Positions 1 to 64,000 of a DNA stretch of 64,000 nucleotides are shown in pieces (the first letter of the stretch is position 1; every line of letters begins with the position of its first letter). The DNA is from Deltaproteobacteria bacterium. GTDB taxonomy: Bacteria; UBA10199; JACPAL01; JAHFST01. The stretch spans positions 62,001 through 126,000 of the forward strand of contig JAHFST010000010.1 of the NCBI GenBank assembly GCA_023265625.1, given 5' to 3'. A program made the translations under genes and the position numbers. Under the pieces are notes generated by a model, which saw nothing but the letters and a program-made list of their open reading frames with translations, did not search any database and was not told the DNA's origin.

Positions 1-120
1 GTCGATGTTTATGTTCCCGGCTGTCCGCCCCGGCCGGAGGCGTTGACCCAGGGGTTGTTGAAAATTCAGGAAAAGATGATGCGGGAGAAATTCTTAGTGA
101 GAGGTAAGAATGTGGCGTGA
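1..120 (+). CDS. nuoB: NADH-quinone oxidoreductase subunit B, C-terminal fragment (cluster 1)
   Basis: This is the last 39 codons of complex I subunit B; the rest lies before the window. NuoB carries the terminal [4Fe-4S] cluster N2, which hands electrons to quinone at the junction of peripheral and membrane arms. The fragment contains the diagnostic [12 protein letters not shown] segment, whose cysteine is one of the N2 ligands, followed by the usual helical LLKIQEKM tail. The same segment occurs in the second NuoB near position 43490. It is the first visible gene of cluster 1. Whether a nuoA precedes it cannot be seen. Confidence 0.93.
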
Positions 121-121
121 T

Positions 122-196
122 TGTAGGGGCGAACCCATGTGTTCGCCCTAATCCCGGCGGCCACAACGGGGGCAGACACATAGGTCTGCCCCTACA
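122..196. repeat. Family A palindromic repeat, full double-hairpin copy
   Basis: A GC-rich element of 75 bp made of two hairpins. It starts TGTAGGGGCGAAC and ends GTCTGCCCCTACA, so the ends are inverted repeats of each other. It fills the gap between nuoB1 and nuoC1. A nearly identical copy lies at 1852-1926. Shorter or diverged members lie at 21611, 25133, 25968, 40939, 57028 and 58756. A GTG start at 117 would translate through it, but that is unlikely to be the real nuoC start. Confidence 0.85.
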
Positions 197-206
197 GAAC
201 AAAAAT

Positions 207-725
207 ATGACACCAGAAGAAGTATATAAAAAATTACAAGAATTTTTCCCAAACGTGATTTTTGAATACGTCGAAGGCGCCAAGAATGCCGTCACGGGCA
301 AGACGACGGGAGATCCTGCGATCTTGGTTCCAGCCGAATCGATCCTTGCCGTGTGTGAAAAACTCAAGGTCGCCGATGGTTTGAATTTTGACTGTCTCTC
401 CAATTTGACCGCGGTGGATCGCAAAGACAAGTTTGAGGTTGTCTACCATCTTTTCTCCTACCAAAAGCGCCATCAGGTGACTTTGAAAGTTGTGTTGCCG
501 CGCGAGGATACCGCCCACGTGAGTACGGTGGAGACGATTTGGCCGGTGGCCAATTGGTTGGAGCGAGAGGTTTACGATTTATTTGGGATCCGTTTTGACG
601 GGCACTCGGACCTGCGGCGGATCATGCTGCCGGACGACTGGGTCGGACACCCGCTGCGTAAGGATTATAAGGAAGCGGAAGATTACCACGGGATTTCGAC
701 GACACGACCGCCATTGTTGCAATAA
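207..725 (+). CDS. nuoC: NADH-quinone oxidoreductase subunit C (cluster 1)
   Basis: A 30-kDa-type subunit of the peripheral arm (172 aa) that packs against NuoD and NuoB near N2. The family signature is visible: [20 protein letters not shown] in the middle, the [19 protein letters not shown] motif, then a GHPLRKDY ending close to the C-terminus. The ATG at 207 is preferred. A longer reading frame from a GTG at 117 would only add a translation of the palindromic repeat, which does not resemble the family. It is a separate gene, not a NuoCD fusion. Paralogue of 43606-44109. Confidence 0.93.
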
Positions 726-730
726 AATAT

Positions 731-1849
731 ATGCCAGAATTTCGCACAGAAGAAATGTTGTTAAACATGGGTCCTCAGCACCCGTCGACCCATGGTGTTA
801 TCCGTTTTGTCGTCAAGACCGACGGCGAGGTGATGAGTTGTGCGGTGCCGGATGTGGGTTATCTGCATCGTTCCATCGAAAAAATCTCCGAACAGGCGAC
901 CTACAATGGTTTTATGCCCTGGACGGATCGGGTGGATTACCTGGCGGCCATGAATTGCAATGTGGCCTATGCCATGGCGGTGGAAAAGTTGGCGGGTATT
1001 GAGATTGAGAAGCGGGGGGAATATCTCCGGGTCATTAGTATGGAGCTGAACCGCATCGTCTCCCATCTTTTGTCGGTGGGCAGCGTGGGGATGGATGTGG
1101 GAGCCTATACCCCGTTTATTCACGCCCTGCGCGATCGGGAAAAGGCCAATGATTTGATCGAGGAGTTGTGTGGTCAGCGGCTCACTTATAATTATGCCCG
1201 CATCGGTGGCGTCAGTTTTGATATGCCGGTGGGTTGGCAGGCCAAAGTTCTGGCCTACCTGGAAGATCTAGAGTTGCTCATGGATGAGTTTAATCGGCTG
1301 ATCACGGGGAATAAAATTTTTATCAAGCGCTTGGCCAACGTGGGCGTGATTACCCCGGAAGACGCGATTGCGTACAACCTGGTGGGGCCGAACCTGCGTG
1401 GTTCCGGCATCAAGTATGATTTGCGCAAAGATGAACCGTATTCGGTTTATCCCGAACTGGATTTTGAGGTCCCCGTCGGGAGGGGTGAGATGGGAACTTT
1501 AGGAGATTGTTACGATCGCTTTGTCGTGCGGATTCGTGAAATGGATCAATCAATCAGTATTTTGCGACAGTGTTTTGCAAAAATTCCGGCGGGGGAGCAT
1601 TTGGTAAAAGTTCCCAAGAAGATTCGTCCGCCGGTGGGGGATGTGTACATCCGTACCGAGAGCACCCGTGGCGACATGGGGGTTTATTTGGTGAGTGATG
1701 GGAGTGATAAGCCGTATCGGGTGAAATTTCGCACGGGGTCGTTTACGGCGATGAGTATTGTGGAGAAGGCCAGCCGGGGGTTGATGGTGGCGGATTTGAT
1801 CGCCTTCATTGCAAATTTGGATATCGTGGCGCCGGAGATTGATAGGTGA
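731..1849 (+). CDS. nuoD: NADH-quinone oxidoreductase subunit D (cluster 1)
   Basis: A 49-kDa subunit (372 aa) that forms the quinone-binding cavity with NuoB. It begins with the conserved [14 protein letters not shown] segment and contains [17 protein letters not shown] and the C-terminal [18 protein letters not shown] block, as in the family. It has none of the paired CxxC motifs that bind NiFe in related hydrogenase large subunits, so this is a complex I protein. It follows nuoC after 5 bases. The paralogue in cluster 2 (44109-45311) is 28 residues longer. Confidence 0.95.
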
Positions 1850-1851
1850 TT

Positions 1852-1926
1852 TGTAGGGGCGCACCCATGTGTGCGCCCTGATCCCGGCGGCCACAGCGGG
1901 GGCAGACACATGGGTCTGCCCCTACA
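1852..1926. repeat. Family A palindromic repeat, second full copy
   Basis: A 75-bp double hairpin that differs from the copy at 122-196 at only a few positions. It lies between the nuoD stop and the nuoH start, so two near-identical copies flank nuoC-nuoD within 1.9 kb. Confidence 0.85.
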
Positions 1927-1944
1927 GGAAAAATTGACGCAAAT

Positions 1945-3153
1945 ATGCAACAATTAGCCGACAAATTAATCCAACATTGTGCCCTCTTGCAGGGCCTCCC
2001 GCATGAGCTGACCTATCTCCTGGTCGAGATCGTCTTTGGATCCTTGATGTTGATGCTTTTTGTCGCCCCGTTTGCCGGGATTATCTCCTGGGTGGAACGG
2101 CGGGTGGCGGCGCGGATGATGGACCGGATCGGTCCCAACCGGGTTGGCCCGCAGGGTTTTTTGCAATGGTTGGCGGATGGGGTCAAGTCGCTCTTGAAGG
2201 AAGATATTGTCCCGTCCAGTGCCGACTCTTTTTTATTTCGTTTGGCTCCCTACCTGGTTTTTGCCGGGATGTTCATGGCCTTTGTCAGCATCCCATTCAC
2301 CAGTCGGGTGATTATCGCCGATTTAAATGTTGGAATTTTCTACATCATCGCCGTGACTTCGTTGGTGGTGATCGGCATCTTGATGAGCGGTTGGGCCTCC
2401 AATAACAAATTCTCCCTGTTGGGTGGGATGCGCTCCGCGGCCCAGATTATTTCGTATGAGATCCCGGCCGGTCTGGCCATCTTGGTGGTGGTTCTGATGT
2501 CGGGTTCCCTGTCGTTGCAGGAGATTATCAAGGCGCAGGGGGCGCACCCTTGGAATTGGTTTATCTTCGACAACCCCTTTTCTTTTTGTTCCTTCTTTAT
2601 CCTGTTCATTTCGTCGCTCGCGGAAGGAAACCGCACCCCCTTTGATATCCCCGAGGCGGAGAGTGAATTGGTGTCGGGTTATTCGACGGAGTACAGCGGG
2701 ATGCGCTTTGTGTTTTTCTACTTTGAGGAATGGGCCAATCTTTATTTGATTGCGGCGGTGGGCGTGACCCTATTTTTCGGTGGTTGGCAGATTCCTCCAT
2801 CCGTGCGCGAATGGGCCGTCGGGGTGCATTTTGTCCTGCCTCATATCCTGGAATTTGCCACCTTCTTTATTAAGGCCATGTCATTGGTCTTTGTTATTAT
2901 TTGGATTCGCTGGACCTTGCCACGATTACGGGTGGATCAACTCATGGCGATGTGTTGGCAGTATCTGATTCCCCTCGGTTTCGTGATGGTGTTGGGGACG
3001 GCCACTTGGATTGTGCTCTTTCCCCAGGGGGTGCCGTTGGTGCGGTATGTGCTTTTTTCTGGAACTTTGGGGCTGTTTGGGTATTTTTTCTACCGGGTGG
3101 TGTTTCATTTGCGCTATACGAAGGCTGAATTGCAGTTTAACCCGTTTGTGTAA
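1945..3153 (+). CDS. nuoH: NADH-quinone oxidoreductase subunit H (cluster 1)
   Basis: A membrane subunit (402 aa) linking the quinone site to the proton-pumping arm. Multiple hydrophobic helices are evident. Family motifs include the WVERRVAARMMDRIGPNRVG loop near residue 55, a GWASNNKFSLLGGMRSAAQ loop near residue 155, and the acidic EGNRTPFDIPEAESELVSGY loop thought to contribute to quinone binding. The C-terminus has the usual IRWTLPRLRVDQLM motif. The order D-H places it directly behind the peripheral genes because no E, F or G genes intervene. Confidence 0.95.
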   Translation: MQQLADKLIQHCALLQGLPHELTYLLVEIVFGSLMLMLFVAPFAGIISWVERRVAARMMDRIGPNRVGPQGFLQWLADGVKSLLKEDIVPSSADSFLFRLAPYLVFAGMFMAFVSIPFTSRVIIADLNVGIFYIIAVTSLVVIGILMSGWASNNKFSLLGGMRSAAQIISYEIPAGLAILVVVLMSGSLSLQEIIKAQGAHPWNWFIFDNPFSFCSFFILFISSLAEGNRTPFDIPEAESELVSGYSTEYSGMRFVFFYFEEWANLYLIAAVGVTLFFGGWQIPPSVREWAVGVHFVLPHILEFATFFIKAMSLVFVIIWIRWTLPRLRVDQLMAMCWQYLIPLGFVMVLGTATWIVLFPQGVPLVRYVLFSGTLGLFGYFFYRVVFHLRYTKAELQFNPFV

Positions 3154-3168
3154 CAGGTTGATAAAACG

Positions 3169-3657
3169 ATGACCGTCACCGAATATTTTACAAATATCAA
3201 AGACACCGCGACCAGCATTTTTGAGGGGATGACGATTACCTTGTCGCATTTGGTGCGGAAGCCGGTGACGATTCAGTACCCGGATCGCACTCCTCGGCCG
3301 GTGAAGGAAACTCTGCCGGATCGATTTCGCGGTTTTCTCAAGGTGGATATGGAGATCTGTACCGCCTGTCTGGCCTGCATGAACGATTGCCCGATCGATT
3401 GTATCAAGATCGTGACCAAAAAGGATGAGGCGTTGAAGGAACGCGTCTTGACCCAGTTTGATATCGATGAGGCCAAGTGCATGTATTGCGGACTTTGCAC
3501 CGAGCCGTGCCCCACGGGGGCGATCCACTTCACCAAGGAATTTGAGGGGGCGACGGAGGATCTCAGTTCGCTCCTGTTTAGTTTTGTCCCAGAAAATCAA
3601 GTCATTATTCCTTACAAGGCCCTCAAGAAGGAAAAAGAGGAGACCGTGAATGCTTAA
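3169..3657 (+). CDS. nuoI: NADH-quinone oxidoreductase subunit I (cluster 1)
   Basis: An 8Fe ferredoxin-like subunit (162 aa) carrying clusters N6a and N6b, which pass electrons from the NADH module to N2. Two classical CxxCxxCxxxCP motifs are present: CTACLACMNDCP near residue 64 and CMYCGLCTEPCP near residue 103. This is the only nuoI in the window. Cluster 2 has none, and an opposite-strand gene occupies its usual place there. Its end overlaps nuoJ by 8 bases. Confidence 0.96.
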   Translation: MTVTEYFTNIKDTATSIFEGMTITLSHLVRKPVTIQYPDRTPRPVKETLPDRFRGFLKVDMEICTACLACMNDCPIDCIKIVTKKDEALKERVLTQFDIDEAKCMYCGLCTEPCPTGAIHFTKEFEGATEDLSSLLFSFVPENQVIIPYKALKKEKEETVNA

Positions 3658-4141
3658 GGACCTGGTTTTTTTGGGGACCGCCGTATTCACGATTGCCTCA
3701 GCGGCAACGGTCGCCTTTTCCCGCAATATCCTTTATTCCGGATTCGCCTTGCTGGGCACCTTTGCGGGGGCCGCGGTCTTCTTTATTTTGCTTTCCAGCG
3801 ATTTTGTCGCCGTGACCCAGGTCTTGATCTACGTCGGCGGCGTCCTGATTTTGGTCCTCTTTGCCATCATGTTGACCAGCAAGATTGGTGACATGAATAT
3901 CACCAATCGTTCGATCAATTATAAGATCGCGATTCCCCTGCTGTTGCTGTTTTTGGGTATGTTGACCCAGCTGATGTCAGGGGGGAGTTGGGATTTTGGC
4001 GAAGAAAAATTTCAGTCGATGGTGGTTCCGATTGGGAATGGGTTGCTGACGGAGTATTTATTGCCCTTTGAAGTGATCTCCATCGCCCTGTTGGGGGCCT
4101 TGGTGGGGGCGGTGGTGATCGTGAGGCGAGAGATAAAATAA
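3650..4141 (+). CDS. nuoJ: NADH-quinone oxidoreductase subunit J (cluster 1)
   Basis: A small membrane subunit (163 aa) with five predicted hydrophobic helices. The third holds the family motif VTQVLIYVGGVLILVLFAIM, where the pi-bulge and conserved tyrosine of NuoJ lie. The C-terminus (LLGALVGAVVIVRRE) is typical. It starts inside the end of nuoI (8-base overlap), which suggests translational coupling. Paralogue of 51211-51726. Confidence 0.93.
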   Translation: MLKDLVFLGTAVFTIASAATVAFSRNILYSGFALLGTFAGAAVFFILLSSDFVAVTQVLIYVGGVLILVLFAIMLTSKIGDMNITNRSINYKIAIPLLLLFLGMLTQLMSGGSWDFGEEKFQSMVVPIGNGLLTEYLLPFEVISIALLGALVGAVVIVRREIK

Positions 4142-4142
4142 T

Positions 4143-4448
4143 ATGGCGACCTTACAGTCTTACTTGATGGTGACGGCGATTCTATTCGGGTTGGGTCTGT
4201 TTGTGGTGACGACCCGCCGCAATGCCGTGGGGGTATTGATGGGGGTGGAGCTAATCCTCAATGCCGCCTCGATCAACTTTGTCGCCTTTGCCCATTTCCG
4301 GGGTAACGACGTCGCCGGAAATATGTTTTCCATCTTCATTATTGTCTTGGCGGCGGCGGAGGCGGCCGTGGCGCTGGCCTTGGTGATCTCCCTGTTTCGG
4401 CAGTTTGGTACGATTGATGTTGAGGAAGCGACAACGCTCAAGGGATAG
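4143..4448 (+). CDS. nuoK: NADH-quinone oxidoreductase subunit K (cluster 1)
   Basis: An MrpC-like three-helix membrane subunit (101 aa, the family's normal size). The two essential membrane glutamates are visible in VELILNAASINF (helix 2) and AAAEAAVALALV (helix 3). It follows nuoJ after one base and is followed by a family B repeat before nuoL. Confidence 0.94.
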   Translation: MATLQSYLMVTAILFGLGLFVVTTRRNAVGVLMGVELILNAASINFVAFAHFRGNDVAGNMFSIFIIVLAAAEAAVALALVISLFRQFGTIDVEEATTLKG

Positions 4449-4449
4449 T

Positions 4450-4532
4450 TCCCTCTCCTTACAAAGGAGAGGGTTAGGGAGAGGTCACGAGGCTCAGGAC
4501 CTCCCCCAGCCCCCTCCTTTGTAAGGAGGGGG
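4450..4532. repeat. Family B palindromic repeat between nuoK1 and nuoL1
   Basis: An element of about 83 bp whose first half carries CCCTCTCCTTACAAAGGAGA and whose second half ends CCTCCTTTGTAAGGAGG. It therefore contains two short hairpins and an overall inverted symmetry. An almost identical copy lies at 47058-47143 between nuoF and nuoG of cluster 2. A diverged copy is inside a coding region at 19621-19702. Confidence 0.85.
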
Positions 4533-4550
4533 AGAACAGGTAAGTTTTCT

Positions 4551-6578
4551 ATGTTAAACATGGTTTGGCTAGTTCCTATTCTACCTCTCATTGGCGCCTT
4601 CCTCAATGGCGGCTACAGTTTTTCCGGCAAGAAACTGGTGCGGCCCTTGGTGCATACGATTGCCTGTGGCGCCATCTTGGGGTCTTTTCTCGTCACCTTG
4701 CTGACATTTATCCATTTTCTGGGGCTGCCTAGCGAGGAACGCTCGGTCACGGTGACCCTCTTTTCTTGGCTGAATTTGACGAATGTGAAGGCCGATGTGG
4801 CCTTTCTCATTGATCCGCTCTCCTTGGTGATGATGATGATCATTACGGGGGTGGGTTCCGTGATCCATATTTATTCGATTGGGTACATGTCTCACGAGAA
4901 GAGCTATGCGCGGTATTTTGCGTATTTGAACCTGTTCTGTTTTGCCATGCTCTGCCTGGTGATGGGTTCGAATCTCCTGATCTTGTTTGTGGGATGGGAG
5001 GGCGTCGGGCTCTGTTCCTACCTGCTGATCGGTTTCTGGTTCCACGAGAAGAAGAATGCGGTTGCTGGCATGAAGGCCTTCTTGGTCAACCGGGTCGGTG
5101 ATTTTGCCTTCATCTGCGGGACGATGTTGCTGTTGTGGTCGTTGGTGTCGGTGGGGCAGGGGACGGTCACTTACACGGAACTAAAAGGCGCGGTTCATTT
5201 ACTGACAAATCAGACCGTGATGGGTTTTCCGGTCCTGACGGTTGTGACCTTGCTCTTTTTTATTGGGGCGACCGGCAAGTCGGCCCAGATCCCGCTTTAC
5301 GTTTGGTTGCCGGACGCCATGGCGGGTCCAACACCGGTCTCTGCCCTGATTCATGCGGCGACCATGGTGACGGCGGGTGTCTACATGATTGCGCGGCTGA
5401 ATTTTATGTACAGCCTGGCGCCAGATACGATGAATGTGGTGGCGACCGTTGGTTATGCCACGGCGATCTTTGCGGCCTCGATCGGCTTTACGCAAAATGA
5501 CATCAAGAAGGTCTTGGCCTATTCCACCGTCAGCCAGTTGGGTTTCATGTTTGGCGCGGTCGGGGTGGGGGCCTACACTGCCGGTGTGTTCCACCTGATG
5601 ACGCATGCTTTTTTCAAGGCCTGTCTCTTCTTGGGTTCCGGCTCCGTGATCCATGCGATGAGCGGGGAGCAGGACATGCGGAAGATGGGTGGATTGAAGG
5701 ATCACCTCCCGATTACCTACAAGACATTTTTGCTGGCGACGGTGGCCATTGCGGGGATCTTTCCCTTCGCCGGGTTCTTCAGCAAGGACGAAATCCTTTG
5801 GCACACATTTAATAAAGAACCCGTGTTGTGGTGTGTGGGCGTTTTGGCGGCCTTGGGAACGGCCATCTACATGCTGCGGTTGGTGGCCATGACTTTTTTT
5901 GGTGCGTGCCGCGCGGATGAAAAGACCAAACATCACATCCATGAGTCGCCAGCAACCATGACTATTCCGCTCATTATTCTGGCATTTCTCTCGGTATGTG
6001 GCGGACTTTTGGGGATCCCAGAGGCGCTAGGGCACCTAGTCGGTTGGGAACATTCCAATCTTTTGGAGAGTTGGTTGGAGCCGGTATTTGCTGGTCCCCA
6101 CCATGAGGTGGAAGCAGGGCACACGATGGAATATCTCCTGATGATTTTTTCCTTGGGAGTTGCGTTGGGGGGTTGCTATCTGGGTTACACCTTATACACC
6201 CGGCGGCAGGATATTCCGGAGCGTTTTGTGCGGCGATTTCCCCGTTTGCATCGTTTGGTGGAAAACAAATACTATGTGGATGAGATTTATCAAAAATTCA
6301 TTGTCGACAATCTGTTGAGGCTCAATCAGTGGCTGGCCCTCTTCGATCAAAAGGTGATTGACGGGATTGTGAATTTGACCGGCTCCATCACGAAGGTGGG
6401 GGCCTTTATATCCGGTTGGTTTGACCGGGTCTTTGTGGATGGATTGGTGAATCTTTCCGCCAATCTTACGCTCCAGGGAGGCAGAGGACTGCGTTTGGCC
6501 CAGACCGGTAGGATCCAGGATTATTTATATGTCGTGGTGGCGATCTCATTGTTGATTTTATTTTGGAGATTTTCCTGA
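4551..6578 (+). CDS. nuoL: NADH-quinone oxidoreductase subunit L (cluster 1)
   Basis: The distal antiporter-like pump subunit (675 aa) with about 16 hydrophobic helices. Motifs include GWEGVGLCSYLLIGFWF near residue 148, the lysine/histidine-bearing GKSAQIPLYVWLPDAMAGPT and SALIHAATMVTAGVYM segments, and KKVLAYSTVSQLGFM. The long C-terminal part (from about residue 545, NKYYVDEIYQKFIVDNLLR) corresponds to the lateral helix and anchor of NuoL, which NuoM and NuoN lack. The gene starts after the family B repeat. Confidence 0.95.
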   Translation: MLNMVWLVPILPLIGAFLNGGYSFSGKKLVRPLVHTIACGAILGSFLVTLLTFIHFLGLPSEERSVTVTLFSWLNLTNVKADVAFLIDPLSLVMMMIITGVGSVIHIYSIGYMSHEKSYARYFAYLNLFCFAMLCLVMGSNLLILFVGWEGVGLCSYLLIGFWFHEKKNAVAGMKAFLVNRVGDFAFICGTMLLLWSLVSVGQGTVTYTELKGAVHLLTNQTVMGFPVLTVVTLLFFIGATGKSAQIPLYVWLPDAMAGPTPVSALIHAATMVTAGVYMIARLNFMYSLAPDTMNVVATVGYATAIFAASIGFTQNDIKKVLAYSTVSQLGFMFGAVGVGAYTAGVFHLMTHAFFKACLFLGSGSVIHAMSGEQDMRKMGGLKDHLPITYKTFLLATVAIAGIFPFAGFFSKDEILWHTFNKEPVLWCVGVLAALGTAIYMLRLVAMTFFGACRADEKTKHHIHESPATMTIPLIILAFLSVCGGLLGIPEALGHLVGWEHSNLLESWLEPVFAGPHHEVEAGHTMEYLLMIFSLGVALGGCYLGYTLYTRRQDIPERFVRRFPRLHRLVENKYYVDEIYQKFIVDNLLRLNQWLALFDQKVIDGIVNLTGSITKVGAFISGWFDRVFVDGLVNLSANLTLQGGRGLRLAQTGRIQDYLYVVVAISLLILFWRFS

Positions 6579-6597
6579 TTAGGAAATAGGAGATATT

Positions 6598-8100
6598 ATG
6601 CACTTCCCGTACTTATCGTTCATGACGTTCTTCCCATTGGTCGGGATGCTGATCATTGGTCTGATGCCGAGCCATCGTGCCGATTGCATCAAGAAGGTGG
6701 CCTTATTCACGACCTTGCCGCCCTTGGTGGCGGCCATTGGGCTCCTGATGCACTTTGACAAGGCGAATGCGGGGTTGCAATTGTTTGAAGGTCCCTACGC
6801 CTGGATCCCGGCCTTTCACATCCAGTACTACATGGGGGTCGATGGGCTCTCGCTGGTCATGCTGCTCTTAACCGCCTTGGTTTGTCCCATCTGTATTTTG
6901 GCCTCTTGGGGGATTGAAAAATCACCCAAAGGGTATTTTGCGCTATTTTTGCTGCTTGATTCGGCCATGATGGGGGTTTTTTCCTCGCTCGATTTTTTCC
7001 TTTTTTATGTCTTTTGGGAAGTGATGCTTCTGCCGATGTATTTCTTGATCGGCATTTGGGGTGGCCCGCGTCGCGAGTACGCCGCCGTGAAGTTCTTCCT
7101 CTATACCTTGTTGGGATCCGTCTTGATGTTGTTAGTGATGTTGGCCTTCTATTTTTACAGTGACGGCAACACCTTCAACTTGGTGACCCTCGCCAATCAA
7201 CAGACCCATCTGGGACCGCTGAAGGGAGAGCATTTTCGGCATCTGTGTTGGTTGGGACTCTTCATTGGTTTTGCCATCAAGATCCCGGCCTTTCCGTTTC
7301 ACACCTGGTTGCCGGACGCCCACGTTGAGGCGCCCACGGCCATCTCCGTCATCCTGGCAGCGGTCCTGCTGAAGATGGGGATCTACGGGATCCTGCGGAT
7401 TTGTTATCCCATTTTACCGGATGCAACCGTGCATTTTGGCACCTTGATGGCGGTGATTGGGGTCATCAATATTGTTTACGGCGCCCTGTGCGCCATGGCC
7501 CAAAAGGATTTTAAGAAGTTGATCGCCTATTCTTCCATCTCGCACATGGGGTTCTGCCTCCTAGGGATGTCTTCTTTCACACCTGAGGGATTGAACGGGA
7601 CGGTCTTGCAGATGTTTAACCATGGCACGATCACGGCCCAACTCTTCTTGCTCGTCGGGGTGATTTACGATCGGGCCCATCATCGTGACCTGGAAGGTTT
7701 TGGTGGGATGGCGCAGATCATGCCGCGCTACTCCGCGATGACGGCGTTTGCGTTTTTTGCCGCCCTGGGGTTGCCGGGTCTCTCCGGTTTTGTCAGCGAG
7801 GTGTTATGTTTCTTAGGGGGATTCAGATCCTTCCCGATCATCACGGTTATCTCGGTGAGCGGGGTGGTGTTGACCGCCGCCTACATGCTCTGGACTTATC
7901 AGCGGGTTTTTTTGGGGCAGGTGAATGAGAAGTATAAGGCCTTTTCGGATATTACGGCCCGGGAATTGACGACTCTGATACCCTTGGTGATTATTGTGGT
8001 CGTGTTAGGGGTTTATCCCAGTTATATCCTGGATTTAATGAACCCCACGTTGGTGGCCTTGGGTAAAACGTTGACGGATCTCAAGATTGCGGGACTGTAA
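6598..8100 (+). CDS. nuoM: NADH-quinone oxidoreductase subunit M (cluster 1)
   Basis: An antiporter-like pump subunit (500 aa). It shows the conserved FYVFWEVMLLPMYFLIGIWG segment (glutamate of helix 5), FPFHTWLPDAHVEAPTAISV and KKLIAYSSISHMGFCLLG, all diagnostic of NuoM rather than NuoL or NuoN. A good ribosome-binding sequence (AGGAG) precedes the ATG at 6598. It is immediately followed by nuoN. Confidence 0.95.
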   Translation: MHFPYLSFMTFFPLVGMLIIGLMPSHRADCIKKVALFTTLPPLVAAIGLLMHFDKANAGLQLFEGPYAWIPAFHIQYYMGVDGLSLVMLLLTALVCPICILASWGIEKSPKGYFALFLLLDSAMMGVFSSLDFFLFYVFWEVMLLPMYFLIGIWGGPRREYAAVKFFLYTLLGSVLMLLVMLAFYFYSDGNTFNLVTLANQQTHLGPLKGEHFRHLCWLGLFIGFAIKIPAFPFHTWLPDAHVEAPTAISVILAAVLLKMGIYGILRICYPILPDATVHFGTLMAVIGVINIVYGALCAMAQKDFKKLIAYSSISHMGFCLLGMSSFTPEGLNGTVLQMFNHGTITAQLFLLVGVIYDRAHHRDLEGFGGMAQIMPRYSAMTAFAFFAALGLPGLSGFVSEVLCFLGGFRSFPIITVISVSGVVLTAAYMLWTYQRVFLGQVNEKYKAFSDITARELTTLIPLVIIVVVLGVYPSYILDLMNPTLVALGKTLTDLKIAGL

Positions 8101-8103
8101 AAC

Positions 8104-9576
8104 ATGCGCGAGAACCTGCTTCATTTCATTCCGGAATTAGTGCTGATCGGTACCATCTTGGTATTGTTCCTGGCGGCTTTTTTGGCCTCGGCACAGCAAC
8201 GCTTGTTTCCACAGATTGCCTTTGTCGGGTTGTTAATGATGTTGTTGGCCAACTATGGGTCACGTGACCTCCCGGCCATCCATTTCTTTTCCGGGATGGT
8301 CACCTATGATGCCTTGGGACATTTCTTCAAATATATCTTTGGGCTGGTGGGGTTAATGGGGATTATTTTTTCCCATCAATCGGCTGAACTCGAGAAGGCC
8401 GATCTGCCTAGCTACTATACCCTGATCATTGCCTTGATCTTAGGGATGGTGTTGCTCGCCACCGCTTCGAATTTGTTGATGATCTATCTTTCCTTGGAGA
8501 TGGTCAGCGTCCTTTCCTACATCTTGACCGGGTATTTGCGAGGGGTGCGACGTTCCTCCGAGGCGGCCCTGAAGTATGTGATTTACGGCGGTGTCGCCTC
8601 GGGGATGATGGCGTACGGTTTTTCGCTCCTCTATGGCTTGACCGGCAGCATGGATCTCACGACGATGGCCCAGTATCTTGGTGCCAATCCGGCGAGTCGT
8701 TCGTTGCTCTACGTCGGGGTGCTTTTTTCCATGGCGGGTTTTGGTTACAAGGTGGCGGCCTTTCCGTTTCACATGTGGTGCCCGGACGTTTATGAAGGGG
8801 CCCCAACGCCGTTTACGGCGATCCTTTCCGTGGGACCCAAGGCGGCGGGTTTTGCTGTCTTGATTCGTTTTTTCCTGACCGCGTTGACGCACTCCTCGGC
8901 CAGTGGCGATTTTATTGATTTTAAAGATACCGGATGGCCGGAGATGATCGCGATCCTGTCGATTGCCACGATGACCCTGGGAAATTTAACGGCCTTGGTT
9001 CAGTCGAATATCAAGCGACTCTTGGCCTATTCCTCGATTGCCCATGCGGGTTACATGTTGATGGGCCTGGCGGCCCTCAATAATGAGGCGGTCCGGGCGG
9101 TGCTCTTCTATCTGGTGGTTTATGCCGTGATGAATCTAGGGGCCTTCTTGGTGGTGATTATCATCTCCAATCGCCTTGGGACCGAGCAGATCGAGGATTA
9201 TAAAGGGTTGGGGCATCGTGGTAGCCTGGGTCTATTGTTGGCGGTGGCGATGACCATCTTTCTCTTCTCCTTGACCGGGGTGCCTCCCTTGGCAGGATTT
9301 ATTGGAAAGTTTTATTTGTTTGGAGCGGTGGTCCGCGCCGGTCTTTACCCCTTGGCCATCATCGGCGTGCTCAACAGTGTTATTTCTTTGTATTACTATG
9401 TTCGTGTCATCAAGCTGATGTTCTTTGATCAACCGGCCGATGCCAGCCCGCTTAGTTTGCCGGTGGTGAGTCATTCCTACGTGGTGTCCGGCCTGGCGAT
9501 CTTGACGGTGTATTTCGGCCTGTTTTGGAATGGTTTGGCCGCGTTGACCGAGCGGTCGGCCAAGTTGTTGTTTTAG
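8104..9576 (+). CDS. nuoN: NADH-quinone oxidoreductase subunit N (cluster 1)
   Basis: An antiporter-like pump subunit (490 aa), innermost of the three. Recognised by YLSLEMVSVLSYILTGYLRG near residue 129, KVAAFPFHMWCPDVYEGAPT, and KRLLAYSSIAHAGYMLMGLA. It ends 34 bases before nuoA. Paralogue of 55542-57026. Confidence 0.94.
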   Translation: MRENLLHFIPELVLIGTILVLFLAAFLASAQQRLFPQIAFVGLLMMLLANYGSRDLPAIHFFSGMVTYDALGHFFKYIFGLVGLMGIIFSHQSAELEKADLPSYYTLIIALILGMVLLATASNLLMIYLSLEMVSVLSYILTGYLRGVRRSSEAALKYVIYGGVASGMMAYGFSLLYGLTGSMDLTTMAQYLGANPASRSLLYVGVLFSMAGFGYKVAAFPFHMWCPDVYEGAPTPFTAILSVGPKAAGFAVLIRFFLTALTHSSASGDFIDFKDTGWPEMIAILSIATMTLGNLTALVQSNIKRLLAYSSIAHAGYMLMGLAALNNEAVRAVLFYLVVYAVMNLGAFLVVIIISNRLGTEQIEDYKGLGHRGSLGLLLAVAMTIFLFSLTGVPPLAGFIGKFYLFGAVVRAGLYPLAIIGVLNSVISLYYYVRVIKLMFFDQPADASPLSLPVVSHSYVVSGLAILTVYFGLFWNGLAALTERSAKLLF

Positions 9577-9610
9577 TGGCCCAAGGGATTTTGTAGCCAG
9601 GATCACCACC

Positions 9611-9976
9611 ATGGATCCATATTTATCGATTCTAATTTTGTTCCTTTTCGCCGCCATCGTAACCGGCGGCCTAATGTTCTTATCGCAGTTATTGAACCCC
9701 AAGAAAAAAGGCACGGACAAGACCCCCTACGAATCTGGCATCCAGCCGGTTGGAAACCCCCGCACCCGGTTTGCGGTTAAATTTTATCTCCCGGCCATGT
9801 TATTTATCCTGTTCGATGTCGAAGTGGTGTTTCTCTACCCCTGGGCCGTGATCTTTCGTGACTTCGTCCGTTCCGGGCTTGGGGCCTTTATTTTTGTCGA
9901 GATGGTCATCTTCCTCGGTGTCCTAGTCGTAGGACTCCTCTACATTTACGGCCGCCGGGCCTTGGATTGGGATTAG
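9611..9976 (+). CDS. nuoA: NADH-quinone oxidoreductase subunit A, displaced to the end of cluster 1
   Basis: A three-helix membrane subunit (121 aa, normal size). Diagnostic motifs are the loop YESGIQPVGNPRTRF and the FILFDVEVVFLYPWA helix with its conserved acidic residues. nuoA normally precedes nuoB; here it follows nuoN as the last gene of cluster 1. It is the only nuoA in the window, and cluster 2 has none in front of its nuoB. A further nuoA just upstream of base 1 cannot be excluded. Confidence 0.94.
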   Translation: MDPYLSILILFLFAAIVTGGLMFLSQLLNPKKKGTDKTPYESGIQPVGNPRTRFAVKFYLPAMLFILFDVEVVFLYPWAVIFRDFVRSGLGAFIFVEMVIFLGVLVVGLLYIYGRRALDWD

Positions 9977-10006
9977 AAAATCCGCACATAGAAAATAATT
10001 ATTTTG

Positions 10007-10077
10007 TATGCGGAATTTTATTAAAAATTGACATTTTCCGCATATGAACTATATTGGCTTTGTATGCGGAATTTTAT
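10007..10077 (+). promoter_or_regulatory. Promoter with direct and inverted repeats overlapping the ATPase start
   Basis: A sigma70-like promoter is visible: TTGACA (10028-10033), 16-nt spacer, TATATT (10050-10055). The 15-mer TATGCGGAATTTTAT occurs at 10007 and again at 10063, where it includes the start codon of the next gene. The inverted half TTCCGCATA is at 10036-10044, in the spacer. The arrangement suggests an operator that would allow self-repression. The expected transcription start is only a few bases before the ATG at 10064. Confidence 0.5.
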
Positions 10078-11482
10078 AGGTCGTGATAACTATACAAAAA
10101 AATTGAATAATTTATGGAAGCAGCGCAAGAGCAGGCTTATTTCCATTTATGGGCGACGTCGTGTTGGTAAGACGGCTCTCATTAAAGATTTTTCCCGGGA
10201 TAAAAAAGCTTATCTTTTTGAGGCAATTGAAGGGGAGGAGACTAAGACCCAAGTTAAGCATTTTCTGCATCAGCTCAGTCTGATGACGGGGGAAACGCAT
10301 ATTCGGGATCTCGATTATCAAGATTGGGCCCCAGTTTTTGATCTGCTCAGCCAAAAGATTTTTCAGGAAAAATCATTAGTTCTCTGTTTTGACGAACTCT
10401 CATGGATGGCCGCCAGTCGTTCCCGCCTCATTGGTTACCTTAAATTCTATTGGGATAACAAGTGGCAGGACCACCCCCACTTGATGGTGATTCTCTGTGG
10501 TTCCGTTGCCTCTTGGATGGTCAAGAATGTGGTGCGTTCGAAGGCCCTGTATGGGCGTATTAGCGAAAATATCTTGGTGGAGCCTCTCAGGCCGTTCGAG
10601 GTTGCCGAGTTTATCGGGAAACATCGCGGTCAGCGTGAAATATTGGAATATCTACTTTGCTTCGGTGGCGTCCCAAAATATTTGGAAGAATTTGACTTTA
10701 GTCAATCGATTCAGCTCAATATCGAGAAGACCTGTTTTTCCCCCTCTGGTTTTTTTGTGAATGAAGCGGAGAAGATTTTTTATAACCAATTTAGCGAGAC
10801 GCGGGTTTATCAGGCCATTGTCAAAAACCTATTAAAAGGGCCGTTGTCGCTGAAAGATATTTCAGAAAAGTTGACCATCCCCAGCGGCGGTGGGCTTAAA
10901 GTGTATTTGGACAACTTGATAGCGGCGGGCATCGTGGAAAAATTTCAGAATATTCGTAATTTTCATCCCAGCCAAACCTACCGCTATCATTTGGTGGACG
11001 AGTTCCTAAAATTCTACTATCAGTTTATCCGGCCTCATATTGCTGAAATTCAACATGCGGAGTGGCCAAACCGTTTTGAAAAGTTCACTGCCGGATCGTG
11101 GTTCCCATTTTTGGGTTACGCCTTCGAGCGATTCTGTCTGAAGAACCGATATGTTATTGCCGAACTTTTGGGGTTTGGTGGCAAGGTGGTGTCGGTCGGT
11201 TCCGTGGTTGACACCACGTCGGGTGGATTTCAGTATGATTTGGTTTATGTGAGAAGCGATGGAGTCATCACCCTCTGCGAGGCCAAATACCTATCGGAGC
11301 CGCCCTCGACCCGATATATCAAAGAATTTGAGGAAAAGCTTAAGAGAACCCATTTTCCAAAAGGGCTTACGGTAGAAAAGGTTTTGCTTTGTAACCACGC
11401 GCCTTCCGAGGCCTTGGTGGAGAGCGGGTATTTTCATCATATCCTGCAGGCGGGGCAGATGATCAAAGGGAAATGGGATTAG
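10064..11482 (+). CDS. AAA ATPase with C-terminal DUF234 nuclease-like domain
   Basis: A 472-aa P-loop ATPase of the archaeal-type ATPase/DUF234 group, whose function is not established. The N-terminus has FIGRDNY followed by the Walker A YGRRRVGKTALI (near residue 30) and a Walker B LVLCFDELSWM (near 115). A winged-helix segment (GPLSLKDISEKLTIPSGGGL) follows. The last 120 residues form the DUF234 part with FQYDLVYVRSDG...LCEAKY, which resembles a PD-(D/E)xK nuclease core. The ATG at 10064 is chosen over an upstream TTG because it lies at promoter distance. It ends 4 bases into the convergent PIN gene. Often found as solitary accessory genes; a defence or regulatory role is conceivable but unproven. 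Confidence 0.8.
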   Translation: MRNFIGRDNYTKKLNNLWKQRKSRLISIYGRRRVGKTALIKDFSRDKKAYLFEAIEGEETKTQVKHFLHQLSLMTGETHIRDLDYQDWAPVFDLLSQKIFQEKSLVLCFDELSWMAASRSRLIGYLKFYWDNKWQDHPHLMVILCGSVASWMVKNVVRSKALYGRISENILVEPLRPFEVAEFIGKHRGQREILEYLLCFGGVPKYLEEFDFSQSIQLNIEKTCFSPSGFFVNEAEKIFYNQFSETRVYQAIVKNLLKGPLSLKDISEKLTIPSGGGLKVYLDNLIAAGIVEKFQNIRNFHPSQTYRYHLVDEFLKFYYQFIRPHIAEIQHAEWPNRFEKFTAGSWFPFLGYAFERFCLKNRYVIAELLGFGGKVVSVGSVVDTTSGGFQYDLVYVRSDGVITLCEAKYLSEPPSTRYIKEFEEKLKRTHFPKGLTVEKVLLCNHAPSEALVESGYFHHILQAGQMIKGKWD

Positions 11483-11904
11483 GTAATGATCGTGATAAAC
11501 TGCGACGGTGTGATGATTTTGATCCCTTTCCATTCCTGGATGATGAGCAGATCCTTGGCATCGCCCGTGACCAAATAATCGGCCTTGCCTTCTAAGGCCG
11601 CCGCCAGGAATTTGTTGTCATCCGGGTCCTTGACCACCGAGATCGGGGGTGGATCGGTCACAACCTCGGCAAACTCCCACAGGATCAAGGCGACATCGAA
11701 GAGAAATTCTTTCAACCCATATTTGTCCCGGAGTTTTGGTCGGTTCATCACCTCGAGAACTTCTTCATTGATAGCCGCGCTCGTGATCAGTTGAAATCGT
11801 TTCGCTTGGAGGGCTTTGAGGATCCTACCCGGAGGCCCGGTGGGGTTGATGAACCCGGAGACAATGACGTTTGTGTCCAGGACAACCCTGGATTTAGCGG
11901 GCAT
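11479..11904 (-). CDS. PIN-domain toxin-like ribonuclease
   Basis: A 141-aa PIN domain of the COG1569 'putative toxin' type. The acidic metal-binding residues are visible: VVLDTNVIVSG near residue 10, an EE pair in AAINEEVLEVM, DPDDNKFLAAA and YLVTGDAKDL. PIN proteins of this kind cleave RNA and are neutralised by a small DNA-binding partner. Here that is the ribbon-helix-helix gene immediately upstream, which it overlaps by 11 bases. Substrate unknown. Confidence 0.82.
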   Translation of the reverse strand: MPAKSRVVLDTNVIVSGFINPTGPPGRILKALQAKRFQLITSAAINEEVLEVMNRPKLRDKYGLKEFLFDVALILWEFAEVVTDPPPISVVKDPDDNKFLAAALEGKADYLVTGDAKDLLIIQEWKGIKIITPSQFITIIT

Positions 11905-12148
11905 GTCTCACTTCGAGGATCGCCTGGCGGATTTCTTCGGTTGAGTCAGCGGCGGTGACCTTGCGATTTTTTCTCCAGAGCCGCTCAATGGACTTCCAAG
12001 GGTCGTAATTTTTCAGCGCCCTTCTCGCCAACAGGGCTTCCAGGCAGATCCGATTGATGGAATGACCGCTCCGGAAGGCTTCCCGCGCCAGCTCTTTGTG
12101 TATTTCCTGCGGCACACGCAACAGGATCTTCCCATTAAAATTTCTCAT
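11894..12148 (-). CDS. Ribbon-helix-helix antitoxin-like protein
   Basis: An 84-aa protein with a HicB/Arc-type ribbon-helix-helix start: the strand KILLRVPQEIHKELAREAF is followed by the helix SGHSINRICLEALLARR. The rest is basic and probably contacts the toxin. A perfect Shine-Dalgarno (GGAGG) lies just before the ATG. A 16-bp palindrome 27 bases upstream of the start is a likely binding site for it. Likely antitoxin of the PIN protein that follows. Confidence 0.75.
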   Translation of the reverse strand: MRNFNGKILLRVPQEIHKELAREAFRSGHSINRICLEALLARRALKNYDPWKSIERLWRKNRKVTAADSTEEIRQAILEVRHAR

Positions 12149-12174
12149 CGGACCTCCTTATCCTTATGATATCA

Positions 12175-12190
12175 AGCTATCATGATAGCT
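12175..12190. promoter_or_regulatory. 16-bp perfect palindrome, putative antitoxin operator
   Basis: AGCTATCATGATAGCT is a perfect 16-bp palindrome in the gap between the divergent antitoxin gene (start 12148) and the carboxylase gene. Ribbon-helix-helix antitoxins commonly bind such sites upstream of their own operon; the assignment is by position only. Confidence 0.5.
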
Positions 12191-12253
12191 CATTTTATGT
12201 CAAAGAAAAACTCATATTGCGTCCTCAGTAACCTCGTTATATGTCTTGGCCCA

Positions 12254-13831
12254 ATGTCTTCCCTCACTGACCGACTCCAAGAATTACAAACCAAGCGCGA
12301 CAAGGTCATCCAGATGGGCGGGCCGGATGAGGTGGCGCGGCAGCATCAGGCGGGGAAGCTCACGGCGCGGGAGCGGGTGGAGCTCTTGTTTGACAAGGGG
12401 ACATTTACCGAGATCGGAATCCTGGCCCATCATCAGAACCAATCGGCGGACATGAAGGATCGTTACACCCCGGCCGACGGTTGCATCACCGGTTACGGCA
12501 AGGTGCAGGGACGACTGGTCGCCTGTGCGGCCTATGATTTTACGGTGATGGCGGGGTCGATTGGCTATGTGCAGGAACGCAAGGTGGATCGGTTACGGGA
12601 GTTGGCCCTTCGGGAAAAGATTCCGATGGTGTGGTTGTTGGATTCAGCGGGGGCGCGCATTCAGGAGTTGGCGGGTTCGCAATTTGCCGAAAGTGGCAAG
12701 CTTTTCTACGATCAGGTCAAGATGAGCGGTTTTGTCCCCCAGGTGGCGGCCATGATGGGTCCTTGTGCGGCTGGGACCGCGTATATCCCGGCCTTGGCGG
12801 ATTTTGTCCCGATGGTGAGTGGCACCAGTTCGATGGCCCTGGCCGGTCCTCCCTTGGTCAAGGCTGTGATTGGGGAAGAGATCACCATGGAGGAACTCGG
12901 CGGTTCCAAGATGCACTGCGAGGTCTCCGGGGTGGGAGACCTAGAGGTCAAGGATGATCAAGCTTGTGTTCAAGTGATTAAAGATTATTTGAGTTACTTC
13001 CCATCCAATTGCGAACAAAAGCCGCCACGGTGTGGGGGCGGTGGGATTGGTTCTGAGTTTGAAGAGGTGGCCGATGATACGGTCGATGAGTCCATCCTGC
13101 AAGTCTTGCCCGATAGTCCCAAAAAACCTTACGACATGTATCAGATCATCGAGCGTCTGGTGGACGGGGGCCGCTTTCTTTCGATCAAACCCAATTTTGC
13201 CAAGACGGTGATCACGGGCCTGGGCCGGATGGGGGGAAATGCGATTGGGATTGTGGCCAACCAGCCGATGGTGTTGGGCGGTGTGCTGGATGTGGATTCT
13301 GCGGATAAGGCGGCCCGCTTCATCAATCTCTGCGACGCCTTCAACATCCCGCTGCTCTTTTTACAGGACGTCCCCGGTTTTATGGTGGGGTCCAAGGTGG
13401 AACGGCAGGGGATCATCCGGCATGGGGCCAAGATGCTCTACGCCGTGAGCCGGGCCTCCGTCCCAAAACTCACCATCGTAGTGCGCAAGGCCTACGGGGC
13501 GGGCTACTACGTGATGTGCGGCAAGGGGTACGAGCCGGATGGAGTAGTCGCCTGGCCTTCCGCCGAGATCTCGCTGATGGGGGCAGAAGGAGCGGTCAAC
13601 ATCATCTTTCGCAAGGAGATCGAGGCGTCCACCGACAAAGACAAGACACGCAAGGAGCTCGTGGAACGCTACCAAAAAGAGATCAGCCTCGAGAAGGCCG
13701 CCAGCGGTGGCTATATCGATGACATCATCGACCCGCGTGATTCCAAAAAGTGGGCGATTCGGATGTTGGAGCTGTCTGAGCACAAAGAACTTCATTGGCC
13801 CAAGAAGCGTCATGGTGTCATGCCTGTATGA
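12254..13831 (+). CDS. Acyl-CoA carboxylase, carboxyltransferase (beta) subunit
   Basis: A 525-aa biotin-dependent carboxyltransferase of the propionyl-/methylcrotonyl-/acetyl-CoA carboxylase beta family. It transfers a carboxyl group from biotin to an acyl-CoA. Typical sequences are GKLTARERVELLFDKGTF at the N-terminus, VWLLDSAGARIQE and PCAAGTAYIPALADF in the N-half crotonase fold, and FLQDVPGFMVGSKVERQGII and GAGYYVMCGKGYEPD in the C-half. The internal ATG at 12254 (MSSLTDRLQEL) gives the family's normal length; the frame is open 24 codons further up. No biotin carboxylase or biotin carrier gene is adjacent, so the exact acyl-CoA substrate cannot be told. Confidence 0.9.
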   Translation: MSSLTDRLQELQTKRDKVIQMGGPDEVARQHQAGKLTARERVELLFDKGTFTEIGILAHHQNQSADMKDRYTPADGCITGYGKVQGRLVACAAYDFTVMAGSIGYVQERKVDRLRELALREKIPMVWLLDSAGARIQELAGSQFAESGKLFYDQVKMSGFVPQVAAMMGPCAAGTAYIPALADFVPMVSGTSSMALAGPPLVKAVIGEEITMEELGGSKMHCEVSGVGDLEVKDDQACVQVIKDYLSYFPSNCEQKPPRCGGGGIGSEFEEVADDTVDESILQVLPDSPKKPYDMYQIIERLVDGGRFLSIKPNFAKTVITGLGRMGGNAIGIVANQPMVLGGVLDVDSADKAARFINLCDAFNIPLLFLQDVPGFMVGSKVERQGIIRHGAKMLYAVSRASVPKLTIVVRKAYGAGYYVMCGKGYEPDGVVAWPSAEISLMGAEGAVNIIFRKEIEASTDKDKTRKELVERYQKEISLEKAASGGYIDDIIDPRDSKKWAIRMLELSEHKELHWPKKRHGVMPV

Positions 13832-13842
13832 TTTTTTTCTTG

Positions 13843-13876
13843 AATTCATATGATTTATTAATATATCATATGAATT
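13843..13876. promoter_or_regulatory. Perfect 12-bp inverted repeat ahead of the MNT/HEPN pair
   Basis: AATTCATATGAT (13843-13854) is repeated in inverse orientation at 13865-13876 with a 10-nt gap. The half-site centres are 22 bases apart, two helical turns. It lies directly before the ATG at 13881 of the HTH-nucleotidyltransferase, whose N-terminal HTH could bind it. AT-rich and without a T-run, so not a terminator. Confidence 0.55.
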
Positions 13877-13880
13877 ATAA

Positions 13881-14513
13881 ATGAATTTCAATAATATTAT
13901 CAGTAGGTTATTTGGAGATAATGTCAAGATTAAGGTCTACCAAGTTCTGTCCCTTCATCAGGAAGGATTGACGGGGCGTGGGCTGGCTTCCCTGATTGGC
14001 ACTTCGCCTTTTAAAATCAATCAGGTCTTGCGGCAATTGGAGGCCCAGGGGGTTGTACAATCCTCTGTGGTGGGGAGGGCCCATTTATACCGGCTTAATG
14101 TTACACATATTTTGGTGACCACATTCATTGTCCCCTTGCTTGAACAAGAGCGAGGATTTTTTCAAAGATTAGGTGAGGGGATTATCAGTCGGCTTGATCC
14201 TCATCCTCCCCTTTCGGTTATCCTGTATGGGAGTGTGGCACGCGGAGAAGGGGATCCGAATAGTGACTTGGATCTTTTGTTGCTCTATGATGATTCCCAA
14301 GACATTTCTCCGAAAGGTATCATAGCCACTGGTGATCGTCTTTCAGAATGGACCAGTAGGGAATACGGAAATCCGATTTCCGTCAGACGTGCTTACGTGT
14401 CCGATTTTAAGCGGCGAGCCCAAGAACATGATTTGCTTATTCGCAACATTATCAAGGAAGGGAAAAGACTTGCCGGCCTTTCATTAACGGAGGTGCTCAA
14501 CTATGGCCCCTAA
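13881..14513 (+). CDS. HTH-nucleotidyltransferase (MNT-type) fusion protein
   Basis: A 210-aa two-domain protein. Residues 1-80 look like a winged helix-turn-helix (VYQVLSLHQEGLTGRGLASL...INQVLRQLEAQGVV). Residues about 105-150 carry the minimal nucleotidyltransferase signature LYGSVARGEGDPNSDLDLLL, i.e. GS followed by the DxD metal-binding pair. In MNT/HEPN systems this partner AMPylates and silences the HEPN RNase. The HEPN gene follows with an 11-base overlap, supporting that reading. The HTH may add autoregulation through the inverted repeat just upstream. Confidence 0.8.
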   Translation: MNFNNIISRLFGDNVKIKVYQVLSLHQEGLTGRGLASLIGTSPFKINQVLRQLEAQGVVQSSVVGRAHLYRLNVTHILVTTFIVPLLEQERGFFQRLGEGIISRLDPHPPLSVILYGSVARGEGDPNSDLDLLLLYDDSQDISPKGIIATGDRLSEWTSREYGNPISVRRAYVSDFKRRAQEHDLLIRNIIKEGKRLAGLSLTEVLNYGP

Positions 14514-14919
14514 AACAGTTCCGACAGTTGATGTTGAGAAAGGCCAGTATGTTGATTATCAAAGAAAAGCCCGCCAATTTTTTAATGTCATGAAGATGTG
14601 TTTGCAAGATAGAGAATGGGACGCTGTCCTGCTCAATGGGATTCATGCCAGCATCAGTATGAATGATGCCCTGACCAGTTTTCGGCTTGGAAAGCGTAGC
14701 TCGAGTAAATCACACCAAGACGCAACTACCTTGTTAAGCCAAGTTGTCTCCGGACAAGAAGAGGGTAAAAAAAACGTGGCCCGACTCTCACAAATCCTGG
14801 ACTCAAAAAATGCCGTTGAATATGAATCGCGGCGTTTTTCTGAACGAGAAGCCAGGTACTTTTCTCAACAGGTGGAGCGATTTGTGGAATGGGCCGAAAA
14901 ACAGCTGCCTCCCGGTTAG
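14503..14919 (+). CDS. HEPN-domain protein, probable toxin partner of the MNT protein
   Basis: A 138-aa, mostly helical protein. YQRKARQFFNVMKMCLQ and WDAVLLNGIHASISMNDALT match HEPN helices. The segment KRSSSKSHQDA gives an R-x5-H arrangement like the R-x4-6-H catalytic motif of HEPN ribonucleases. It overlaps the preceding nucleotidyltransferase gene by 11 bases, as expected for a two-component MNT/HEPN toxin-antitoxin operon. RNase activity is inferred from the family. Confidence 0.68.
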   Translation: MAPKTVPTVDVEKGQYVDYQRKARQFFNVMKMCLQDREWDAVLLNGIHASISMNDALTSFRLGKRSSSKSHQDATTLLSQVVSGQEEGKKNVARLSQILDSKNAVEYESRRFSEREARYFSQQVERFVEWAEKQLPPG

Positions 14920-14998
14920 CTTTTCCCAGACACACTTCGTCCGAATTCCGAAATTCCGCACACAACTTTTTCCGGAGTCAGCCGATCATGCCGCAACT

Positions 14999-16528
14999 AT
15001 GATGTTTCGGTGGAATAACTTTGGTTTAAGCAAGTCGGCCTGGGAAAGGCTTGCGACAACCGTTCCCGATTTGGTTGCCCGTGGCGAGGTTCACAGCCTT
15101 GCAACTTTGCTAAAGAATGAAGGCGTCCGTTTCCCCGATTATGAAGGCGTCACACTCAAGGCTATTGAGCGAGCTGCTCCCACCACATCCAGCACTCTCT
15201 CCGAAACTCAGATCCGGGTAGCCCTGGGATGGCTTGTCAACGGGTGGGGGGGAATGGAGGCGCTTCCGGAAACAAAGACACTGCGCAGTGATCGTTTGCA
15301 AGCAGCAGAGGTGGAGGGTCAGTTACAAAGGATGGAAGACTTGCTGGAGTTTGCCGCTCGAGATGCAAGAATTGCCCCCCATTACCAAAAATGGGCTCAG
15401 CTTTTTCCTGCACCACCTTCCATTGGGGTGAAGTACCTGACTTATTACCTGAGGGATTTGTTACAGACATCGCTCGCCTGTTCCAGTATTGGACAGCAAC
15501 AATACTCTGATGCCGTCTTGACCGGGCTGGAGCAATTGACCGAACATATTTTAGGGCTTCCCTTGCCGGCACTGCTCGTTGCCAATCTCTTGGCCCGCGA
15601 CGTTCTTGGGGGACATTTCGATGTGGAACGGGGGCTCAATGCGATTTCTCTGGGCTTACATACCCTGATTGAGCGATTGGATCAGGATCATCATGCCGAA
15701 TTAGTGGTGGTAGAGGATGTTGATCTCCCTCCTGAATTGCCGAGAGACGGCCTATTGCTGCCCATCACACCAAAATTAACGCCTCAAACTGAGTCCAATT
15801 CCCAGGCCGCTCATGAATGGAGTAATGCCTATGTAGCTTTTTTTTCATCCTATCAGTCCATCAATTCCGCAGCCATGGATTTGGTCGAGGCGGAGTTAAC
15901 AGGACTCCCTGTGGGTGCCCAGGCCTTGGTCCTCGGGGCACCAATGGGCATGGCCCATCAACTTGCCACTCGTCCGAATCTATTTAGGGGCGTCTGTTTG
16001 GTGGATCGTTCCAGCTTTATGTGCGCTCGAACGACACTCTTTGAAAAGGCAATGGGGCCGCACTTGCGAGGGGCCCCCGTCGAGGTGATGCAAGACGATG
16101 TGTTAGATCATGAGATACCGTCGCACGCTTTTAGCCTGGTGCTGGTGGATCACCTTCTCGAATATGTGCCACCCGATGGTCGGCGTCTCTTGTACCAGAG
16201 ATTGGGTGCTGGGTTGGTTCAGGGTGGCAAGATACTCTATCGGGTCTATTTGCGAGACTCCCTTCGATATCGTGGCTATGAAAAGGATCCCATCGCACGT
16301 GAGATTGCCCCTGGCCTGATATCCTTTGATGGGGGGCTCAAAAAAGGTAACAAATATCGCGCACGTCATGCCAAGTATCATTTTTCTTCCGGAGAATTGG
16401 CGAGGGAATTAGCCGAAGCCGGCTTCACCCGAGCACAAGGGTTTCGGGTTCTGCAACGCCCCAAAAAATTGCTCAGTGGACTTGGCGACATGACTCAAGA
16501 GGTAGTGGTCAAAAAAGTGGGTCCCTAA
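14999..16528 (+). CDS. Large protein with C-terminal class I methyltransferase-like domain
   Basis: About 509 aa. The C-terminal 200 residues look like a Rossmann methyltransferase: ALVLGAPMGMAHQLA resembles motif I, GVCLVDRSS motif II, and FSLVLVDHLLEYVPPDGRRL the post-motif. The N-terminal 300 residues are helical and were not recognised. The frame is open from 14744, inside the HEPN gene, but the ATG pair at 14999/15002 avoids a long overlap. It follows the HEPN gene on the same strand, so it may belong to the same operon. Substrate unknown; motif I is glycine-poor, so activity is uncertain. Confidence 0.55.
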   Translation: MMFRWNNFGLSKSAWERLATTVPDLVARGEVHSLATLLKNEGVRFPDYEGVTLKAIERAAPTTSSTLSETQIRVALGWLVNGWGGMEALPETKTLRSDRLQAAEVEGQLQRMEDLLEFAARDARIAPHYQKWAQLFPAPPSIGVKYLTYYLRDLLQTSLACSSIGQQQYSDAVLTGLEQLTEHILGLPLPALLVANLLARDVLGGHFDVERGLNAISLGLHTLIERLDQDHHAELVVVEDVDLPPELPRDGLLLPITPKLTPQTESNSQAAHEWSNAYVAFFSSYQSINSAAMDLVEAELTGLPVGAQALVLGAPMGMAHQLATRPNLFRGVCLVDRSSFMCARTTLFEKAMGPHLRGAPVEVMQDDVLDHEIPSHAFSLVLVDHLLEYVPPDGRRLLYQRLGAGLVQGGKILYRVYLRDSLRYRGYEKDPIAREIAPGLISFDGGLKKGNKYRARHAKYHFSSGELARELAEAGFTRAQGFRVLQRPKKLLSGLGDMTQEVVVKKVGP

Positions 16529-16546
16529 CTAAGAATCAGGTTAGGG
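16523..16546. terminator. Weak hairpin between convergent genes
   Basis: CCCTAAC pairs with GTTAGGG across a 10-nt loop. The stem overlaps the stop of the methyltransferase-like gene and lies just before the convergent gene's end. On the plus strand it is followed by a short T-rich stretch (GTGTTATTTT). Stem is short, so a weak candidate. Confidence 0.35.
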
Positions 16547-16549
16547 GTG

Positions 16550-17716
16550 TTATTTTCCCTTAGCTTTTTTGGGTTCTTCAACGACCTTCAACTGCGCCGG
16601 GGCCACAGGAGGGTCAGGGATATGGATGGCATGATGCCAGAGCGCGCTTGGCAGGAATTTAAAATCTTTAATCCCCACTTTGGCCAATTGATAATAACGT
16701 TCGAGCAGCGTGTGCACGGTTCTAATCCCGCGTTTTGCTAATTCATCAACGAGTTTCCTTGCGTCTTTTTGCGTGAAGAGCCAATTCTGCGGATATTGCG
16801 GGGTGTCTAAAATTTTTGTCAGCGGGATTCTGGATTGGGTTGTAGCAGGGGGAGACCATTTTTCCAGGGGGCCGCGTTTGAGCCCCACATCAGCCAGGAT
16901 GCGATCGAAATATTGCAGTACGTTCGGACTCGCTTGATCCAGACGGAGGAATTCCTCATCGGTGAGTTGCAGGGCTTCTCCCAAATACCAACAATCGCTT
17001 TGTCTCAAGACATGATAGAGTTTTCCCTTGAGGACCATGGCGCTGGTTTTGGGGCCCTCTTCTCGCGCCACTACGAAAATGCCAATGGGCAGATCGAGGG
17101 AACAGGACACTTCTTTAGCGCCAAAGACCTCGATCATTCCTCTCAGGATTCCCGCATCAGCTTCGACCTTGGTGAATATACCAGGAGCCTGACGCAATCC
17201 CCTCAGGTGAGGGGGCATGGAGGTCACGACAAAGGAGGGTGGTTCATGGCCGTCATGTTGTTGCCATTCGATGATTCTGGTGGGCCCATCGGGTGAGGCA
17301 TCCGGTAGGGAATAGCAATGATCGCAACGGACATACCAATGGGTTTTGGGAGACGGTTTGTTTAATGGATGAACTGCCAACAGGGTTGGTTGGTCGGGTG
17401 AAAAGGTGTCTTGGGCCCATGAGAGTGTAGTGACAGGCTCATCGGTCAAGAAGAAGTCCCCTACCAGACGACCGTGCGGGATGTAAAATCCGGAGGTCGT
17501 GGATGGGTCTGTCAAACGAACCAAGCGTGGTTGTGAGAGGGATGTTTTTCGTCCCCACATCACTTGAATAATTCCCTCCGCCTCTCGTTCCAATGCCGGA
17601 CGGGCTGCGGGAGTTGCCTCCTCGAGGGACCGTAGCACTCCAGTTAGAACGCCCACCTGGCGTTGATCTTGGAGCAAACGGCCCCCCAGGGGGCTGATTG
17701 TGGTTGTGTTCACCAT
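16550..17716 (-). CDS. Hypothetical protein, 388 aa
   Basis: Not recognised. The protein starts MVNTTTISPLGGRLLQDQRQ with no signal peptide or membrane segment. It contains one CDHC pair near residue 130, a mixed alpha/beta middle (residues 150-280) and a basic lysine-rich end (EEPKKAKGK). A serine/proline-rich loop sits near residue 115. It is transcribed toward the methyltransferase-like gene and ends 21 bases from it. Upstream on the same strand is the Phd/VapC pair, 38 bases away. Confidence 0.6.
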   Translation of the reverse strand: MVNTTTISPLGGRLLQDQRQVGVLTGVLRSLEEATPAARPALEREAEGIIQVMWGRKTSLSQPRLVRLTDPSTTSGFYIPHGRLVGDFFLTDEPVTTLSWAQDTFSPDQPTLLAVHPLNKPSPKTHWYVRCDHCYSLPDASPDGPTRIIEWQQHDGHEPPSFVVTSMPPHLRGLRQAPGIFTKVEADAGILRGMIEVFGAKEVSCSLDLPIGIFVVAREEGPKTSAMVLKGKLYHVLRQSDCWYLGEALQLTDEEFLRLDQASPNVLQYFDRILADVGLKRGPLEKWSPPATTQSRIPLTKILDTPQYPQNWLFTQKDARKLVDELAKRGIRTVHTLLERYYQLAKVGIKDFKFLPSALWHHAIHIPDPPVAPAQLKVVEEPKKAKGK

Positions 17717-17754
17717 AAGTTGTCGGCAGCCAGGCTAGAATAGTTGCGTCCGGA

Positions 17755-18156
17755 TTACCACACGCAGTCGGCCTGGGGATACTGCGAAATCAGCCGGTCG
17801 GGGGTGAGAATTTTCATCTTGTACTCCTGGGCGGTGGCGATGATCATTCGGTCGCAGGAGTCGTTGTGAATGAGTGGCAGTTGGGTGGATTGTGCGGCGA
17901 TTTGGAAGTTGATGGGGACTTGGGTGACGCCATGTGTTTGCAACGCCTCACGAAACCACTCCTCAGGCGTCAGTTTGGTTGCCAAAGGCAGTTTCCCTTT
18001 GGTCATTTTGGTTCCCAACTCAAAGGCTGAGATTGCCGAGACGAAGAGATCGTCCGAAAAATCTTTGAGCAACGCAACAGCCTGCGCTGACAACCGCGTC
18101 CGGTCTTTTTCATTGCTCAGCCACCAAAGGGTGCAGGTGTCCAGTAAAAGAGGCAT
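17755..18156 (-). CDS. VapC-type PIN-domain toxin
   Basis: A 133-aa PIN-domain ribonuclease of the VapC/FitB type. Active-site acidic residues are seen in LLLDTCTLWWL (residue 6), ISAFELGTKM (near 45), DSCDRMIIATA (near 100) and TPDRLI (near 120). It starts directly after the stop codon of the preceding antitoxin gene with no gap, the usual layout of antitoxin-toxin operons. Confidence 0.88.
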   Translation of the reverse strand: MPLLLDTCTLWWLSNEKDRTRLSAQAVALLKDFSDDLFVSAISAFELGTKMTKGKLPLATKLTPEEWFREALQTHGVTQVPINFQIAAQSTQLPLIHNDSCDRMIIATAQEYKMKILTPDRLISQYPQADCVW

Positions 18157-18390
18157 TTAACGGTTCTCTAGGGGCCAGTCTTCTTCGTCCAACGGCAGCA
18201 TAGGGTCTTCCAAGGCAATCCCTTGCAAGCGGGGATTGGTGACGAAGGGGTCGTGCTTTTTGGGCAAGGGGATCAATTCTGCCACCGGACGGCCGTTGCG
18301 TGCGATTCGGATATGTTGACCTTCCTCTTCCACCAGACGAAGCAGGTTGGAGAGGGTTGTCTTGGCTTCGTGAATATTGATGGTCCGCAT
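18157..18390 (-). CDS. Phd/YefM-family antitoxin
   Basis: A 77-aa antitoxin. The N-terminal MRTINIHEAKTTLSNLLRLV and the IRIARNGRPVAELIPL segment are classic for the Phd/YefM DNA-binding fold; the acidic, flexible C-terminus (LDEEDWPLE) would wrap around the toxin. It lies directly upstream of vapC. An inverted repeat just before its start codon probably serves as its operator. Confidence 0.88.
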   Translation of the reverse strand: MRTINIHEAKTTLSNLLRLVEEEGQHIRIARNGRPVAELIPLPKKHDPFVTNPRLQGIALEDPMLPLDEEDWPLENR

Positions 18391-18391
18391 A

Positions 18392-18409
18392 TAAACTAAG
18401 TCTAGTTTA
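18392..18409. promoter_or_regulatory. Inverted repeat at the Phd/VapC start, putative operator
   Basis: TAAACTA (18392-18398) and TAGTTTA (18403-18409) form a 7-bp inverted repeat with a 4-nt gap, 1 base upstream of the antitoxin start codon on the minus strand. A further GTTTA follows. Position and size fit a Phd-type operator. Confidence 0.45.
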
Positions 18410-18445
18410 GTTTAATATAAAACTCAAGGCATTTCTTTGATAAAC

Positions 18446-18475
18446 TTGACCTTTCTCAGCAATTGACCTTATCTG
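18446..18475 (+). promoter_or_regulatory. Promoter of the BKACE gene
   Basis: TTGACC (18446-18451), 18-nt spacer, TATCTG (18470-18475). The expected transcription start falls at or within a base or two of the ATG at 18482, and no Shine-Dalgarno is present, so the message may be leaderless. Confidence 0.4.
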
Positions 18476-18481
18476 AATGGT

Positions 18482-19336
18482 ATGCCTGACAAAGTTATCA
18501 TTACCTGCGCCCTGACGGGGGTTTTAGCCAAAAAAGAGCAGTGTCCGGGGATTCCTTATTCCCCGGTCGAGATCGCCGAGGAGGCGAAGCGGGCCTTCGA
18601 CGCCGGGGCGACGATGGTGCATATCCATGCCCGTACCCCGACCGGCGGGCCGAGTTGGCGGACGGAGGACTTTGGCGCGATCAAGGCGGAGATCGTCAAA
18701 CGTTGCCCGGTCATCATCAATTTTTCCAGCGGCGGGATCGGGTTGCCGATCGAAGCGCGGACGCAACACATCATTGATCATAAGCCCGATGTGGCGGCCC
18801 TTAACATGGGCTCGATGAATTATGCGATCTACAGCCGGAAACAGAAAAAGTTTTACCACGACCATGTTTTTGCCAATCCATTCAAGGATATTCAGTATTG
18901 CCTCGAACAGATCAATCTGGCCGGTGCCAAGCCCGAGTTGGAATGTTTCGACACCGGGCACATCAGCAATGCGGAACCGTTCATTGATTTGGGCCTGTTA
19001 AAAACCCCGGCGCACTTTTCCTGCATCTTGGGCGTGTTGGGCGGGATCTCGACGCGGCCGGGAAATCTGCGGCATATGCGGGACAACCTGCCGGCGGGCT
19101 CGCATTGGGAGTTGATCGGTATCGGACGAGATCAGTGGCGTTTGGTGCAGGAGGCCCTTGAGCTGGGTGGGGATATCCGGGTGGGTTTGGAAGATAATTT
19201 GTACCTGCTGGATGGTACGATGGCGGGATCCAACGGCGATCTGGTTACAGCGGCGGCTCAGATGGTTCGACAAAGGGGACAAGAGGTGGCTTCGCTGGCC
19301 GAGGCGCGACAACGGCTCGGGCTGCCACCGATTTGA
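18482..19336 (+). CDS. BKACE-family (beta-keto acid cleavage) enzyme
   Basis: A 284-aa (beta/alpha)8 enzyme of the DUF849/BKACE family, founded by 3-keto-5-aminohexanoate cleavage enzyme (Kce). These enzymes condense a beta-keto acid with acetyl-CoA and split it. The start VIITCALTGVLAKKEQCPGI, the zinc-binding MVHIHARTP (HxH, residues near 46) and the late VGLEDNLYL with the third zinc ligand glutamate are all present. The beta-keto acid substrate differs across the family and cannot be read from sequence here. Its 3' end overlaps the convergent radical SAM gene by 92 bases. Confidence 0.88.
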   Translation: MPDKVIITCALTGVLAKKEQCPGIPYSPVEIAEEAKRAFDAGATMVHIHARTPTGGPSWRTEDFGAIKAEIVKRCPVIINFSSGGIGLPIEARTQHIIDHKPDVAALNMGSMNYAIYSRKQKKFYHDHVFANPFKDIQYCLEQINLAGAKPELECFDTGHISNAEPFIDLGLLKTPAHFSCILGVLGGISTRPGNLRHMRDNLPAGSHWELIGIGRDQWRLVQEALELGGDIRVGLEDNLYLLDGTMAGSNGDLVTAAAQMVRQRGQEVASLAEARQRLGLPPI

Positions 19337-21653
19337 TCTCAATCCCTTCGGGTAGTTCCTGGTTGAGTCTTTCCTTAATTTCTTGAGAGTCCAAATTTTG
19401 TGACAATTCCATGGTGAGTGGTTCCGCCTCTACCTCGCGGCCGACGGCGATCCCGTTACCGAAAGTGATCCGAGGCATCGGGTGAAAGCCTTCGGAGAAG
19501 CGGACCGGGAGCTCGGCGCGGGAGACGGCACGGCGGACATGTTCGACTAATTCCAAATGGCTCAACAGGGCGGCGGGGCCTTTTTTGGAGAAGGTGGCTT
19601 GGTAGGTGAAGATGGTGCTCCCTCCCCTTACAAAGGGGAGGGTTGGGGAGAGGTCCTGTTCGGGTGAGACCTCCCCCAGCCCCTCCTTTGTAAGGAGGGG
19701 GGAATACCCCCGAATCTCCGTCGTCGTCTTTTTCTTCACCGCCTTGCCATTCGGATCATACACCGGCAGTTCATAGGCCCTATTCCGTACTTCTTTGTAA
19801 TCACACACCCCGCAGATCGTGCACGTCCCGGTGGAGCAGTCGTCGATGAACCCGGCATGGAGCGACTCCTGATAATCCTCCCAGAGCCACTCTTTTTTCA
19901 TCTCGGTAAACAGGTGGTCCCACGGGAGGATTTCGTCCCGGCCGCGCCGGCGCTCCACGTAGAATTTTGGATCGATCCCGAATTCCTGAAAAATCTCCAT
20001 CCAGAGATCAAACTTGAGCATCTCCTCCCATTCGTCGAACCGGCACCCTCGCTCCCAGGCCCTGACGATCGTTGGGGCCAGGCGGCGGTCGCCGCGTGCG
20101 AAGACCCCTTCTAGGTAACTCATCTCAGGGGTGTGCGGCTTGAGCCGCAGTTTGCGTGATTTGAGGCTGCTGCGTAACAGGGTGAGTTTGTCGCGCGTCT
20201 CTTGCAAGGAGAGTTGAGGCTCCCATTGAAAGGGCGTGAAGGGTTTGGGCACGAAGGGGGAGACGCCCAAATTGATTTCGATTTTACGATTATATTTTTC
20301 CCCGGCTTGCAGGGCCTTAAATCCTAAATCGGCGATGGCCCGTACGTCCTCTTCGGTCTCACTCGGTAGGCCGACCATGAAATAAAACTTCATGAGGCGC
20401 CAGCCGTGTTTAAAGACCTCATCCACGGTATGCAGCAGGTTGGCCTCGGTGTTGCCTTTGTTAATCACCTCGCGCATCCGTTCGGTGGCGGCCTCCGGGG
20501 CGATGGTAAAGCCGGTTTTCCGCACCCGTTTGATCTCTTCCATCATGGCGGGGGTGAGCTGTTCCACCCGAGTGGCTGGGAGCGAGATGCCCACATGTTT
20601 GCCACTGTGTTCATCCATCAGATCTTTTAAGAGTTGTGAGACGCAGTCGTAATCTCCAATAGACAACGAGACGAGGCTGACCTCTTCCTGGCCGGTGGCC
20701 TTGATTTGTTCGCGAACAATATGTTTGACCCGTTCGGGGGAACGTTGTCGTTCCGGCCGGTAGATATAACCCGCCTGGCAAAAGCGGCAACCGCGCGTAC
20801 AACCGCGTTGCACCTCGACCCCGACCCGGTCATGGATCACCTTCATGTGTGGCAGGATCGGTTGGGTCGGGTAGTACGACGTTTCCAGATCCGAGACACT
20901 GCTCTTTTGCACCCCGGCATGGTTGTCCAACAGCGGTTCAATCTTGGCGATGGTCCCGTCCGCATGGTAATGAAATTGAAACAGGGAAGGGACGTAGACG
21001 CCGCGGATTTTGGATAATTGGTGTAACAATTCCTTCTTTCCCCCTCTTAAGGTAAGAGGGGGTTGGGGGGTGTTATGATTTTTCACCACCTCACAAATCT
21101 CCAAAATCGCCTCTTCCCCATCCCCCACCAAGATCGCGTCATAAAAATCCGCCACCGGTTCCGGGTTGAAGGCGTTGTTGCCCCCACCCAAGATCAGGGG
21201 ATAATTTTCATCGCGATCCTTGGCGTAAAACGGGATTTTTGCCAGGTCGAGGATGGTCAGGATGTTGGTGTAGGTTAATTCGTAGGGAAGGGAGATCCCC
21301 AAGATGTCAAACTCCCGCAGCGGCCGCCGCGATTCTAGGGAGCTGAGCGGGAGTTGTTCGCGGCGCAAGGCCTCCTCCAAATCCGGCCACGGGGCGAAGA
21401 CCCGTTCACAGGCGATCCGCGTTTGATCGTTCAACAGATGGTAGAGGATCTGCAAGCCGATATTGCTCATCCCGATCTCGTAGGAATCGGGATAGCAGAG
21501 CGCGACCTTCAGATCGACCTGACTCCAATCTTTTTTGACGGAATTTTTTTCATTCCCAAGATATCGAGATGGTTTCCGGACTGTGGGTAGCAATTCCTCA
21601 AAACGGGTATTGTAGGGGCGACCCGGTGGGTCGCCCTCGTTCGGCGGCATCAT
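19245..21653 (-). CDS. Radical SAM protein fused to DUF2344 domain (TIGR03960/TIGR03936 type)
   Basis: About 802 aa. After an N-terminal cobalamin-like region (VDLKVALCYPDSYEIGMSNIG) comes the radical SAM core, with the CTRGCRFCQAGY cluster-binding motif binding the 4Fe-4S and SAM. The last 200 residues (FSKKGPAALLSHLELVEHVRR...FHPMPRITFG) match the 'radical SAM-linked' DUF2344 domain. Such proteins are widespread and of unknown substrate. The chosen ATG at 21653 overlaps the dedA stop (ATGATG/TGA). A TTG near 21593 just before LLPTVRKPSRYLG is possible and would exclude the repeat from the protein. Three palindromic repeats lie inside the frame, one as the linker between the two domains. Confidence 0.85.
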   Translation of the reverse strand: MMPPNEGDPPGRPYNTRFEELLPTVRKPSRYLGNEKNSVKKDWSQVDLKVALCYPDSYEIGMSNIGLQILYHLLNDQTRIACERVFAPWPDLEEALRREQLPLSSLESRRPLREFDILGISLPYELTYTNILTILDLAKIPFYAKDRDENYPLILGGGNNAFNPEPVADFYDAILVGDGEEAILEICEVVKNHNTPQPPLTLRGGKKELLHQLSKIRGVYVPSLFQFHYHADGTIAKIEPLLDNHAGVQKSSVSDLETSYYPTQPILPHMKVIHDRVGVEVQRGCTRGCRFCQAGYIYRPERQRSPERVKHIVREQIKATGQEEVSLVSLSIGDYDCVSQLLKDLMDEHSGKHVGISLPATRVEQLTPAMMEEIKRVRKTGFTIAPEAATERMREVINKGNTEANLLHTVDEVFKHGWRLMKFYFMVGLPSETEEDVRAIADLGFKALQAGEKYNRKIEINLGVSPFVPKPFTPFQWEPQLSLQETRDKLTLLRSSLKSRKLRLKPHTPEMSYLEGVFARGDRRLAPTIVRAWERGCRFDEWEEMLKFDLWMEIFQEFGIDPKFYVERRRGRDEILPWDHLFTEMKKEWLWEDYQESLHAGFIDDCSTGTCTICGVCDYKEVRNRAYELPVYDPNGKAVKKKTTTEIRGYSPLLTKEGLGEVSPEQDLSPTLPFVRGGSTIFTYQATFSKKGPAALLSHLELVEHVRRAVSRAELPVRFSEGFHPMPRITFGNGIAVGREVEAEPLTMELSQNLDSQEIKERLNQELPEGIEIKSVAARAVVAPRPAKPPLVPFVEPSEPPL
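19621..19702. repeat. Family B repeat inside the radical SAM gene
   Basis: A diverged copy of the 83-bp element found at 4450 and 47058, with the same TTACAAAGG...CCTTTGTAA core halves. It sits in frame in the linker between the radical SAM part and the DUF2344 part and encodes a GYSPLLTKEGLGEVSPEQDL-type insert. No frameshift results. Confidence 0.8.
21039..21072. repeat. Short palindromic repeat inside the radical SAM gene
   Basis: A CCCCCTCTTAAGGTAAGAGG hairpin followed by a G-rich stretch, resembling a half-length family B element. In frame, it encodes a TPQPPLTLRGGK insert before the segment KELLHQLSKIRG. Confidence 0.6.
21611..21637. repeat. Family A half-element at the 5' end of the radical SAM gene
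   Basis: TGTAGGGGCGACCC...GGGTCGCCC hairpin. It lies between the dedA stop and the conserved start of the radical SAM protein and would be translated as NEGDPPGRPYN if translation starts at 21653. Confidence 0.75.
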
Positions 21654-22309
21654 GACAGCGAAACCGCCTTCCGTCCGAGCCAACGCCGCGCAATGCCAAT
21701 GATCATGGGCAGCAGCGAGATGAAGACCACGGCCAAAATAACCAGGTGAAGTTTTTGTCCCAGCGGGCTCTTGCCAATAAAAAACCCGAGCAGGGTCATG
21801 CTGACAATCCAACAAGCGCCACCCCCCAGACTGCAGGCGACAAATTTGCGATACGGCATCTGGGCTACCCCGGCGATGAAGGGGACAAAGGTGCGCAGGA
21901 TCGGGACAAAGCGCGCCAGTACCAGTGCCTTGCCGCCATGGGTCTCGTAAAAGGCATGGGCCTCCAGGGCGTATTGTTTCTTGAAGAAGCGGTTATCGGG
22001 CCGACTGAATATCCTGGGGCCAGTCTTGCGGCCTAATAAAAACCCCAGTTGATCCCCAATAAAAGCGGCCGTAATCAGGGCCATATTTAAAGTATAGATG
22101 TCGAGAATGGGCGCTCCCCCTAACCCCGATCGAGATGAGAGGACTCCGGCTGTGACCAAGAGTGAATCACCAGGCAGAAAGAAACCGGCGAGGAGTCCGG
22201 TTTCGGAGAAGATGATACCAATCAGGGCCACCATGCCGCCGGCCCGGATCAGGTGTTCGATGCCCTCCGGGGAATGCAGGGAGTACAGCAGGCTGAGGAG
22301 TGATTGCAT
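21650..22309 (-). CDS. DedA-family membrane protein
   Basis: A 219-aa integral membrane protein of the DedA/VTT family, implicated in membrane lipid (undecaprenyl phosphate, phosphatidylethanolamine) translocation and envelope homeostasis. Visible motifs: ETGLLAGFFLPGDSLLVTAG near the N-terminus, FIGDQLGFLLGRKTG, FYETHGGKALVLARFVPILR with the conserved arginine, and FVPFIAGVAQM. The ATG at 22309 gives the normal family length; the frame is open further up to 22387 inside the preceding gene. The stop codon overlaps the start of the radical SAM gene. Confidence 0.9.
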   Translation of the reverse strand: MQSLLSLLYSLHSPEGIEHLIRAGGMVALIGIIFSETGLLAGFFLPGDSLLVTAGVLSSRSGLGGAPILDIYTLNMALITAAFIGDQLGFLLGRKTGPRIFSRPDNRFFKKQYALEAHAFYETHGGKALVLARFVPILRTFVPFIAGVAQMPYRKFVACSLGGGACWIVSMTLLGFFIGKSPLGQKLHLVILAVVFISLLPMIIGIARRWLGRKAVSLS

Positions 22310-22329
22310 GCCTGACGGGATACCTGAGT

Positions 22330-23214
22330 TTAGATCCTTTTCAAATAGAATTCGTTGGAATACTGGGAGCCAGTTTGGGGGCTGCAAAGTGACACTTTGA
22401 GGCGATATTTTCCGTAGGGCAGTTTCTCCAGGACCTCGTGAAGACTCGATAATGAAACAGTTTCAGAATGATTAAAAATGGTCGAGCAGCCCAAGGAGGG
22501 GAGGGAGAAGTTCGTTACCGTGTGCCACGTCCCTTCTTGAAAAAAATCCAGGTCGATCTTGGACTCGAGCGACACGGCCGCGGCTTTAGGTTCGATCCGG
22601 AGTTGGGCCAATTTTTTATCAAGGGTTCGGTCAGGAGTGACGGTCAAGGTGACCGGTGCCTGCGGGTTGGACTCTCCCACCCAGGCCTTTCGCGGGGCTG
22701 GTTCCTCCCAGGTGCGTACGGGACCGACATCGACATGGACCATGTTGAGTGAAGGATAATAGCCGACCCCGCCCGCTTTCAAACTCAACGCATAATCACG
22801 CAGCGCCTCCTCGGTGATCTCGTCCAGGTGGATATCAGCGGCCATGCCTCGTATGTGTAAACTTTCTCCCGCCACATGATGCCCGGTCTCTTTCAATTCC
22901 TTATTAAAGGCCTGGGTTCGGTGCCCGCAAATAATTTCCACTTGCCGCACCCCAAAGTGATCCTCGATTTGATCGAGAAGCGTCAGGAGTTTTGGATCAA
23001 TCGCAATTTGCGTGTTGGAATCCCGCGAACGGAAGAGCTGATTGATCCGGTTGAGGCCCGGGGCGGAACGATACTGAACTTGGGCGCGTTCGTTGAGGTG
23101 ATAGACGTAGATATTTAATTGGCCGTCGGCCGCATAGCTTTGGGCCGGGACGAGCCAAGCAAGGAACAATAATTTTGCGAAAAAAACCGCTATGAAATTT
23201 GCTTGTTGTCGCAT
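22330..23214 (-). CDS. Secreted DUF882/M15-like peptidoglycan peptidase
   Basis: A 294-aa protein. The start at 23214 gives a signal peptide (MRQQANFIAVFFAKLLFLAW then LVPAQSYA). The DUF882 (YcbK/MepK-like) zinc peptidase core follows: VEIICGHRTQAFNKEL, GESLHIRGMAADIHL (HxxxxxxD) and NMVHVDVGPVRTW (HxD), which together supply the zinc ligands. The C-terminal 110 residues are a beta-rich extension. Likely periplasmic, cleaving peptidoglycan cross-links. It is divergent from pyrE with only 25 bases between the two starts. Confidence 0.85.
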   Translation of the reverse strand: MRQQANFIAVFFAKLLFLAWLVPAQSYAADGQLNIYVYHLNERAQVQYRSAPGLNRINQLFRSRDSNTQIAIDPKLLTLLDQIEDHFGVRQVEIICGHRTQAFNKELKETGHHVAGESLHIRGMAADIHLDEITEEALRDYALSLKAGGVGYYPSLNMVHVDVGPVRTWEEPAPRKAWVGESNPQAPVTLTVTPDRTLDKKLAQLRIEPKAAAVSLESKIDLDFFQEGTWHTVTNFSLPSLGCSTIFNHSETVSLSSLHEVLEKLPYGKYRLKVSLCSPQTGSQYSNEFYLKRI

Positions 23215-23239
23215 TTTTTTTGTGTCACCATTTACGCTC

Positions 23240-23887
23240 ATGCGCGAAGAAATTGCAAGATTGTTGCTTAAGGCCGGGTCGGTCACCCTCTCTCCGCAGG
23301 CCCCATTTACCTGGGCCTCGGGGATTCAGTCGCCTATTTATTGCGATAATCGCATTCTCTTATCACTCCCGAAGATTCGCAACGAGGTCATTGCTGACTT
23401 TGAGACCCTGATCAAAAAGGGGAAGATAAAATATGACGTGATTGCGGGGATCGCCACGGCGGGGATCCCGCACGCGGCGATTTTGGCGGATCGCCTGAAA
23501 AAGCCGCTGATTTATGTGCGTGCCCAGGCGAAACAGCATGGCAAGAAACGGCAGATTGAGGGGCGTCTCGAGAAGGGCAGCCGGGTCTTGTTGATCGAGG
23601 ACCTGGTAAGTACGGCCCAAAGCGCCCTGGCAGCGATCCAGGCCTTGCGTGCGGAGGGGGCGGTGGTGCGGCATTGTTTGGCGATATTTTCTTACGGGTT
23701 GGCCGTTTCGCAAAAGGCCTTTGAGAAGGCGCGTTGTCAGCTCTACACCTTGACCAACCTCGAGACGTTGTTGACCGCAGCCATGCGTGATGGCTGGATT
23801 TCCCTGGAAGAGAAGGGCCTCATCCAAAAATTTTCCCAGGACCCAAAAGGGTGGTTGGCCAAGACGGCCAAACAGCGTAAGAAGTAG
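23240..23887 (+). CDS. pyrE: Orotate phosphoribosyltransferase
   Basis: A 215-aa type I phosphoribosyltransferase that joins orotate and PRPP to make orotidine 5'-monophosphate in pyrimidine synthesis. Family features: FTWASGIQSPIYCDNR near the N-terminus, DVIAGIATAGIPHA, the KKPLIYVRAQAKQHGKKRQI flexible loop, and the PRPP-binding VLLIEDLVSTAQSA motif. The ATG at 23240 is used because the upstream extension to 23192 does not match the family. Confidence 0.93.
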   Translation: MREEIARLLLKAGSVTLSPQAPFTWASGIQSPIYCDNRILLSLPKIRNEVIADFETLIKKGKIKYDVIAGIATAGIPHAAILADRLKKPLIYVRAQAKQHGKKRQIEGRLEKGSRVLLIEDLVSTAQSALAAIQALRAEGAVVRHCLAIFSYGLAVSQKAFEKARCQLYTLTNLETLLTAAMRDGWISLEEKGLIQKFSQDPKGWLAKTAKQRKK

Positions 23888-23897
23888 TCTCGCCTTC

Positions 23898-24872
23898 TTA
23901 AGTTACGGTTTCAACGACCTCAAAAGCAGCCGAGCGAGTGGCGATACAGCGGCGGGACAGGTTCCAATGGCCGTCCGATTTTTTTAGGATATCCAATTGC
24001 ACATCGGCGAGATGGGTACTCAAGCAAAGTCGCTGGCTACCATCCGGATCTTCATAAGGCACCTTCATCTGATCCTCAGGATGAGCTGTCAGATCGACGA
24101 CAAAATAGTAGGGTCCTGAGGTGGCCTCTAGGTGCCAACTTTGCTGATCATAAGTGCTGCGATTCTTCCACCAGTGATAGGGTTGATGACAGGCGTACCT
24201 CTGGCCATCGACGGAGACAAAAAACAGGGTGAGTGGAGGGGAGAGTTTTGTGCCCAAGGAAATCTGCGCGGTCAGTGCCTCCAAGACCACCTGGGGATCG
24301 TCGAAGGTATTGCAATGGGCCCAGGCCCAACGGCTGGCCTGTTGGGTCCCCCAAAAATGGGCCTGATGGCCGGGGAGTTGCTGGAGGGTGAGGGTTTTTC
24401 CATCCACCACGATGGTGCCGGTGACCTTCATGCTGAGATGAGGGGCCAAAAATTTTGTCTTGGGGAGCGGTAAGAAATAAAGCGGTGTCGGGTAATGTCG
24501 TAAAGAAATGGAATCGGTAAATTGCAAATCCCATTCCAGGGAGTGGTTGCCTTGTTTTAAGCTGCCCCGGGCCCCTTCTTGAAAAAGCGACGAACTCTTG
24601 ATGGAGATAAAAAAGAAATAGGGTTCAAACTTGACCTGATCGAAGGGTACGGTCTCCTTGATAAAAAAATTTTTCTTGGGATCCTTCCCGTCGAAATACA
24701 TGCCCCAGAGTGAGGCCTCAGGTGGACGTCCTTTTGGAGTCAGTAGGGTATACCGCAACCAGAAGGCTGTTTGTTCGGCGACGTTGTTCCATTTAAGATA
24801 GTAGACTTCGTAAAAGGGGGCCTGATTTTGCCAGCGGGTTAGATTGTCGCGTTCGGCCGAGTGCAATGACAT
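23898..24872 (-). CDS. Lipocalin-like (CrtC/AttH/tocopherol cyclase-type) protein
   Basis: 324 aa, beta-rich, no signal peptide seen. The N-terminal RDNLTRWQNQAPFYEVYYLK, the mid GTIVVDGKTLTLQQLPGHQA and the following HFWGTQQASRWAWAHCNTF resemble the two-lipocalin fold of CrtC (hydroxyneurosporene synthase), AttH and tocopherol cyclase-like proteins, with the G-x-HxWG segment. Reaction unknown; the family acts on lipids or isoprenoids. The start is set at 24872; an ATG at 24914 would read through a small hairpin. It is convergent with pyrE (10 bases apart). Confidence 0.6.
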   Translation of the reverse strand: MSLHSAERDNLTRWQNQAPFYEVYYLKWNNVAEQTAFWLRYTLLTPKGRPPEASLWGMYFDGKDPKKNFFIKETVPFDQVKFEPYFFFISIKSSSLFQEGARGSLKQGNHSLEWDLQFTDSISLRHYPTPLYFLPLPKTKFLAPHLSMKVTGTIVVDGKTLTLQQLPGHQAHFWGTQQASRWAWAHCNTFDDPQVVLEALTAQISLGTKLSPPLTLFFVSVDGQRYACHQPYHWWKNRSTYDQQSWHLEATSGPYYFVVDLTAHPEDQMKVPYEDPDGSQRLCLSTHLADVQLDILKKSDGHWNLSRRCIATRSAAFEVVETVT

Positions 24873-24880
24873 AATATCAA

Positions 24881-24902
24881 GGGGGAGATACCGCTCTCCC
24901 CC
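24881..24902. repeat. Short hairpin upstream of the lipocalin-like gene
   Basis: GGGGGAGA and TCTCCCCC form a perfect 8-bp stem with a 6-nt loop, ending 9 bases before the chosen start. It resembles a half of the family B repeats. Confidence 0.45.
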
Positions 24903-24946
24903 TTTAACCTCCATCTGGTAGACATCTGTCTCATCGTTCGCTCCGT

Positions 24947-24977
24947 TTGTCTAGCTGGAGTAAATCCAGCTAGACAA
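24947..24977. repeat. Perfect 13-bp inverted repeat downstream of rimO
   Basis: TTGTCTAGCTGGA, loop GTAAA, then TCCAGCTAGACAA. It lies 11 bases after the rimO stop. A T-run does not follow on either strand, so it is not a clear intrinsic terminator, though it could stabilise the 3' end of the rimO message. Confidence 0.55.
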
Positions 24978-24987
24978 TACTCGCTCA

Positions 24988-26349
24988 CTATCTGAGTTGT
25001 AGAGCACCTTCTAAATCATACGGGAGGGCTTTGGTGATTTTAATCGGATGAAATTGGCCGATGGTGAGGTTAGGGCCCTTGATGTGAATTTTACCGTCAA
25101 TTTCTGGGGCATCCCATTCGGAGCGGCCCCAATGTAGGGGTTCAAAATTTTGAACCCCTACTTGTTCCACTAAAACAGGGATGGTTTTACCGACTAGAGA
25201 GAGATTTCTTTTCAGGCTAATTCCCTGTTGTAATTCCATAATTCTATCCCGTCTCGCTTGCCGCACCTCGGTTGGTACCTGATCGGGGAGGTCGTTGGCC
25301 GGGGTGCCTGGTTCATTCGAAAAGGCGAATACCCCCACCCGGGTGAGTGTCGCTTCGCCGACAAAGTCATAAAGTTTCTGGAAATCGTCCTCGGTCTCCC
25401 CGGGGTAGCCGGCGATCAGGGTGGTCCGAATCCCCATCCCGGGGATTTTTTTGTGGAGTCGGGTGATGATGTCACGGATGTAATTTCCATTGGAGCCACG
25501 CCGCATCGATTTCAAGACGGAATCGCTGATATGTTGAAATGGAATGTCCAGGTAGCGGGCGAAGTGGTCAGAGTCGGCCAGCCGGTCCACCAGTTCATCC
25601 GAGAAGCGGAGCGGGTAGGCGTACATCAGTCGGCACCAGATGCCCGAGGGGAGTTTTTCGCTGATGGCGGCCAAGAGTTTTTCGATAGTGGTTCCATTGT
25701 GCAGGTCGCCGCCATAGTCGGTAGAATCTTGCGCGATCAGGTTAAACTCGCGGACCCCCTCGGCGTGCAGGTTTTGCATCTCCGCAATGATCGATTCGAT
25801 CGACCGGCTGCGCTGTTTACCGCGTAACTGGGGGATGATGCAAAAAGTGCAGGTATGGTTGCACCCCTCGCTGATCTTGACGTAGGCCCAGTGCTTGGGC
25901 GTGGCGCGCAGCCGCGGGGTGTTTTCATTGTGGATGTAGAGGGGGGGATGGATGTATTCCCGGTTCGGTAGGGGCGTATTGCCATACGCCCCCACAGGGG
26001 CCGCCAGATCGGCAATTTTGGCATAGTCGTTGGTCCCGACAAACAGATCAACCTCGGGCAGTTCCTGAGAAATCCCCCCCGCCCCTTGGTAGCGCTCGCT
26101 CAGACAACCGGTCGCAATCAGTTTTTTGCAATTCCCCGTCTTTTTCTGCTCTGCCAGTCGCAGGAGGGTATCGACCGATTCCTGCGATGAGGCCTGCAGA
26201 AAGCCGCAGGTGTTGACCACGATCAGCTCCGCCTGGGACTCATCCTGGGTCAGCTCGTACCCCTTTTGCACCAACGACCCGAGCATGATCTCGGAGTCGA
26301 CCAGGTTCTTGGGGCAGCCCAGGCTTTGGAGGAAGACTTTTTTAGGCAT
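24988..26349 (-). CDS. rimO: Ribosomal protein S12 methylthiotransferase RimO
   Basis: A 453-aa radical SAM methylthiotransferase that modifies a conserved aspartate of ribosomal protein S12. The N-terminal cluster ligands appear in SLGCPKNLVDSE, VNTCGFLQAS and ATGCLSERY; the radical SAM motif is EGCNHTCTFCIIPQLRG. A C-terminal TRAM domain ends the protein. The SLGCPKNLVDSE signature separates RimO from MiaB. Two family A palindromes are read in frame: one near residue 125 (VGAYGNTPLPN) and one in the TRAM region (VGVQNFEPLHW). Confidence 0.95.
   Translation of the reverse strand: MPKKVFLQSLGCPKNLVDSEIMLGSLVQKGYELTQDESQAELIVVNTCGFLQASSQESVDTLLRLAEQKKTGNCKKLIATGCLSERYQGAGGISQELPEVDLFVGTNDYAKIADLAAPVGAYGNTPLPNREYIHPPLYIHNENTPRLRATPKHWAYVKISEGCNHTCTFCIIPQLRGKQRSRSIESIIAEMQNLHAEGVREFNLIAQDSTDYGGDLHNGTTIEKLLAAISEKLPSGIWCRLMYAYPLRFSDELVDRLADSDHFARYLDIPFQHISDSVLKSMRRGSNGNYIRDIITRLHKKIPGMGIRTTLIAGYPGETEDDFQKLYDFVGEATLTRVGVFAFSNEPGTPANDLPDQVPTEVRQARRDRIMELQQGISLKRNLSLVGKTIPVLVEQVGVQNFEPLHWGRSEWDAPEIDGKIHIKGPNLTIGQFHPIKITKALPYDLEGALQLR
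25133..25161. repeat. Family A-type perfect palindrome inside rimO (TRAM region)
   Basis: From 25134, GTAGGGGTTCAAAA and its exact reverse complement form a 28-bp perfect palindrome with no loop. It keeps the outer GTAGGGG...CCCCTAC of family A but has a unique inner sequence. It is in frame within the rimO coding region. Confidence 0.75.
25968..25995. repeat. Family A half-element inside rimO (near residue 125)
   Basis: GTAGGGGCGTATTGCC...ATACGCCCCCAC hairpin read in frame in the region linking the N-terminal domain to the radical SAM core. Confidence 0.7.
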
Positions 26350-26414
26350 GCCGCCTTGTTACCTTGTTCCCCCCCGGCGTCAACTTGAAATTCAAGCTGG
26401 ATAGGGTCTGGTTG

Positions 26415-27623
26415 CTACCACACAAACAACTTCCAATGATTCCCGCTGATCAAGCGGAGGAATAAACTCACCCCCTGCGGATGCCCGCCCCAGAAGGGGA
26501 GCCAGCCGATGGATACGAAATGAAAGGTGAGGATCATGGAGGCGCCGGAAGTGAATCGTGGGTAACGCTGGGCCCAGGCTTGTAACTGTGGTTTTGTGGT
26601 GCAAAATTTTGTCCAGATGCGGAGGAGGATCATGCCAGTGGCGTGCCAGAGGCCCCAAATGAAAAAGGCTGGGGAGACCACGTGCCAGAGGGCGATGGAC
26701 ATAAAAACGATCAGGATATTTCTGAACGGATGGCGACGGTTCCCTCCCAAGGGGATGTAGAGGTAATCGCGACAGAACCCGGTGAGGGTCATGTGCCAGG
26801 AGCGCCAGAAGAGGGAGAGGTTGCGTTTGAAGTAGGGGAAGTGGAAATTTTCCGAGATGCGGAATCCCGCCAAGCCGCAGGCCGCAATGGTGAGGTCGTT
26901 GGCGCCCGATACCAGGAGATAAAACCAGAGCGACAGGGTGTAGAAGGTGATCCAGAGATGGCCGTAAGAAAAATATTGCGGCGTATCGAAAACAATCTTC
27001 CAATCCATCGCGAGATACTTTTGGGCAAACCACCACTTGAGACAGCCGATCGCGATTCGTAGGAGGGTCAGGAGCGTGTCTTTCAGGGTGAGAGGATCTG
27101 GCTGGGTCATGGTTTCATGAAAATGTTCAAAACGCTCGATGGGTCCCTTGAAAAAAGTCGGGGCAAAAAAGGTGTAGCAAAAAAACTCCGCCATGCCCCC
27201 GGCGATGGGTAGTCCGGCGCGGATATCCAAGATGACCGAGAGCCAGCGAATCAGGGTGTAGGAGATGCCAAATTCATGGACCAAAGAACCCGTGAACGGG
27301 CTGGGTGTGTGCATCAACCAAAAATAAAATACTACTAAACCAATGGCCAATCCCGTGCAGACCTGTTGCCGATAAGGCCGCATGGCGGTGTACATCAAGG
27401 TGAGAAAGAGCAGCCCGCCGGTGGCCACAAACAAAAACAGGTAGAACGGATCCGTGGCCAATTCCAAAATAAAGAGACTCGCCCCCAACAAAAACAACGG
27501 CCGGCCTTCGGAGGAGAAGAGCCGACTGACCAACAACAACCCCGCAAAGCAGGCCAGTCCCCAGGTGAGGGGGAGGTGGTCATAGACGGGGGCTTTGAGT
27601 AGAACGGCTAGATCGGAAAACAT
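26415..27623 (-). CDS. MBOAT-family membrane O-acyltransferase
   Basis: A 402-aa polytopic membrane protein of the MBOAT family (AlgI/DltB/PatA group), which transfers acyl groups to extracytoplasmic or lipid substrates. Key segments: FFAPTFFKGPIERFEHF near residue 165, SLFWRSWHMTLTGFCRDYLY and IPLGGNRRHPFRN near residues 268-300, and the histidine-bearing IALWHVVSPAFFIWGLWHATG near residue 320, where the active-site histidine lies. Neighbours on the same strand are a P450 upstream and rimO downstream. No AlgJ/AlgX-type partner is seen, so the substrate is open. Confidence 0.88.
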   Translation of the reverse strand: MFSDLAVLLKAPVYDHLPLTWGLACFAGLLLVSRLFSSEGRPLFLLGASLFILELATDPFYLFLFVATGGLLFLTLMYTAMRPYRQQVCTGLAIGLVVFYFWLMHTPSPFTGSLVHEFGISYTLIRWLSVILDIRAGLPIAGGMAEFFCYTFFAPTFFKGPIERFEHFHETMTQPDPLTLKDTLLTLLRIAIGCLKWWFAQKYLAMDWKIVFDTPQYFSYGHLWITFYTLSLWFYLLVSGANDLTIAACGLAGFRISENFHFPYFKRNLSLFWRSWHMTLTGFCRDYLYIPLGGNRRHPFRNILIVFMSIALWHVVSPAFFIWGLWHATGMILLRIWTKFCTTKPQLQAWAQRYPRFTSGASMILTFHFVSIGWLPFWGGHPQGVSLFLRLISGNHWKLFVW

Positions 27624-27661
27624 TTTTTTCTACCTTAGGTATCCTCTCGTACCAAACATCA

Positions 27662-29284
27662 TCAAGTCTTATGAAATGGGCATTCCTCTGGAGTTTGGGA
27701 GCTGGCTGCCGCTGCCCTTGCTGGTTCGGGGCGGATGAGTGAGGGGGCAGCTCCCCGCTCGCGCGGGCGATAGCTCACCTCGAAGTCTTGCGGCCAGCGG
27801 GTCTTGCCGGCGCGGACCGGGTAGATCTCGCTAGTCATCAGGCTCATCGTGTAACGGCGCAGTAACAGGGTGGTGATAATTTTCATTTCCTGGTTGGCAA
27901 AATTGATCCCGGCGCAGAGATGGGCCGCGCCGCCGAATCCGATCATGCTGTAAGGGAGCTTGTCTTCCCGACGCTCCGGGGAAAAACGTTCCGGATCGTA
28001 GCGATGGGGATTGCTAAACACAGTCGAGAGCCGATGGGAAACCCAGGGGGAGGCGATGACGGAGGTCCCTGCGGGGATGCGGTAACCACCCACTTCAAAG
28101 GTGTCGGTTGCCTTGCGGAACACCATGTGGGCCACCGGATGAAGCCGTTCGGTTTCCTGGATGGCCCAATCGATGAGTTGCAGCTGTTGCAGTTTTTCGG
28201 CTGTCAGGGGGCCATCCCCCAGTACCTCATCCTGTTCCTCCAAGACGGAGGCGAGATAATCGGGATTTTGCAAAAGATCGGCCAGTACCCAAGAGGTTTG
28301 TCCCAGGGTGGTTTCATGGCCGGCCCAGACCAGCATCATGATGAGATGGCATATCAGTGCGTCATCCATCTTCGCATCTTTGGCCTCATCGAGTAAGATT
28401 TGGAGGAAATCCTGAGGTCCATTGGTCATCCTGCGCCGCTCGTCGATCGCCCCTTGGAAGATCTTATTGAGGCGTTCCTTGGCCTCTGCGCTCCTGCGGA
28501 AACGAGGCAGGGGGACCCACAGGGGGAGGACGGGTTCGATCCCTTCCGAGAAGACACGAAAGGTTCCGAACAGGTCGTCGGCCATCAGGTCCCGGAAACT
28601 CTCACCCAGCAGGGCGCGAGCGGCGATGTGCATGACCAACGGGCCCAGTTCTTGAGGCGCCTCGAAGGTCCCCGATTGTCCCATTGTTTCCAAGAATCGT
28701 TCGGTCTCCGCGGTCATGGCGGTCACATAGCTCTCCATCATTTTCTTGCTGAAACGCGGCAAGACGATACTTTTTTGAACTTTGTATTCGTCTTCGGGGG
28801 CCAAAAAATAGACATTGCCGGCAAACATCCGTAGCAAAAACTGATAGGCATCCCTCATGGATAGGGATTTGTCGGTCTTGGTGAAGAAGAGCCGGTTCGG
28901 TTCCGGGCCCAGGAGGACGACGGCGTCCTCTTTGCCAAGGCGGACTGAAAAAACGGGACCATGTTCCATGAAACCGGCTTCGACGACCGGGATCGGGTCG
29001 ATTAGGAAATCGAGGGTACTTCCCACGAACGGGACCCCTTCATAACGGGGGGGAAAGTTGGCCGGAGGCCTGTTGCGCCCCTCCAACAGCGGTTGGAGTC
29101 GCCGAGCGATGATTCCCTCAAGACCGTCACTCTTTGAGCGCTTCCGAATTGCGGCATTCATGTCTTGCAACGTAGCCCCGGCGAAGCGGGCTGCCCCGTA
29201 ACCGGTCTGTAGGGCAATCGTCCCCGCCAGACTCTCCGCCGCCCGGCCTATCATGCTTCCCATCGAAAACAAACCATCGATCAT
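27662..29284 (-). CDS. Cytochrome P450, CYP51-like
   Basis: A 540-aa haem monooxygenase. The heme-binding FGGAAHLCAG places the cysteine ligand near residue 457. The K-helix ExxR (ETERLHP) and the I-helix AGHETT oxygen-activation motif are intact. The region VPFVGSTLDFLIDPIPVVE... followed by GPVFSVRLGKEDAVVLLGPE resembles CYP51 (sterol 14-alpha-demethylase) and relatives. There are about 70 extra residues before this region. A strong Shine-Dalgarno (GGAGG) precedes the ATG. A sterol or isoprenoid substrate is plausible, but no sterol genes are present here and no redox partner is adjacent. Confidence 0.88.
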   Translation of the reverse strand: MIDGLFSMGSMIGRAAESLAGTIALQTGYGAARFAGATLQDMNAAIRKRSKSDGLEGIIARRLQPLLEGRNRPPANFPPRYEGVPFVGSTLDFLIDPIPVVEAGFMEHGPVFSVRLGKEDAVVLLGPEPNRLFFTKTDKSLSMRDAYQFLLRMFAGNVYFLAPEDEYKVQKSIVLPRFSKKMMESYVTAMTAETERFLETMGQSGTFEAPQELGPLVMHIAARALLGESFRDLMADDLFGTFRVFSEGIEPVLPLWVPLPRFRRSAEAKERLNKIFQGAIDERRRMTNGPQDFLQILLDEAKDAKMDDALICHLIMMLVWAGHETTLGQTSWVLADLLQNPDYLASVLEEQDEVLGDGPLTAEKLQQLQLIDWAIQETERLHPVAHMVFRKATDTFEVGGYRIPAGTSVIASPWVSHRLSTVFSNPHRYDPERFSPERREDKLPYSMIGFGGAAHLCAGINFANQEMKIITTLLLRRYTMSLMTSEIYPVRAGKTRWPQDFEVSYRPRERGAAPSLIRPEPARAAAASSQTPEECPFHKT

Positions 29285-29370
29285 AATTCCTCCTCAATAT
29301 GCGTTCGGGTTGCTTTAAAGGAAAACTTTTTCCACCGCAACTTTTCTGATGGCCTAACGATAATTTAAAG

Positions 29371-31068
29371 ATGCAAGTTCAGTCCTTTCAGATGGCCAAT
29401 TTCTTACGGCAATTGGGCCGTATCCCGTTACGGGTTTTGGGGCCAGCGACCACGGCTTTTAACGAACTCGCCCCTTGGGCCTTAGATCGGGCTGCCTTGG
29501 AGTTGTCTCAGCGGTTATCGCTGGGGAGTGAGGTAGATGCCTTTTACCAAGGGTGCAAACTGTTGGTCTCTCGCGTGGGAGCGGGTCAAACCGCCCCATT
29601 GAGTCCTGAGTTGGTGATTTATCAGGGAGATGATCAACAAATATTCGTGACCTTGGCCCTACGTAACCGGGAGGCGGCCTTTATGGTTTTCCCCGGGAAA
29701 CCACGTGCCGACTTGGAACCACTCGATGGGATGATGGTGACCCCGCTGCGGTCGTTCGGGGTCTTTTTGGATGACCATCTTTTTGCTGCCCGTGAGAAAG
29801 TGAGGGCAGTTTGGGGGGATGCTCCCTTGTCTGTTCAGGCCCGGCGGGTGCAAGATATGGTTTTGGAGGTGGTGTCACGTCGGCTCTTTGAGAAACCCCG
29901 TTACGGAGCCATGGCTGAACATCATCCGGTGCGATTAGCAGTTTGGGGTTTGTTGGATGCCTCGGCGGAGCGAGAGGTTCCAGAAGTGTCCCGGCTGTTT
30001 TACTCTGATTGGCTCCATTTTTTGAGTCTGACTGAACCAGAGCGACTGAAGAACGTCTTCAGGGCCGACAATCCATTCGACGAGCTCGATGTGTTGGAAA
30101 AAGATTATCGGGACTTTCTTCCCTATTTTGCCAAGTTGCACTCTTTTTTCGAACCAATCGCGCGTTACTTTGGGGAAGTTTTTCTGAAACCGGATGCGAA
30201 GATTCCTTCCCTGGACGAAGTTGCTTTTTGTACAGATCTTTACACCTATCTTGCCATGAGAAAAATTGCACCCGAAAAGACGTGGCCAGAGGCCATTATC
30301 AATGCCTACCTGTGTAACCACAATGATGGACTTCTCACGGCGATAGACTCCACAACCTCCTTTGAGGTGTTGTTGGAAAGTGGCGCGATGTTGATCAAGA
30401 TGATGGTCACATTTTTAGGCCGACATCTGGCGGGTGATGAGGAGGCGATGGCGATGTTTGGCGACCGGATTGCCCGTGATTTTCCGGAGGCGCTTGTCTG
30501 CCATCGGGGCAAGGCCAGCCCGTTGCGATACGAGGAGGTCAGCGCTACGCGCAACGAGGTATTAAAACGCCTGGTAGGGACTGATCGTCCCCATGTGGCC
30601 CTCATTGGCATTGGGAGAGAAATGGCGATTGTGGAGCGCTATGTCCGGGAAGGGATGGATCTCACTTTAATCGACAGCGAGCCGCGGGTGCAGGAATATT
30701 TTGAACAACATCAGGAAGATCTCAGGCGTTTGGAAACAGAATTTGGTGCCCGAATAATTTTTGACAACAGGGATTTTAGGGACGGCCGACTTGGCGCCCA
30801 GTTGGCAAAAAAGTGCCACGCCGTGGAGTTGCAAAACGTTTGGTTCAATCCTTCTGGAACTGCGGAAATCCTCGATCGATGGCTCGTACCGGGTGGGGTG
30901 GTATTGCAATATCATCCCGAACCGGGGCTCATTGATTTCACCGAGGACGGCTACGTCCCCTTGATCCAACGCGAACGGATCCCGGCTTTTCTTGGAACCC
31001 TTTCGGAACGCTGTGCCTATCCAACCGGGGTGTTTTTTTCGATGTGGCGGAAACCGAGGGAGTGGTAA
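29371..31068 (+). CDS. Large protein with C-terminal methyltransferase-like domain
   Basis: 565 aa. Residues 1-390 are unrecognised and mostly helical. Residues about 405-560 look like a Rossmann methyltransferase: HVALIGIGREMAIVERYV (motif I-like), DLTLIDSEPRVQEYF (motif II acidic residue), IIFDNRDFRD, and GTAEILDRWLVPGGVVLQYH (post-motif VI). It shares this general architecture with the protein at 14999-16528, although no clear sequence similarity between their N-terminal parts is visible. Divergent from the P450; 86 bases separate the two starts. Substrate unknown. Confidence 0.6.
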   Translation: MQVQSFQMANFLRQLGRIPLRVLGPATTAFNELAPWALDRAALELSQRLSLGSEVDAFYQGCKLLVSRVGAGQTAPLSPELVIYQGDDQQIFVTLALRNREAAFMVFPGKPRADLEPLDGMMVTPLRSFGVFLDDHLFAAREKVRAVWGDAPLSVQARRVQDMVLEVVSRRLFEKPRYGAMAEHHPVRLAVWGLLDASAEREVPEVSRLFYSDWLHFLSLTEPERLKNVFRADNPFDELDVLEKDYRDFLPYFAKLHSFFEPIARYFGEVFLKPDAKIPSLDEVAFCTDLYTYLAMRKIAPEKTWPEAIINAYLCNHNDGLLTAIDSTTSFEVLLESGAMLIKMMVTFLGRHLAGDEEAMAMFGDRIARDFPEALVCHRGKASPLRYEEVSATRNEVLKRLVGTDRPHVALIGIGREMAIVERYVREGMDLTLIDSEPRVQEYFEQHQEDLRRLETEFGARIIFDNRDFRDGRLGAQLAKKCHAVELQNVWFNPSGTAEILDRWLVPGGVVLQYHPEPGLIDFTEDGYVPLIQRERIPAFLGTLSERCAYPTGVFFSMWRKPREW

Positions 31069-31072
31069 GCCC

Positions 31073-31107
31073 TTGTAAAAATGAAAAATACCTTTTCTAT
31101 TTTTACA
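31073..31107. repeat. AT-rich imperfect inverted repeat after the methyltransferase-like gene
   Basis: TTGTAAAAAT (31073-31082) pairs with ATTTTTACAA (31098-31107), with an A/T-rich interior that also partly pairs. It lies 4 bases after the stop codon at 31068. It lacks a GC stem, so any terminator role is weak. Confidence 0.35.
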
Positions 31108-31177
31108 ATGATACGGACATTGGAAGGCTTTTTTAAGGGTCTTGCCTTGTGACGCCACTCTTGCCATAACCTCCCGC

Positions 31178-32473
31178 ATGAAATTCGCCCATTCGCAGAA
31201 TCTCTTTCAAGAGGCCAGCCTTCACCTGGTTGGCGGCGTTGACTCTCCCGTGCGCGCTTTTAAAGGGGTAGGGGGGACGCCGTTGTTTATCAAGCGGGCC
31301 AAGGGGGCCTCTTTGTGGGATGTGGATGGGAATCGGTACATTGACTACGTGGGCAGTTGGGGGCCGATGATTTGGGGGCATGCGCCGCTTTTTGTGTTGA
31401 ATGCGATTCGGCGCGCGATTCGGAGTGGGACCAGTTTTGGGGCCCCTTCGGAGGCGGAAACCCAGTTGGCCCAATGGGTGAAACGGTGTGTGCCGTCCAT
31501 CGAAAAAATTCGTTTTGTCAATTCGGGCACCGAGGCCACGATGGGGGCCATCCGGGCGGCGCGTGGTTACACGAAGCGGGACAAGATTATCAAATTTGAC
31601 GGGTGTTACCATGGCCATGCCGACCATTTGTTGGTCAAGGCAGGCTCCGGAGCGCAGACCTTGGGGACGCCCGACAGTGCCGGCGTGCCGAGCGCCTTGG
31701 CCCAAGAAACCTTGGTGGCGACCTACAATGATCTTGGTTCGGTCGCCGCCTTATTTCAGAAATTTCCCGGACAAATTGCGGCGGTGATTGTGGAACCCGT
31801 GGTGGGCAATATGGGGGTGATCCTCCCCCAGGCGAATTTCTTGCCGGGGTTGCGCGACCTGTGTACGCACGAGCAGAGTGTATTGATTTTTGACGAGGTG
31901 ATGACCGGTTTTCGGCTGGCCCTGGGCGGGGCCCAGGAGCTTTATGGGGTGAAGCCGGACATGACTTGTCTGGGCAAGATCATTGGTGGCGGGTTGCCGG
32001 TCGGGGCCTATGGGGGCGCGCAGGACATCATGTCGGTCGTGGCGCCCGAAGGGCCGGTGTATCAGGCCGGAACCCTTTCCGGAAATCCCGTGGCGATGGC
32101 GGCCGGGAGCGCGACCTTGAAGGAATTAATTAAAAGCCCGCCTTACGCCCAACTCAACGAGGCCAGTTCCGAGTTGATGCGTGGTTTGAGAGACATAGCG
32201 GCGCAAGTGAGCATCCCCGTGCAGGTGAATCAGGTGGGCTCGATGTGGACCCTATTTTTTGCGGATCGGCCGATCACCAATGCCGGTGAGGCCCGCCGGA
32301 GTGATACCAAACGTTTTGCGCAATTTTTTCACCTTATGATCGAAGCCGGCGTCTATCTCCCCCCGTCGCAATTTGAGGCTGCCTTTGTCTCCGCGGTCCA
32401 CACCACGCATGAATTTGAAAAAACCCTCCAGAGGGCGGAGGCTGCTTTGCAGAAACTACGGGAGGCTGCTTGA
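31178..32473 (+). CDS. hemL: Glutamate-1-semialdehyde 2,1-aminomutase
   Basis: A 431-aa PLP enzyme that makes 5-aminolevulinate from glutamate-1-semialdehyde in the C5 haem pathway. Features: LHLVGGVDSPVRAFKGVGGTP near the N-terminus, RFVNSGTEATMGAIRAARG, FDGCYHGHADHLLVKAGSG, LIFDEVMTGFRLA, and the PLP lysine in CLGKIIGGGLPVGAYGG, followed by YQAGTLSGNPVAMAAG. The ATG at 31178 matches the family start; 12 upstream codons are excluded. Its stop codon overlaps a TTG candidate start for atpZ, so haem synthesis and ATP synthase genes appear co-transcribed. Confidence 0.95.
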   Translation: MKFAHSQNLFQEASLHLVGGVDSPVRAFKGVGGTPLFIKRAKGASLWDVDGNRYIDYVGSWGPMIWGHAPLFVLNAIRRAIRSGTSFGAPSEAETQLAQWVKRCVPSIEKIRFVNSGTEATMGAIRAARGYTKRDKIIKFDGCYHGHADHLLVKAGSGAQTLGTPDSAGVPSALAQETLVATYNDLGSVAALFQKFPGQIAAVIVEPVVGNMGVILPQANFLPGLRDLCTHEQSVLIFDEVMTGFRLALGGAQELYGVKPDMTCLGKIIGGGLPVGAYGGAQDIMSVVAPEGPVYQAGTLSGNPVAMAAGSATLKELIKSPPYAQLNEASSELMRGLRDIAAQVSIPVQVNQVGSMWTLFFADRPITNAGEARRSDTKRFAQFFHLMIEAGVYLPPSQFEAAFVSAVHTTHEFEKTLQRAEAALQKLREAA

Positions 32474-32478
32474 AAAAA

Positions 32479-32691
32479 ATGGACCCGTTTTTAGTGGCTT
32501 GGGGCGTTTATGGGGCCGTTGGGTTTCAATTGGCCTTTGCGGTGGTGGGTGGTTTGTTGTTGGGCAATTGGTTGGATAAAAAATTAGGGACCAACCCCTG
32601 GTTGGCTTTAGGGGGATTGATCTTAGGCTCGGTTGGTGGATTTTATAATCTGTTGAGGATCGTCGATTGGCACCAGAACAAAAAGAACTGA
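32479..32691 (+). CDS. AtpZ/AtpI-like small ATP synthase accessory membrane protein
   Basis: 70 aa, two hydrophobic helices separated by LDKKLGTNPWLALGG, the hallmark of the AtpZ (F1Fo ATPase assembly) family. It would help assemble the Fo c-ring. A TTG at 32470, overlapping the hemL stop, is an alternative start: the GGAGG at 32461 lies 4 bases from that TTG and 13 from the ATG. The next gene starts inside its 3' end. Confidence 0.75.
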   Translation: MDPFLVAWGVYGAVGFQLAFAVVGGLLLGNWLDKKLGTNPWLALGGLILGSVGGFYNLLRIVDWHQNKKN

Positions 32692-33038
32692 GACTGATTT
32701 ACGGGATTGTCGCTGGGGTTTCCAGCTTGCTCCTCCTCGCGGGCTGGATCACGCAGCCGGCGCCGATTTTTTTGAGCCTGCTGTATGGGGTGGTGATTGG
32801 GGCTGGCAACTTGGTCCTGCTCGTTTGGATTGTCACCCAACTCACCTCCGGCAAGACGATCAAGAAGCGTAAAATCTTCATTTCTTTCGGTCTCAAAGGG
32901 CTGTTGTTCGTCTCATTAATCATCTTGATTCTCGGTAAGACGCATGTTAGTCCCGTCCCGCTTTTGTTGGGGATGTCCAATACGGTGGTGGGCATTCTGT
33001 TATACGGTATCTACGGCATCAAGGACTACTATGCATGA
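32667..33038 (+). CDS. atpI: ATP synthase subunit I (AtpI family)
   Basis: 123 aa with four hydrophobic helices, matching the poorly conserved ATP synthase I chain: IYGIVAGVSSLLLLAGW, LLYGVVIGAGNLVLLVWIV, a basic KKRKIFISFGLKG loop, and a final VGILLYGIYGIKDYYA. AtpI assists c-ring assembly. A TTG start is used; a GAGG sequence lies 9 bases before it. It overlaps atpZ by 25 bases and atpB by 8. Confidence 0.78.
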   Translation: MAPEQKELRLIYGIVAGVSSLLLLAGWITQPAPIFLSLLYGVVIGAGNLVLLVWIVTQLTSGKTIKKRKIFISFGLKGLLFVSLIILILGKTHVSPVPLLLGMSNTVVGILLYGIYGIKDYYA

Positions 33039-33732
33039 ATTTAACTGGATCGCGCTGCTCTCCGATAAAATCAATCACCATAATATCCATGTTTTTACGG
33101 CCCTGATGATCGTCATCCTCCTGGGAGTGGCGGTCTTGTGGGCCCGGCCTCGACTGAAGAGGGCGGAGGAGCGATTGATTCCCGAAGACAAGATGACCTT
33201 ACCCAATGTCTTTGAGGCCGTCGTGGAAAGTATCTTAGGCCTGATGGAAGGGGTCATTGGTCATGGCGCGGAGAAGTACTTTCCCCTGATTGGGACGGTT
33301 TTTATCTATATTTTTCTGTGTAACGCGATCGCCCTGGTTCCCGGGTTTGTGCCGCCTACCGACAATATCAATACCAATCTGGCGATCTCGTTGACGATCT
33401 TTGTTTATTACAATGCGATGGGGATTCGCGAAAATGGTTTGAAAAATTACATCAAGCATTTGTTGGGCCCGATCATTTGGCTGGGGCCTCTCATGTTGGT
33501 TATTGAGTTAATTGGTCACCTGGTGCGCCCTGTCTCCCTCTCGCTGCGTTTATTCGGCAATATCACGGGGGATCACCTGGTCTTGGGTATCTTTTCCGGT
33601 CTGACTCCGATTTTGGTTCCGGTCATATTTTTAGCCCTGGGGCTCTTTGTTTCCTTCATCCAGGCCTTTGTGTTTAGCCTACTGTCGATGATTTATATCG
33701 GCCTGGCGACGGCCCATGAAGAACATGTCTAG
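33031..33732 (+). CDS. atpB: ATP synthase Fo subunit a
   Basis: 233 aa. Subunit a forms the proton half-channels facing the c-ring. The essential arginine sits in RPVSLSLRLFGNITGDHLVL (near residue 170). Other family segments are LPNVFEAVVESILGLM, FLCNAIALVPGFVPPTDNIN and the C-terminal SFIQAFVFSLLSMIYIGLA. The ATG at 33031 overlaps atpI; the frame is open further up but has no homology there. No atpF or F1 genes follow; they must be elsewhere. Confidence 0.94.
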   Translation: MHEFNWIALLSDKINHHNIHVFTALMIVILLGVAVLWARPRLKRAEERLIPEDKMTLPNVFEAVVESILGLMEGVIGHGAEKYFPLIGTVFIYIFLCNAIALVPGFVPPTDNINTNLAISLTIFVYYNAMGIRENGLKNYIKHLLGPIIWLGPLMLVIELIGHLVRPVSLSLRLFGNITGDHLVLGIFSGLTPILVPVIFLALGLFVSFIQAFVFSLLSMIYIGLATAHEEHV

Positions 33733-33775
33733 ACATTCTTTGCCAGGGACTCTCGAGGAAAGGAGGAAAACTCTT

Positions 33776-34117
33776 ATGAAGAAATTCTATCTGATGTTGT
33801 CCGGTTTGGTGAGCACACTGCTCATGACCGCTGTGGCGTTTGCGGCCGAGGAGCATGGTGCCGTGGCTGCGGCCGCGAGTGGGGATGGTTCTTTGAAGTC
33901 TGCTTTGGCGATCTCATCCGGTTTGGCGATCGCGATTGCGGCCTTTGGGGGCGCCCTGGGACAAAGCAAGGCGGCTTCTACGGCCTTGGAAGGGATTGCC
34001 CGCAACCCCGGTGCCGCCGGCAAGGTGCAGACCCCGATGATCATCGCGCTGGCTCTGATTGAGTCGCTCGTGATTTACGCGTTGGTTATTGCGTTCTTGT
34101 TGCAAGGGAAGATATAG
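33776..34117 (+). CDS. atpE: ATP synthase Fo subunit c, with N-terminal leader
   Basis: 113 aa, longer than the usual 75-90 because of a signal-peptide-like leader (MKKFYLMLSGLVSTLLMTAV then AFAAEEHG). The mature part has two helices: LGQSKAASTALEGIARNPGA with the polar loop, and ALIESLVIYALVIAFLLQ with the ion-carrying glutamate (E96). Q63, E96, S97 and Y101 match the side-chain positions used by Na+-binding c-rings, but the helix-1 proline and second threonine of those rings are absent. An excellent Shine-Dalgarno (AAAGGAGGA) precedes the ATG. Followed by a strong terminator. Confidence 0.92.
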   Translation: MKKFYLMLSGLVSTLLMTAVAFAAEEHGAVAAAASGDGSLKSALAISSGLAIAIAAFGGALGQSKAASTALEGIARNPGAAGKVQTPMIIALALIESLVIYALVIAFLLQGKI

Positions 34118-34138
34118 GGTTCCCGTTGTTGGGAAAAC

Positions 34139-34175
34139 AAAACCCCCCTGTACCGTCTGGTACAGGGGGGTTTTT
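34139..34175. terminator. Strong bidirectional intrinsic terminator after atpE
   Basis: AACCCCCCTGTACC, loop GTCT, GGTACAGGGGGGTT: a perfect 14-bp stem followed by a T-run on the plus strand and preceded by an A-rich stretch. It ends the hemL-atp operon and, read from the other strand, the convergent OmpA gene. Confidence 0.93.
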
Positions 34176-34190
34176 AATTGTTGTTATGAA

Positions 34191-35552
34191 TTATTTATCC
34201 AAAATCAAGAAATCCACCCGTCGATTTTTGCCACGACCTTCGTCGGTCTTGTTGTCGGCGATCGGGCGGTCATAACCGTAACCTTCGGACTCGAGATAGA
34301 TGCCAATACCTTTTGATTCCAGGTAGGTCCTGACGGTACGGGCCCGATTTTTAGACAGGCGGAGGTTGGCGGGTCGGCTTCCGACATTATCCGTGTGTCC
34401 CTCAATGCGGAGTCCCTTGAGCTTAGGCCGGGCCTTCACGGCCTCCACCAAGCGATTAAGCACCAACATCCCGTCTGCCTTCAAGATGGCTTTGCCAAAT
34501 TCAAAATAAATCGTGGGGGTCTCAATATGATCATTCATGACCTTGATATCGGATTCGGGGCAGCCCTTATTGGAACGGATGCCGGCGGTATCCGGGCATT
34601 GGTCCACATCGTCTGGCACACCATCGCCATCTCGATCCGGTTTCGGCTTGCCATGAAAGCAATTTTTGTTGCAGGAAATCCCAATGAACCCACGGGCCAC
34701 TGGGGCGCCAACGCCTCGTGCTATCCCAACACCTCCGCCGGCCTCAATCGCCAGACCGGTGTCAAAGGTCTTACGTAGGGCTGCGGTGACTTGCGCGGGA
34801 CTTTGGATCTTGCCCCCAAAGGCGTTTTTGGCCACGGTGCGGCCATCGATTTCACCCACCAGGGTTAATTTCCAGGGAAGTTGGATGGCCGTGCCCAGTC
34901 CATAAGTAATCATATCGTCGATATTGACCCCAACGCGGGTGATGTTGTTTTGAAACAGATAACCCATGTTCAGATTTACGGAGGCCTTGTCCCATTTCTT
35001 TTCCACGGCCATTTTGACGCCCGGAGAGACCTCGTTGGTCCCGGTGAAGGTCCGGCCATTTCCCAGGGGCACTGTGGCATAGGGGATGATGGCCAAGCCA
35101 ATGGGCTTGGTGATCGGGTCAAGGATCTCTCCCTTGATCATGACGAGGGGATCTCCCAAGTCAAATTGATTTTCCCGGCTAAAGGCCGTGGCCGGGTTGT
35201 AAAATTGGTTAAATAAGACAAAGGGGACATCAAAACCAAACTGCAGATAGGGGGTGGCGTTGATATCAAAGAGCAAATGATCGGTTAGCATCCGTTTATT
35301 GATAGTTTGGGTCGTCCCAGCCACCGCGGTTTTAAACGGGGTACGGGCGTAGTCGAGCACCATGCCCACGTTAAAATCAAAGGTATCCTTAACGTAGGTA
35401 TCCGAAAGATACAGGTAAGGTCCCCGCCCCGGCGCTGGCCGGAAGGCTAGGGAACTAAAACTATCTTGATCCGCCCAGGCGGTGGATGCCGTCCATGCGG
35501 TGATCAAGAGTAACGCAACAGACCATCCAAAACTTTTACGAAACGTGTGCAT
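34191..35552 (-). CDS. OmpA-family outer-membrane protein with TSP3-type repeat
   Basis: 453 aa. Signal peptide ending TASTAWA; a beta-rich region of about 280 residues that probably forms a barrel; a calcium-binding thrombospondin type 3-like stretch (DRDGDGVPDDVDQCPDT); and a C-terminal OmpA domain (IYFEFGKAILKADGMLVL, LRIEGHTDNVGSRPANLRLS, RARTVRTYLESKGI) that binds peptidoglycan. It ties the outer membrane to the wall, evidence that the host is Gram-negative. A GAGG sequence precedes the ATG. Confidence 0.92.
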   Translation of the reverse strand: MHTFRKSFGWSVALLLITAWTASTAWADQDSFSSLAFRPAPGRGPYLYLSDTYVKDTFDFNVGMVLDYARTPFKTAVAGTTQTINKRMLTDHLLFDINATPYLQFGFDVPFVLFNQFYNPATAFSRENQFDLGDPLVMIKGEILDPITKPIGLAIIPYATVPLGNGRTFTGTNEVSPGVKMAVEKKWDKASVNLNMGYLFQNNITRVGVNIDDMITYGLGTAIQLPWKLTLVGEIDGRTVAKNAFGGKIQSPAQVTAALRKTFDTGLAIEAGGGVGIARGVGAPVARGFIGISCNKNCFHGKPKPDRDGDGVPDDVDQCPDTAGIRSNKGCPESDIKVMNDHIETPTIYFEFGKAILKADGMLVLNRLVEAVKARPKLKGLRIEGHTDNVGSRPANLRLSKNRARTVRTYLESKGIGIYLESEGYGYDRPIADNKTDEGRGKNRRVDFLILDK

Positions 35553-35744
35553 ACATACCTCACTTAAAGGTTGATCGAGGCGAATACCCTCGGATTAGCC
35601 GTCATTATCAGCAGTTTTTCAGAAAAGTTGCTTGTTTTGTGAGTTTATTTTTTAGCCCTTTACAGGGAGTTCAGGGAGTTTTTTTCAGGTGGCGGTGTCC
35701 CAGGAGAAAAACGGTCGCAAAGAGCGCGACTGTGACGGCATAGA

Positions 35745-36317
35745 CTAAGGTTTTTTTAATTTCTTAAACTTGTAACATTCGGGTGAATGGTCGTTGACCA
35801 TCCCAACCGCCTGCATGAAGGCGTAACAAACAGTTGTTCCCACAAACTTGAACCCCCGCCTCTTGAGGTCTTTGCTCATCGCATCACTTTCGGGGGAAGA
35901 GCCGGGTTGCTGGCCACCCCGGATGGGCTTTCCGCCCACAAATTGCCAGATGTAGCGATCGAAACTCCCAAACTCGCGCTGCGTTAAGATGAACAACTTG
36001 GCGTTTTGGATCACCGCATTGATTTTAAGCCTGTTACGAACGATACCTGCATTCTGCAAAAGCGTTGCTTGTTTCTTAGCGGTATATTTTGCGATTTTTT
36101 GGGCGTCAAAGCGATCAAACGCCCGTCGATAGCCATCACGCTTCTGGAGGATCGTGAGCCAACTCAAGCCAGCCTGAGCCCCTTCCAGGTTGAGCATCTC
36201 AAAAAGCAGTCGGTCATCATGAACCGGCACGCCCCACTCGTTATCGTGATAAGGAATAAAAAGCTCGTGAGAGGTGGCCCATTTGCAGCGAATTGGTGTT
36301 TTCATGGCGATGCTCAT
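35745..36317 (-). CDS. tag: DNA-3-methyladenine glycosylase I
   Basis: A 190-aa base-excision repair enzyme that removes 3-methyladenine. The zinc 'snap' residues are visible: RCKWA near the N-terminus with YHDNEWG, and the C-terminal NDHSPEC. Family segments EMLNLEGAQAGLSWLTILQKR and GFKFVGTTVCYAFMQAVGMV are clear. Either the ATG at 36317 or the one at 36305 may be used. Confidence 0.93.
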   Translation of the reverse strand: MSIAMKTPIRCKWATSHELFIPYHDNEWGVPVHDDRLLFEMLNLEGAQAGLSWLTILQKRDGYRRAFDRFDAQKIAKYTAKKQATLLQNAGIVRNRLKINAVIQNAKLFILTQREFGSFDRYIWQFVGGKPIRGGQQPGSSPESDAMSKDLKRRGFKFVGTTVCYAFMQAVGMVNDHSPECYKFKKLKKP

Positions 36318-36489
36318 CGTTTAAAACATTATGAGTCCGACAGGATTAGAACCTTTAACTTGCAATTTTGTAGAGTGCCACCCCTGTTTTAAAGGCAATT
36401 CATAATTTTCCCTGATGGGTTTCGGAGGATGGCGGATGTTTGCCGACCTTTTCGGAAGGGCGTACCCAAGGTTTACCCAAGAAATGTAC

Positions 36490-36518
36490 TTGCTAATGTC
36501 CTGAATTTAGGACATACT
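36490..36518 (+). promoter_or_regulatory. Promoter and operator of the HigBA remnant
   Basis: TTGCTA (36490-36495), 17-nt spacer, CATACT (36513-36518). Within the spacer and -10 is the inverted repeat TGTCCT-GAATTT-AGGACA (36497-36514), a likely site for the HTH antitoxin. The ATG of the toxin gene follows at 36527, at leaderless distance. Confidence 0.55.
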
Positions 36519-36526
36519 TTACCTTA

Positions 36527-36712
36527 ATGAAGCCTGCTAAGTTCCACCCGAAGGCCCTTGAGTTTATTCGGGGACAGTCGGTGGTATTAAGGCAGAAGAT
36601 TGGTGAGGCCTTACGCGATGTCCAAAAGGGAATTTCCCTTGCCATGCCTCTGAGCCGATCCATGCCCGGCGTTGCGGTAGGATGGCAAAGTCTAAGAAAA
36701 GCAAGATCGTAA
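36527..36712 (+). pseudogene. Truncated RelE/HigB-like toxin
   Basis: A 61-aa remnant. The N-terminus (KFHPKALEFIRGQ, IGEALRDVQKGISLAMPLSR) matches RelE/HigB toxins of the DUF891 kind. The strand-turn-strand with the catalytic residues, normally another 50 residues, is missing. After SRSMPGVA the frame runs into the start of the antitoxin gene and stops. The loss of its 3' part probably came from an internal deletion that left promoter, operator and antitoxin intact. Confidence 0.65.
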
Positions 36713-36990
36713 CAGTTCACACGGCCCAAGAGTTGGGCATGGCCCTAGGTCTTTCCGCTGTCGATACGGCGGAAATGGAGTTTCGCTCTGAACTGACTGT
36801 AGCGCTGTCAAAAATCATCCAATCCGGCAAACTTACTCACATGGAAATTGCCAAACGAGCCGGAACATCCCGCACCAGAGTCACAGCCATCGCCAACGGA
36901 AACACTCAAGGTGTCTCGACGGATGTTCTCATTCGCGTATTGGCCGCCACTGGGTATTGGGCGACGATTCGACTGAAAAAAGCGGCCTAA
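36682..36990 (+). CDS. HigA-type HTH antitoxin
   Basis: 102 aa. A Cro/CI-like helix-turn-helix is evident in HMEIAKRAGTSRTRVTAIAN with the following VSTDVLIRVLAATGY; the family (HigA2-like, XRE) pairs with RelE/HigB toxins encoded just upstream. It overlaps the truncated toxin by 31 bases. With its toxin broken it is an orphan regulator or antitoxin. Confidence 0.8.
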   Translation: MAKSKKSKIVTVHTAQELGMALGLSAVDTAEMEFRSELTVALSKIIQSGKLTHMEIAKRAGTSRTRVTAIANGNTQGVSTDVLIRVLAATGYWATIRLKKAA

Positions 36991-37880
36991 GACCTAAAAA
37001 TTTCCAATGCTTTTCTTGCGACATCCTCCCCATGCTCTTGCACAAAATGGCCAACGTTCTCGAGTTCCAAAGCAGGCGGGCAGCCTTGAATGCATTGGCG
37101 CATTGGCTGCATGACCTCGGGGCCTAAGATGGGATCTTTCATCCCAATGGCCATGAAACTTTTGCCCTGCCATTGTTTTTTCCACCACTGAAGGGCCTGT
37201 CGTGAAATGGCTGCACCGGGGGCCTCGGCATGATCGGGAACCAGGTTGGGGAAGGTGCGCACTCCCGCTTTAAAATCTTTTGAGGGGAAGGGGGCTGAGT
37301 AAGCGGCGGCCTCTGCTGGTGACAGATGAGGTGTCCATTTTTGCATAAGATCACCTACATTCAAATCAGGATGAGCTTGGTTGAAAGCCCGCCATTTTAA
37401 GAATGCCTCATTGACTTTTCCCGTGCCAAACCCTGTATTCATGGCTAAGAGCCTGGCAAATCGCTCAGGCATCTCCATGGGAATGGTCAATCCCAGCAAG
37501 CCACCCCAGTCCTGGCAGACCAGGGTGATATTTCTCAGGTCTAATTTTTTGATGAATTCAATCAGTGAGGAGCGGTGAAAATTGAATGTGTAGACTTGAT
37601 CGTCCATGGGCTTATCCGATTTGCCAAAACCAAAAAAATCAGGAGCCACGACTCGGCCCCCGCTGTGCACAAAAACAGGGATCATTTTACGATAAAGGTA
37701 AGACCAGGTGGGTTCTCCATGGAGGCACAGAAAGGTATGTTCACTGTTTTTTGGACCTTCATCGAGATAATGCAGCCGTAAGCCATCGTAGCCATGCAAA
37801 TCACTGAGGTAATTTGCCGCAAAAGGATAGCCTGGTAAATTGTGAAAACGCTCATCCGGTGTTCTGAGGGACTTAATCAT
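36987..37880 (-). CDS. Haloalkane dehalogenase, DhlA-like (HLD-I)
   Basis: 297 aa, alpha/beta hydrolase that hydrolyses carbon-halogen bonds. From the ATG at 37880 the N-terminus aligns closely with Xanthobacter DhlA (RTPDERF...YLSDLHGYDGLRLHYLDEG). E56 of HGEPTW, nucleophile D124 and halide-binding W125 in VCQDWGG keep the DhlA numbering exactly. The second tryptophan (W163), acid D249 (GMKDPILG) and base H278 (NVGHFVQEHG) are shifted by 11-12 residues because the cap domain lacks a segment present in DhlA. All catalytic residues are intact, so dehalogenase activity is likely; the preferred haloalkane is not predictable. Confidence 0.88.
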   Translation of the reverse strand: MIKSLRTPDERFHNLPGYPFAANYLSDLHGYDGLRLHYLDEGPKNSEHTFLCLHGEPTWSYLYRKMIPVFVHSGGRVVAPDFFGFGKSDKPMDDQVYTFNFHRSSLIEFIKKLDLRNITLVCQDWGGLLGLTIPMEMPERFARLLAMNTGFGTGKVNEAFLKWRAFNQAHPDLNVGDLMQKWTPHLSPAEAAAYSAPFPSKDFKAGVRTFPNLVPDHAEAPGAAISRQALQWWKKQWQGKSFMAIGMKDPILGPEVMQPMRQCIQGCPPALELENVGHFVQEHGEDVARKALEIFRS

Positions 37881-37932
37881 GAGCAAGTTAAGAACCTTCT
37901 TCGGGCAAAAATTTGCCTGCGCCAAATTTTTA

Positions 37933-38006
37933 TGCGCCCGACAGGATTCGAACCTGTGACCTTCGGTTTCGTAGACCGACGTTCTGATCCGCTGAACTAC
38001 GGGCGC
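37933..38006 (-). tRNA. tRNA-Arg (anticodon ACG)
   Basis: On the minus strand a complete cloverleaf can be folded: a 7-bp acceptor GCGCCCG/CGGGCGC with discriminator A, a D-arm (TAGTTCAGCGGATCAGAACG), an anticodon arm TCGGT-CTACGAA-ACCGA with anticodon ACG (37970-37972), and a T-arm with GGTTCGAATCC. CCA is not encoded. ACG is normally deaminated to ICG by TadA. The only RNA gene recognised in the window. Confidence 0.96.
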
Positions 38007-38070
38007 GAGTACAACAGGGGCAAGGATCTAGGGCCTATGGGCTTGTTTGTAAAGCAGAAATTCTGGGGGC

Positions 38071-38430
38071 CTACTTTTTTGCCAGATTGATTTCCACCAC
38101 GCCGGAGGGGAGGTTTTTTTGTTTGATGGTGTATTGTTCGCCCAAGCTGGTGGTGCATTTTTCAATAAAACTGGCGGGTGTGGAATTAAACTCCATTCCC
38201 AAGGTGATGAGGTTGGGGGATTCGCTTAAGACCTGGATTTTTTCGACGCCTTCAATTTGTTTCAGCTGGTTTCGGGTTTCTCGGTAGTTGCGGTAGGATG
38301 ACACATTGACCAATATAACCCGTAAAGACGAGTGCCCTGAAGATTCTTCGGAAGCGGCCCAGACAGAAGATGTTAACGCGAGCATGAGAAGAGAAAAAAT
38401 AACTTTGAGAGTGGATGATTGATTAAACAT
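38071..38430 (-). CDS. Small secreted hypothetical protein
   Basis: 119 aa. Signal peptide (VIFSLLMLALTSSVWA) followed by a short polar linker and an alpha/beta domain of about 80 residues (LRVILVNVSSYRNYRETRNQ...). The pattern beta-alpha-beta-beta-alpha suggests a ferredoxin-like or FlgT/HMA-type small domain, but no family was recognised. Its start overlaps the preceding gene by 8 bases, so it is the third gene of the operon that begins with the sigma/anti-sigma fusion. Confidence 0.62.
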   Translation of the reverse strand: MFNQSSTLKVIFSLLMLALTSSVWAASEESSGHSSLRVILVNVSSYRNYRETRNQLKQIEGVEKIQVLSESPNLITLGMEFNSTPASFIEKCTTSLGEQYTIKQKNLPSGVVEINLAKK

Positions 38431-38614
38431 GACGAAAGGCCTCGATTCTTTCGATCTCCAGTATCACATAATCCTTGCGGTCGACAATCTTAATAGTGCC
38501 GTTTTTCATATCGATTTTCTCTAGGCGGCCCACATAAGCGAGCCCAAAGGCGATGACTTCAACGCGCTTTCCAAGGGAAGCCTTCAAACCTTTTGGCGTG
38601 ATTTCTCCCTGCAT
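38423..38614 (-). CDS. Small hypothetical protein, Sm-like barrel candidate
   Basis: 63 aa from the ATG at 38614 (MQGEITPKGLKASLGKRVEV). The core (EVIAFGLAYVGRLEKIDMKN followed by IKIVDRKDYVILEIERI) reads as five strands, like a small beta barrel of the Sm/Hfq or SH3 kind. The frame is open to 38743, but that part overlaps the sigma/anti-sigma gene and looks unstructured. It is co-oriented with and sandwiched between that gene and the secreted protein. Confidence 0.5.
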   Translation of the reverse strand: MQGEITPKGLKASLGKRVEVIAFGLAYVGRLEKIDMKNGTIKIVDRKDYVILEIERIEAFRHV

Positions 38615-38645
38615 CGGCCACACAAAACACCTTTTACGCGCTGTG

Positions 38646-40529
38646 TCAACGGGCTTGCGGGGTGGACACCCGGCAGGCGTTGAGTCTTTGGCGGCGAATG
38701 GATTCAATTTCCGAGGTGGGGCTTTCTTTGACTTGGAGTTCAATCTGTTGCTCCCCGTTTGGAGTTACGCGCAGGATGTGGAGGCCCTGTTGCGAGACCT
38801 GTTCCAGGGGAGAGATGGAACCTAAATTTTCAAATTCTTCGAGGGATACTGCATCAGGCCTATCCATGGGATCTAGCCGATCTATTTGGGGGCCTTGAGA
38901 ATTTGTCCCGGACCTTGCTTGGGCGATATCGGCGGCTTCTCTAGCCAGAGTGCGCTGGTTTTGAAAGAGCGGGGCGAGTTGTGCCCGGTGTTGGCTAAGG
39001 TATTCCTGGGAGATGGTGAATAGAAGTGTGGCATCAGGGTCGGATTCATCGAGCGTCGGATCATTTTCGTTGCTGAGATCCATCGTCGTGCTTGTCTCAG
39101 GCAAGTTAACGGCCGCTTGATTGGTTTCTTTTTTCCCTAAGCTTGTTAATAAATCCATGATGGCTCGATCGACAGGATTATTGGGGTCGAGTTGGCACAC
39201 AAGCATCGGGGTGACTTGGTTCTCGAAATGAGGTGTCGGATTTTTTTTCAGAGTCATAACTTGTGGTGGAGGTTGGTTCCATTGTTTCATGGGAAGGGCG
39301 GTGATGGGTTGTTCTGGAGCAGGGGGTGGTTGTGGAAGCATGACGGGCAAGGTTTCTGCTTGCTGGATGATAGGTGTTGGCAGAGGAAGCGCAGGAGGAG
39401 GGACGATGGGATCGGGCAGGATGGGATGAGGCACATTGGCTTGAGGCTGGGGTTGTGTAGGAGGTGGCGTGGGTTTTTTTTCTTGCTGAGATAGGGCAAA
39501 AGTGGCGCTGCTATCGTGACTCTTGTCGATTTCACCCAAGATGGTTGGCGGGGTATTTTTTTGATCCTGAAACGGCGTGATCACTATTGGTGGAAACGGG
39601 TTAGGAGAAGCAAGGTCATGGGTACCGGGTTCTGGAATTGATGGTGGTGAAGGTTGGGTGGGTAGTATTGGAATCGAAACGACGCCTGGGTTCTTATGAA
39701 GCGCCTCAGTCCCTACAGGAACCACCTGAGCGGGTACATATTTTTTAAGAAATTGGTGATACACAAAATACCCCGTGCCACCCAACAGTGCAAACGCGCC
39801 TATCGTGGCCACAATCATCCTGAGCCATCGGACGGGATTATCCATTTGTTGTCGCGCTTCCGTGACGACCTTCGTGATTACGTCCACGGGCGGCGAAATA
39901 GGGCTGCTTTGGCCCAACTCGAGCATGATCTGTTGCAGGGCATTGACCCGATCATGACAAAATGGGCAGGTAAATGTATGACGTTGCAAGGTGTGGCGTA
40001 AATTGGCCTCGAGTTCCGCCTCCAAAAAGTCGGTCATGACTTGATGGAGTTGGAGACAAGGCCCCTCCGGGATGCGTGTCGCGATGTCTTGGGACGCGGC
40101 CTTGAGCAGCGCATCCCGAAATATTATTTTAATGTGCGGCACGGGTTGTTCGACAATGGTGGTAATATTCTCCCAAGAAAAAGTGACCTGTAGCCGCAGA
40201 TAAATAATCTCACGCCCTTGGATAGGCAGTTCTTCAAGTTTTTGTTCCAGGGGGCTGGGATTGGTGATGGGGCGCGATCGGTAGCGGCTGCTCAGGCTAT
40301 GGGCTCTGTGGTAGAGCCAGGGGACAAAAGTGTTGCGCACGCTGCGTTTGCGGGAACTGGGAATTATTTCCAGAAAAAGTTGCGGAAAAATGCGGAGAAT
40401 TTCACTGTCCCGTTCGTTGAGCAGGATGAGGAAACTATAGAGAGCGACTTGGTATTTGACCAAGAGTTCGTTGAACCCGGATCGATCGCCCTTGCGGATG
40501 CGGGTGAGTAGCTCGGTATCGGTTGGCAC
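38646..40529 (-). CDS. ECF sigma factor fused to zinc-finger anti-sigma domain and periplasmic tail
   Basis: A 627-aa four-part protein. Residues 1-90 match sigma70 region 2 (LLTRIRKGDRSGFNELLVKY, FVPWLYHRAHSLSSRYRSR); residues 95-150 match region 4 (LEELPIQGREIIYLRLQVTF...). Residues 155-215 hold a zinc anti-sigma module with H-x3-C-x2-C (RHTFTCPFCHDRV). One membrane helix follows (WLRMIVATIGAFALLGGTGY), then about 360 mostly proline/glutamine-rich residues expected outside the cytoplasmic membrane, ending in a folded-looking acidic region. This would be a membrane-held sigma factor freed by cutting. GTG start. Divergent from the Rieske gene. Confidence 0.72.
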   Translation of the reverse strand: MPTDTELLTRIRKGDRSGFNELLVKYQVALYSFLILLNERDSEILRIFPQLFLEIIPSSRKRSVRNTFVPWLYHRAHSLSSRYRSRPITNPSPLEQKLEELPIQGREIIYLRLQVTFSWENITTIVEQPVPHIKIIFRDALLKAASQDIATRIPEGPCLQLHQVMTDFLEAELEANLRHTLQRHTFTCPFCHDRVNALQQIMLELGQSSPISPPVDVITKVVTEARQQMDNPVRWLRMIVATIGAFALLGGTGYFVYHQFLKKYVPAQVVPVGTEALHKNPGVVSIPILPTQPSPPSIPEPGTHDLASPNPFPPIVITPFQDQKNTPPTILGEIDKSHDSSATFALSQQEKKPTPPPTQPQPQANVPHPILPDPIVPPPALPLPTPIIQQAETLPVMLPQPPPAPEQPITALPMKQWNQPPPQVMTLKKNPTPHFENQVTPMLVCQLDPNNPVDRAIMDLLTSLGKKETNQAAVNLPETSTTMDLSNENDPTLDESDPDATLLFTISQEYLSQHRAQLAPLFQNQRTLAREAADIAQARSGTNSQGPQIDRLDPMDRPDAVSLEEFENLGSISPLEQVSQQGLHILRVTPNGEQQIELQVKESPTSEIESIRRQRLNACRVSTPQAR

Positions 40530-40618
40530 AGACGCATTCTAGCAAAAATAGGGTCAAATTTCTCTTGAAAAGACTTGGGGTGAACCCTATATCCAAAAAA
40601 CCATAAGGAGAAAAATCT

Positions 40619-40924
40619 ATGGCTGAACTTACCAAAGTGGCTTCTGTGGAGCAAGTAGCCCCCGGGCAGGGAAAAATTTGTGAAGTGGGGGATCACCAAG
40701 TGGCCCTGTTTAATGTCGCGGGCAAGATTGTGGCCTGCAACAACGTCTGTCCCCACCGCGGCGGGCCTCTGGGAGAAGGGGATCTTGCCGGTACGATCGT
40801 GACCTGCCCGTGGCATGGCTGGCAGTTTGATGTGGTCACGGGGGTGTCACCGGTGAACCCGGCGGCGAAGATTGCGACGTATCCGGTGACGATTTTGGGA
40901 CAAGATGTCTTGGTAGAAATTTAA
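40619..40924 (+). CDS. Rieske [2Fe-2S] ferredoxin
   Basis: A 101-aa soluble Rieske protein. Cluster ligands C44/H46 (VCPHRGGPL) and C63/H66 (CPWHGWQF) are in the usual C-x-H and C-x2-H spacing. It resembles the small ferredoxins that serve dioxygenases or nitrite reductase (NirD-like). A good Shine-Dalgarno (AAGGAG) precedes the ATG. No oxygenase is adjacent; the P450 at 27662 is distant, so the electron acceptor is unknown. Confidence 0.9.
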   Translation: MAELTKVASVEQVAPGQGKICEVGDHQVALFNVAGKIVACNNVCPHRGGPLGEGDLAGTIVTCPWHGWQFDVVTGVSPVNPAAKIATYPVTILGQDVLVEI

Positions 40925-40938
40925 CCCCCGGTGGTTGG

Positions 40939-41000
40939 TGTAGGGGCGATCCTTGTGATCGCCCGGGCGAACCAGGGGCGAATACAAGATTCGCCCCTAC
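40939..41000. repeat. Family A palindromic repeat, shortened double hairpin
   Basis: TGTAGGGGCGATC..GATCGCCC followed by GGGGCGAAT..ATTCGCCCCTAC. It fills the gap between the Rieske gene and the next gene, whose Shine-Dalgarno (GGGAGGA) begins immediately after it. Confidence 0.82.
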
Positions 41001-41009
41001 GGGAGGACC

Positions 41010-41738
41010 ATGAATTTTATTGTCGTTGGCGGTGGTTGTTACGGAACTTACTACTGCCGTCAGTTGCTACGCGGCGCTGAGAAATTGGGCCTCGAGCAGT
41101 TGGTCGTGGTCGACCATGACCCGAACTGCCAGGTGCGGCGCGAGTTAGTTGATGATCGTATCCTCCACATCACCCAGGACTGGCGTGTTTTTCTTCAAAC
41201 CTATTTTGCGGAACAACTGCAGCGCCACGAGCAAGGCCTCCCGATCATCGATCACTACGTCCCTCCTTGCATTGCCCCCCATATCCTTTTTGAGACCTTT
41301 GAATGGGAATTGACGCGGCATCATCCTACCCTAAAGATCAGTCATCCTCCCGTGAGCGGAAAAATTGGGACCCCAGTCGATATGGCTTTAGCCGATGGCA
41401 ATCGCGCCTTGAGCTTTGCCGAATGGATTTGTCCGCATAGCTGCATTGAACCGCGCCTTTGCCCCGTCACGCGTGGGCCGAAGGATTGGGATATGCGGGA
41501 GCATTTGGTGAAATTCTTTGCGGAGCAACAACTTCCCGTGGATAGTTACCACCTCTTCTCGTGCCGCCACCTGGCGATGGGGGTGGGGACGATCCCGTGG
41601 CGGGAGATTGTGGTGGAGTTTGTGTTGTTACGGGAGGCGATTACTAAAAATCACGAACACCGTGCTGCTCTGGCGACCATCTCGTCCTGTCATGGACTGG
41701 TGGGGTTGATGGAGACATATCTAGGAAACAACAATTAG
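41010..41738 (+). CDS. Hypothetical protein with Rossmann-like start and cysteine cluster
   Basis: 242 aa, unrecognised. The N-terminus FIVVGGGCYGTYYCRQLLR looks like a dinucleotide-binding GxGxxG/A turn, and VVVDHDPNC places an acidic residue at the end of strand 2, as in NAD-binding folds. The middle contains WICPHSCIEPRLCPVTRGP, with three cysteines in a C-x3-C-x5-C pattern that could bind metal or an Fe-S cluster. It follows the Rieske gene on the same strand. Its 3' end overlaps the convergent ATPase gene by 4 bases. Confidence 0.65.
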   Translation: MNFIVVGGGCYGTYYCRQLLRGAEKLGLEQLVVVDHDPNCQVRRELVDDRILHITQDWRVFLQTYFAEQLQRHEQGLPIIDHYVPPCIAPHILFETFEWELTRHHPTLKISHPPVSGKIGTPVDMALADGNRALSFAEWICPHSCIEPRLCPVTRGPKDWDMREHLVKFFAEQQLPVDSYHLFSCRHLAMGVGTIPWREIVVEFVLLREAITKNHEHRAALATISSCHGLVGLMETYLGNNN

Positions 41739-42988
41739 TTCCATAGATATTCAATGGGGAGTGCGATAATTTTTTCCCCAAGTTGCTGAATCGTCGCGCC
41801 GCGATACCAGAGGATGCCAAAAGGTATGTTGCGGTTTTTGATTTCATTGATGAATAATTGGAGGCCCTTGATGTCACGGTCTTGCAGGCGGATCGCATGT
41901 TTGACTTCCATCGGGACCAGGGTTTCTCCCATTTCCAAAACGATGTCGACCTCATAGCCAGCGTGGAGTTGCCAAAAAGAGAGGGTGGGGCATACGGGCA
42001 GGGTGGCGGTTATTTTTTTTAACTCATTGACAATCCAGGTTTCAAAAAGGGCCCCGAGATGTCCGCTGTTTTTGAGCATTTCTTCCGATTCACACCGTAA
42101 AAAGAAGCAGGCAATGCCCGTGTCCAACAAATAACATTTGGGGGTTTTGACAAATCGTTTCTTGATATTGGTATAGTAAGGGAGTTGGGTAAAGGCTTGA
42201 TAAGATGTCCGCAAAATATCCAAATAGCGCTTGCAGGTTGGCACCGATATGCCAATTTCTTGTGAGAAATTGCTTAAATTTAACAAATTGCCCGTTTGAA
42301 AGGCGATGGATTGATAAAATCGTTGAAAGTCTTCCAAATGACCTACTTGCGCTAAATTTCGCAAATCCCTTTCAATGTAGGTGGTCCGATAATTCTCAAA
42401 CCACGTGGTGCGCGCCGCTTGCGTCTTTAATTCATGCACTTTAGGCATGCCGCCCGATAAAATATAGCGATAGGGGTGCGGGACGCGCCGGATTTTTATT
42501 TCATTTGCGAGTGTTTTTAATTGGCCGATGCTCGTGGCTTGTAAGAGGTTGGAGATAAAGCGAGGTTTCTCAATCCCACTCAACTCGGCCATCGAAAAGG
42601 GCAAGAGTTCCACAATGCTGGCCCTGCCAGCCAAAGTCTCCGTGATGGTCTCCATGAGCTGGAAATTGGCTGAGCCCGACAGGATAAAGCATTTTTTTGG
42701 ATTCTTATCCACTTCAGCCTTAATGGAATGAAAAATGGGTGGGGCCTTTTGAGCCTCATCAATGATGATCGGTGTCGTTAGATTTTCGATAAAAAGATCA
42801 GGATCGCGCAGGGCTCGTTCCAAGAGACCGCGTTCGTCAAGATTGAGGTACTGCCAAGACGGCTTTTGCAGGTGTTTTAACAGGGTGGATTTGCCCACCT
42901 GTCGCGGACCGGTCAGGCAGACAACGGAGAATTGTTTCAGATGAGAAAGGATTTTTTGTTCCTGCAGCCTAGGAATATAATGGTTCAT
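41735..42988 (-). CDS. AAA ATPase with DUF4143 domain
   Basis: A 417-aa member of the widespread AAA_14/DUF4143 ATPase family of unknown role. Walker A: VVCLTGPRQVGKSTLLKHL (near residue 30). Walker B and sensor: PIIIDEAQKAPPIF, CFILSGSANFQLM. The DUF4143 part follows (FENYRTTYIERDLRNLAQVG), and the C-terminus has a nuclease-like AGYEVDIVLEMGETLVPMEV motif. An ATG at 42988 is preferred to a TTG at 42991. A perfect 22-bp inverted repeat lies just upstream. Similar in general plan to the DUF234 ATPase at 10064. Confidence 0.88.
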   Translation of the reverse strand: MNHYIPRLQEQKILSHLKQFSVVCLTGPRQVGKSTLLKHLQKPSWQYLNLDERGLLERALRDPDLFIENLTTPIIIDEAQKAPPIFHSIKAEVDKNPKKCFILSGSANFQLMETITETLAGRASIVELLPFSMAELSGIEKPRFISNLLQATSIGQLKTLANEIKIRRVPHPYRYILSGGMPKVHELKTQAARTTWFENYRTTYIERDLRNLAQVGHLEDFQRFYQSIAFQTGNLLNLSNFSQEIGISVPTCKRYLDILRTSYQAFTQLPYYTNIKKRFVKTPKCYLLDTGIACFFLRCESEEMLKNSGHLGALFETWIVNELKKITATLPVCPTLSFWQLHAGYEVDIVLEMGETLVPMEVKHAIRLQDRDIKGLQLFINEIKNRNIPFGILWYRGATIQQLGEKIIALPIEYLWN

Positions 42989-42996
42989 CAAGCAAG

Positions 42997-43047
42997 AGCC
43001 TAGATATGAAAATTTAAAGTGTCAATTTAAATTTTCATATCTAGGCT
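42997..43047. promoter_or_regulatory. Perfect 22-bp inverted repeat between the ATPase and nuoB2
   Basis: The 22-nt arm at 42997-43018 (AGCCTAGATATGAAAATTTA and two more A) has an exact reverse complement at 43026-43047 with a 7-nt gap. It starts 9 bases upstream of the ATPase start codon. It may be an operator for the ATPase gene, an end of a lost mobile insertion, or a terminator-like structure protecting the nuo operon; sequence alone does not decide. Confidence 0.6.
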
Positions 43048-43070
43048 GGGAGTACTCAAATTTTTCCGGC

Positions 43071-43099
43071 TGGACAACGCGGTGAATATTCATTATAAA
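43071..43099 (+). promoter_or_regulatory. Promoter of complex I cluster 2
   Basis: TGGACA (43071-43076), 17-nt spacer, TATAAA (43094-43099). The expected start of transcription (about 43106) is 4 bases before the nuoB2 ATG at 43110. No Shine-Dalgarno is visible, so the operon may begin with a leaderless message. Confidence 0.55.
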
Positions 43100-43109
43100 A
43101 ATCAACTTC

Positions 43110-43604
43110 ATGGCACTCAAAGACATCTTTGCCGGTGCAGTGGTGACCACCAAGCTCAAGGAAGTGGTGGCTTGGGGGCGGAAGAATTCGCTTTGGCCGA
43201 TGCCTTATGCCACGGCGTGTTGCGGCATTGAGTTTATGGGGACGGTTTCGTCGTATTTTGACATCTCGCGTTTTGGGGCCGAGCTGGTGCGGTTTTCGCC
43301 GCGGCAGTGTGATTTGTTGATTGTGTTGGGGACGATCAACTACAAGCAGGCGCCGATCCTGAAAAAATTCTACGATCAGATGTGTGAGCCCAAGTGGGTG
43401 ATCTCGGCGGGGGCCTGCGCCTCGTCCGGGGGGTTTTACAACAACTACAGCGTGGTGCAGGGGATCGATGAAATTATTCCGGTGGATGTTTATGTCCCGG
43501 GTTGTCCGCCGGCGCCCGAGGCGATTTTACATGCGGTGCTTAAAATACAGGAAAAGATTGATTCGGAAGCCAGGAACACAGTAGAACTCCTCCCTGCTGT
43601 TTGA
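43110..43604 (+). CDS. nuoB: NADH-quinone oxidoreductase subunit B (cluster 2)
   Basis: 164 aa, complete. N2 ligands are all present: the tandem cysteines in [11 protein letters not shown] in [10 protein letters not shown], and C in [12 protein letters not shown]. The [15 protein letters not shown] start is standard for the family. It is the first gene of cluster 2; no nuoA precedes it, the space upstream holding an inverted repeat and an opposite-strand ATPase gene. Confidence 0.96.
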
Positions 43605-43605
43605 A

Positions 43606-44109
43606 ATGCCTCTTCCTATGATGATAGAACGTTTGCAGCAGGTTTTTCCCAACGAGGTCCTCTCCACCTACACCACGGCGGTGGGGGAGGCGGTCGCTGT
43701 GCTGCGTAAAGATAAATTGCATGACGTGCTGGCTTACCTGAATCAAAACTCGGATTGTCTCTGCGAGGCCTTGTTGGATCTGTGCGGTGTGGATTATCTC
43801 TCGCAGCTTAAGCCCGGAGAGGCGCGTTTTGAAGTTGTTTATCAACTTTATTCCTATCAACATAACCATCGCCTCCGGTTAAGGGTAAAGATTCCTGCCG
43901 AGGACATGACACTCCCCAGCGCGACAGATCTATGGGTGGGGGCTAACTGGTTTGAGCGGGAGGCCTTCGATATGTTTGGATTTCAATTCGCCGGTCATCC
44001 TCATTTAAAACGGATCTTGATGTTTGAAGGATTTGAGGGACATCCGTTGCGCAAGGATTACCCCATTGAGAAGAGACAAAAAATTCCATTTCCCCAGGAG
44101 ATTCCCTAA
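43606..44109 (+). CDS. nuoC: NADH-quinone oxidoreductase subunit C (cluster 2)
   Basis: 167 aa. Contains RFEVVYQLYSYQHNHRLRL, WVGANWFEREAFDMFGFQF and a C-terminal [11 protein letters not shown], the same blocks as the cluster 1 paralogue. It begins one base after nuoB2, and its stop codon shares a base with the nuoD2 ATG. NuoC is a structural component of the connecting part of the peripheral arm. Confidence 0.94.
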   Translation: MPLPMMIERLQQVFPNEVLSTYTTAVGEAVAVLRKDKLHDVLAYLNQNSDCLCEALLDLCGVDYLSQLKPGEARFEVVYQLYSYQHNHRLRLRVKIPAEDMTLPSATDLWVGANWFEREAFDMFGFQFAGHPHLKRILMFEGFEGHPLRKDYPIEKRQKIPFPQEIP

Positions 44110-45311
44110 TGGCGCAGGCCTTGATGACAGAAAATTCAGACCTGCCGACACAAAATATGGTCCTCAATATCGGGCCTTCTCATCCGGCGACCCACGGGGC
44201 GCTGCGCTTGTGTGCGGAGTTGGATGGGGAAACGATTGTGAAGGCGACCGTGGAGATCGGTTATCTCCATCGGGCCTTTGAGAAGCATACGGAGGTGAGC
44301 ACCTGGAGTCAGATTATCCCCTATACCGATCGACTCAACTACTGTTCGTCCTTGTTGAATAATGTGGCCTACGCGCGGGCCGTGGAGCAATTGCTAAGGA
44401 TAGAAATTCCAGAGCGGGCGGTGTTTATTCGGGTGATTGTCTCCGAACTGGCGCGGATCATGGATCACCTGATCTGTGTGGGGACGAGCGCGGTTGACTT
44501 GGGGGCGCTGTCGAATTTTTGGTATTTTTTCAACGTGCGCGAACAGATTTATGATTGGACCGAAAAACTCTGCGGTGCGCGCCTGACGACCAACTACACC
44601 CGGATCGGTGGCGTGATGCGTGATTTGGCCCCCGGCTTTGACGAAGGGATTCGCAAGGTTTTAAAGTCTTTAAATAAGGCCCTCAAGGATGTGACAAAGC
44701 TGTTGGGGAGAAATCGCATTTTTATGGATCGCACCCAAGGCGTGGGAATTGTCACGCGGGATGAGGCGATCAATTGGGGGTTTACGGGTCCCTGCCTGCG
44801 CGCGAGTGGTGTGCCCCATGATCTGCGCAAGGCCCAGCCCTACTATCACTACGATGAATTTGATTTTGAGATCCCGGTGGGCACGGTCGGGGACACCTAT
44901 GATCGATTGATGATTCGGATCGAAGAAATGAAGCAGAGTGTGAGGATTATCGAACAGGCCTTGGAAAAGATTCCGAGCGGACCGGTGATGGTCGATGATT
45001 CACGGGTGGCGCTGCCGCCCAAGGAAAAAGTTTATGGCTCGATCGAGGGATTGATGAACCATTTCATGCTTTTAACGGATGGCATCAAACCGCCCCAGGG
45101 GGAAATTTATTCGGCGATCGAGGCGGGCAACGGCGAGTTGGGATTTTATATTGTCAGTGATGGCGGCCCAAAGCCATATCGGATTCATTGCCGGCCGCCT
45201 TGCTTTCCTTTGACCCAGGCCTATGAAAGATTGGTGCAGGGGAGAATGATTGCGGATGCGATTGCGATATTGGGGAGTTTGAATATTGTGGTGGGGGAAT
45301 TGGATCGGTAA
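44109..45311 (+). CDS. nuoD: NADH-quinone oxidoreductase subunit D (cluster 2)
   Basis: 400 aa. LNIGPSHPATHGALRLCAEL starts the conserved region; VEIGYLHRAFEKHTE, RGSG-equivalent GPCLRASGVPHDLRK and the C-terminal IADAIAILGSLNIVVGELDR follow. It lacks hydrogenase CxxC pairs. Compared with cluster 1 NuoD (372 aa) it differs throughout, so the two clusters are old paralogues or of separate origin, not a recent duplication. Confidence 0.95.
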   Translation: MAQALMTENSDLPTQNMVLNIGPSHPATHGALRLCAELDGETIVKATVEIGYLHRAFEKHTEVSTWSQIIPYTDRLNYCSSLLNNVAYARAVEQLLRIEIPERAVFIRVIVSELARIMDHLICVGTSAVDLGALSNFWYFFNVREQIYDWTEKLCGARLTTNYTRIGGVMRDLAPGFDEGIRKVLKSLNKALKDVTKLLGRNRIFMDRTQGVGIVTRDEAINWGFTGPCLRASGVPHDLRKAQPYYHYDEFDFEIPVGTVGDTYDRLMIRIEEMKQSVRIIEQALEKIPSGPVMVDDSRVALPPKEKVYGSIEGLMNHFMLLTDGIKPPQGEIYSAIEAGNGELGFYIVSDGGPKPYRIHCRPPCFPLTQAYERLVQGRMIADAIAILGSLNIVVGELDR

Positions 45312-45316
45312 TTTAT

Positions 45317-45787
45317 ATGGCTGAATTTAGCGAAATTTCCAAAAAAGAGATCGAGGAAATTCTCAACCATTATCCGACCAAACAAGCAGCCCTGTTGCCC
45401 GTATTGTGGGTGGCCCAGGAACAATTTGGTTGGATTTCGGAAGGGGTGATGGACCTCGTGGCCCAAACGCTCGATATCTCTCCGGCCCATGTTTATGGCG
45501 TGGTGACTTTTTATACCATGTACTACCGCAAGCCGGTGGGCCGGTGTCATATCCAGGTGTGTCGAACCCTGCCCTGTGCCTTGATGGGCGCGGAGTCCAT
45601 CCTGGAACATTTGGAGAAAAAGTTGGGGATCAAAGAAGGGGAGACGACCCCGGACGGGCAATTCACCCTGTCTACCGTGGAATGTCTGGCCTCTTGCGGG
45701 ACGGCGCCAATGTTACGCTTGAATGAAGAGTACCGGGAAAATTTAACGCCGGAAAAGATTGATCAACTTTTGGCGGCATTAAAATAA
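45317..45787 (+). CDS. nuoE: NADH-quinone oxidoreductase subunit E
   Basis: 156 aa, thioredoxin-like [2Fe-2S] subunit carrying N1a in the NADH-oxidising module. The ligands are in CRTLPCALMG (C-x4-C) and CLASCGTAP (C-x3-C). QAALLPVLWVAQEQFGWIS and VYGVVTFYTMYYRKPVG are typical. Cluster 1 has no counterpart in the window. Confidence 0.95.
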   Translation: MAEFSEISKKEIEEILNHYPTKQAALLPVLWVAQEQFGWISEGVMDLVAQTLDISPAHVYGVVTFYTMYYRKPVGRCHIQVCRTLPCALMGAESILEHLEKKLGIKEGETTPDGQFTLSTVECLASCGTAPMLRLNEEYRENLTPEKIDQLLAALK

Positions 45788-45793
45788 AAAAAT

Positions 45794-47056
45794 ATGGATT
45801 ACGTTTTAACCAAAAATTTCAATGTCCCCGAGGCCTATCGTATCGATGTATATGAGCGCACCGGTGGCTATCAGTCTTTAAAGCGACTTTTTACGATGAA
45901 GCCCGTCGATGTCATTGAAGAGGTGAAGTCCTCCGGGTTGAGGGGGCGCGGTGGGGCGGGTTTTTCGGCCGGGCTTAAGTGGAGTTTTATTCCGAAAGAT
46001 GGGAAAAAAAACGTTTACCTGTGCGTGAACGCCGATGAGAGTGAGCCGGGGACTTTTAAAGATCGTTCTCTCTTGGAATTGGATCCGCATCGCTTAGTCG
46101 AGGGCGTGATTATCGCGGCGTATGCGATTGGCGCCAAGACGGCCTACATTTACATCCGCGGTGAGTTTGATCTGCCCCATACCCGCATTAAGGCGGCGGT
46201 CGCGGAGGCCTATCAAAAAGGTTATTTGGGGGAAAGCATCCTGCAGTCCGGTTTTGGACTGAATTTGTATGTGCATCGCGGGGCCGGGGCCTACATTTGC
46301 GGGGAAGAGACGGGTCTGATTGAATCGCTCGAGGGCAAGCGCGGTTATCCGCGGATCAAGCCCCCGTTTCCGGCGATCCAAGGGTTGTTTCAAAGTCCGA
46401 CGATTGTGAACAATGTGGAAACCTTATCGGTACTTCCTTATATCCTGATGGTCGGGGCCAATGCCTATCGCGCCATCGGCACGGAAAAGAGCACGGGGAC
46501 TAAATTATTTTCGGTGTCAGGTCCGGTGCAACGTCCGGGGGTTTATGAAGTCCCGATGGGGACGCCGCTGCGGCATTTTTTGCAGGAACAGGCCGGGGGC
46601 ATGTTGCCGGGCAAGGTGTTGAAGGCGGTCATTCCCGGAGGGTCCTCCATGCCGGTGCTCAATGCGCAAGAGGTGGAAGAGGTCAATCTGGATTATGAAT
46701 CCATGGCCTCGAAGGGATCGATGTTGGGGTCGGGCGGCGTGATTGTGATCCCGGAGGATTACTGCATGGTGAAGGCGCTCGCCAACCTCGGGCGGTTTTA
46801 TGCGCATGAGTCGTGTGGCCAATGTTCCCCGTGTCGCGAGGGGACCGGTTGGGCGGCCAAGGTCTTGGCCCGTCTCGAGGCCGGCAAAGGGGAGGCGGGC
46901 GATATTGATTTGTTGCTCGATATTGGGCGTAAGATGACGGGGGCCACGATTTGCGTCTTGGCGGATTCGTTGGCGATGCCGATGGCGAGTTTTATTAAAA
47001 AATTTAGGCCGGAGTTTGAGGAGCATTTGACGTTGAAAAAATGTCCAAAGGGGTAA
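45794..47056 (+). CDS. nuoF: NADH-quinone oxidoreductase subunit F
   Basis: 420 aa, the NADH- and FMN-binding subunit with cluster N3. The NADH-binding GLRGRGGAGFSAGLKW, the FMN-binding YLCVNADESEPGTFKDR, the GAGAYICGEETGLIESLEG loop and the ESCGQCSPCREGTGW cluster motif plus a later cysteine in GATICVLAD are intact. It shows the second cluster is of the NADH-dependent kind. Confidence 0.96.
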   Translation: MDYVLTKNFNVPEAYRIDVYERTGGYQSLKRLFTMKPVDVIEEVKSSGLRGRGGAGFSAGLKWSFIPKDGKKNVYLCVNADESEPGTFKDRSLLELDPHRLVEGVIIAAYAIGAKTAYIYIRGEFDLPHTRIKAAVAEAYQKGYLGESILQSGFGLNLYVHRGAGAYICGEETGLIESLEGKRGYPRIKPPFPAIQGLFQSPTIVNNVETLSVLPYILMVGANAYRAIGTEKSTGTKLFSVSGPVQRPGVYEVPMGTPLRHFLQEQAGGMLPGKVLKAVIPGGSSMPVLNAQEVEEVNLDYESMASKGSMLGSGGVIVIPEDYCMVKALANLGRFYAHESCGQCSPCREGTGWAAKVLARLEAGKGEAGDIDLLLDIGRKMTGATICVLADSLAMPMASFIKKFRPEFEEHLTLKKCPKG

Positions 47057-47057
47057 T

Positions 47058-47143
47058 TCCCTCTCCTTACAAAGGAGAGGGTTAGGGAGAGGTCACGAGG
47101 CTGAGGACCTCCCCCAGCCCCCTCCTTTGTAAGGAGGGGGGGA
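47058..47143. repeat. Family B palindromic repeat between nuoF and nuoG
   Basis: Nearly identical over more than 80 bp to the element at 4450-4532, including the TTACAAAGGAGAGGG and CCTCCTTTGTAAGG halves. One near-identical copy thus sits in each complex I cluster, 42.6 kb apart, although the flanking nuo genes have diverged strongly. Confidence 0.85.
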
Positions 47144-47152
47144 TAAAAAATT

Positions 47153-48691
47153 ATGCCAAAGATCAAAGTCGACAACATAGAGACCACCGTCCCCGATGGG
47201 ATCAATCTGATCGAGGCGGCCAAGTTGGTGGGGAAGGCGGTGCCGCATTATTGTTACCACAGCCAGCTCTCGGTGGCGGGCAATTGCCGGATGTGTCTGG
47301 TGGAGATTGAGAAACAACCCAAGCTGCAGATCGCCTGCAACACCAAGGTCCAGGAGGGGATGTCATTTTTTACCGAAAGCCCGAAGGTGAAGGAGGCTCA
47401 ACAATTTGTCCTCGAGTTTATTTTGGTCAATCACCCCATTGATTGTCCGGTCTGCGATCAGGCGGGGGAGTGCAAGTTGCAACAGTATTACATGAAGTAT
47501 GACGCTCGGCCTTCCCGGTTTGAGGAGACCAAGGTGCATAAGGAAAAGGCCATCGAATTGGGCCCCAATGTGATGCTCGACATGGAGCGTTGCATCCTGT
47601 GCAGCCGCTGCGTGCGTTTTTGCAAGGAGATCGCCGAGGAAGACCAGCTGTGCTTTTCCCAGCGGGGTGATCATACCATGTTGACCACTTTTCCGGATCG
47701 CCCGCTCGATAACCCCTACTCGGTCAATACCGTCGACATCTGTCCGGTCGGCGCCCTGACCAGCAAGGATTTTCGTTTTCAGCAGCGCGTTTGGTTTCTG
47801 AAGGGGGTGGAGACGATCTGCACCGGTTGTGCCACGGGTTGCAATGTGCGGATGGATCATAATCAGGGCAAGGTGTTCCGGCTCGTGCCGCGCGACAATG
47901 AGGCGGTCAACGAGGCCTGGATGTGCGACGAAGGTCGGCTGACCTACAAGCCGGTGAATGCGGAAAATCGTCTGCGCCATCCGCTGGTGAAGACGGCCGA
48001 AGGGTTGCGCGAGGTGCGAATGGAGACGGCCCTGGAAAAATTTGGCGAATTGCTGAAAAATATTTCGGGGCATGTTTTGCTGGGGATTGGTTCGGCGGAG
48101 TTCACCAATGAAGACAACTATGCCCTGATTCGGTTCCTCCAGGAAAATTTCCCGGTGCCTCATCTGGCCTACACGGCTCGTGAGGTGGAGTATCCCTCGC
48201 AGGATGATTATTTGATCTCAGCGGATAAAAATCCCAATCGGGCGGGCGTTACGGCCATGGGGATGAAGCCCCTCGCCTCGGAAGATCGCAAGTACCAATG
48301 CCTGATCGGTTTGGGACCCATCTCGGAATCCACACTGACGGCACTCTCCTTTGAGAAAGACCACAAGGTCATTGTTTTCGCGACCCATCGTGAGGCGTCG
48401 TTGGATTATGCCGATCTCGTTTTTCCGGTGGCCACTTTTGCGGAGTTGACGGGCACGATGGTGAACCGCCAGGGCCGGGTCCAGATGCTGCGGCCCGCTT
48501 TTGCCCCCCCGGGAGAGTCCAAAACGGTCTGGGAAATTTTGTCACAGGCCGCCCGCCTGATGTCCCGTGCCAAACCGGCCTATACCGCTCCCGAACAAGT
48601 TTTTGCCGATCTGGCGGAGCTGGTCCCCGCTTTTAAGGGATTGAATTACGAGTTGATCGGCAAACAAGGGGCGTTGCTCACAAAGCAATAA
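47153..48691 (+). CDS. nuoG: NADH-quinone oxidoreductase subunit G, short form
   Basis: 512 aa, shorter than the 680-900 aa of most NuoG. The N-terminus has the [2Fe-2S] N1b site (HYCYHSQLSVAGNCRMCLVE), the H-x3-C-x2-C N5 motif (HPIDCPVCDQAGEC) and the N4 motif (CILCSRCVRFCKEI...CPVGAL). An additional CTGCATGCNV stretch suggests the N7-type cluster. The molybdopterin-like C-terminal domain is reduced to about 270 residues. All electron-path clusters needed between NuoF and NuoI are present, yet the cluster has no nuoI. Confidence 0.92.
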   Translation: MPKIKVDNIETTVPDGINLIEAAKLVGKAVPHYCYHSQLSVAGNCRMCLVEIEKQPKLQIACNTKVQEGMSFFTESPKVKEAQQFVLEFILVNHPIDCPVCDQAGECKLQQYYMKYDARPSRFEETKVHKEKAIELGPNVMLDMERCILCSRCVRFCKEIAEEDQLCFSQRGDHTMLTTFPDRPLDNPYSVNTVDICPVGALTSKDFRFQQRVWFLKGVETICTGCATGCNVRMDHNQGKVFRLVPRDNEAVNEAWMCDEGRLTYKPVNAENRLRHPLVKTAEGLREVRMETALEKFGELLKNISGHVLLGIGSAEFTNEDNYALIRFLQENFPVPHLAYTAREVEYPSQDDYLISADKNPNRAGVTAMGMKPLASEDRKYQCLIGLGPISESTLTALSFEKDHKVIVFATHREASLDYADLVFPVATFAELTGTMVNRQGRVQMLRPAFAPPGESKTVWEILSQAARLMSRAKPAYTAPEQVFADLAELVPAFKGLNYELIGKQGALLTKQ

Positions 48692-48700
48692 GGAATATCT

Positions 48701-49954
48701 ATGGTTATTTTTATCGCCCTCGCCAAAATTATCATTATTCCCGTCCTCGTTTTAAATCTCATTCCGCTCTTGATTTGGATGGAGCGCAAAGGGGCGGCCT
48801 ATATTCAGGATCGGCGCGGGCCGAATCGGGCCAATATCTTGGGGATTCGGTTGGGGGGGATGGTGCATAATTTTGCGGATGTGATCAAGCTCCTCACCAA
48901 GGAAGAGAACCTGCCGGATGGGGCCAATCGGTTTTATTTTTACCTGGCGCCGTTTTTAGCGATGTTTGTCTCGTTTGTCACGGTGGCGGTGATCCCGTTT
49001 GGGGATGATGTGCATCTGGGCGACTTGGTGTTTAGTCTCCGGGTGACGGATGCCTCGGTGGGGATGCTCTACATCTTTGCGATTGTCTCCCTGAGTGTCT
49101 ACGGCGTGATGCTGGGCGGGTGGGCCTCCAATAGCAAGTTTTCGTTGTTGGGCGGGCTGCGGGTCGCCTCGCAGATGATCAGCTATGAGATTGCGCTGAG
49201 TTTGGCGGCGGTGAGTTTGTTTATGGTGACCGAATCGGTGGACCTTGGCACCATGGTGCGTGCCCAAGGCGAGCTGCCGTGGCATTGGAATTTTTTTCAC
49301 CAACCTTTGGCATTTCTGATTTTTTTGGTGGCGGCCTTTGCGGAGACCAACCGGAATCCCTTTGACCTAGCCGAGGGAGAATCGGAGATCGTGGGGTATC
49401 ACCTGGAATATTCCAGCATGAAGTTCGCGCTGTTTTTCATGGCGGAATATGCCGCCATTGCGGTGTCGTCGGCCATTTTAGTGACCCTGTTTTTTGGGGG
49501 TTGGCAGATCCCCGGATTCTCGACTGAGACATTGTTGCAGGGCGGGGAATTTTATTTGAAGAACGTAGGGTTGGGCGTGGCGGCTTTTTCGGCATTGACG
49601 GGATTGGTTTTGCTGACCCAGTATCGGCCCGGGAAAAACGGTGATCTGCGTGACTACGAAGTCCTGGTCCTGGGGATTCCCGCCCTCTTGGCGGGGTTGG
49701 GTCTTGGGGCTTATTTGATGTGGATGGGGCTCCCGCCGTTGGCGGATTGGGTTGCGCCGGTTTTTGTGGCGGCCTTGCAAGCGGCCTGTTTTTTATTCAA
49801 GGTGTTGTGCTTTTGTTTTTTCTTTGTTTGGGTTCGATGGACTTTGCCTCGGTTCCGCTATGACCAAGTGATGAGTTTTGGCTGGAAGGGGATGTTGCCG
49901 ATTGCGTTGGCCAATATCCTGGGCACGGGAATTTATCTGCTAATTCGTGGTTAA
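48701..49954 (+). CDS. nuoH: NADH-quinone oxidoreductase subunit H (cluster 2)
   Basis: 417 aa, polytopic. WMERKGAAYIQDRRGPNRAN near residue 30, GWASNSKFSLLGGLRVASQM near residue 145, and the ETNRNPFDLAEGESEIVGYH acidic loop mark it as NuoH. It differs from the cluster 1 protein by an inserted segment of about 40 residues (LLTQYRPGKNGDLRDYEVLV) before the last helices. It ends 3 bases before the opposite-strand gene. Confidence 0.94.
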   Translation: MVIFIALAKIIIIPVLVLNLIPLLIWMERKGAAYIQDRRGPNRANILGIRLGGMVHNFADVIKLLTKEENLPDGANRFYFYLAPFLAMFVSFVTVAVIPFGDDVHLGDLVFSLRVTDASVGMLYIFAIVSLSVYGVMLGGWASNSKFSLLGGLRVASQMISYEIALSLAAVSLFMVTESVDLGTMVRAQGELPWHWNFFHQPLAFLIFLVAAFAETNRNPFDLAEGESEIVGYHLEYSSMKFALFFMAEYAAIAVSSAILVTLFFGGWQIPGFSTETLLQGGEFYLKNVGLGVAAFSALTGLVLLTQYRPGKNGDLRDYEVLVLGIPALLAGLGLGAYLMWMGLPPLADWVAPVFVAALQAACFLFKVLCFCFFFVWVRWTLPRFRYDQVMSFGWKGMLPIALANILGTGIYLLIRG

Positions 49955-49957
49955 TCC

Positions 49958-51130
49958 CTAAGCAATGATCGAAACGACGTTACGTTTTGTGTAGCGTGAT
50001 TGGAAGCTCTTCTCGAGTTCTTTGACCTTGGTGGATCCGGACGTTTTTCCCTCAGAGTTCTGGCCCAAGATGACCTTTAGGTCCTGTAGCGACTGGTCTG
50101 TTTGCAAGGCGGTGCGCAGCTCTTTATCCTCATTGATGAGTTGGGCCAAGCCGCCATTTTTGCTGAGGAACTGAAAGGTCAGCGGCGATTGTTCGCCTAT
50201 TTTTGTTTTGGCCTGATAGGCCGTGACATCGCGGATGATCATTGAGGCATTGAAATTGTCGCTTAATCCCTTGTTGCTTAGATTGTATTCGGGATGGTCT
50301 TTTAAAAATTGACCGGCCCGCGGCTGGTCAGTGATGTAATCTCCGGCCGCGACAAACTCGGCGATGTTCACATTGTCCGCGAAAAAACTCTTGGGATAGG
50401 CGCCTGAACCCGCGGCGTTGGCGGCAGCGGTACTGACGTAGTTATCAAAAATAGATTTGCTAGTCGGGCTGTCGACTTGGGACTTGAAGTTACGAGCATT
50501 GGTGTCGGCGTTGGCCGGAACCGTGTATTGATACACCTCATCAAGGTGGCTCAGTAGGTAAATCGCGGCCTTCGGGTGAGCCTGAAAGAATCCCTTGTCA
50601 TTTAACGGAGAGCTGGAATCAAACAGGGCCACGGCCTTGTCCGCCAAGAGGCTAAAGACATGGTCTTCCGGTGCCGGAGTCGAGCGGGCCAGCTTGCTGG
50701 CAAAGTCACTATCTTGATTGAGACGATCTTGAATGCCACCCGTGTTGAGCACGATCAAGGATGCGATCGCCGGTTTTGCCTTCAGGTCGGCCTCACTGAA
50801 TTCCTTGGCGGCATCCCCCTTGAGGAGTGCATGGGCCGTTTGCGCGATGACGCGCACGAGGTCGTCGCGTCCCGTGACCGTGGTTTTGGCGAGATTCTCC
50901 CGGGCCTGATCGGATTTGCCGATGACATACAGCAGGTCGTTATTGGCGGCCTTGAATTTTTCCAGGTCCTGTCCCGGGAGCGCCGAAAGTGAATCCACTC
51001 CCAAACCGGCTGTTTGGAACGGGCTCGTTCTCGAGGCACTTCGTGTCTGTACCGAGCTCCGCCCCGATCGCGCTGGACGATAGCTAACGATCTCGGCGCC
51101 CCCCGGACCTTGGATCCGCAGTTCAGCCAT
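49958..51130 (-). CDS. Hypothetical protein inserted antisense at the nuoI position
   Basis: 390 aa, function unknown. It contains no cysteine, so it cannot be a NuoI. The N-terminal 45 residues are low complexity (GRSSVQTRSASRTSPFQTAG); the rest is helical with a repeated style of segment (FFQAHPKAAIYLLSHLDEVY, FLKDHPEYNLSNKGLSDNF). No signal peptide or membrane helix. ATG 51130 is used, with a GTG at 51133 as alternative and a GGGGGAG sequence just upstream. It lies between nuoH and nuoJ, exactly where nuoI usually sits, in opposite orientation, convergent with nuoH and divergent from nuoJ. Confidence 0.62.
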   Translation of the reverse strand: MAELRIQGPGGAEIVSYRPARSGRSSVQTRSASRTSPFQTAGLGVDSLSALPGQDLEKFKAANNDLLYVIGKSDQARENLAKTTVTGRDDLVRVIAQTAHALLKGDAAKEFSEADLKAKPAIASLIVLNTGGIQDRLNQDSDFASKLARSTPAPEDHVFSLLADKAVALFDSSSPLNDKGFFQAHPKAAIYLLSHLDEVYQYTVPANADTNARNFKSQVDSPTSKSIFDNYVSTAAANAAGSGAYPKSFFADNVNIAEFVAAGDYITDQPRAGQFLKDHPEYNLSNKGLSDNFNASMIIRDVTAYQAKTKIGEQSPLTFQFLSKNGGLAQLINEDKELRTALQTDQSLQDLKVILGQNSEGKTSGSTKVKELEKSFQSRYTKRNVVSIIA

Positions 51131-51172
51131 CACTCCCCCCTATTACGTCTGAACGGCATTTTGCTAAAAGAC

Positions 51173-51200
51173 TTGAGAAAAAAATGCATTCGGGTAAAAA
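51173..51200 (+). promoter_or_regulatory. Candidate promoter for nuoJKLMN of cluster 2
   Basis: TTGAGA (51173-51178), 16-nt spacer, TAAAAA (51195-51200), 11 bases before the nuoJ ATG. A promoter here would be needed if transcription from nuoB2 does not pass through the 1.2-kb antisense gene. The match is modest. Confidence 0.3.
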
Positions 51201-51210
51201 CACTTAACCC

Positions 51211-51726
51211 ATGGAGCTTATTCTCTTTTACCTCTTTGCTGGCGTTGTGGTCAGCTCCGCCCTGCTGGTTGTCTTTTTTAGAAATCCATTGTCGTCGGCT
51301 CTGGCCCTGGTGGCCGCGTTGTTTGGAGTGGCGGCCCTCTTTGTGTTGCTCCATGCCTATTTCTTAGCGGCGATCCAGGTCCTGGTTTATGCGGGGGCCG
51401 TGATGGTGCTGTTTATTTTTATCATCATGATGATGAACTTGGATTTGACCACCTTGCGTAAGATTCACTACTCCTTCACCGGGATTGTCGGGGCCCTGTT
51501 TGGCAGCTATCTGGCGGCCATCTTGATCCTACGCTTGGGTTATTTTTCGGAAGCGGCGCGGGCCACCCCGGAGGATTACGGATCGATCGCCTCGATCGGC
51601 AAGCTGTTGTTTACCGATTATCAGGTCCCCTTTGAGATGACCTCGTTGTTGCTCCTGGTGGCCATCATCGGGGCGGTGATGTTGGCCAAAAAAGAGGCGA
51701 AACACGCGGCGAGGCAGGCCCCATGA
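51211..51726 (+). CDS. nuoJ: NADH-quinone oxidoreductase subunit J (cluster 2)
   Basis: 171 aa. LAAIQVLVYAGAVMVLFIFI is the conserved helix 3; MTSLLLLVAIIGAVMLAKKE ends the membrane part. It is longer at the C-terminus than the cluster 1 copy (basic KHAARQAP tail) and overlaps nuoK by 4 bases. Confidence 0.93.
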   Translation: MELILFYLFAGVVVSSALLVVFFRNPLSSALALVAALFGVAALFVLLHAYFLAAIQVLVYAGAVMVLFIFIIMMMNLDLTTLRKIHYSFTGIVGALFGSYLAAILILRLGYFSEAARATPEDYGSIASIGKLLFTDYQVPFEMTSLLLLVAIIGAVMLAKKEAKHAARQAP

Positions 51727-52025
51727 TCACCCTGGCCCATTATTTGACGCTGGCGGCGCTGCTTTTTTCCATTGGGGTGGTGGGCGTGGTGTTGCGCCGC
51801 AATGCCCTGATCATCCTCATGTCCATCGAGTTGATGTTAAACGCCGTCAACCTGACTTTTTTGTCGTTTGCCTACTATCGGCAGCAACTCTCCGGCCAGG
51901 TGTTGGTTTTTTTCGTCATCGCCCTGGCGGCGGCCGAGGCCACGGTTGGTTTGGCGATCTTGGTGGCGATCTTTAAGAAGCAAGGCACGGTGGATGTGGA
52001 TGAGTTAAGGTTCTTACGAGGCTAG
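51723..52025 (+). CDS. nuoK: NADH-quinone oxidoreductase subunit K (cluster 2)
   Basis: 100 aa, three helices. Both conserved glutamates are seen: IELMLNAVNLTF in helix 2 and AAAEATVGLAIL in helix 3. ATG overlaps the nuoJ stop (ATGA). Sequence is clearly distinct from the cluster 1 paralogue outside these motifs. Confidence 0.94.
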   Translation: MITLAHYLTLAALLFSIGVVGVVLRRNALIILMSIELMLNAVNLTFLSFAYYRQQLSGQVLVFFVIALAAAEATVGLAILVAIFKKQGTVDVDELRFLRG

Positions 52026-52029
52026 TTTT

Positions 52030-54009
52030 ATGGAACAATTAGTTTTTGGCCTGCCGCTGGGGTTTTTTGCGGCGCTGATACCGGCGTTGCCGCTGGTGGG
52101 GGCCCTGTGCAACGGTCTGATTGCCTTGATCTGTCGGAATCAACGCCGCGACGTGCCTGTGGCCTTGGTGAGTGTGATTGGGGTGGGGTTCCCGGTGCTG
52201 GCCTTTATCGTGGTCGTCGTGATGGCGCAGATATTTTGGAATCCCGCCACGGGTTTTGCCACGGCCCCGCTGTGGGACTGGATGAACGTCGGAGCCTTGC
52301 GCGTCCCGGTCTCGTTTCATATTGATCGCCTCTCTCTGGTGATGTGCCTGGTCGTCACCGGGGTTGGCTCCCTGATCCATTTTTATTCGATCGGTTATAT
52401 GGGCGAAGATCCGGGCTACGCGCGCTACTTTACCTTTCTCAATCTCTTCCTGTTTGCCATGTTGATGCTCGTGTTGGGCGCTAATCTCCCCCTGCTCTTT
52501 TTGGGATGGGAGGGGGTCGGGCTCTGTTCCTACTTTTTGATTAGTTTTTGGTTTACCGATCTGGAAAAGGCCGTGGCCGGTAAAAAGGCCTTTATCGTGA
52601 ACCGCATTGGTGATTTTGGATTTTTGCTGGGCATTTTTCTGCTCTACAGTCATTTGGCCGCGAAGGGGGGCGATACGGGGGGAGGGATGCTCAGTTTTGA
52701 AACCCTGCAAGCCTCGCGCGGGAATCTCTATCTGATTGCCACCCCGGTGGCCTTGTTGCTGTTTCTCGGCGCGGTGGGCAAATCCGCCCAAATCCCGCTC
52801 TATATCTGGTTGCCGGATGCGATGGCCGGTCCGACGCCGGTCTCCGCGTTGATCCATGCCGCCACGATGGTAACGGCGGGTGTTTATATGATTGCCCGGC
52901 TTCATTTTATCTACACCCTCTCGCCCCTGGCCATGCAGGTGGTGGCGACGGTCGGGGTGACGACGGCGTTTTTTGCGGCGGTGATTGCGCTGGCCCAGAC
53001 CGATATCAAAAAAGTTTTGGCTTATTCAACGATCAGCCAGCTGGGTTTTATGTTTTTGGCCCTGGGAGTGGGGGCATTTTCCGCCGCCATCTTCCATTTG
53101 GTGACCCACGCCTTTTTCAAGGCCTGTCTCTTCTTGGTGGCGGGTTCCGTGATCCATTCCATGCACGGCGAACAGGACATGTGGAAGATGGGGGGGCTGC
53201 GGCATAAGATGAAGATTACCTTTTTGACGGCGCTATGTGCCGTCTTGGCGATTGCCGGGATCGTCCCCTTTGCGGGTTTCTTCAGCAAGGATGCGATCCT
53301 GTGGCAGACCTTTGCCACCGGTCATAAGATTTTGTGGGCCTTTGGCTTGGCCACGGCGGGTATGACGGCGTTTTATATGGGGCGGTTTTTGGCCCTGACT
53401 TTTTTGGGATCGTCCCGGTTGGATCCCGAGCATAAACACCACCTGCACGAATCGCCTTTTTGGATGACGATCCCGCTGGTCTGCTTGGCCCTGCTATCCT
53501 TGGTGGGCGGGTGGGTGGGGGTACCAGAGGCCCTGAAGGGGAATGACCTGTGGCTCCATTGGTTTGCCCCCTTGTTTCCCTATGAAGAATTTTATCTCCT
53601 GTTGGAGAAAAAGGGCCATGGTTGGGAATTGATTCTTTCTGCGCTCACCTTGTTGGTGAGCTTTCATCTGGGGCTCTTCGCCCTGATCCTCTACGGCCAG
53701 AAGCCGCGCTTGATGGCCAAATGGGTGGAGGAACGCATCGCCTGGGTCAATCGCCTGGCCCTCCAGAAATTTTATGTCGATGAAATTTATCAGGCTCTGA
53801 TCATCCGCCCGGTGCGCTGGTTCTCCGAGACGGTCCTGTGGCAATTTTATGATCGCAAGGTCGTGGATGGCTTGGCGGTGCACGGTACTGCCGAGACGGT
53901 GGGTTTGTTGAGCCGGGTGTTTGCCCTGCTGCAGAATGGGTCGATCCAAAGTTATGTGTTATTTTTTATCATTGGCGTGGTGATTGTCATGGGGGCGTTG
54001 ATTTTTTAA
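52030..54009 (+). CDS. nuoL: NADH-quinone oxidoreductase subunit L (cluster 2)
   Basis: 659 aa. Shows GWEGVGLCSYFLISFWF, GKSAQIPLYIWLPDAMAGPT, SALIHAATMVTAGVYM and KKVLAYSTISQLGFM, plus the C-terminal extension (LQKFYVDEIYQALIIRPVRW) with the lateral helix. The core motifs match cluster 1 NuoL closely; the termini do not. The nuoM start directly abuts its stop. Confidence 0.95.
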   Translation: MEQLVFGLPLGFFAALIPALPLVGALCNGLIALICRNQRRDVPVALVSVIGVGFPVLAFIVVVVMAQIFWNPATGFATAPLWDWMNVGALRVPVSFHIDRLSLVMCLVVTGVGSLIHFYSIGYMGEDPGYARYFTFLNLFLFAMLMLVLGANLPLLFLGWEGVGLCSYFLISFWFTDLEKAVAGKKAFIVNRIGDFGFLLGIFLLYSHLAAKGGDTGGGMLSFETLQASRGNLYLIATPVALLLFLGAVGKSAQIPLYIWLPDAMAGPTPVSALIHAATMVTAGVYMIARLHFIYTLSPLAMQVVATVGVTTAFFAAVIALAQTDIKKVLAYSTISQLGFMFLALGVGAFSAAIFHLVTHAFFKACLFLVAGSVIHSMHGEQDMWKMGGLRHKMKITFLTALCAVLAIAGIVPFAGFFSKDAILWQTFATGHKILWAFGLATAGMTAFYMGRFLALTFLGSSRLDPEHKHHLHESPFWMTIPLVCLALLSLVGGWVGVPEALKGNDLWLHWFAPLFPYEEFYLLLEKKGHGWELILSALTLLVSFHLGLFALILYGQKPRLMAKWVEERIAWVNRLALQKFYVDEIYQALIIRPVRWFSETVLWQFYDRKVVDGLAVHGTAETVGLLSRVFALLQNGSIQSYVLFFIIGVVIVMGALIF

Positions 54010-55542
54010 ATGGATATTTTTCGCGATCATCTGCTGACTTGGATCATCTTTAGTCCCCTCCTGGGCCTGGTGCCGCTGTTCCTGTTTCCGAGTGGTCGGG
54101 AGAAACAATTAAAGGGCGTGGTGTTGGCCCTTTCGCTCATTCCCTTGGGATTCTCTCTCTGGCTCTTTGCCAGTTTTCAGGGCACCGGCGCTTATGAGTT
54201 TCAAGAAATGGTCCCTTGGATGCGCGGTTACCAGGCGGCTTATCAGGTGGGGGTCGATGGTTTTAGCTTATTGTTAATCTGCCTGACCACGTTTCTCCTC
54301 CCACTGGTCCTATTGGCCACCTGGAATGATGTGCATCGCAACGTCAAAGGGTATCTGTTTTTCTTTCTGTTGCTGGAGACCGGGATTTTGGGGGTTTTTT
54401 CCGCCCTCGATTTGCTCCTGTTCTACGTTTTTTGGGAGGCGGCGCTGATCCCGATGTATTTCCTGATCGGGATCTGGGGCGGCGAAGAAAGGATCTATGC
54501 CTCCATCAAGTTTGTCCTCTATACCATGGTGGGCAGCCTGCTCATGTTGGTGGCGATCCTCTATCTCTATTTTGCCGCGGGGCATTCTTTTTATTGGGGC
54601 GATATGGCCGCGCTTCACCTGCCTCGGATGACGCAGATCGTTCTTTTTGCGGCCTTCGGATTGGCCTTCGCCATCAAGGTCCCGCTGTTTCCGTTTCATA
54701 CCTGGTTGCCGGATGCCCACGTCCAGGCCCCAACCGGTGGGAGTGTGATCCTGGCCGGGGTGTTGCTCAAGATGGGGACCTACGGTTTTGCGCGCTTTGC
54801 GATCCCGTTTTTTCCGGAGGCGGTTCGAGCCCTGGGTCCGCTCTTGGCGGTGCTTTCCGTGATCGGAATTGTCTACGGTGCCCTGGTCTCGATGGTCCAG
54901 GTCGATATGAAAAAATTGGTGGCCTATTCGTCCGTGTCCCATTTGGGCTTCGTGGTCTTGGGGCTTTTTTCCCTCAATGCGCAAGGCGTCTCCGGGGCGA
55001 CCCTGCAAATGATCAACCATGGGCTCTCGACCGGGGGACTCTTTTTCTTGGTGGGGATGTTGTATGAACGACGCCACACCAAGCTGATCGCCGATTTTGG
55101 CGGTCTCGCCACCTCGATGCCGCTCTACAGCACCTGTTTTTTTATCATGCTGTTTTCTTCCATCGCCTTGCCCGGCACGAACGGCTTCATTGGAGAGTTT
55201 CTGATCCTGTTGGGTTCCTATCAAACCCATCCCATCCTCACGACGGTGGCCACTTCGGGTGTGATTTTTGCCGCTATCTACATGCTCTGGATGGCGCAGC
55301 GGGTCTTTTTAGGCAAGGTGACTCCTAAAAATCAAAATATTGCCGATCTATCGCTGCGCGAGGGCGTGGTCTTATTGCCCATCATCGTGCTGATCTTCTG
55401 GATCGGCTTCGCCCCAGGGTTTTTGTTGGATAAAATCAACCCGACGACGGAGGTTTTTTTAAAAACCAAAACCGAAAAAATCTCGATTCCTCCCTCTCCC
55501 GTAACGGGAGAGGGCCGGGGTGAGGGTGGAGACACCAATTAA
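54010..55542 (+). CDS. nuoM: NADH-quinone oxidoreductase subunit M (cluster 2)
   Basis: 510 aa. FYVFWEAALIPMYFLIGIWG, FPFHTWLPDAHVQAPTGGSV and KKLVAYSSVSHLGFVVLGLF identify NuoM. The C-terminal 18 or so residues (IPPSPVTGEGRGEGGDTN) are encoded by an inserted palindromic repeat rather than by family sequence; the preceding TEVFLKTKTEK already ends the conserved part. It overlaps nuoN by one base. Confidence 0.95.
   Translation: MDIFRDHLLTWIIFSPLLGLVPLFLFPSGREKQLKGVVLALSLIPLGFSLWLFASFQGTGAYEFQEMVPWMRGYQAAYQVGVDGFSLLLICLTTFLLPLVLLATWNDVHRNVKGYLFFFLLLETGILGVFSALDLLLFYVFWEAALIPMYFLIGIWGGEERIYASIKFVLYTMVGSLLMLVAILYLYFAAGHSFYWGDMAALHLPRMTQIVLFAAFGLAFAIKVPLFPFHTWLPDAHVQAPTGGSVILAGVLLKMGTYGFARFAIPFFPEAVRALGPLLAVLSVIGIVYGALVSMVQVDMKKLVAYSSVSHLGFVVLGLFSLNAQGVSGATLQMINHGLSTGGLFFLVGMLYERRHTKLIADFGGLATSMPLYSTCFFIMLFSSIALPGTNGFIGEFLILLGSYQTHPILTTVATSGVIFAAIYMLWMAQRVFLGKVTPKNQNIADLSLREGVVLLPIIVLIFWIGFAPGFLLDKINPTTEVFLKTKTEKISIPPSPVTGEGRGEGGDTN
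55492..55529. repeat. Palindromic repeat forming the 3' end of nuoM2
   Basis: CCCTCTCCCGTAACGGGAGAGGG hairpin followed by CCGGGGTGAGGGTGG. It is related in style to family B and supplies the last coding residues of NuoM2 and the stop region overlapping nuoN2. Confidence 0.7.
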
Positions 55543-57026
55543 TGGAAAAGTTGTTTAATACCGACTGGAATTTATTGTTACAACTAGCCCTTCCCATGGT
55601 GTTGTTGGCCGGGTTGGGCATGTCCCTGCTGCTTTGTTCCGCGTTTTTTCCGCGAGACCGGCCCAAGATTTTTCTTGGGGTGTTGTTGTTGGCCATCTTG
55701 GGCATCCTATTTTACACCTGGATGCAGTGGCGGGTGGTGGTGCCATTGTCGCAAGAAATGCTCCTGTTTGACCGGTTTTCTTACAGTCTGGATCTAATTG
55801 TGTTGGTGACCCTGTTGATCGTCTTACTCCTGTGCAGTAAGTATGTGTCTGCGGAAGGCACCCGGAGCAGTGAAGTTTATGCCTTGTTTCTTTTTGCCGT
55901 GGTCGGGATGATGTTGATCCATCATGGCGCGGACCTGATCGTGATCTTCCTGGGGATCGAGATCATGTCCTTGTCGAGTTATATCCTGACCGGTTCCAGA
56001 CGCGGGATCATCCGCTCCTACGAGGCGGCCATGAAGTATTTTATCCTGGGATCCTTTGCCTCTTGTTTTCTGCTCTATGGCATTGCCCTGGCCTATGGGG
56101 TGACGGGTTCAACCAGTTTGGCCTCGTTGCAATCATTGTCTTTGGCGGCGGATACTTCGGGGAATACCGTTTTGTTGACCATGTCGGTGGCCTTTCTCTT
56201 GGTGGGATTGGGGTTCAAGATTGCGGCGGTGCCGTTTCATCTCTGGGCCCCGGATGTCTATGAAGGCGCCCCGACCCCTGTCACGGCCTTCATGGCCGCC
56301 GGTGTCAAGACCGCGGCCTTTGCGGCCTTGCTGCGGATTGTATTGGCCCTGGGACATCTGCCGCAAATCCCCTGGATCCCCGTCTTGTGGATCCTCTCCG
56401 CCTTGACCATGACGATCGGCAACCTCGTGGCCTTACGCCAGACCCATATCAAGCGATTGTTGGCCTACTCCTCGGTGGCGCATGCGGGTTACCTATTGGT
56501 GGGGGTGACCGCGGCCCTGCAAAATAATACCCTTTCCGATGCGACTTTAGGCGGTGTGGTATTTTATCTCTTTGCCTATTCACTGATGACCTTGGGAGCC
56601 TTTGGGGTGGTGGTGGCGATGGGCCACCGCGGCGAGCAGGTGGAAGAATTGAGTGATTTTTCCGGGCTCTCGCAACGTCACCCGTTTTTGGCCGCGGCCT
56701 TGACGGTCTTTTTACTGTCCATGGCCGGGATCCCAGCCACCATTGGTTTTGCGGGAAAGTTCTACCTGTTTGCCGGGGCCGTCGAGGCCGGGTTTTATGG
56801 CCTGACGATCTTGGCGGTGTTGAACAGTGTTATTTCGGTTTATTACTACTTTGCCCCGATCATCAAAATGTACTTCCAGCCCCCTCGAGGCTATGAACTG
56901 CCGCCCTTGTCCTACCCCTTGCTGGCCGCGGTGTTTCTCTGTCTTTTTACCGTGCTGTATCTGGGGATCTTCCCATCCGATCTGTTCCTGATGGCGCGGG
57001 AATCGGTAAAAGAATTGATATTCTGA
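55542..57026 (+). CDS. nuoN: NADH-quinone oxidoreductase subunit N (cluster 2)
   Basis: 494 aa. FLGIEIMSLSSYILTGSRRG, KIAAVPFHLWAPDVYEGAPT and KRLLAYSSVAHAGYLLVGVT identify NuoN. Last gene of cluster 2; a family A repeat follows immediately. No nuoA follows here, unlike in cluster 1. Confidence 0.95.
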   Translation: MEKLFNTDWNLLLQLALPMVLLAGLGMSLLLCSAFFPRDRPKIFLGVLLLAILGILFYTWMQWRVVVPLSQEMLLFDRFSYSLDLIVLVTLLIVLLLCSKYVSAEGTRSSEVYALFLFAVVGMMLIHHGADLIVIFLGIEIMSLSSYILTGSRRGIIRSYEAAMKYFILGSFASCFLLYGIALAYGVTGSTSLASLQSLSLAADTSGNTVLLTMSVAFLLVGLGFKIAAVPFHLWAPDVYEGAPTPVTAFMAAGVKTAAFAALLRIVLALGHLPQIPWIPVLWILSALTMTIGNLVALRQTHIKRLLAYSSVAHAGYLLVGVTAALQNNTLSDATLGGVVFYLFAYSLMTLGAFGVVVAMGHRGEQVEELSDFSGLSQRHPFLAAALTVFLLSMAGIPATIGFAGKFYLFAGAVEAGFYGLTILAVLNSVISVYYYFAPIIKMYFQPPRGYELPPLSYPLLAAVFLCLFTVLYLGIFPSDLFLMARESVKELIF

Positions 57027-57027
57027 C

Positions 57028-57110
57028 GTAGGGGCGGCCCTGTGTGGCCGCCCTTGCCATGCGGACAATGGCCGCCCGGTTGAGGGCAACCACATAGGGT
57101 TGCCCCTACA
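57028..57110. repeat. Family A palindromic repeat after nuoN2
   Basis: An 83-bp double-hairpin member (GTAGGGGCGGCCC...GGCCGCCC and GGGCAACC...GGTTGCCCCTAC) directly behind the nuoN2 stop codon. It resembles the copies in cluster 1 at the outer ends, with a different centre. Confidence 0.8.
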
Positions 57111-57165
57111 TTCCTGATTGATGTTCCGGTATTATTTCCGCGTTTCTTATGTTACATTGTTCCTT

Positions 57166-57888
57166 ATGTTAAAAGGCCTGGACGACTTCCTAGACGAAAG
57201 CACCGCCAAAGGCCATCTCGTCGGTTGTTGGGGTTTTCATTCCAATCTTGATTTTACCCGGATGACGCCGGAGTCCAATAATGTCTGGTTTTTTGAACAG
57301 ACGTTCAATTTTCTCCGTTCGTTTTTTGGGGTGGTTTTGCCGGATTCCCTGGAATTGGTCACCTACAATGCCACGCAGCGGGTGGAAAAAAAGGGTCTCG
57401 ACCAGATGACCTTTTTGGATGAGTTCATGCTGGCCCTGAAAAAATTAAAAGAACCCATCTGGACGGCGAAACTCAATCTCAATCTGGTCGGATTCCTCCG
57501 CACCGCGCACGACCCGGACAAGCCCATCCGCATTCAAATTCAGGAACCAACGAGTTTTACGGTGTGGGGTGGTCCGGATGAGAGCGGTTTCCAGAGTTTT
57601 TCGGTGGGGTACACCTTGTTTTCCGATACGGTCTTGGAAGGGGAGGCGATGGAGTTGTGGTCGGTGAATCAGCCGATCTTAGAAAAGGCCTTGAAAAAAT
57701 GGGAGCAACAAACCGGCAAAAAGATTGAGGTGGTCAAATCAAACGCCAATCTCCCCATGAATAAACATGGCTTCAACCGCCCCGCCCGCCGTGGGACTGG
57801 GGTGCCTCCACCCCGTCCAGCAGCAGCCTCGCCTCGGCCGCCTAAAAAACCGATGACGGGGAAATCGCCGTTGGATGATTTGTTATAG
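57166..57888 (+). CDS. Hypothetical protein with proline-rich tail
   Basis: 240 aa from the ATG at 57166 (MLKGLDDFLDES); starts at 57121 or 57118 are possible. Residues 1-190 form an alpha/beta domain with no recognised family. Motif-like stretches are GHLVGCWGFHSNLDFTRMTP and IQEPTSFTVWGGPDESGFQS. The last 50 residues are basic and proline-rich (RPARRGTGVPPPRPAAASPR) and probably disordered. No signal peptide from this start. It is convergent with the DMT transporter and overlaps it by 6 bases. Confidence 0.6.
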   Translation: MLKGLDDFLDESTAKGHLVGCWGFHSNLDFTRMTPESNNVWFFEQTFNFLRSFFGVVLPDSLELVTYNATQRVEKKGLDQMTFLDEFMLALKKLKEPIWTAKLNLNLVGFLRTAHDPDKPIRIQIQEPTSFTVWGGPDESGFQSFSVGYTLFSDTVLEGEAMELWSVNQPILEKALKKWEQQTGKKIEVVKSNANLPMNKHGFNRPARRGTGVPPPRPAAASPRPPKKPMTGKSPLDDLL

Positions 57889-58749
57889 TGCCACCGGTTC
57901 CGCCCTCTCCAGCCGCGCAATCTGAATACAACACACCATCACCACCAAACTCCCCACGATGGACCAACTCGTTGGGATCTCCCGCCACAGGATCATCCCC
58001 GCCAAGAACGAGAGTACCACGCCAAAGTAGGAGAGGGGAGAGAGGCGGGAGACGTCTTCCAGGCCATAGGCGTGGGTCATGACGATCTGGCCCGCCGTGC
58101 CGAATAATCCGGACGAGATGAGCCACAGTGTTTCGCGGGGGGTGGGGGCGACGTAGTGTTGCAGCATGATCGGGATGGCGATGAAGGTGCAGACCCCCAT
58201 GAAATAAAACGCGATGCGCAGCGACGGGTCCGTTTCGGAAGATTGGTGGATGGCCACTACGACAATGGCCGAGAAGAAACTGGCCAACAGGGCGATCAGG
58301 CCGACGTAATTGAAGAAATTCATCTGCGGCCGCAAAATCAGGCCGATGCCGATCACCGCAATCGAGATCCAAAAGAACAAGGTCTTGGTGGGCCGCTCAT
58401 CCAAAAATAAGAAGGAGAGGATGGCGACAAAAATCGGAAAAGTGCTCCCTAAAATAGCGCAGTCCCCCAACGTCAGCCGTCCCAGGGCGTAAAAATTACA
58501 ACTCATCGCCAAGAGCCCGGAGAGGGACCGGGTCATGAGGATGGGGACATTCCTGGCGCGAAACGGAATACCCCGCGACCAGAGGAGCCCCGCCAAAATC
58601 AAAAATGACACCGAGGTGCGAAAAAACACGACCTCGTAGATGGGAATTTTTGGCGAGACGGCCTTAACGCAGACGGACATGCCGGTGAAGAAGAAACTGG
58701 CGGCCAGGATCAGGAGCCGGGGATTATTTTTAAAGGGAAACCATTTCAT
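57883..58749 (-). CDS. DMT-superfamily (EamA) transporter
   Basis: 288 aa, ten hydrophobic helices in two EamA repeats (RLLILAASFFFTGMSVCVKA and the second half from FNYVGLIALLASFFSAIVVV). Segments such as VVFFRTSVSFLILAGLL and LSPLSYFGVVLSFLAGMILW are typical of drug/metabolite exporters. The ATG at 58749 is used because the upstream extension is just translation of a family A repeat. Substrate unknown. Confidence 0.9.
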   Translation of the reverse strand: MKWFPFKNNPRLLILAASFFFTGMSVCVKAVSPKIPIYEVVFFRTSVSFLILAGLLWSRGIPFRARNVPILMTRSLSGLLAMSCNFYALGRLTLGDCAILGSTFPIFVAILSFLFLDERPTKTLFFWISIAVIGIGLILRPQMNFFNYVGLIALLASFFSAIVVVAIHQSSETDPSLRIAFYFMGVCTFIAIPIMLQHYVAPTPRETLWLISSGLFGTAGQIVMTHAYGLEDVSRLSPLSYFGVVLSFLAGMILWREIPTSWSIVGSLVVMVCCIQIARLERAEPVAL

Positions 58750-58755
58750 GGGACT

Positions 58756-58781
58756 TGTAGGGGCGCCCCTTGGCGCGCCCC
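58756..58781. repeat. Family A half-element between two minus-strand genes
   Basis: TGTAGGGGCGCCCC..GGCGCGCCCC, a short single-hairpin member lying between the start of the transporter gene and the stop of the SufS-like gene. Confidence 0.7.
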
Positions 58782-58784
58782 AAA

Positions 58785-60323
58785 TCAAATAACCAAGGGA
58801 TCAAGCTCATATTCCCCAGTCGAGGCAAAAGCGTAGGGGTTGTGACGCTGCCATATTTCCTCGCGGATTCGCTCGTTCCATCCGTCCTTGCGCCGGGCGG
58901 CACCGCTGGGAAGAACTTCATATTCTGCATCGATCTCATCGCGTCGGTCAGCCACCCAAGTCACATCCTCAATGAAACGATCGACCTGTGCCTTGGTTGT
59001 GTAGACCGCCCAGCTGCCGCGGGCCATTCCTGGTACTCGACTCTTGTCTCCGTCATCGACTTCCCCTCGGAAAGTACGTAGATCCTCATGCCCAATACGC
59101 AGCATCTCGGCGGCCGCGGGTTGGGCGCAATGGCAGCCATGGCGTATTGCCGTGGCACGGTAATCAAATAGGGCTTGGGCCAATTTAGCATGAGAGAGTC
59201 CCTGTAAGACAAAAGAGATTACCGCAGCCCGTGGGGTTCTGGTGACATTATTATCTCCTAGGACACTGAGGCCGGCGATCTCCAGCAAACCGGCGATGGT
59301 CTGATCTGCCAGTGAGTTATCATGCTCCCAGACCCGTTGCATCCCGATGGCTTCCAAGGTGGTGAGGGCGACTCCCGCTAACAGAGCCCCCATGACGTTA
59401 GGGGTTCCCGCCTCGTGGCGTTTCCTCACATCATCGATCAGGGTAAAACCATCCAAGGTGACCGTCTTGACATGCCCACCACCGACCTTGACCGGCATCC
59501 CCTGCAAAAACTCACGGGGTGCGATTACAATCCCATCGGCCGAGCGGGCATGAAATTTGTGGGGGGAGGTGCATAAGATATCAATGCCCAGATCCGTCAT
59601 GGACATTTTTCCAAGAGGTTCGATGGTGGCCCCCATCGCATGTCCGACGAAGTGAGCTCCATCCACCAGCAAGAGTGCCCCATGACGGTGGGCTAACTCT
59701 GCTACCTCGCGAATCGGGCTGACAATCCCCATGAGGTTATCGAGTCCGGTGATAGCGACCAAGCGGACCTTCCCTTTATTTTGTTCCAAGAGTTGCGCGA
59801 TTTCGGCCACTGGGAGGGTGCCGCGTTCCCAATCGGTCATTTTTGCCCCCTTGGCTCGTTTGGTACCAAGGTGATAGATCCAAGGGTTGATGTTGGCATG
59901 GTGTCCCTTGCCGTCAAAGATCACCATATTTTTTCCGGCGTCTGATCCGGTTAAGGGGTTCCGTTTGAGCATCATGGCGACCCAATTGATCGCGTCAGTC
60001 GTACCGTCACCCATAAAGATTGCATCATGTGTCTTAGGGCCGGCCCCTGCGAATCGGAGCGCAATTTCATGGGCCTCCGCGAGCACGCGGGTCGAAAGCT
60101 GGGCTGGGCCATGACCGGAATGGGGACTCCCGTAGCCCGGGGAGAACTCTAGAGCGCTGCGTTCAACTGTAATTAATGGCAATGCCGTGGCCCCACTGTC
60201 GGCATAAAGGATTTGACGCATTTCCCCATCCACCGTTGGATAGCGGGCCTGCAGCCCACGCGTCGTCGCGGCCAGTTGCGCAAAAATATCCGGACTGCCA
60301 AATTGAAGCCTACTCACGTCCAT
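58785..60323 (-). CDS. SufS/CsdA-like class V aminotransferase
   Basis: 512 aa, longer than SufS (about 405). PLP-binding lysine in CTSPHKFHARSADG; LLLVDGAHFVGHAMG supplies the aspartate; AIRHGCHCAQPAA matches the (R)xGxHCA catalytic-cysteine segment of cysteine desulfurases. It begins with YADSGATALPLI, the usual cofactor-site start. Extra residues are at the C-terminus (EVLPSGAARRKDGWNERIRE). It could supply sulfur for Fe-S assembly or act on another substrate; no suf or isc genes are adjacent. Confidence 0.82.
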   Translation of the reverse strand: MDVSRLQFGSPDIFAQLAATTRGLQARYPTVDGEMRQILYADSGATALPLITVERSALEFSPGYGSPHSGHGPAQLSTRVLAEAHEIALRFAGAGPKTHDAIFMGDGTTDAINWVAMMLKRNPLTGSDAGKNMVIFDGKGHHANINPWIYHLGTKRAKGAKMTDWERGTLPVAEIAQLLEQNKGKVRLVAITGLDNLMGIVSPIREVAELAHRHGALLLVDGAHFVGHAMGATIEPLGKMSMTDLGIDILCTSPHKFHARSADGIVIAPREFLQGMPVKVGGGHVKTVTLDGFTLIDDVRKRHEAGTPNVMGALLAGVALTTLEAIGMQRVWEHDNSLADQTIAGLLEIAGLSVLGDNNVTRTPRAAVISFVLQGLSHAKLAQALFDYRATAIRHGCHCAQPAAAEMLRIGHEDLRTFRGEVDDGDKSRVPGMARGSWAVYTTKAQVDRFIEDVTWVADRRDEIDAEYEVLPSGAARRKDGWNERIREEIWQRHNPYAFASTGEYELDPLVI

Positions 60324-60380
60324 AAAGGTTTCCCGATATCTTTCATCTTGAGCCTGTTGTCAAAGGCAAAACGGTATCGT

Positions 60381-61193
60381 TTAGCGGGAGAAAAGGTTGC
60401 GTGCATTCCTGTAGAAAATATTTTGTTGCGCTTCCGGGCTCAAAGTCGAACCTTGAATCGCCTTAATCTCCGTGGACATCTCATAAGGCACATTCGGAAA
60501 ATCGCTTCCATACAGGATACGATCCGAGTGTTTTTCCAGCCGATCCCACGGGATCTCGAGGGGAAAATAGCCCGAGAGGGCCATGGTGGTGTCCATCCAG
60601 AGGTTGGGAAATTCCTCCATCAGGTCAAAGAAGGGACCAACCTCATCGGCCCCCAGGTGGGGCATGATCATTTTTAATGTGGGAAAACGCTTTAGGACCT
60701 TGGCCACACGTTTCACCCCGCTCACGTGGTCGACCTTTTCTTTATAGCCCGCCAGACTCGGTCCGGTACCGGCATGCAGGGTCAATACCTTGTCGTACTC
60801 GACCATCCCCTCGTAGAGCGGAAAGAGTTTTTCATCATCCGGGGCAATCGCCGCCACGTGCGTATGAAATTTGATGCCCTTGAAGTGATATGCTTCAAAG
60901 CACTGCTTCAACACCTTTTTGATCGGATCGTCCTGATGCACGGCCCCAAACGGGATGGCCTCGGGATATTTTTGGCAAAATTCATACGTCCAACGATTTA
61001 GCGACTCACTCATCCCCGCCTTATGGGCATAATTAAGCACCACAAACCGCTCCACCCCCTGACTCCGGAGCAGGGTGACCACTTCGTCGGCAAACACTTG
61101 ATAGCGCACCTTCCAACCATGCGTGCCAAACCACTGCCAAATGGCCTGGTAGAGTTTGTCCGGGAAGAAATGGGTGTGGCAATCGATGATCAT
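60381..61193 (-). CDS. Amidohydrolase family 2 (metal-dependent hydrolase)
   Basis: 270 aa TIM-barrel hydrolase. Metal-site motifs: IIDCHTHFFP at the N-terminus, GIKFHTHVA, LTLHAGTG, IMPHLGADE, and the catalytic aspartate in LYGSDFPNVP. Family members hydrolyse or decarboxylate varied cyclic or aromatic substrates; the substrate is not evident. Its start overlaps the stop of the AbiEi-like gene (ATGA), so it is translated from the same mRNA as the toxin-antitoxin pair. Confidence 0.85.
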   Translation of the reverse strand: MIIDCHTHFFPDKLYQAIWQWFGTHGWKVRYQVFADEVVTLLRSQGVERFVVLNYAHKAGMSESLNRWTYEFCQKYPEAIPFGAVHQDDPIKKVLKQCFEAYHFKGIKFHTHVAAIAPDDEKLFPLYEGMVEYDKVLTLHAGTGPSLAGYKEKVDHVSGVKRVAKVLKRFPTLKMIMPHLGADEVGPFFDLMEEFPNLWMDTTMALSGYFPLEIPWDRLEKHSDRILYGSDFPNVPYEMSTEIKAIQGSTLSPEAQQNIFYRNARNLFSR

Positions 61194-61786
61194 GTTGTTT
61201 CCATGAGATCCATGAACCTTTTTTGCACCAATGTCCTTCTTTGCCTAGAGGGAATTTTTTTAATCATGGCCTCGGCCTGGCTGCGACTGAAAGTTTTGGG
61301 AAGGGTAATTTCCGGCAATGAGGCAAAGAGTCTCGATTTGGCGGGACTGAGATACAAAACATCCAACAGGGCCTTTTCCGGTAGGGCTAACTTGACGTCT
61401 CGTTCGGGGGAAAACCCAAAAAAGAAGTGGGAGGGAAGGTGATGGAAGGAAAAGGTCGCCATCGGGGTGACTACCCGACGGGTCTGCCCCAGGGTAACGG
61501 CGTAGATCACTTGTGGAATTTGCGAGATGACGCCATGCCGATACAGGGCACTTTGCAGAGAAACATAACTGGGGGCGGGTGCCGTGAGATATTCGGGGAG
61601 GAGATAGGGATCCGTCTCCGGCCAGGTCCAAATGCCACGGCAGAGTTTGACCAGCAACCGGTTGGCGACAAGTTTCGACAACATTTTTTGGCAGGCATCA
61701 ACATTCGTTTTGAGCAGGGTGGCGGCGTCGATGGTGCGGAATACGGTAAACGCCTTGAGTTGAGCGTAGGCATCAAGGCTTCTCAT
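61190..61786 (-). CDS. AbiEi-like antitoxin
   Basis: 198 aa. N-terminal winged helix (LDAYAQLKAFTVFRTIDAAT...MLSKLVANRLLVKLCRGIW) followed by the AbiEi C-terminal domain (PSYVSLQSALYRHGVISQIP, FSFHHLPSHFFFGF, LPEKALLDVLYL). It would repress the operon and oppose the partner toxin. The ATG at 61786 overlaps the stop of the nucleotidyltransferase gene in a 4-base ATGA. It lies downstream of the toxin gene, the reverse of the classic abiEi-abiEii order. Confidence 0.84.
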   Translation of the reverse strand: MRSLDAYAQLKAFTVFRTIDAATLLKTNVDACQKMLSKLVANRLLVKLCRGIWTWPETDPYLLPEYLTAPAPSYVSLQSALYRHGVISQIPQVIYAVTLGQTRRVVTPMATFSFHHLPSHFFFGFSPERDVKLALPEKALLDVLYLSPAKSRLFASLPEITLPKTFSRSQAEAMIKKIPSRQRRTLVQKRFMDLMETT

Positions 61787-62544
61787 AATAGGCCCAATAT
61801 GTTTTGCTTCACATCGGCATTGATCTGGTTCCAAACCGTGGGTGAGGTGTAGTAATCCTGATAGGCAGGTGTGAGGTAAGCCACTACCTGGGATTTAAAG
61901 ATGGCAAAATCAATCTGGGTGATTGCGTCCATGCTGGTGCGTAATTTTTCCACCAATGGTTTCTCCAGCGAGAACGGGCGGGCCCCCAGATCGAATAATA
62001 ATTTGAGGTCGAAGAGGTCCCGTGCCTGCATTTCGGATCGACCCACGAGGGCCTCGAGTTTTTGTCGGCAGGCCGCGTCTTTGGAATAATGGCTGCAGAG
62101 TGTTTGGTACAGTTGGTATTCCCTGATGATCTCGGGTTCCACAGGCCCAAATTCAACCCCGGCTTGCAGGCCGCGTCGGGAAAATTCAATCTTGGTTGGG
62201 ACGGGTAGGCTTGCACCTGCCATCTTGAGTTGAAGCTTCCATCGTTGGGTGGTGTCGGTTTGCTTGGGAGAGGAGTGTTGCTGGATCTCGATTCCCTTCG
62301 CGCGCAGCGCTTCTTGAAAAGGCCGCGCCGTTAAGAGCGCGTTGACCTTTTTTTGCAGAGTGCCTGTGGCGACAATCTTAATGTCCAGGTCCATATCCTC
62401 CGAGTACCGAATACTCCTCATAAAAAACCGGAGATTACAGCCCCCTTTGAGGGCGTAGAGGGATTTGTCCAAGCGGCTTTCTAGGTGTCGGAGAAAAAGC
62501 AGGTGAAATATTTCCACTTGCTGTTGTGGGGTGGGGGGTGACAT
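61783..62544 (-). CDS. AbiEii-like nucleotidyltransferase toxin
   Basis: 253 aa. The DUF1814/AbiEii signature is clear: YALKGGCNLRFFMRSIRYSE then DMDLDI, giving the GG-x and SxDxD metal-binding motif of a nucleotidyltransferase, though the usual GG[ST] has Cys in the third position. Relatives modify tRNA and stop growth (type IV system). It is the first gene of the operon and is preceded by a perfect 19-bp inverted repeat. Confidence 0.86.
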   Translation of the reverse strand: MSPPTPQQQVEIFHLLFLRHLESRLDKSLYALKGGCNLRFFMRSIRYSEDMDLDIKIVATGTLQKKVNALLTARPFQEALRAKGIEIQQHSSPKQTDTTQRWKLQLKMAGASLPVPTKIEFSRRGLQAGVEFGPVEPEIIREYQLYQTLCSHYSKDAACRQKLEALVGRSEMQARDLFDLKLLFDLGARPFSLEKPLVEKLRTSMDAITQIDFAIFKSQVVAYLTPAYQDYYTSPTVWNQINADVKQNILGLL

Positions 62545-62549
62545 GAAAT

Positions 62550-62595
62550 ATATAATATAAGTAATAGAACTATATGTCTATTACTTATATTATAT
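62550..62595. promoter_or_regulatory. Perfect 19-bp inverted repeat ahead of the AbiE operon
   Basis: ATATAATATAAGTAATAGA (62550-62568) is exactly repeated in inverse orientation at 62577-62595, 8-nt gap. It lies 5 bases upstream of the toxin gene's ATG. AT-rich, with several possible -10 boxes. A likely autoregulatory site for the winged-helix antitoxin. Confidence 0.6.
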
Positions 62596-62631
62596 TTAAG
62601 GACAAAAACTCAAATCCAAAGCATCTGGTCA

Positions 62632-64000
62632 CTAGATCAACGGTTGTATCATCCCGAGGTGGTATCTACCTCTGGCCGCCATCGCTTGGGCCATCTTGGC
62701 TTGTAGGTCTTTCAAGTCGATATCTGGCTGGAGATCCAGTTTTTCCAGATGCTTCAAGGCATCCCGACGTGCCTCTGCTCGACCGCGATAGATGTTATTG
62801 ATGAAGCGTCGTGCGGCTATCCGTGCCCGTTCATCCATCTGATAGACCGTGGCCATGGCGATCATGGTTGACACGTCACAAGCCTCTGCACCATACCGAT
62901 CGACCATTTTCAGGGCCCGGGCCACCACATAGTGGCTGGCGAAGACGCTCATGGCCACGTTGGCGAGTTCAATGAGTAAATGCTGGCCGCGGGAGTTTTG
63001 ATCGACTTGTAAGATCTGAAAAGCATCCGGGGCGCTGAACATCGCCGCCGTGATCAAATTGAGGGTCTCTTTGCCCGCTTCGGCCAATCGCATGGCCTCC
63101 AACAGAGGATGTCCGGCAAAGCGATTTTGCAAATAGTCTTCTCGATCTGTCCAGGTAGACTCATTAGCAACCGGCATCGGTAGCGTTTGACGTTTCATAA
63201 TGGCTTCCAGGTACTCTCTGCCAAATATCCCAAAGCGCTGCATGGAGTTGGCCCCTTCATAGATCATATCCGGCAGATGATCGGCCACACGCGTTGCCAT
63301 GGGGTACTCTATCATATAACCGTTACCGCCCCAGATTTGTAGGGCCCCAAGCAGCGCATAAAAGGACTCTTCGGAACCGAAGAGTTTACAGAGCGGTGTT
63401 TCCAGACCAAGGGTCTGCCAGGCCTTGGGTTCGGCCTTATCATCTGCTGCGTTGCCACTCGCTTGCAGCACCCCTTCAAAGAGTCCGGCGACTCCATGGC
63501 TTAGGGTGTCCAAGAGAAAGGCGGCCGTGATCGCTTCCGCCAGGGGTTCTTCGTTCGTGCCATAATTGATAATGGGATTTCCCCGGGAAACCCGGCCGCT
63601 GGCGTATTCGATGGCATCCCTGATACTCGCCATGAGCACCCCGGAGTTACCCGCGCAGATCGACCATCGCCCCTTCCCCAAGGTGCTAAAGGCAATTTCT
63701 TTTCCTTGTCCAACCTTTCCTAGCAAAGCGTCTTCGGGAATTTCCACATCGGCAAAATTCACTTGAGCCGTAGAAGATCCTTTGATCCCCAACTTATGCT
63801 CCTCACGCACAGAAATCCCCGGGGTATCCCCGTCGACAATAAAGGCCGTAATCTGGCCCCCCACCTTGGCAAATAGGATAAATTGCCCGGGTTTTTCGGG
63901 GTCCGTAGACATGGTGCTGTTGGTGATGAATTGCTTGGTCCCATTGATACGCCAAACTTTTCCGCCGCCTTCTTTATCGACCAACTCGGCCGTGGCCTTC
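62632..64000 (-). CDS. Acyl-CoA dehydrogenase, partial (N-terminus beyond window)
   Basis: At least 455 residues; the frame stays open through base 64000. FAD-dependent fatty acyl-CoA dehydrogenase. The first visible part is the beta domain (NGTKQFITNSTMS, KLGIKGSSTAQVNFADVEIP). The C-terminal helical domain has WGGNGYMIEYPMATRVAD and the catalytic glutamate in MIYEGANSMQRFGIFG. An extra C-terminal helical region of about 160 residues recalls the very-long-chain/FadE5-type group. Together with the carboxylase at 12254 it points to acyl-CoA metabolism. Confidence 0.92.
   Translation of the reverse strand, partial: KATAELVDKEGGGKVWRINGTKQFITNSTMSTDPEKPGQFILFAKVGGQITAFIVDGDTPGISVREEHKLGIKGSSTAQVNFADVEIPEDALLGKVGQGKEIAFSTLGKGRWSICAGNSGVLMASIRDAIEYASGRVSRGNPIINYGTNEEPLAEAITAAFLLDTLSHGVAGLFEGVLQASGNAADDKAEPKAWQTLGLETPLCKLFGSEESFYALLGALQIWGGNGYMIEYPMATRVADHLPDMIYEGANSMQRFGIFGREYLEAIMKRQTLPMPVANESTWTDREDYLQNRFAGHPLLEAMRLAEAGKETLNLITAAMFSAPDAFQILQVDQNSRGQHLLIELANVAMSVFASHYVVARALKMVDRYGAEACDVSTMIAMATVYQMDERARIAARRFINNIYRGRAEARRDALKHLEKLDLQPDIDLKDLQAKMAQAMAARGRYHLGMIQPLI

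Follow-up and report, generated by a model that had tools for sequence, protein, structure and literature searches.

One gene in the 64-kb stretch of DNA that we analysed (the window) encodes a protein in which a sigma-like part, a zinc anti-sigma domain, a membrane helix, and a Pro-rich tail form a single chain of 627 amino acids (38646..40529, minus strand). The sigma-like part has lost features of ordinary ECF sigma factors, the zinc domain is intact, and a homologous fusion is present in a second genome. We think that this protein is probably a membrane-anchored anti-sigma factor with a pseudo-sigma that fills its binding surface in cis, and not a sigma factor that is freed by proteolysis. 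From the sequences of two fusion proteins, a yardstick of 23 ordinary ECF sigma factors, and draft metagenome assemblies, we infer that the pseudo-sigma lies against the zinc domain and is not active in transcription.

The reading frame begins with GTG at 40529 and ends with a stop codon at 38646-38648. Its codon-position G+C is coding-like throughout its length, and the opposite (plus) strand has many stops across the gene. Residues 3-88 form a sigma2-like domain (40266..40523; this and the following features are all on the minus strand), as judged from NCBIfam and PDB matches, from alignment, and from residue counts. Residues 94-146 form a sigma4-like domain (40092..40250), as judged from a profile match to region 4 of SigD and from alignment, and residues 155-206 form a zinc anti-sigma (ZAS/ASDI) domain (39912..40067) with C158 and H184-x3-C188-x2-C191. 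Hydropathy identifies one hydrophobic helix, with the best 19-residue window starting at residue 238; we place the single membrane helix at residues 238-258 (39756..39818), within an NCBIfam anti-sigma match to residues 173-260. The stretch that follows, residues 261-440 (39210..39749), is Pro/Gln-rich in composition and presumably extracytoplasmic: residues 261-340 are 21% Pro, and residues 341-440 are 29% Pro and 13% Gln. The last 187 residues (441-627; 38649..39209) are not Pro-rich and belong to no known family, and residues 261-627 contain no significant Pfam domain. The open reading frame and its domains thus bear out the original prediction that a sigma part, an H-x3-C-x2-C module, a membrane helix, and Pro/Gln-rich residues are together in one chain. 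AlphaFold2, run on residues 1-261 as a single sequence, gave a mean pLDDT of 38.8, which is too low to support any reading.

Ahead of the gene is an extended -10-like sequence, TGCTAGAAT (40536-40544, minus strand), which ends 6 bases before the GTG, and there is no obvious ribosome-binding site. Judging from these two features, the mRNA of this gene may be leaderless. A scan for promoters and terminators gave matches that were rarer than in shuffled sequences, and nothing usable.

The sigma part can still be recognized. The NCBIfam model PRK12513 matches it with E = 1e-14 in two stretches, the best of which is residues 3-88, and a phmmer search against PDB matches AlgU/SigH and E. coli SigE to residues 3-84, so a sigma2 domain is detectable. 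A sigma4 domain is detectable too, weakly, from a two-row profile that matches region 4 of SigD (E = 0.001). On an ECF model specific to the class, the protein scores 61 bits (E = 5e-21). The expectation that profile searches would find both sigma regions and the zinc finger therefore held for the NCBIfam sigma and anti-sigma models and for the PDB sequences, but not for Pfam: Sigma70_r2, Sigma70_r4_2, and zf-HC2 had no match in the fusion even at E <= 1. Because the ordinary ECF sigma factors of the class pass the Pfam sigma models easily, this miss is informative.

Several features that ordinary ECF sigma factors share are missing. First, the Trp of region 2.3/2.4 and the LxxLP motif of region 4.1 are 26 residues apart in the fusion, as compared to 53-67 (median 62) in the 23 ordinary ECFs and 61 in E. 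coli SigE (counted from the alignment). So there is no sigma2-sigma4 linker that could run through the polymerase. Second, where ordinary ECFs have D-[IV]-x-Q-[ED]-x-F in region 2.2, the fusion has R-I-F-P-Q-L-F, which keeps none of the four conserved polar columns; the Gln that is found in all 23 ECFs is replaced by Pro. Third, the helix-turn-helix of region 4.2 keeps 1 of its 5 conserved polar columns, and its recognition helix is degraded (HIKIIFRDAL where xTVKSRxRYAL is usual). The fusion thus lacks the conserved polar residues for core binding in region 2.2 and most of those in the recognition helix of region 4.2. Overall, it keeps 8 of the 19 polar columns that are conserved in ECFs, while ordinary ECFs keep at least 65% (median 95%) when each is left out in turn. 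Hydrophobic columns are 80% kept in the fusion and 75% kept in its relative from the second genome; the minimum for ordinary ECFs is 91%, so the sigma fold may itself be weakened in part.

The 61 bits on the class ECF model compare to 119-263 bits for ordinary ECFs (leave-one-out), although some of these 23 were retrieved with the fusion protein itself. Being fused does not by itself account for this low score, because a fusion with an intact sigma half scores much better. TRD_RS13910 (WP_012642865.1) from Thermomicrobium roseum has 436 amino acids and combines an ECF sigma, a zinc anti-sigma domain, one membrane helix, and a short outer part, but unlike our protein, its sigma is intact: Pfam's Sigma70_r2 matches with E = 6e-17, Sigma70_r4_2 is above the cut-off, the spacing is 61, and the score is 141 bits. 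This gene (L110:1456-2766) is annotated merely as "RNA polymerase sigma factor" and would be a good experimental comparator.

PDB entry 6dxo looked at first like a sigma factor with an equally short linker, but its natural homologues carry 25-27 more residues over the match, so it is no counter-example; most likely, the chain record is without the linker. The linker of SigL has 20 residues and is already fully extended (PMC6372665), and deleting the linker of SigH abolishes transcription (PMC6411747). Given that deletion result and the loss of the linker, of region 2.2, and of most region 4.2 residues, a sigma part that was cleaved off would probably be inactive. A short linker could be tolerated through an unusual contact with the polymerase.

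The zinc half is not degraded in this way. The NCBIfam anti-sigma match has E = 2.6e-5, and RsiW matches residues 160-224 weakly. The zinc motif and the upstream Cys are present and are invariant in both fusions, so the domain has both the signature of class I ZAS/ASDI domains (H-x3-C-x2-C with an upstream Cys or His) and profile similarity to them. On a ZAS model, the fusion scores 28.9 bits and its relative scores 41.5 bits, as compared to 14.8-67.8 bits (median 44.0, leave-one-out) for 21 other domains; because these were preselected by the motif C...H-x3-C-x2-C, the scores speak of normality among motif-bearing domains only. Since the zinc domain scores within the normal range, the degradation is limited to the sigma half.

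The second fusion is in a genome (G022) from another family of the same class. It has 578 amino acids, lies at L020:8915-10651 on the minus strand, and adjoins mnmE. The two fusions are reciprocal best hits, and the protein from G022 matches this gene alone in the window's genome. Its sigma half is more degraded than ours: the spacing from Trp to LxxLP is 22, the class ECF model gives 14 bits, and 6 of the 19 polar columns are kept. The heads of the two proteins are alike (relative to shuffles, z is 12.3 for the sigma part and 10.2 for the ZAS part), and the tails have no detectable alignment signal beyond composition (z = 0.2 and 1.0 relative to shuffles). A conserved C-terminal domain in the outer tail was suggestive by eye, but with z = 1.0 we rejected it. 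The shared fusion and the shared missing linker argue for one ancient event that has been retained since, and from these sequences the lost spacing is probably ancestral rather than a recent decay. About 2.3 kb downstream of the fusion in G022 are overlapping genes for an ordinary ECF sigma factor and a membrane protein (L020:5332-6575), which are a candidate client or a candidate sister pair.

The fusion is present in 2 of 46 genomes of the class. In other phyla (sets of 1, 132, 39, and 40 genomes), we found no uninterrupted fusion, as every match that spanned both domains ran through one or two in-frame stops. Among plasmid records, tblastn found one true fusion (the one from T. roseum) and one two-gene pair; a search of phages found no fusion; and a search of genome contigs for relatives of the whole fusion protein found none.

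How might such a gene have arisen? We propose that a gene for an ECF sigma factor and a gene for a membrane zinc anti-sigma factor, which formed an overlapping pair, became one gene when a stop codon was lost or by a small frameshift. The sigma half would then have lost the linker, along with the surfaces that it needs to engage RNA polymerase and promoter DNA, but would have retained most of its hydrophobic core, and the zinc anti-sigma half would have stayed normal. The outcome would be a sigma-like part that sits on the zinc domain of its own chain without transcribing. The route to a fusion appears to be short, because the class has pairs that overlap by a few bases and because pairs elsewhere are in frame and one stop apart. 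Specifically, genes for ordinary ECF sigma factors and membrane anti-sigma factors overlap by 4 bases in L021, L017, and L037 and by 8 bases in L051, which is from the window's own genome, and in another phylum a sigma and an anti-sigma share one frame with a single stop between them. The four pairs encode the same domains as the fusion does, but in adjacent genes, with an intact sigma and, in some of the tails, TPR-like repeats. Two-gene overlapping pairs are likely the ancestral state.

If the protein is an anti-sigma factor that is occupied by a pseudo-sigma, then there are two narrower accounts of what it does, and the likelihoods that we would assign to them overlap with that of the broader reading. 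The first is that the head is a frozen cytoplasmic anchor, with a purely structural role, and that the function lies in the Pro-rich outer tail. A degraded sigma half and a long tail in both fusions are what this account would lead us to expect, but it also predicts that the tails should be conserved, and it is the heads that are conserved between the fusions. We hold the structural account to be possible and no better than tentative.

The second account, which we consider unlikely, is that the pseudo-sigma caps the ZAS domain in cis until a signal on the extracytoplasmic tail opens the cap, and that the opened ZAS domain then captures or frees a real ECF sigma factor in trans. There is a parallel in PhyR, which has a sigma-like domain that does not transcribe and that engages the anti-sigma factor NepR (PMC8999054). 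A switch of this kind would bring that mimicry into a single membrane-bound chain, but the analogy is of function only, as PhyR is soluble, is fused to a response-regulator receiver, and has its partner in trans. An intact zinc domain next to a sigma half without transcription surfaces fits such a switch, as does the presence of other ECF sigma factors in the genome that might be clients (e.g., the one from L051), and mimicry of sigma factors is already established as a mechanism (PMC8999054). On the other hand, the client is still only hypothetical, the fusion has no response-regulator part, and the sequence does not tell a switch from a purely structural role. In the fullest version of this idea, one protein would be mimic, inhibitor, and sensor at once, and a signal on the tail would lead it to exchange its cis pseudo-sigma for a genuine ECF sigma factor; this is speculative, and we doubt it slightly more than the switch in general.

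The original prediction was that the sigma part is bound to the membrane until it is cleaved. The protein would then be a working single-chain ECF sigma factor, similar to ECF52, that its own zinc anti-sigma domain keeps at the membrane until regulated intramembrane proteolysis frees it. The results do not support this, and we think that it is quite improbable. Region 2 is still recognizable, and ECF52 and IutY, whose release by proteolysis has been proposed or shown, have the same order of domains. Against this reading, the linker is missing, conserved residues in regions 2.2 and 4.2 are lost, and the score is far under that of ordinary ECFs. The T. roseum fusion, with its normal linker and its matches to the sigma models, illustrates the difference. 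Both fusion genomes do encode a homologue of the M50 site-2-protease, but this family is near universal.

The architecture of sigma, zinc finger, membrane helix, and Pro-rich region is already known, so the suggestion that it is novel to have these in one chain must be dropped. ECF52 is defined by these parts in one chain (PMC5826349), ECF48 and ECF53 are similar (PMC5826349, PMC8999054), the T. roseum gene is laid out in this way too, and IutY is a characterized fusion of sigma and anti-sigma that is released by Prc and RseP (PMC8999054). ECF52 proteins such as SCO4117 of Streptomyces coelicolor share the order of parts with our fusion (PMC5826349, PMC8999054), as judged by published description. 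However, ECF52 has been described only from Actinobacteria, while genomes of the class that contains our fusion are titled Deltaproteobacteria bacterium in GenBank. ECF52 proteins end in a carbohydrate-binding domain, which Pfam does not find in residues 261-627 of the fusion, and their sigma acts in transcription, as indicated by knock-out phenotypes, whereas the sigma half of the fusion is without the linker and the core-binding residues. IutY of Pseudomonas putida (ECF243), which is of the FecI/FecR type, also has a sigma and a membrane anti-sigma in one chain, but its anti-sigma domain is a different one and it belongs to a cell-surface signalling system for iron.

It is very doubtful that the gene is in decay, with the fusion having inactivated a sigma/anti-sigma pair whose sequence is now drifting: decay would be in keeping with the lost sigma motifs, the rarity of the fusion in the class, and the lack of an obvious ribosome-binding site before the GTG, but frames of 627 and 578 codons are open in different families, and both fusions retain their zinc ligands. 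We give almost no credence to an artefact of assembly or a frameshift that joined two genes, because even though the assembly of the window's genome is a draft of 37 contigs, the fusion and its short linker recur in an independent genome, and codon-position G+C resembles that of coding sequence over the whole gene.

Downstream of the fusion, also on the minus strand, are a gene for a small Sm/SH3-like protein of 63 amino acids (38423..38614) and its usual partner, which encodes a small secreted protein of 119 amino acids with a signal-peptide-like N-terminus (38071..38430). The two frames overlap by 8 bases. They had been described as a small barrel-like gene and a secreted protein that overlap, which is correct, and as possible members of the same signalling operon, which the results do not support: the pair occurs across the class in other contexts and without the fusion, so it is not specifically the fusion's operon. 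The Sm-like gene is found in 29 of the 46 genomes and was beside a sigma fusion in none of the 13 loci that we read. The upstream neighbours of the pair vary and include a large membrane protein (in two genomes), a GpsA-like protein (in two), and others, with names that come from reading the sequences. In the window's genome, the pair may be co-transcribed with the fusion.

Sequence search finds the secreted protein in 6 genomes, including the window's, and a secreted ORF of similar size adjoins the Sm-like gene in further genomes. Across the class (window 38071-38614, minus strand; L078, L079, L080, L081, L082, L083, L084, L087, and L090), the pair consists of an Sm/SH3-like protein of 46-105 amino acids and then, often overlapping, a secreted protein of 110-190 amino acids. 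The consensus of the Sm-like protein is GKxVEVxAFGIxYxGxL, its matches to LSm are weak, and no curated family describes either protein. The pair is often near nuo or atp genes. The window itself contains two clusters of nuo genes for respiratory complex I (117-9576 and 43110-57026, both on the plus strand), which differ in gene arrangement.

Fusions of sigma and anti-sigma in one chain are usually read as sigma factors that await release by cleavage. Since the same order of domains can hold a sigma that appears to be dead, domain annotation alone is not sufficient to call the release of an active sigma factor. And if the zinc domain of this protein still binds a sigma factor, then it would add a membrane-bound, one-chain form to sigma mimicry.
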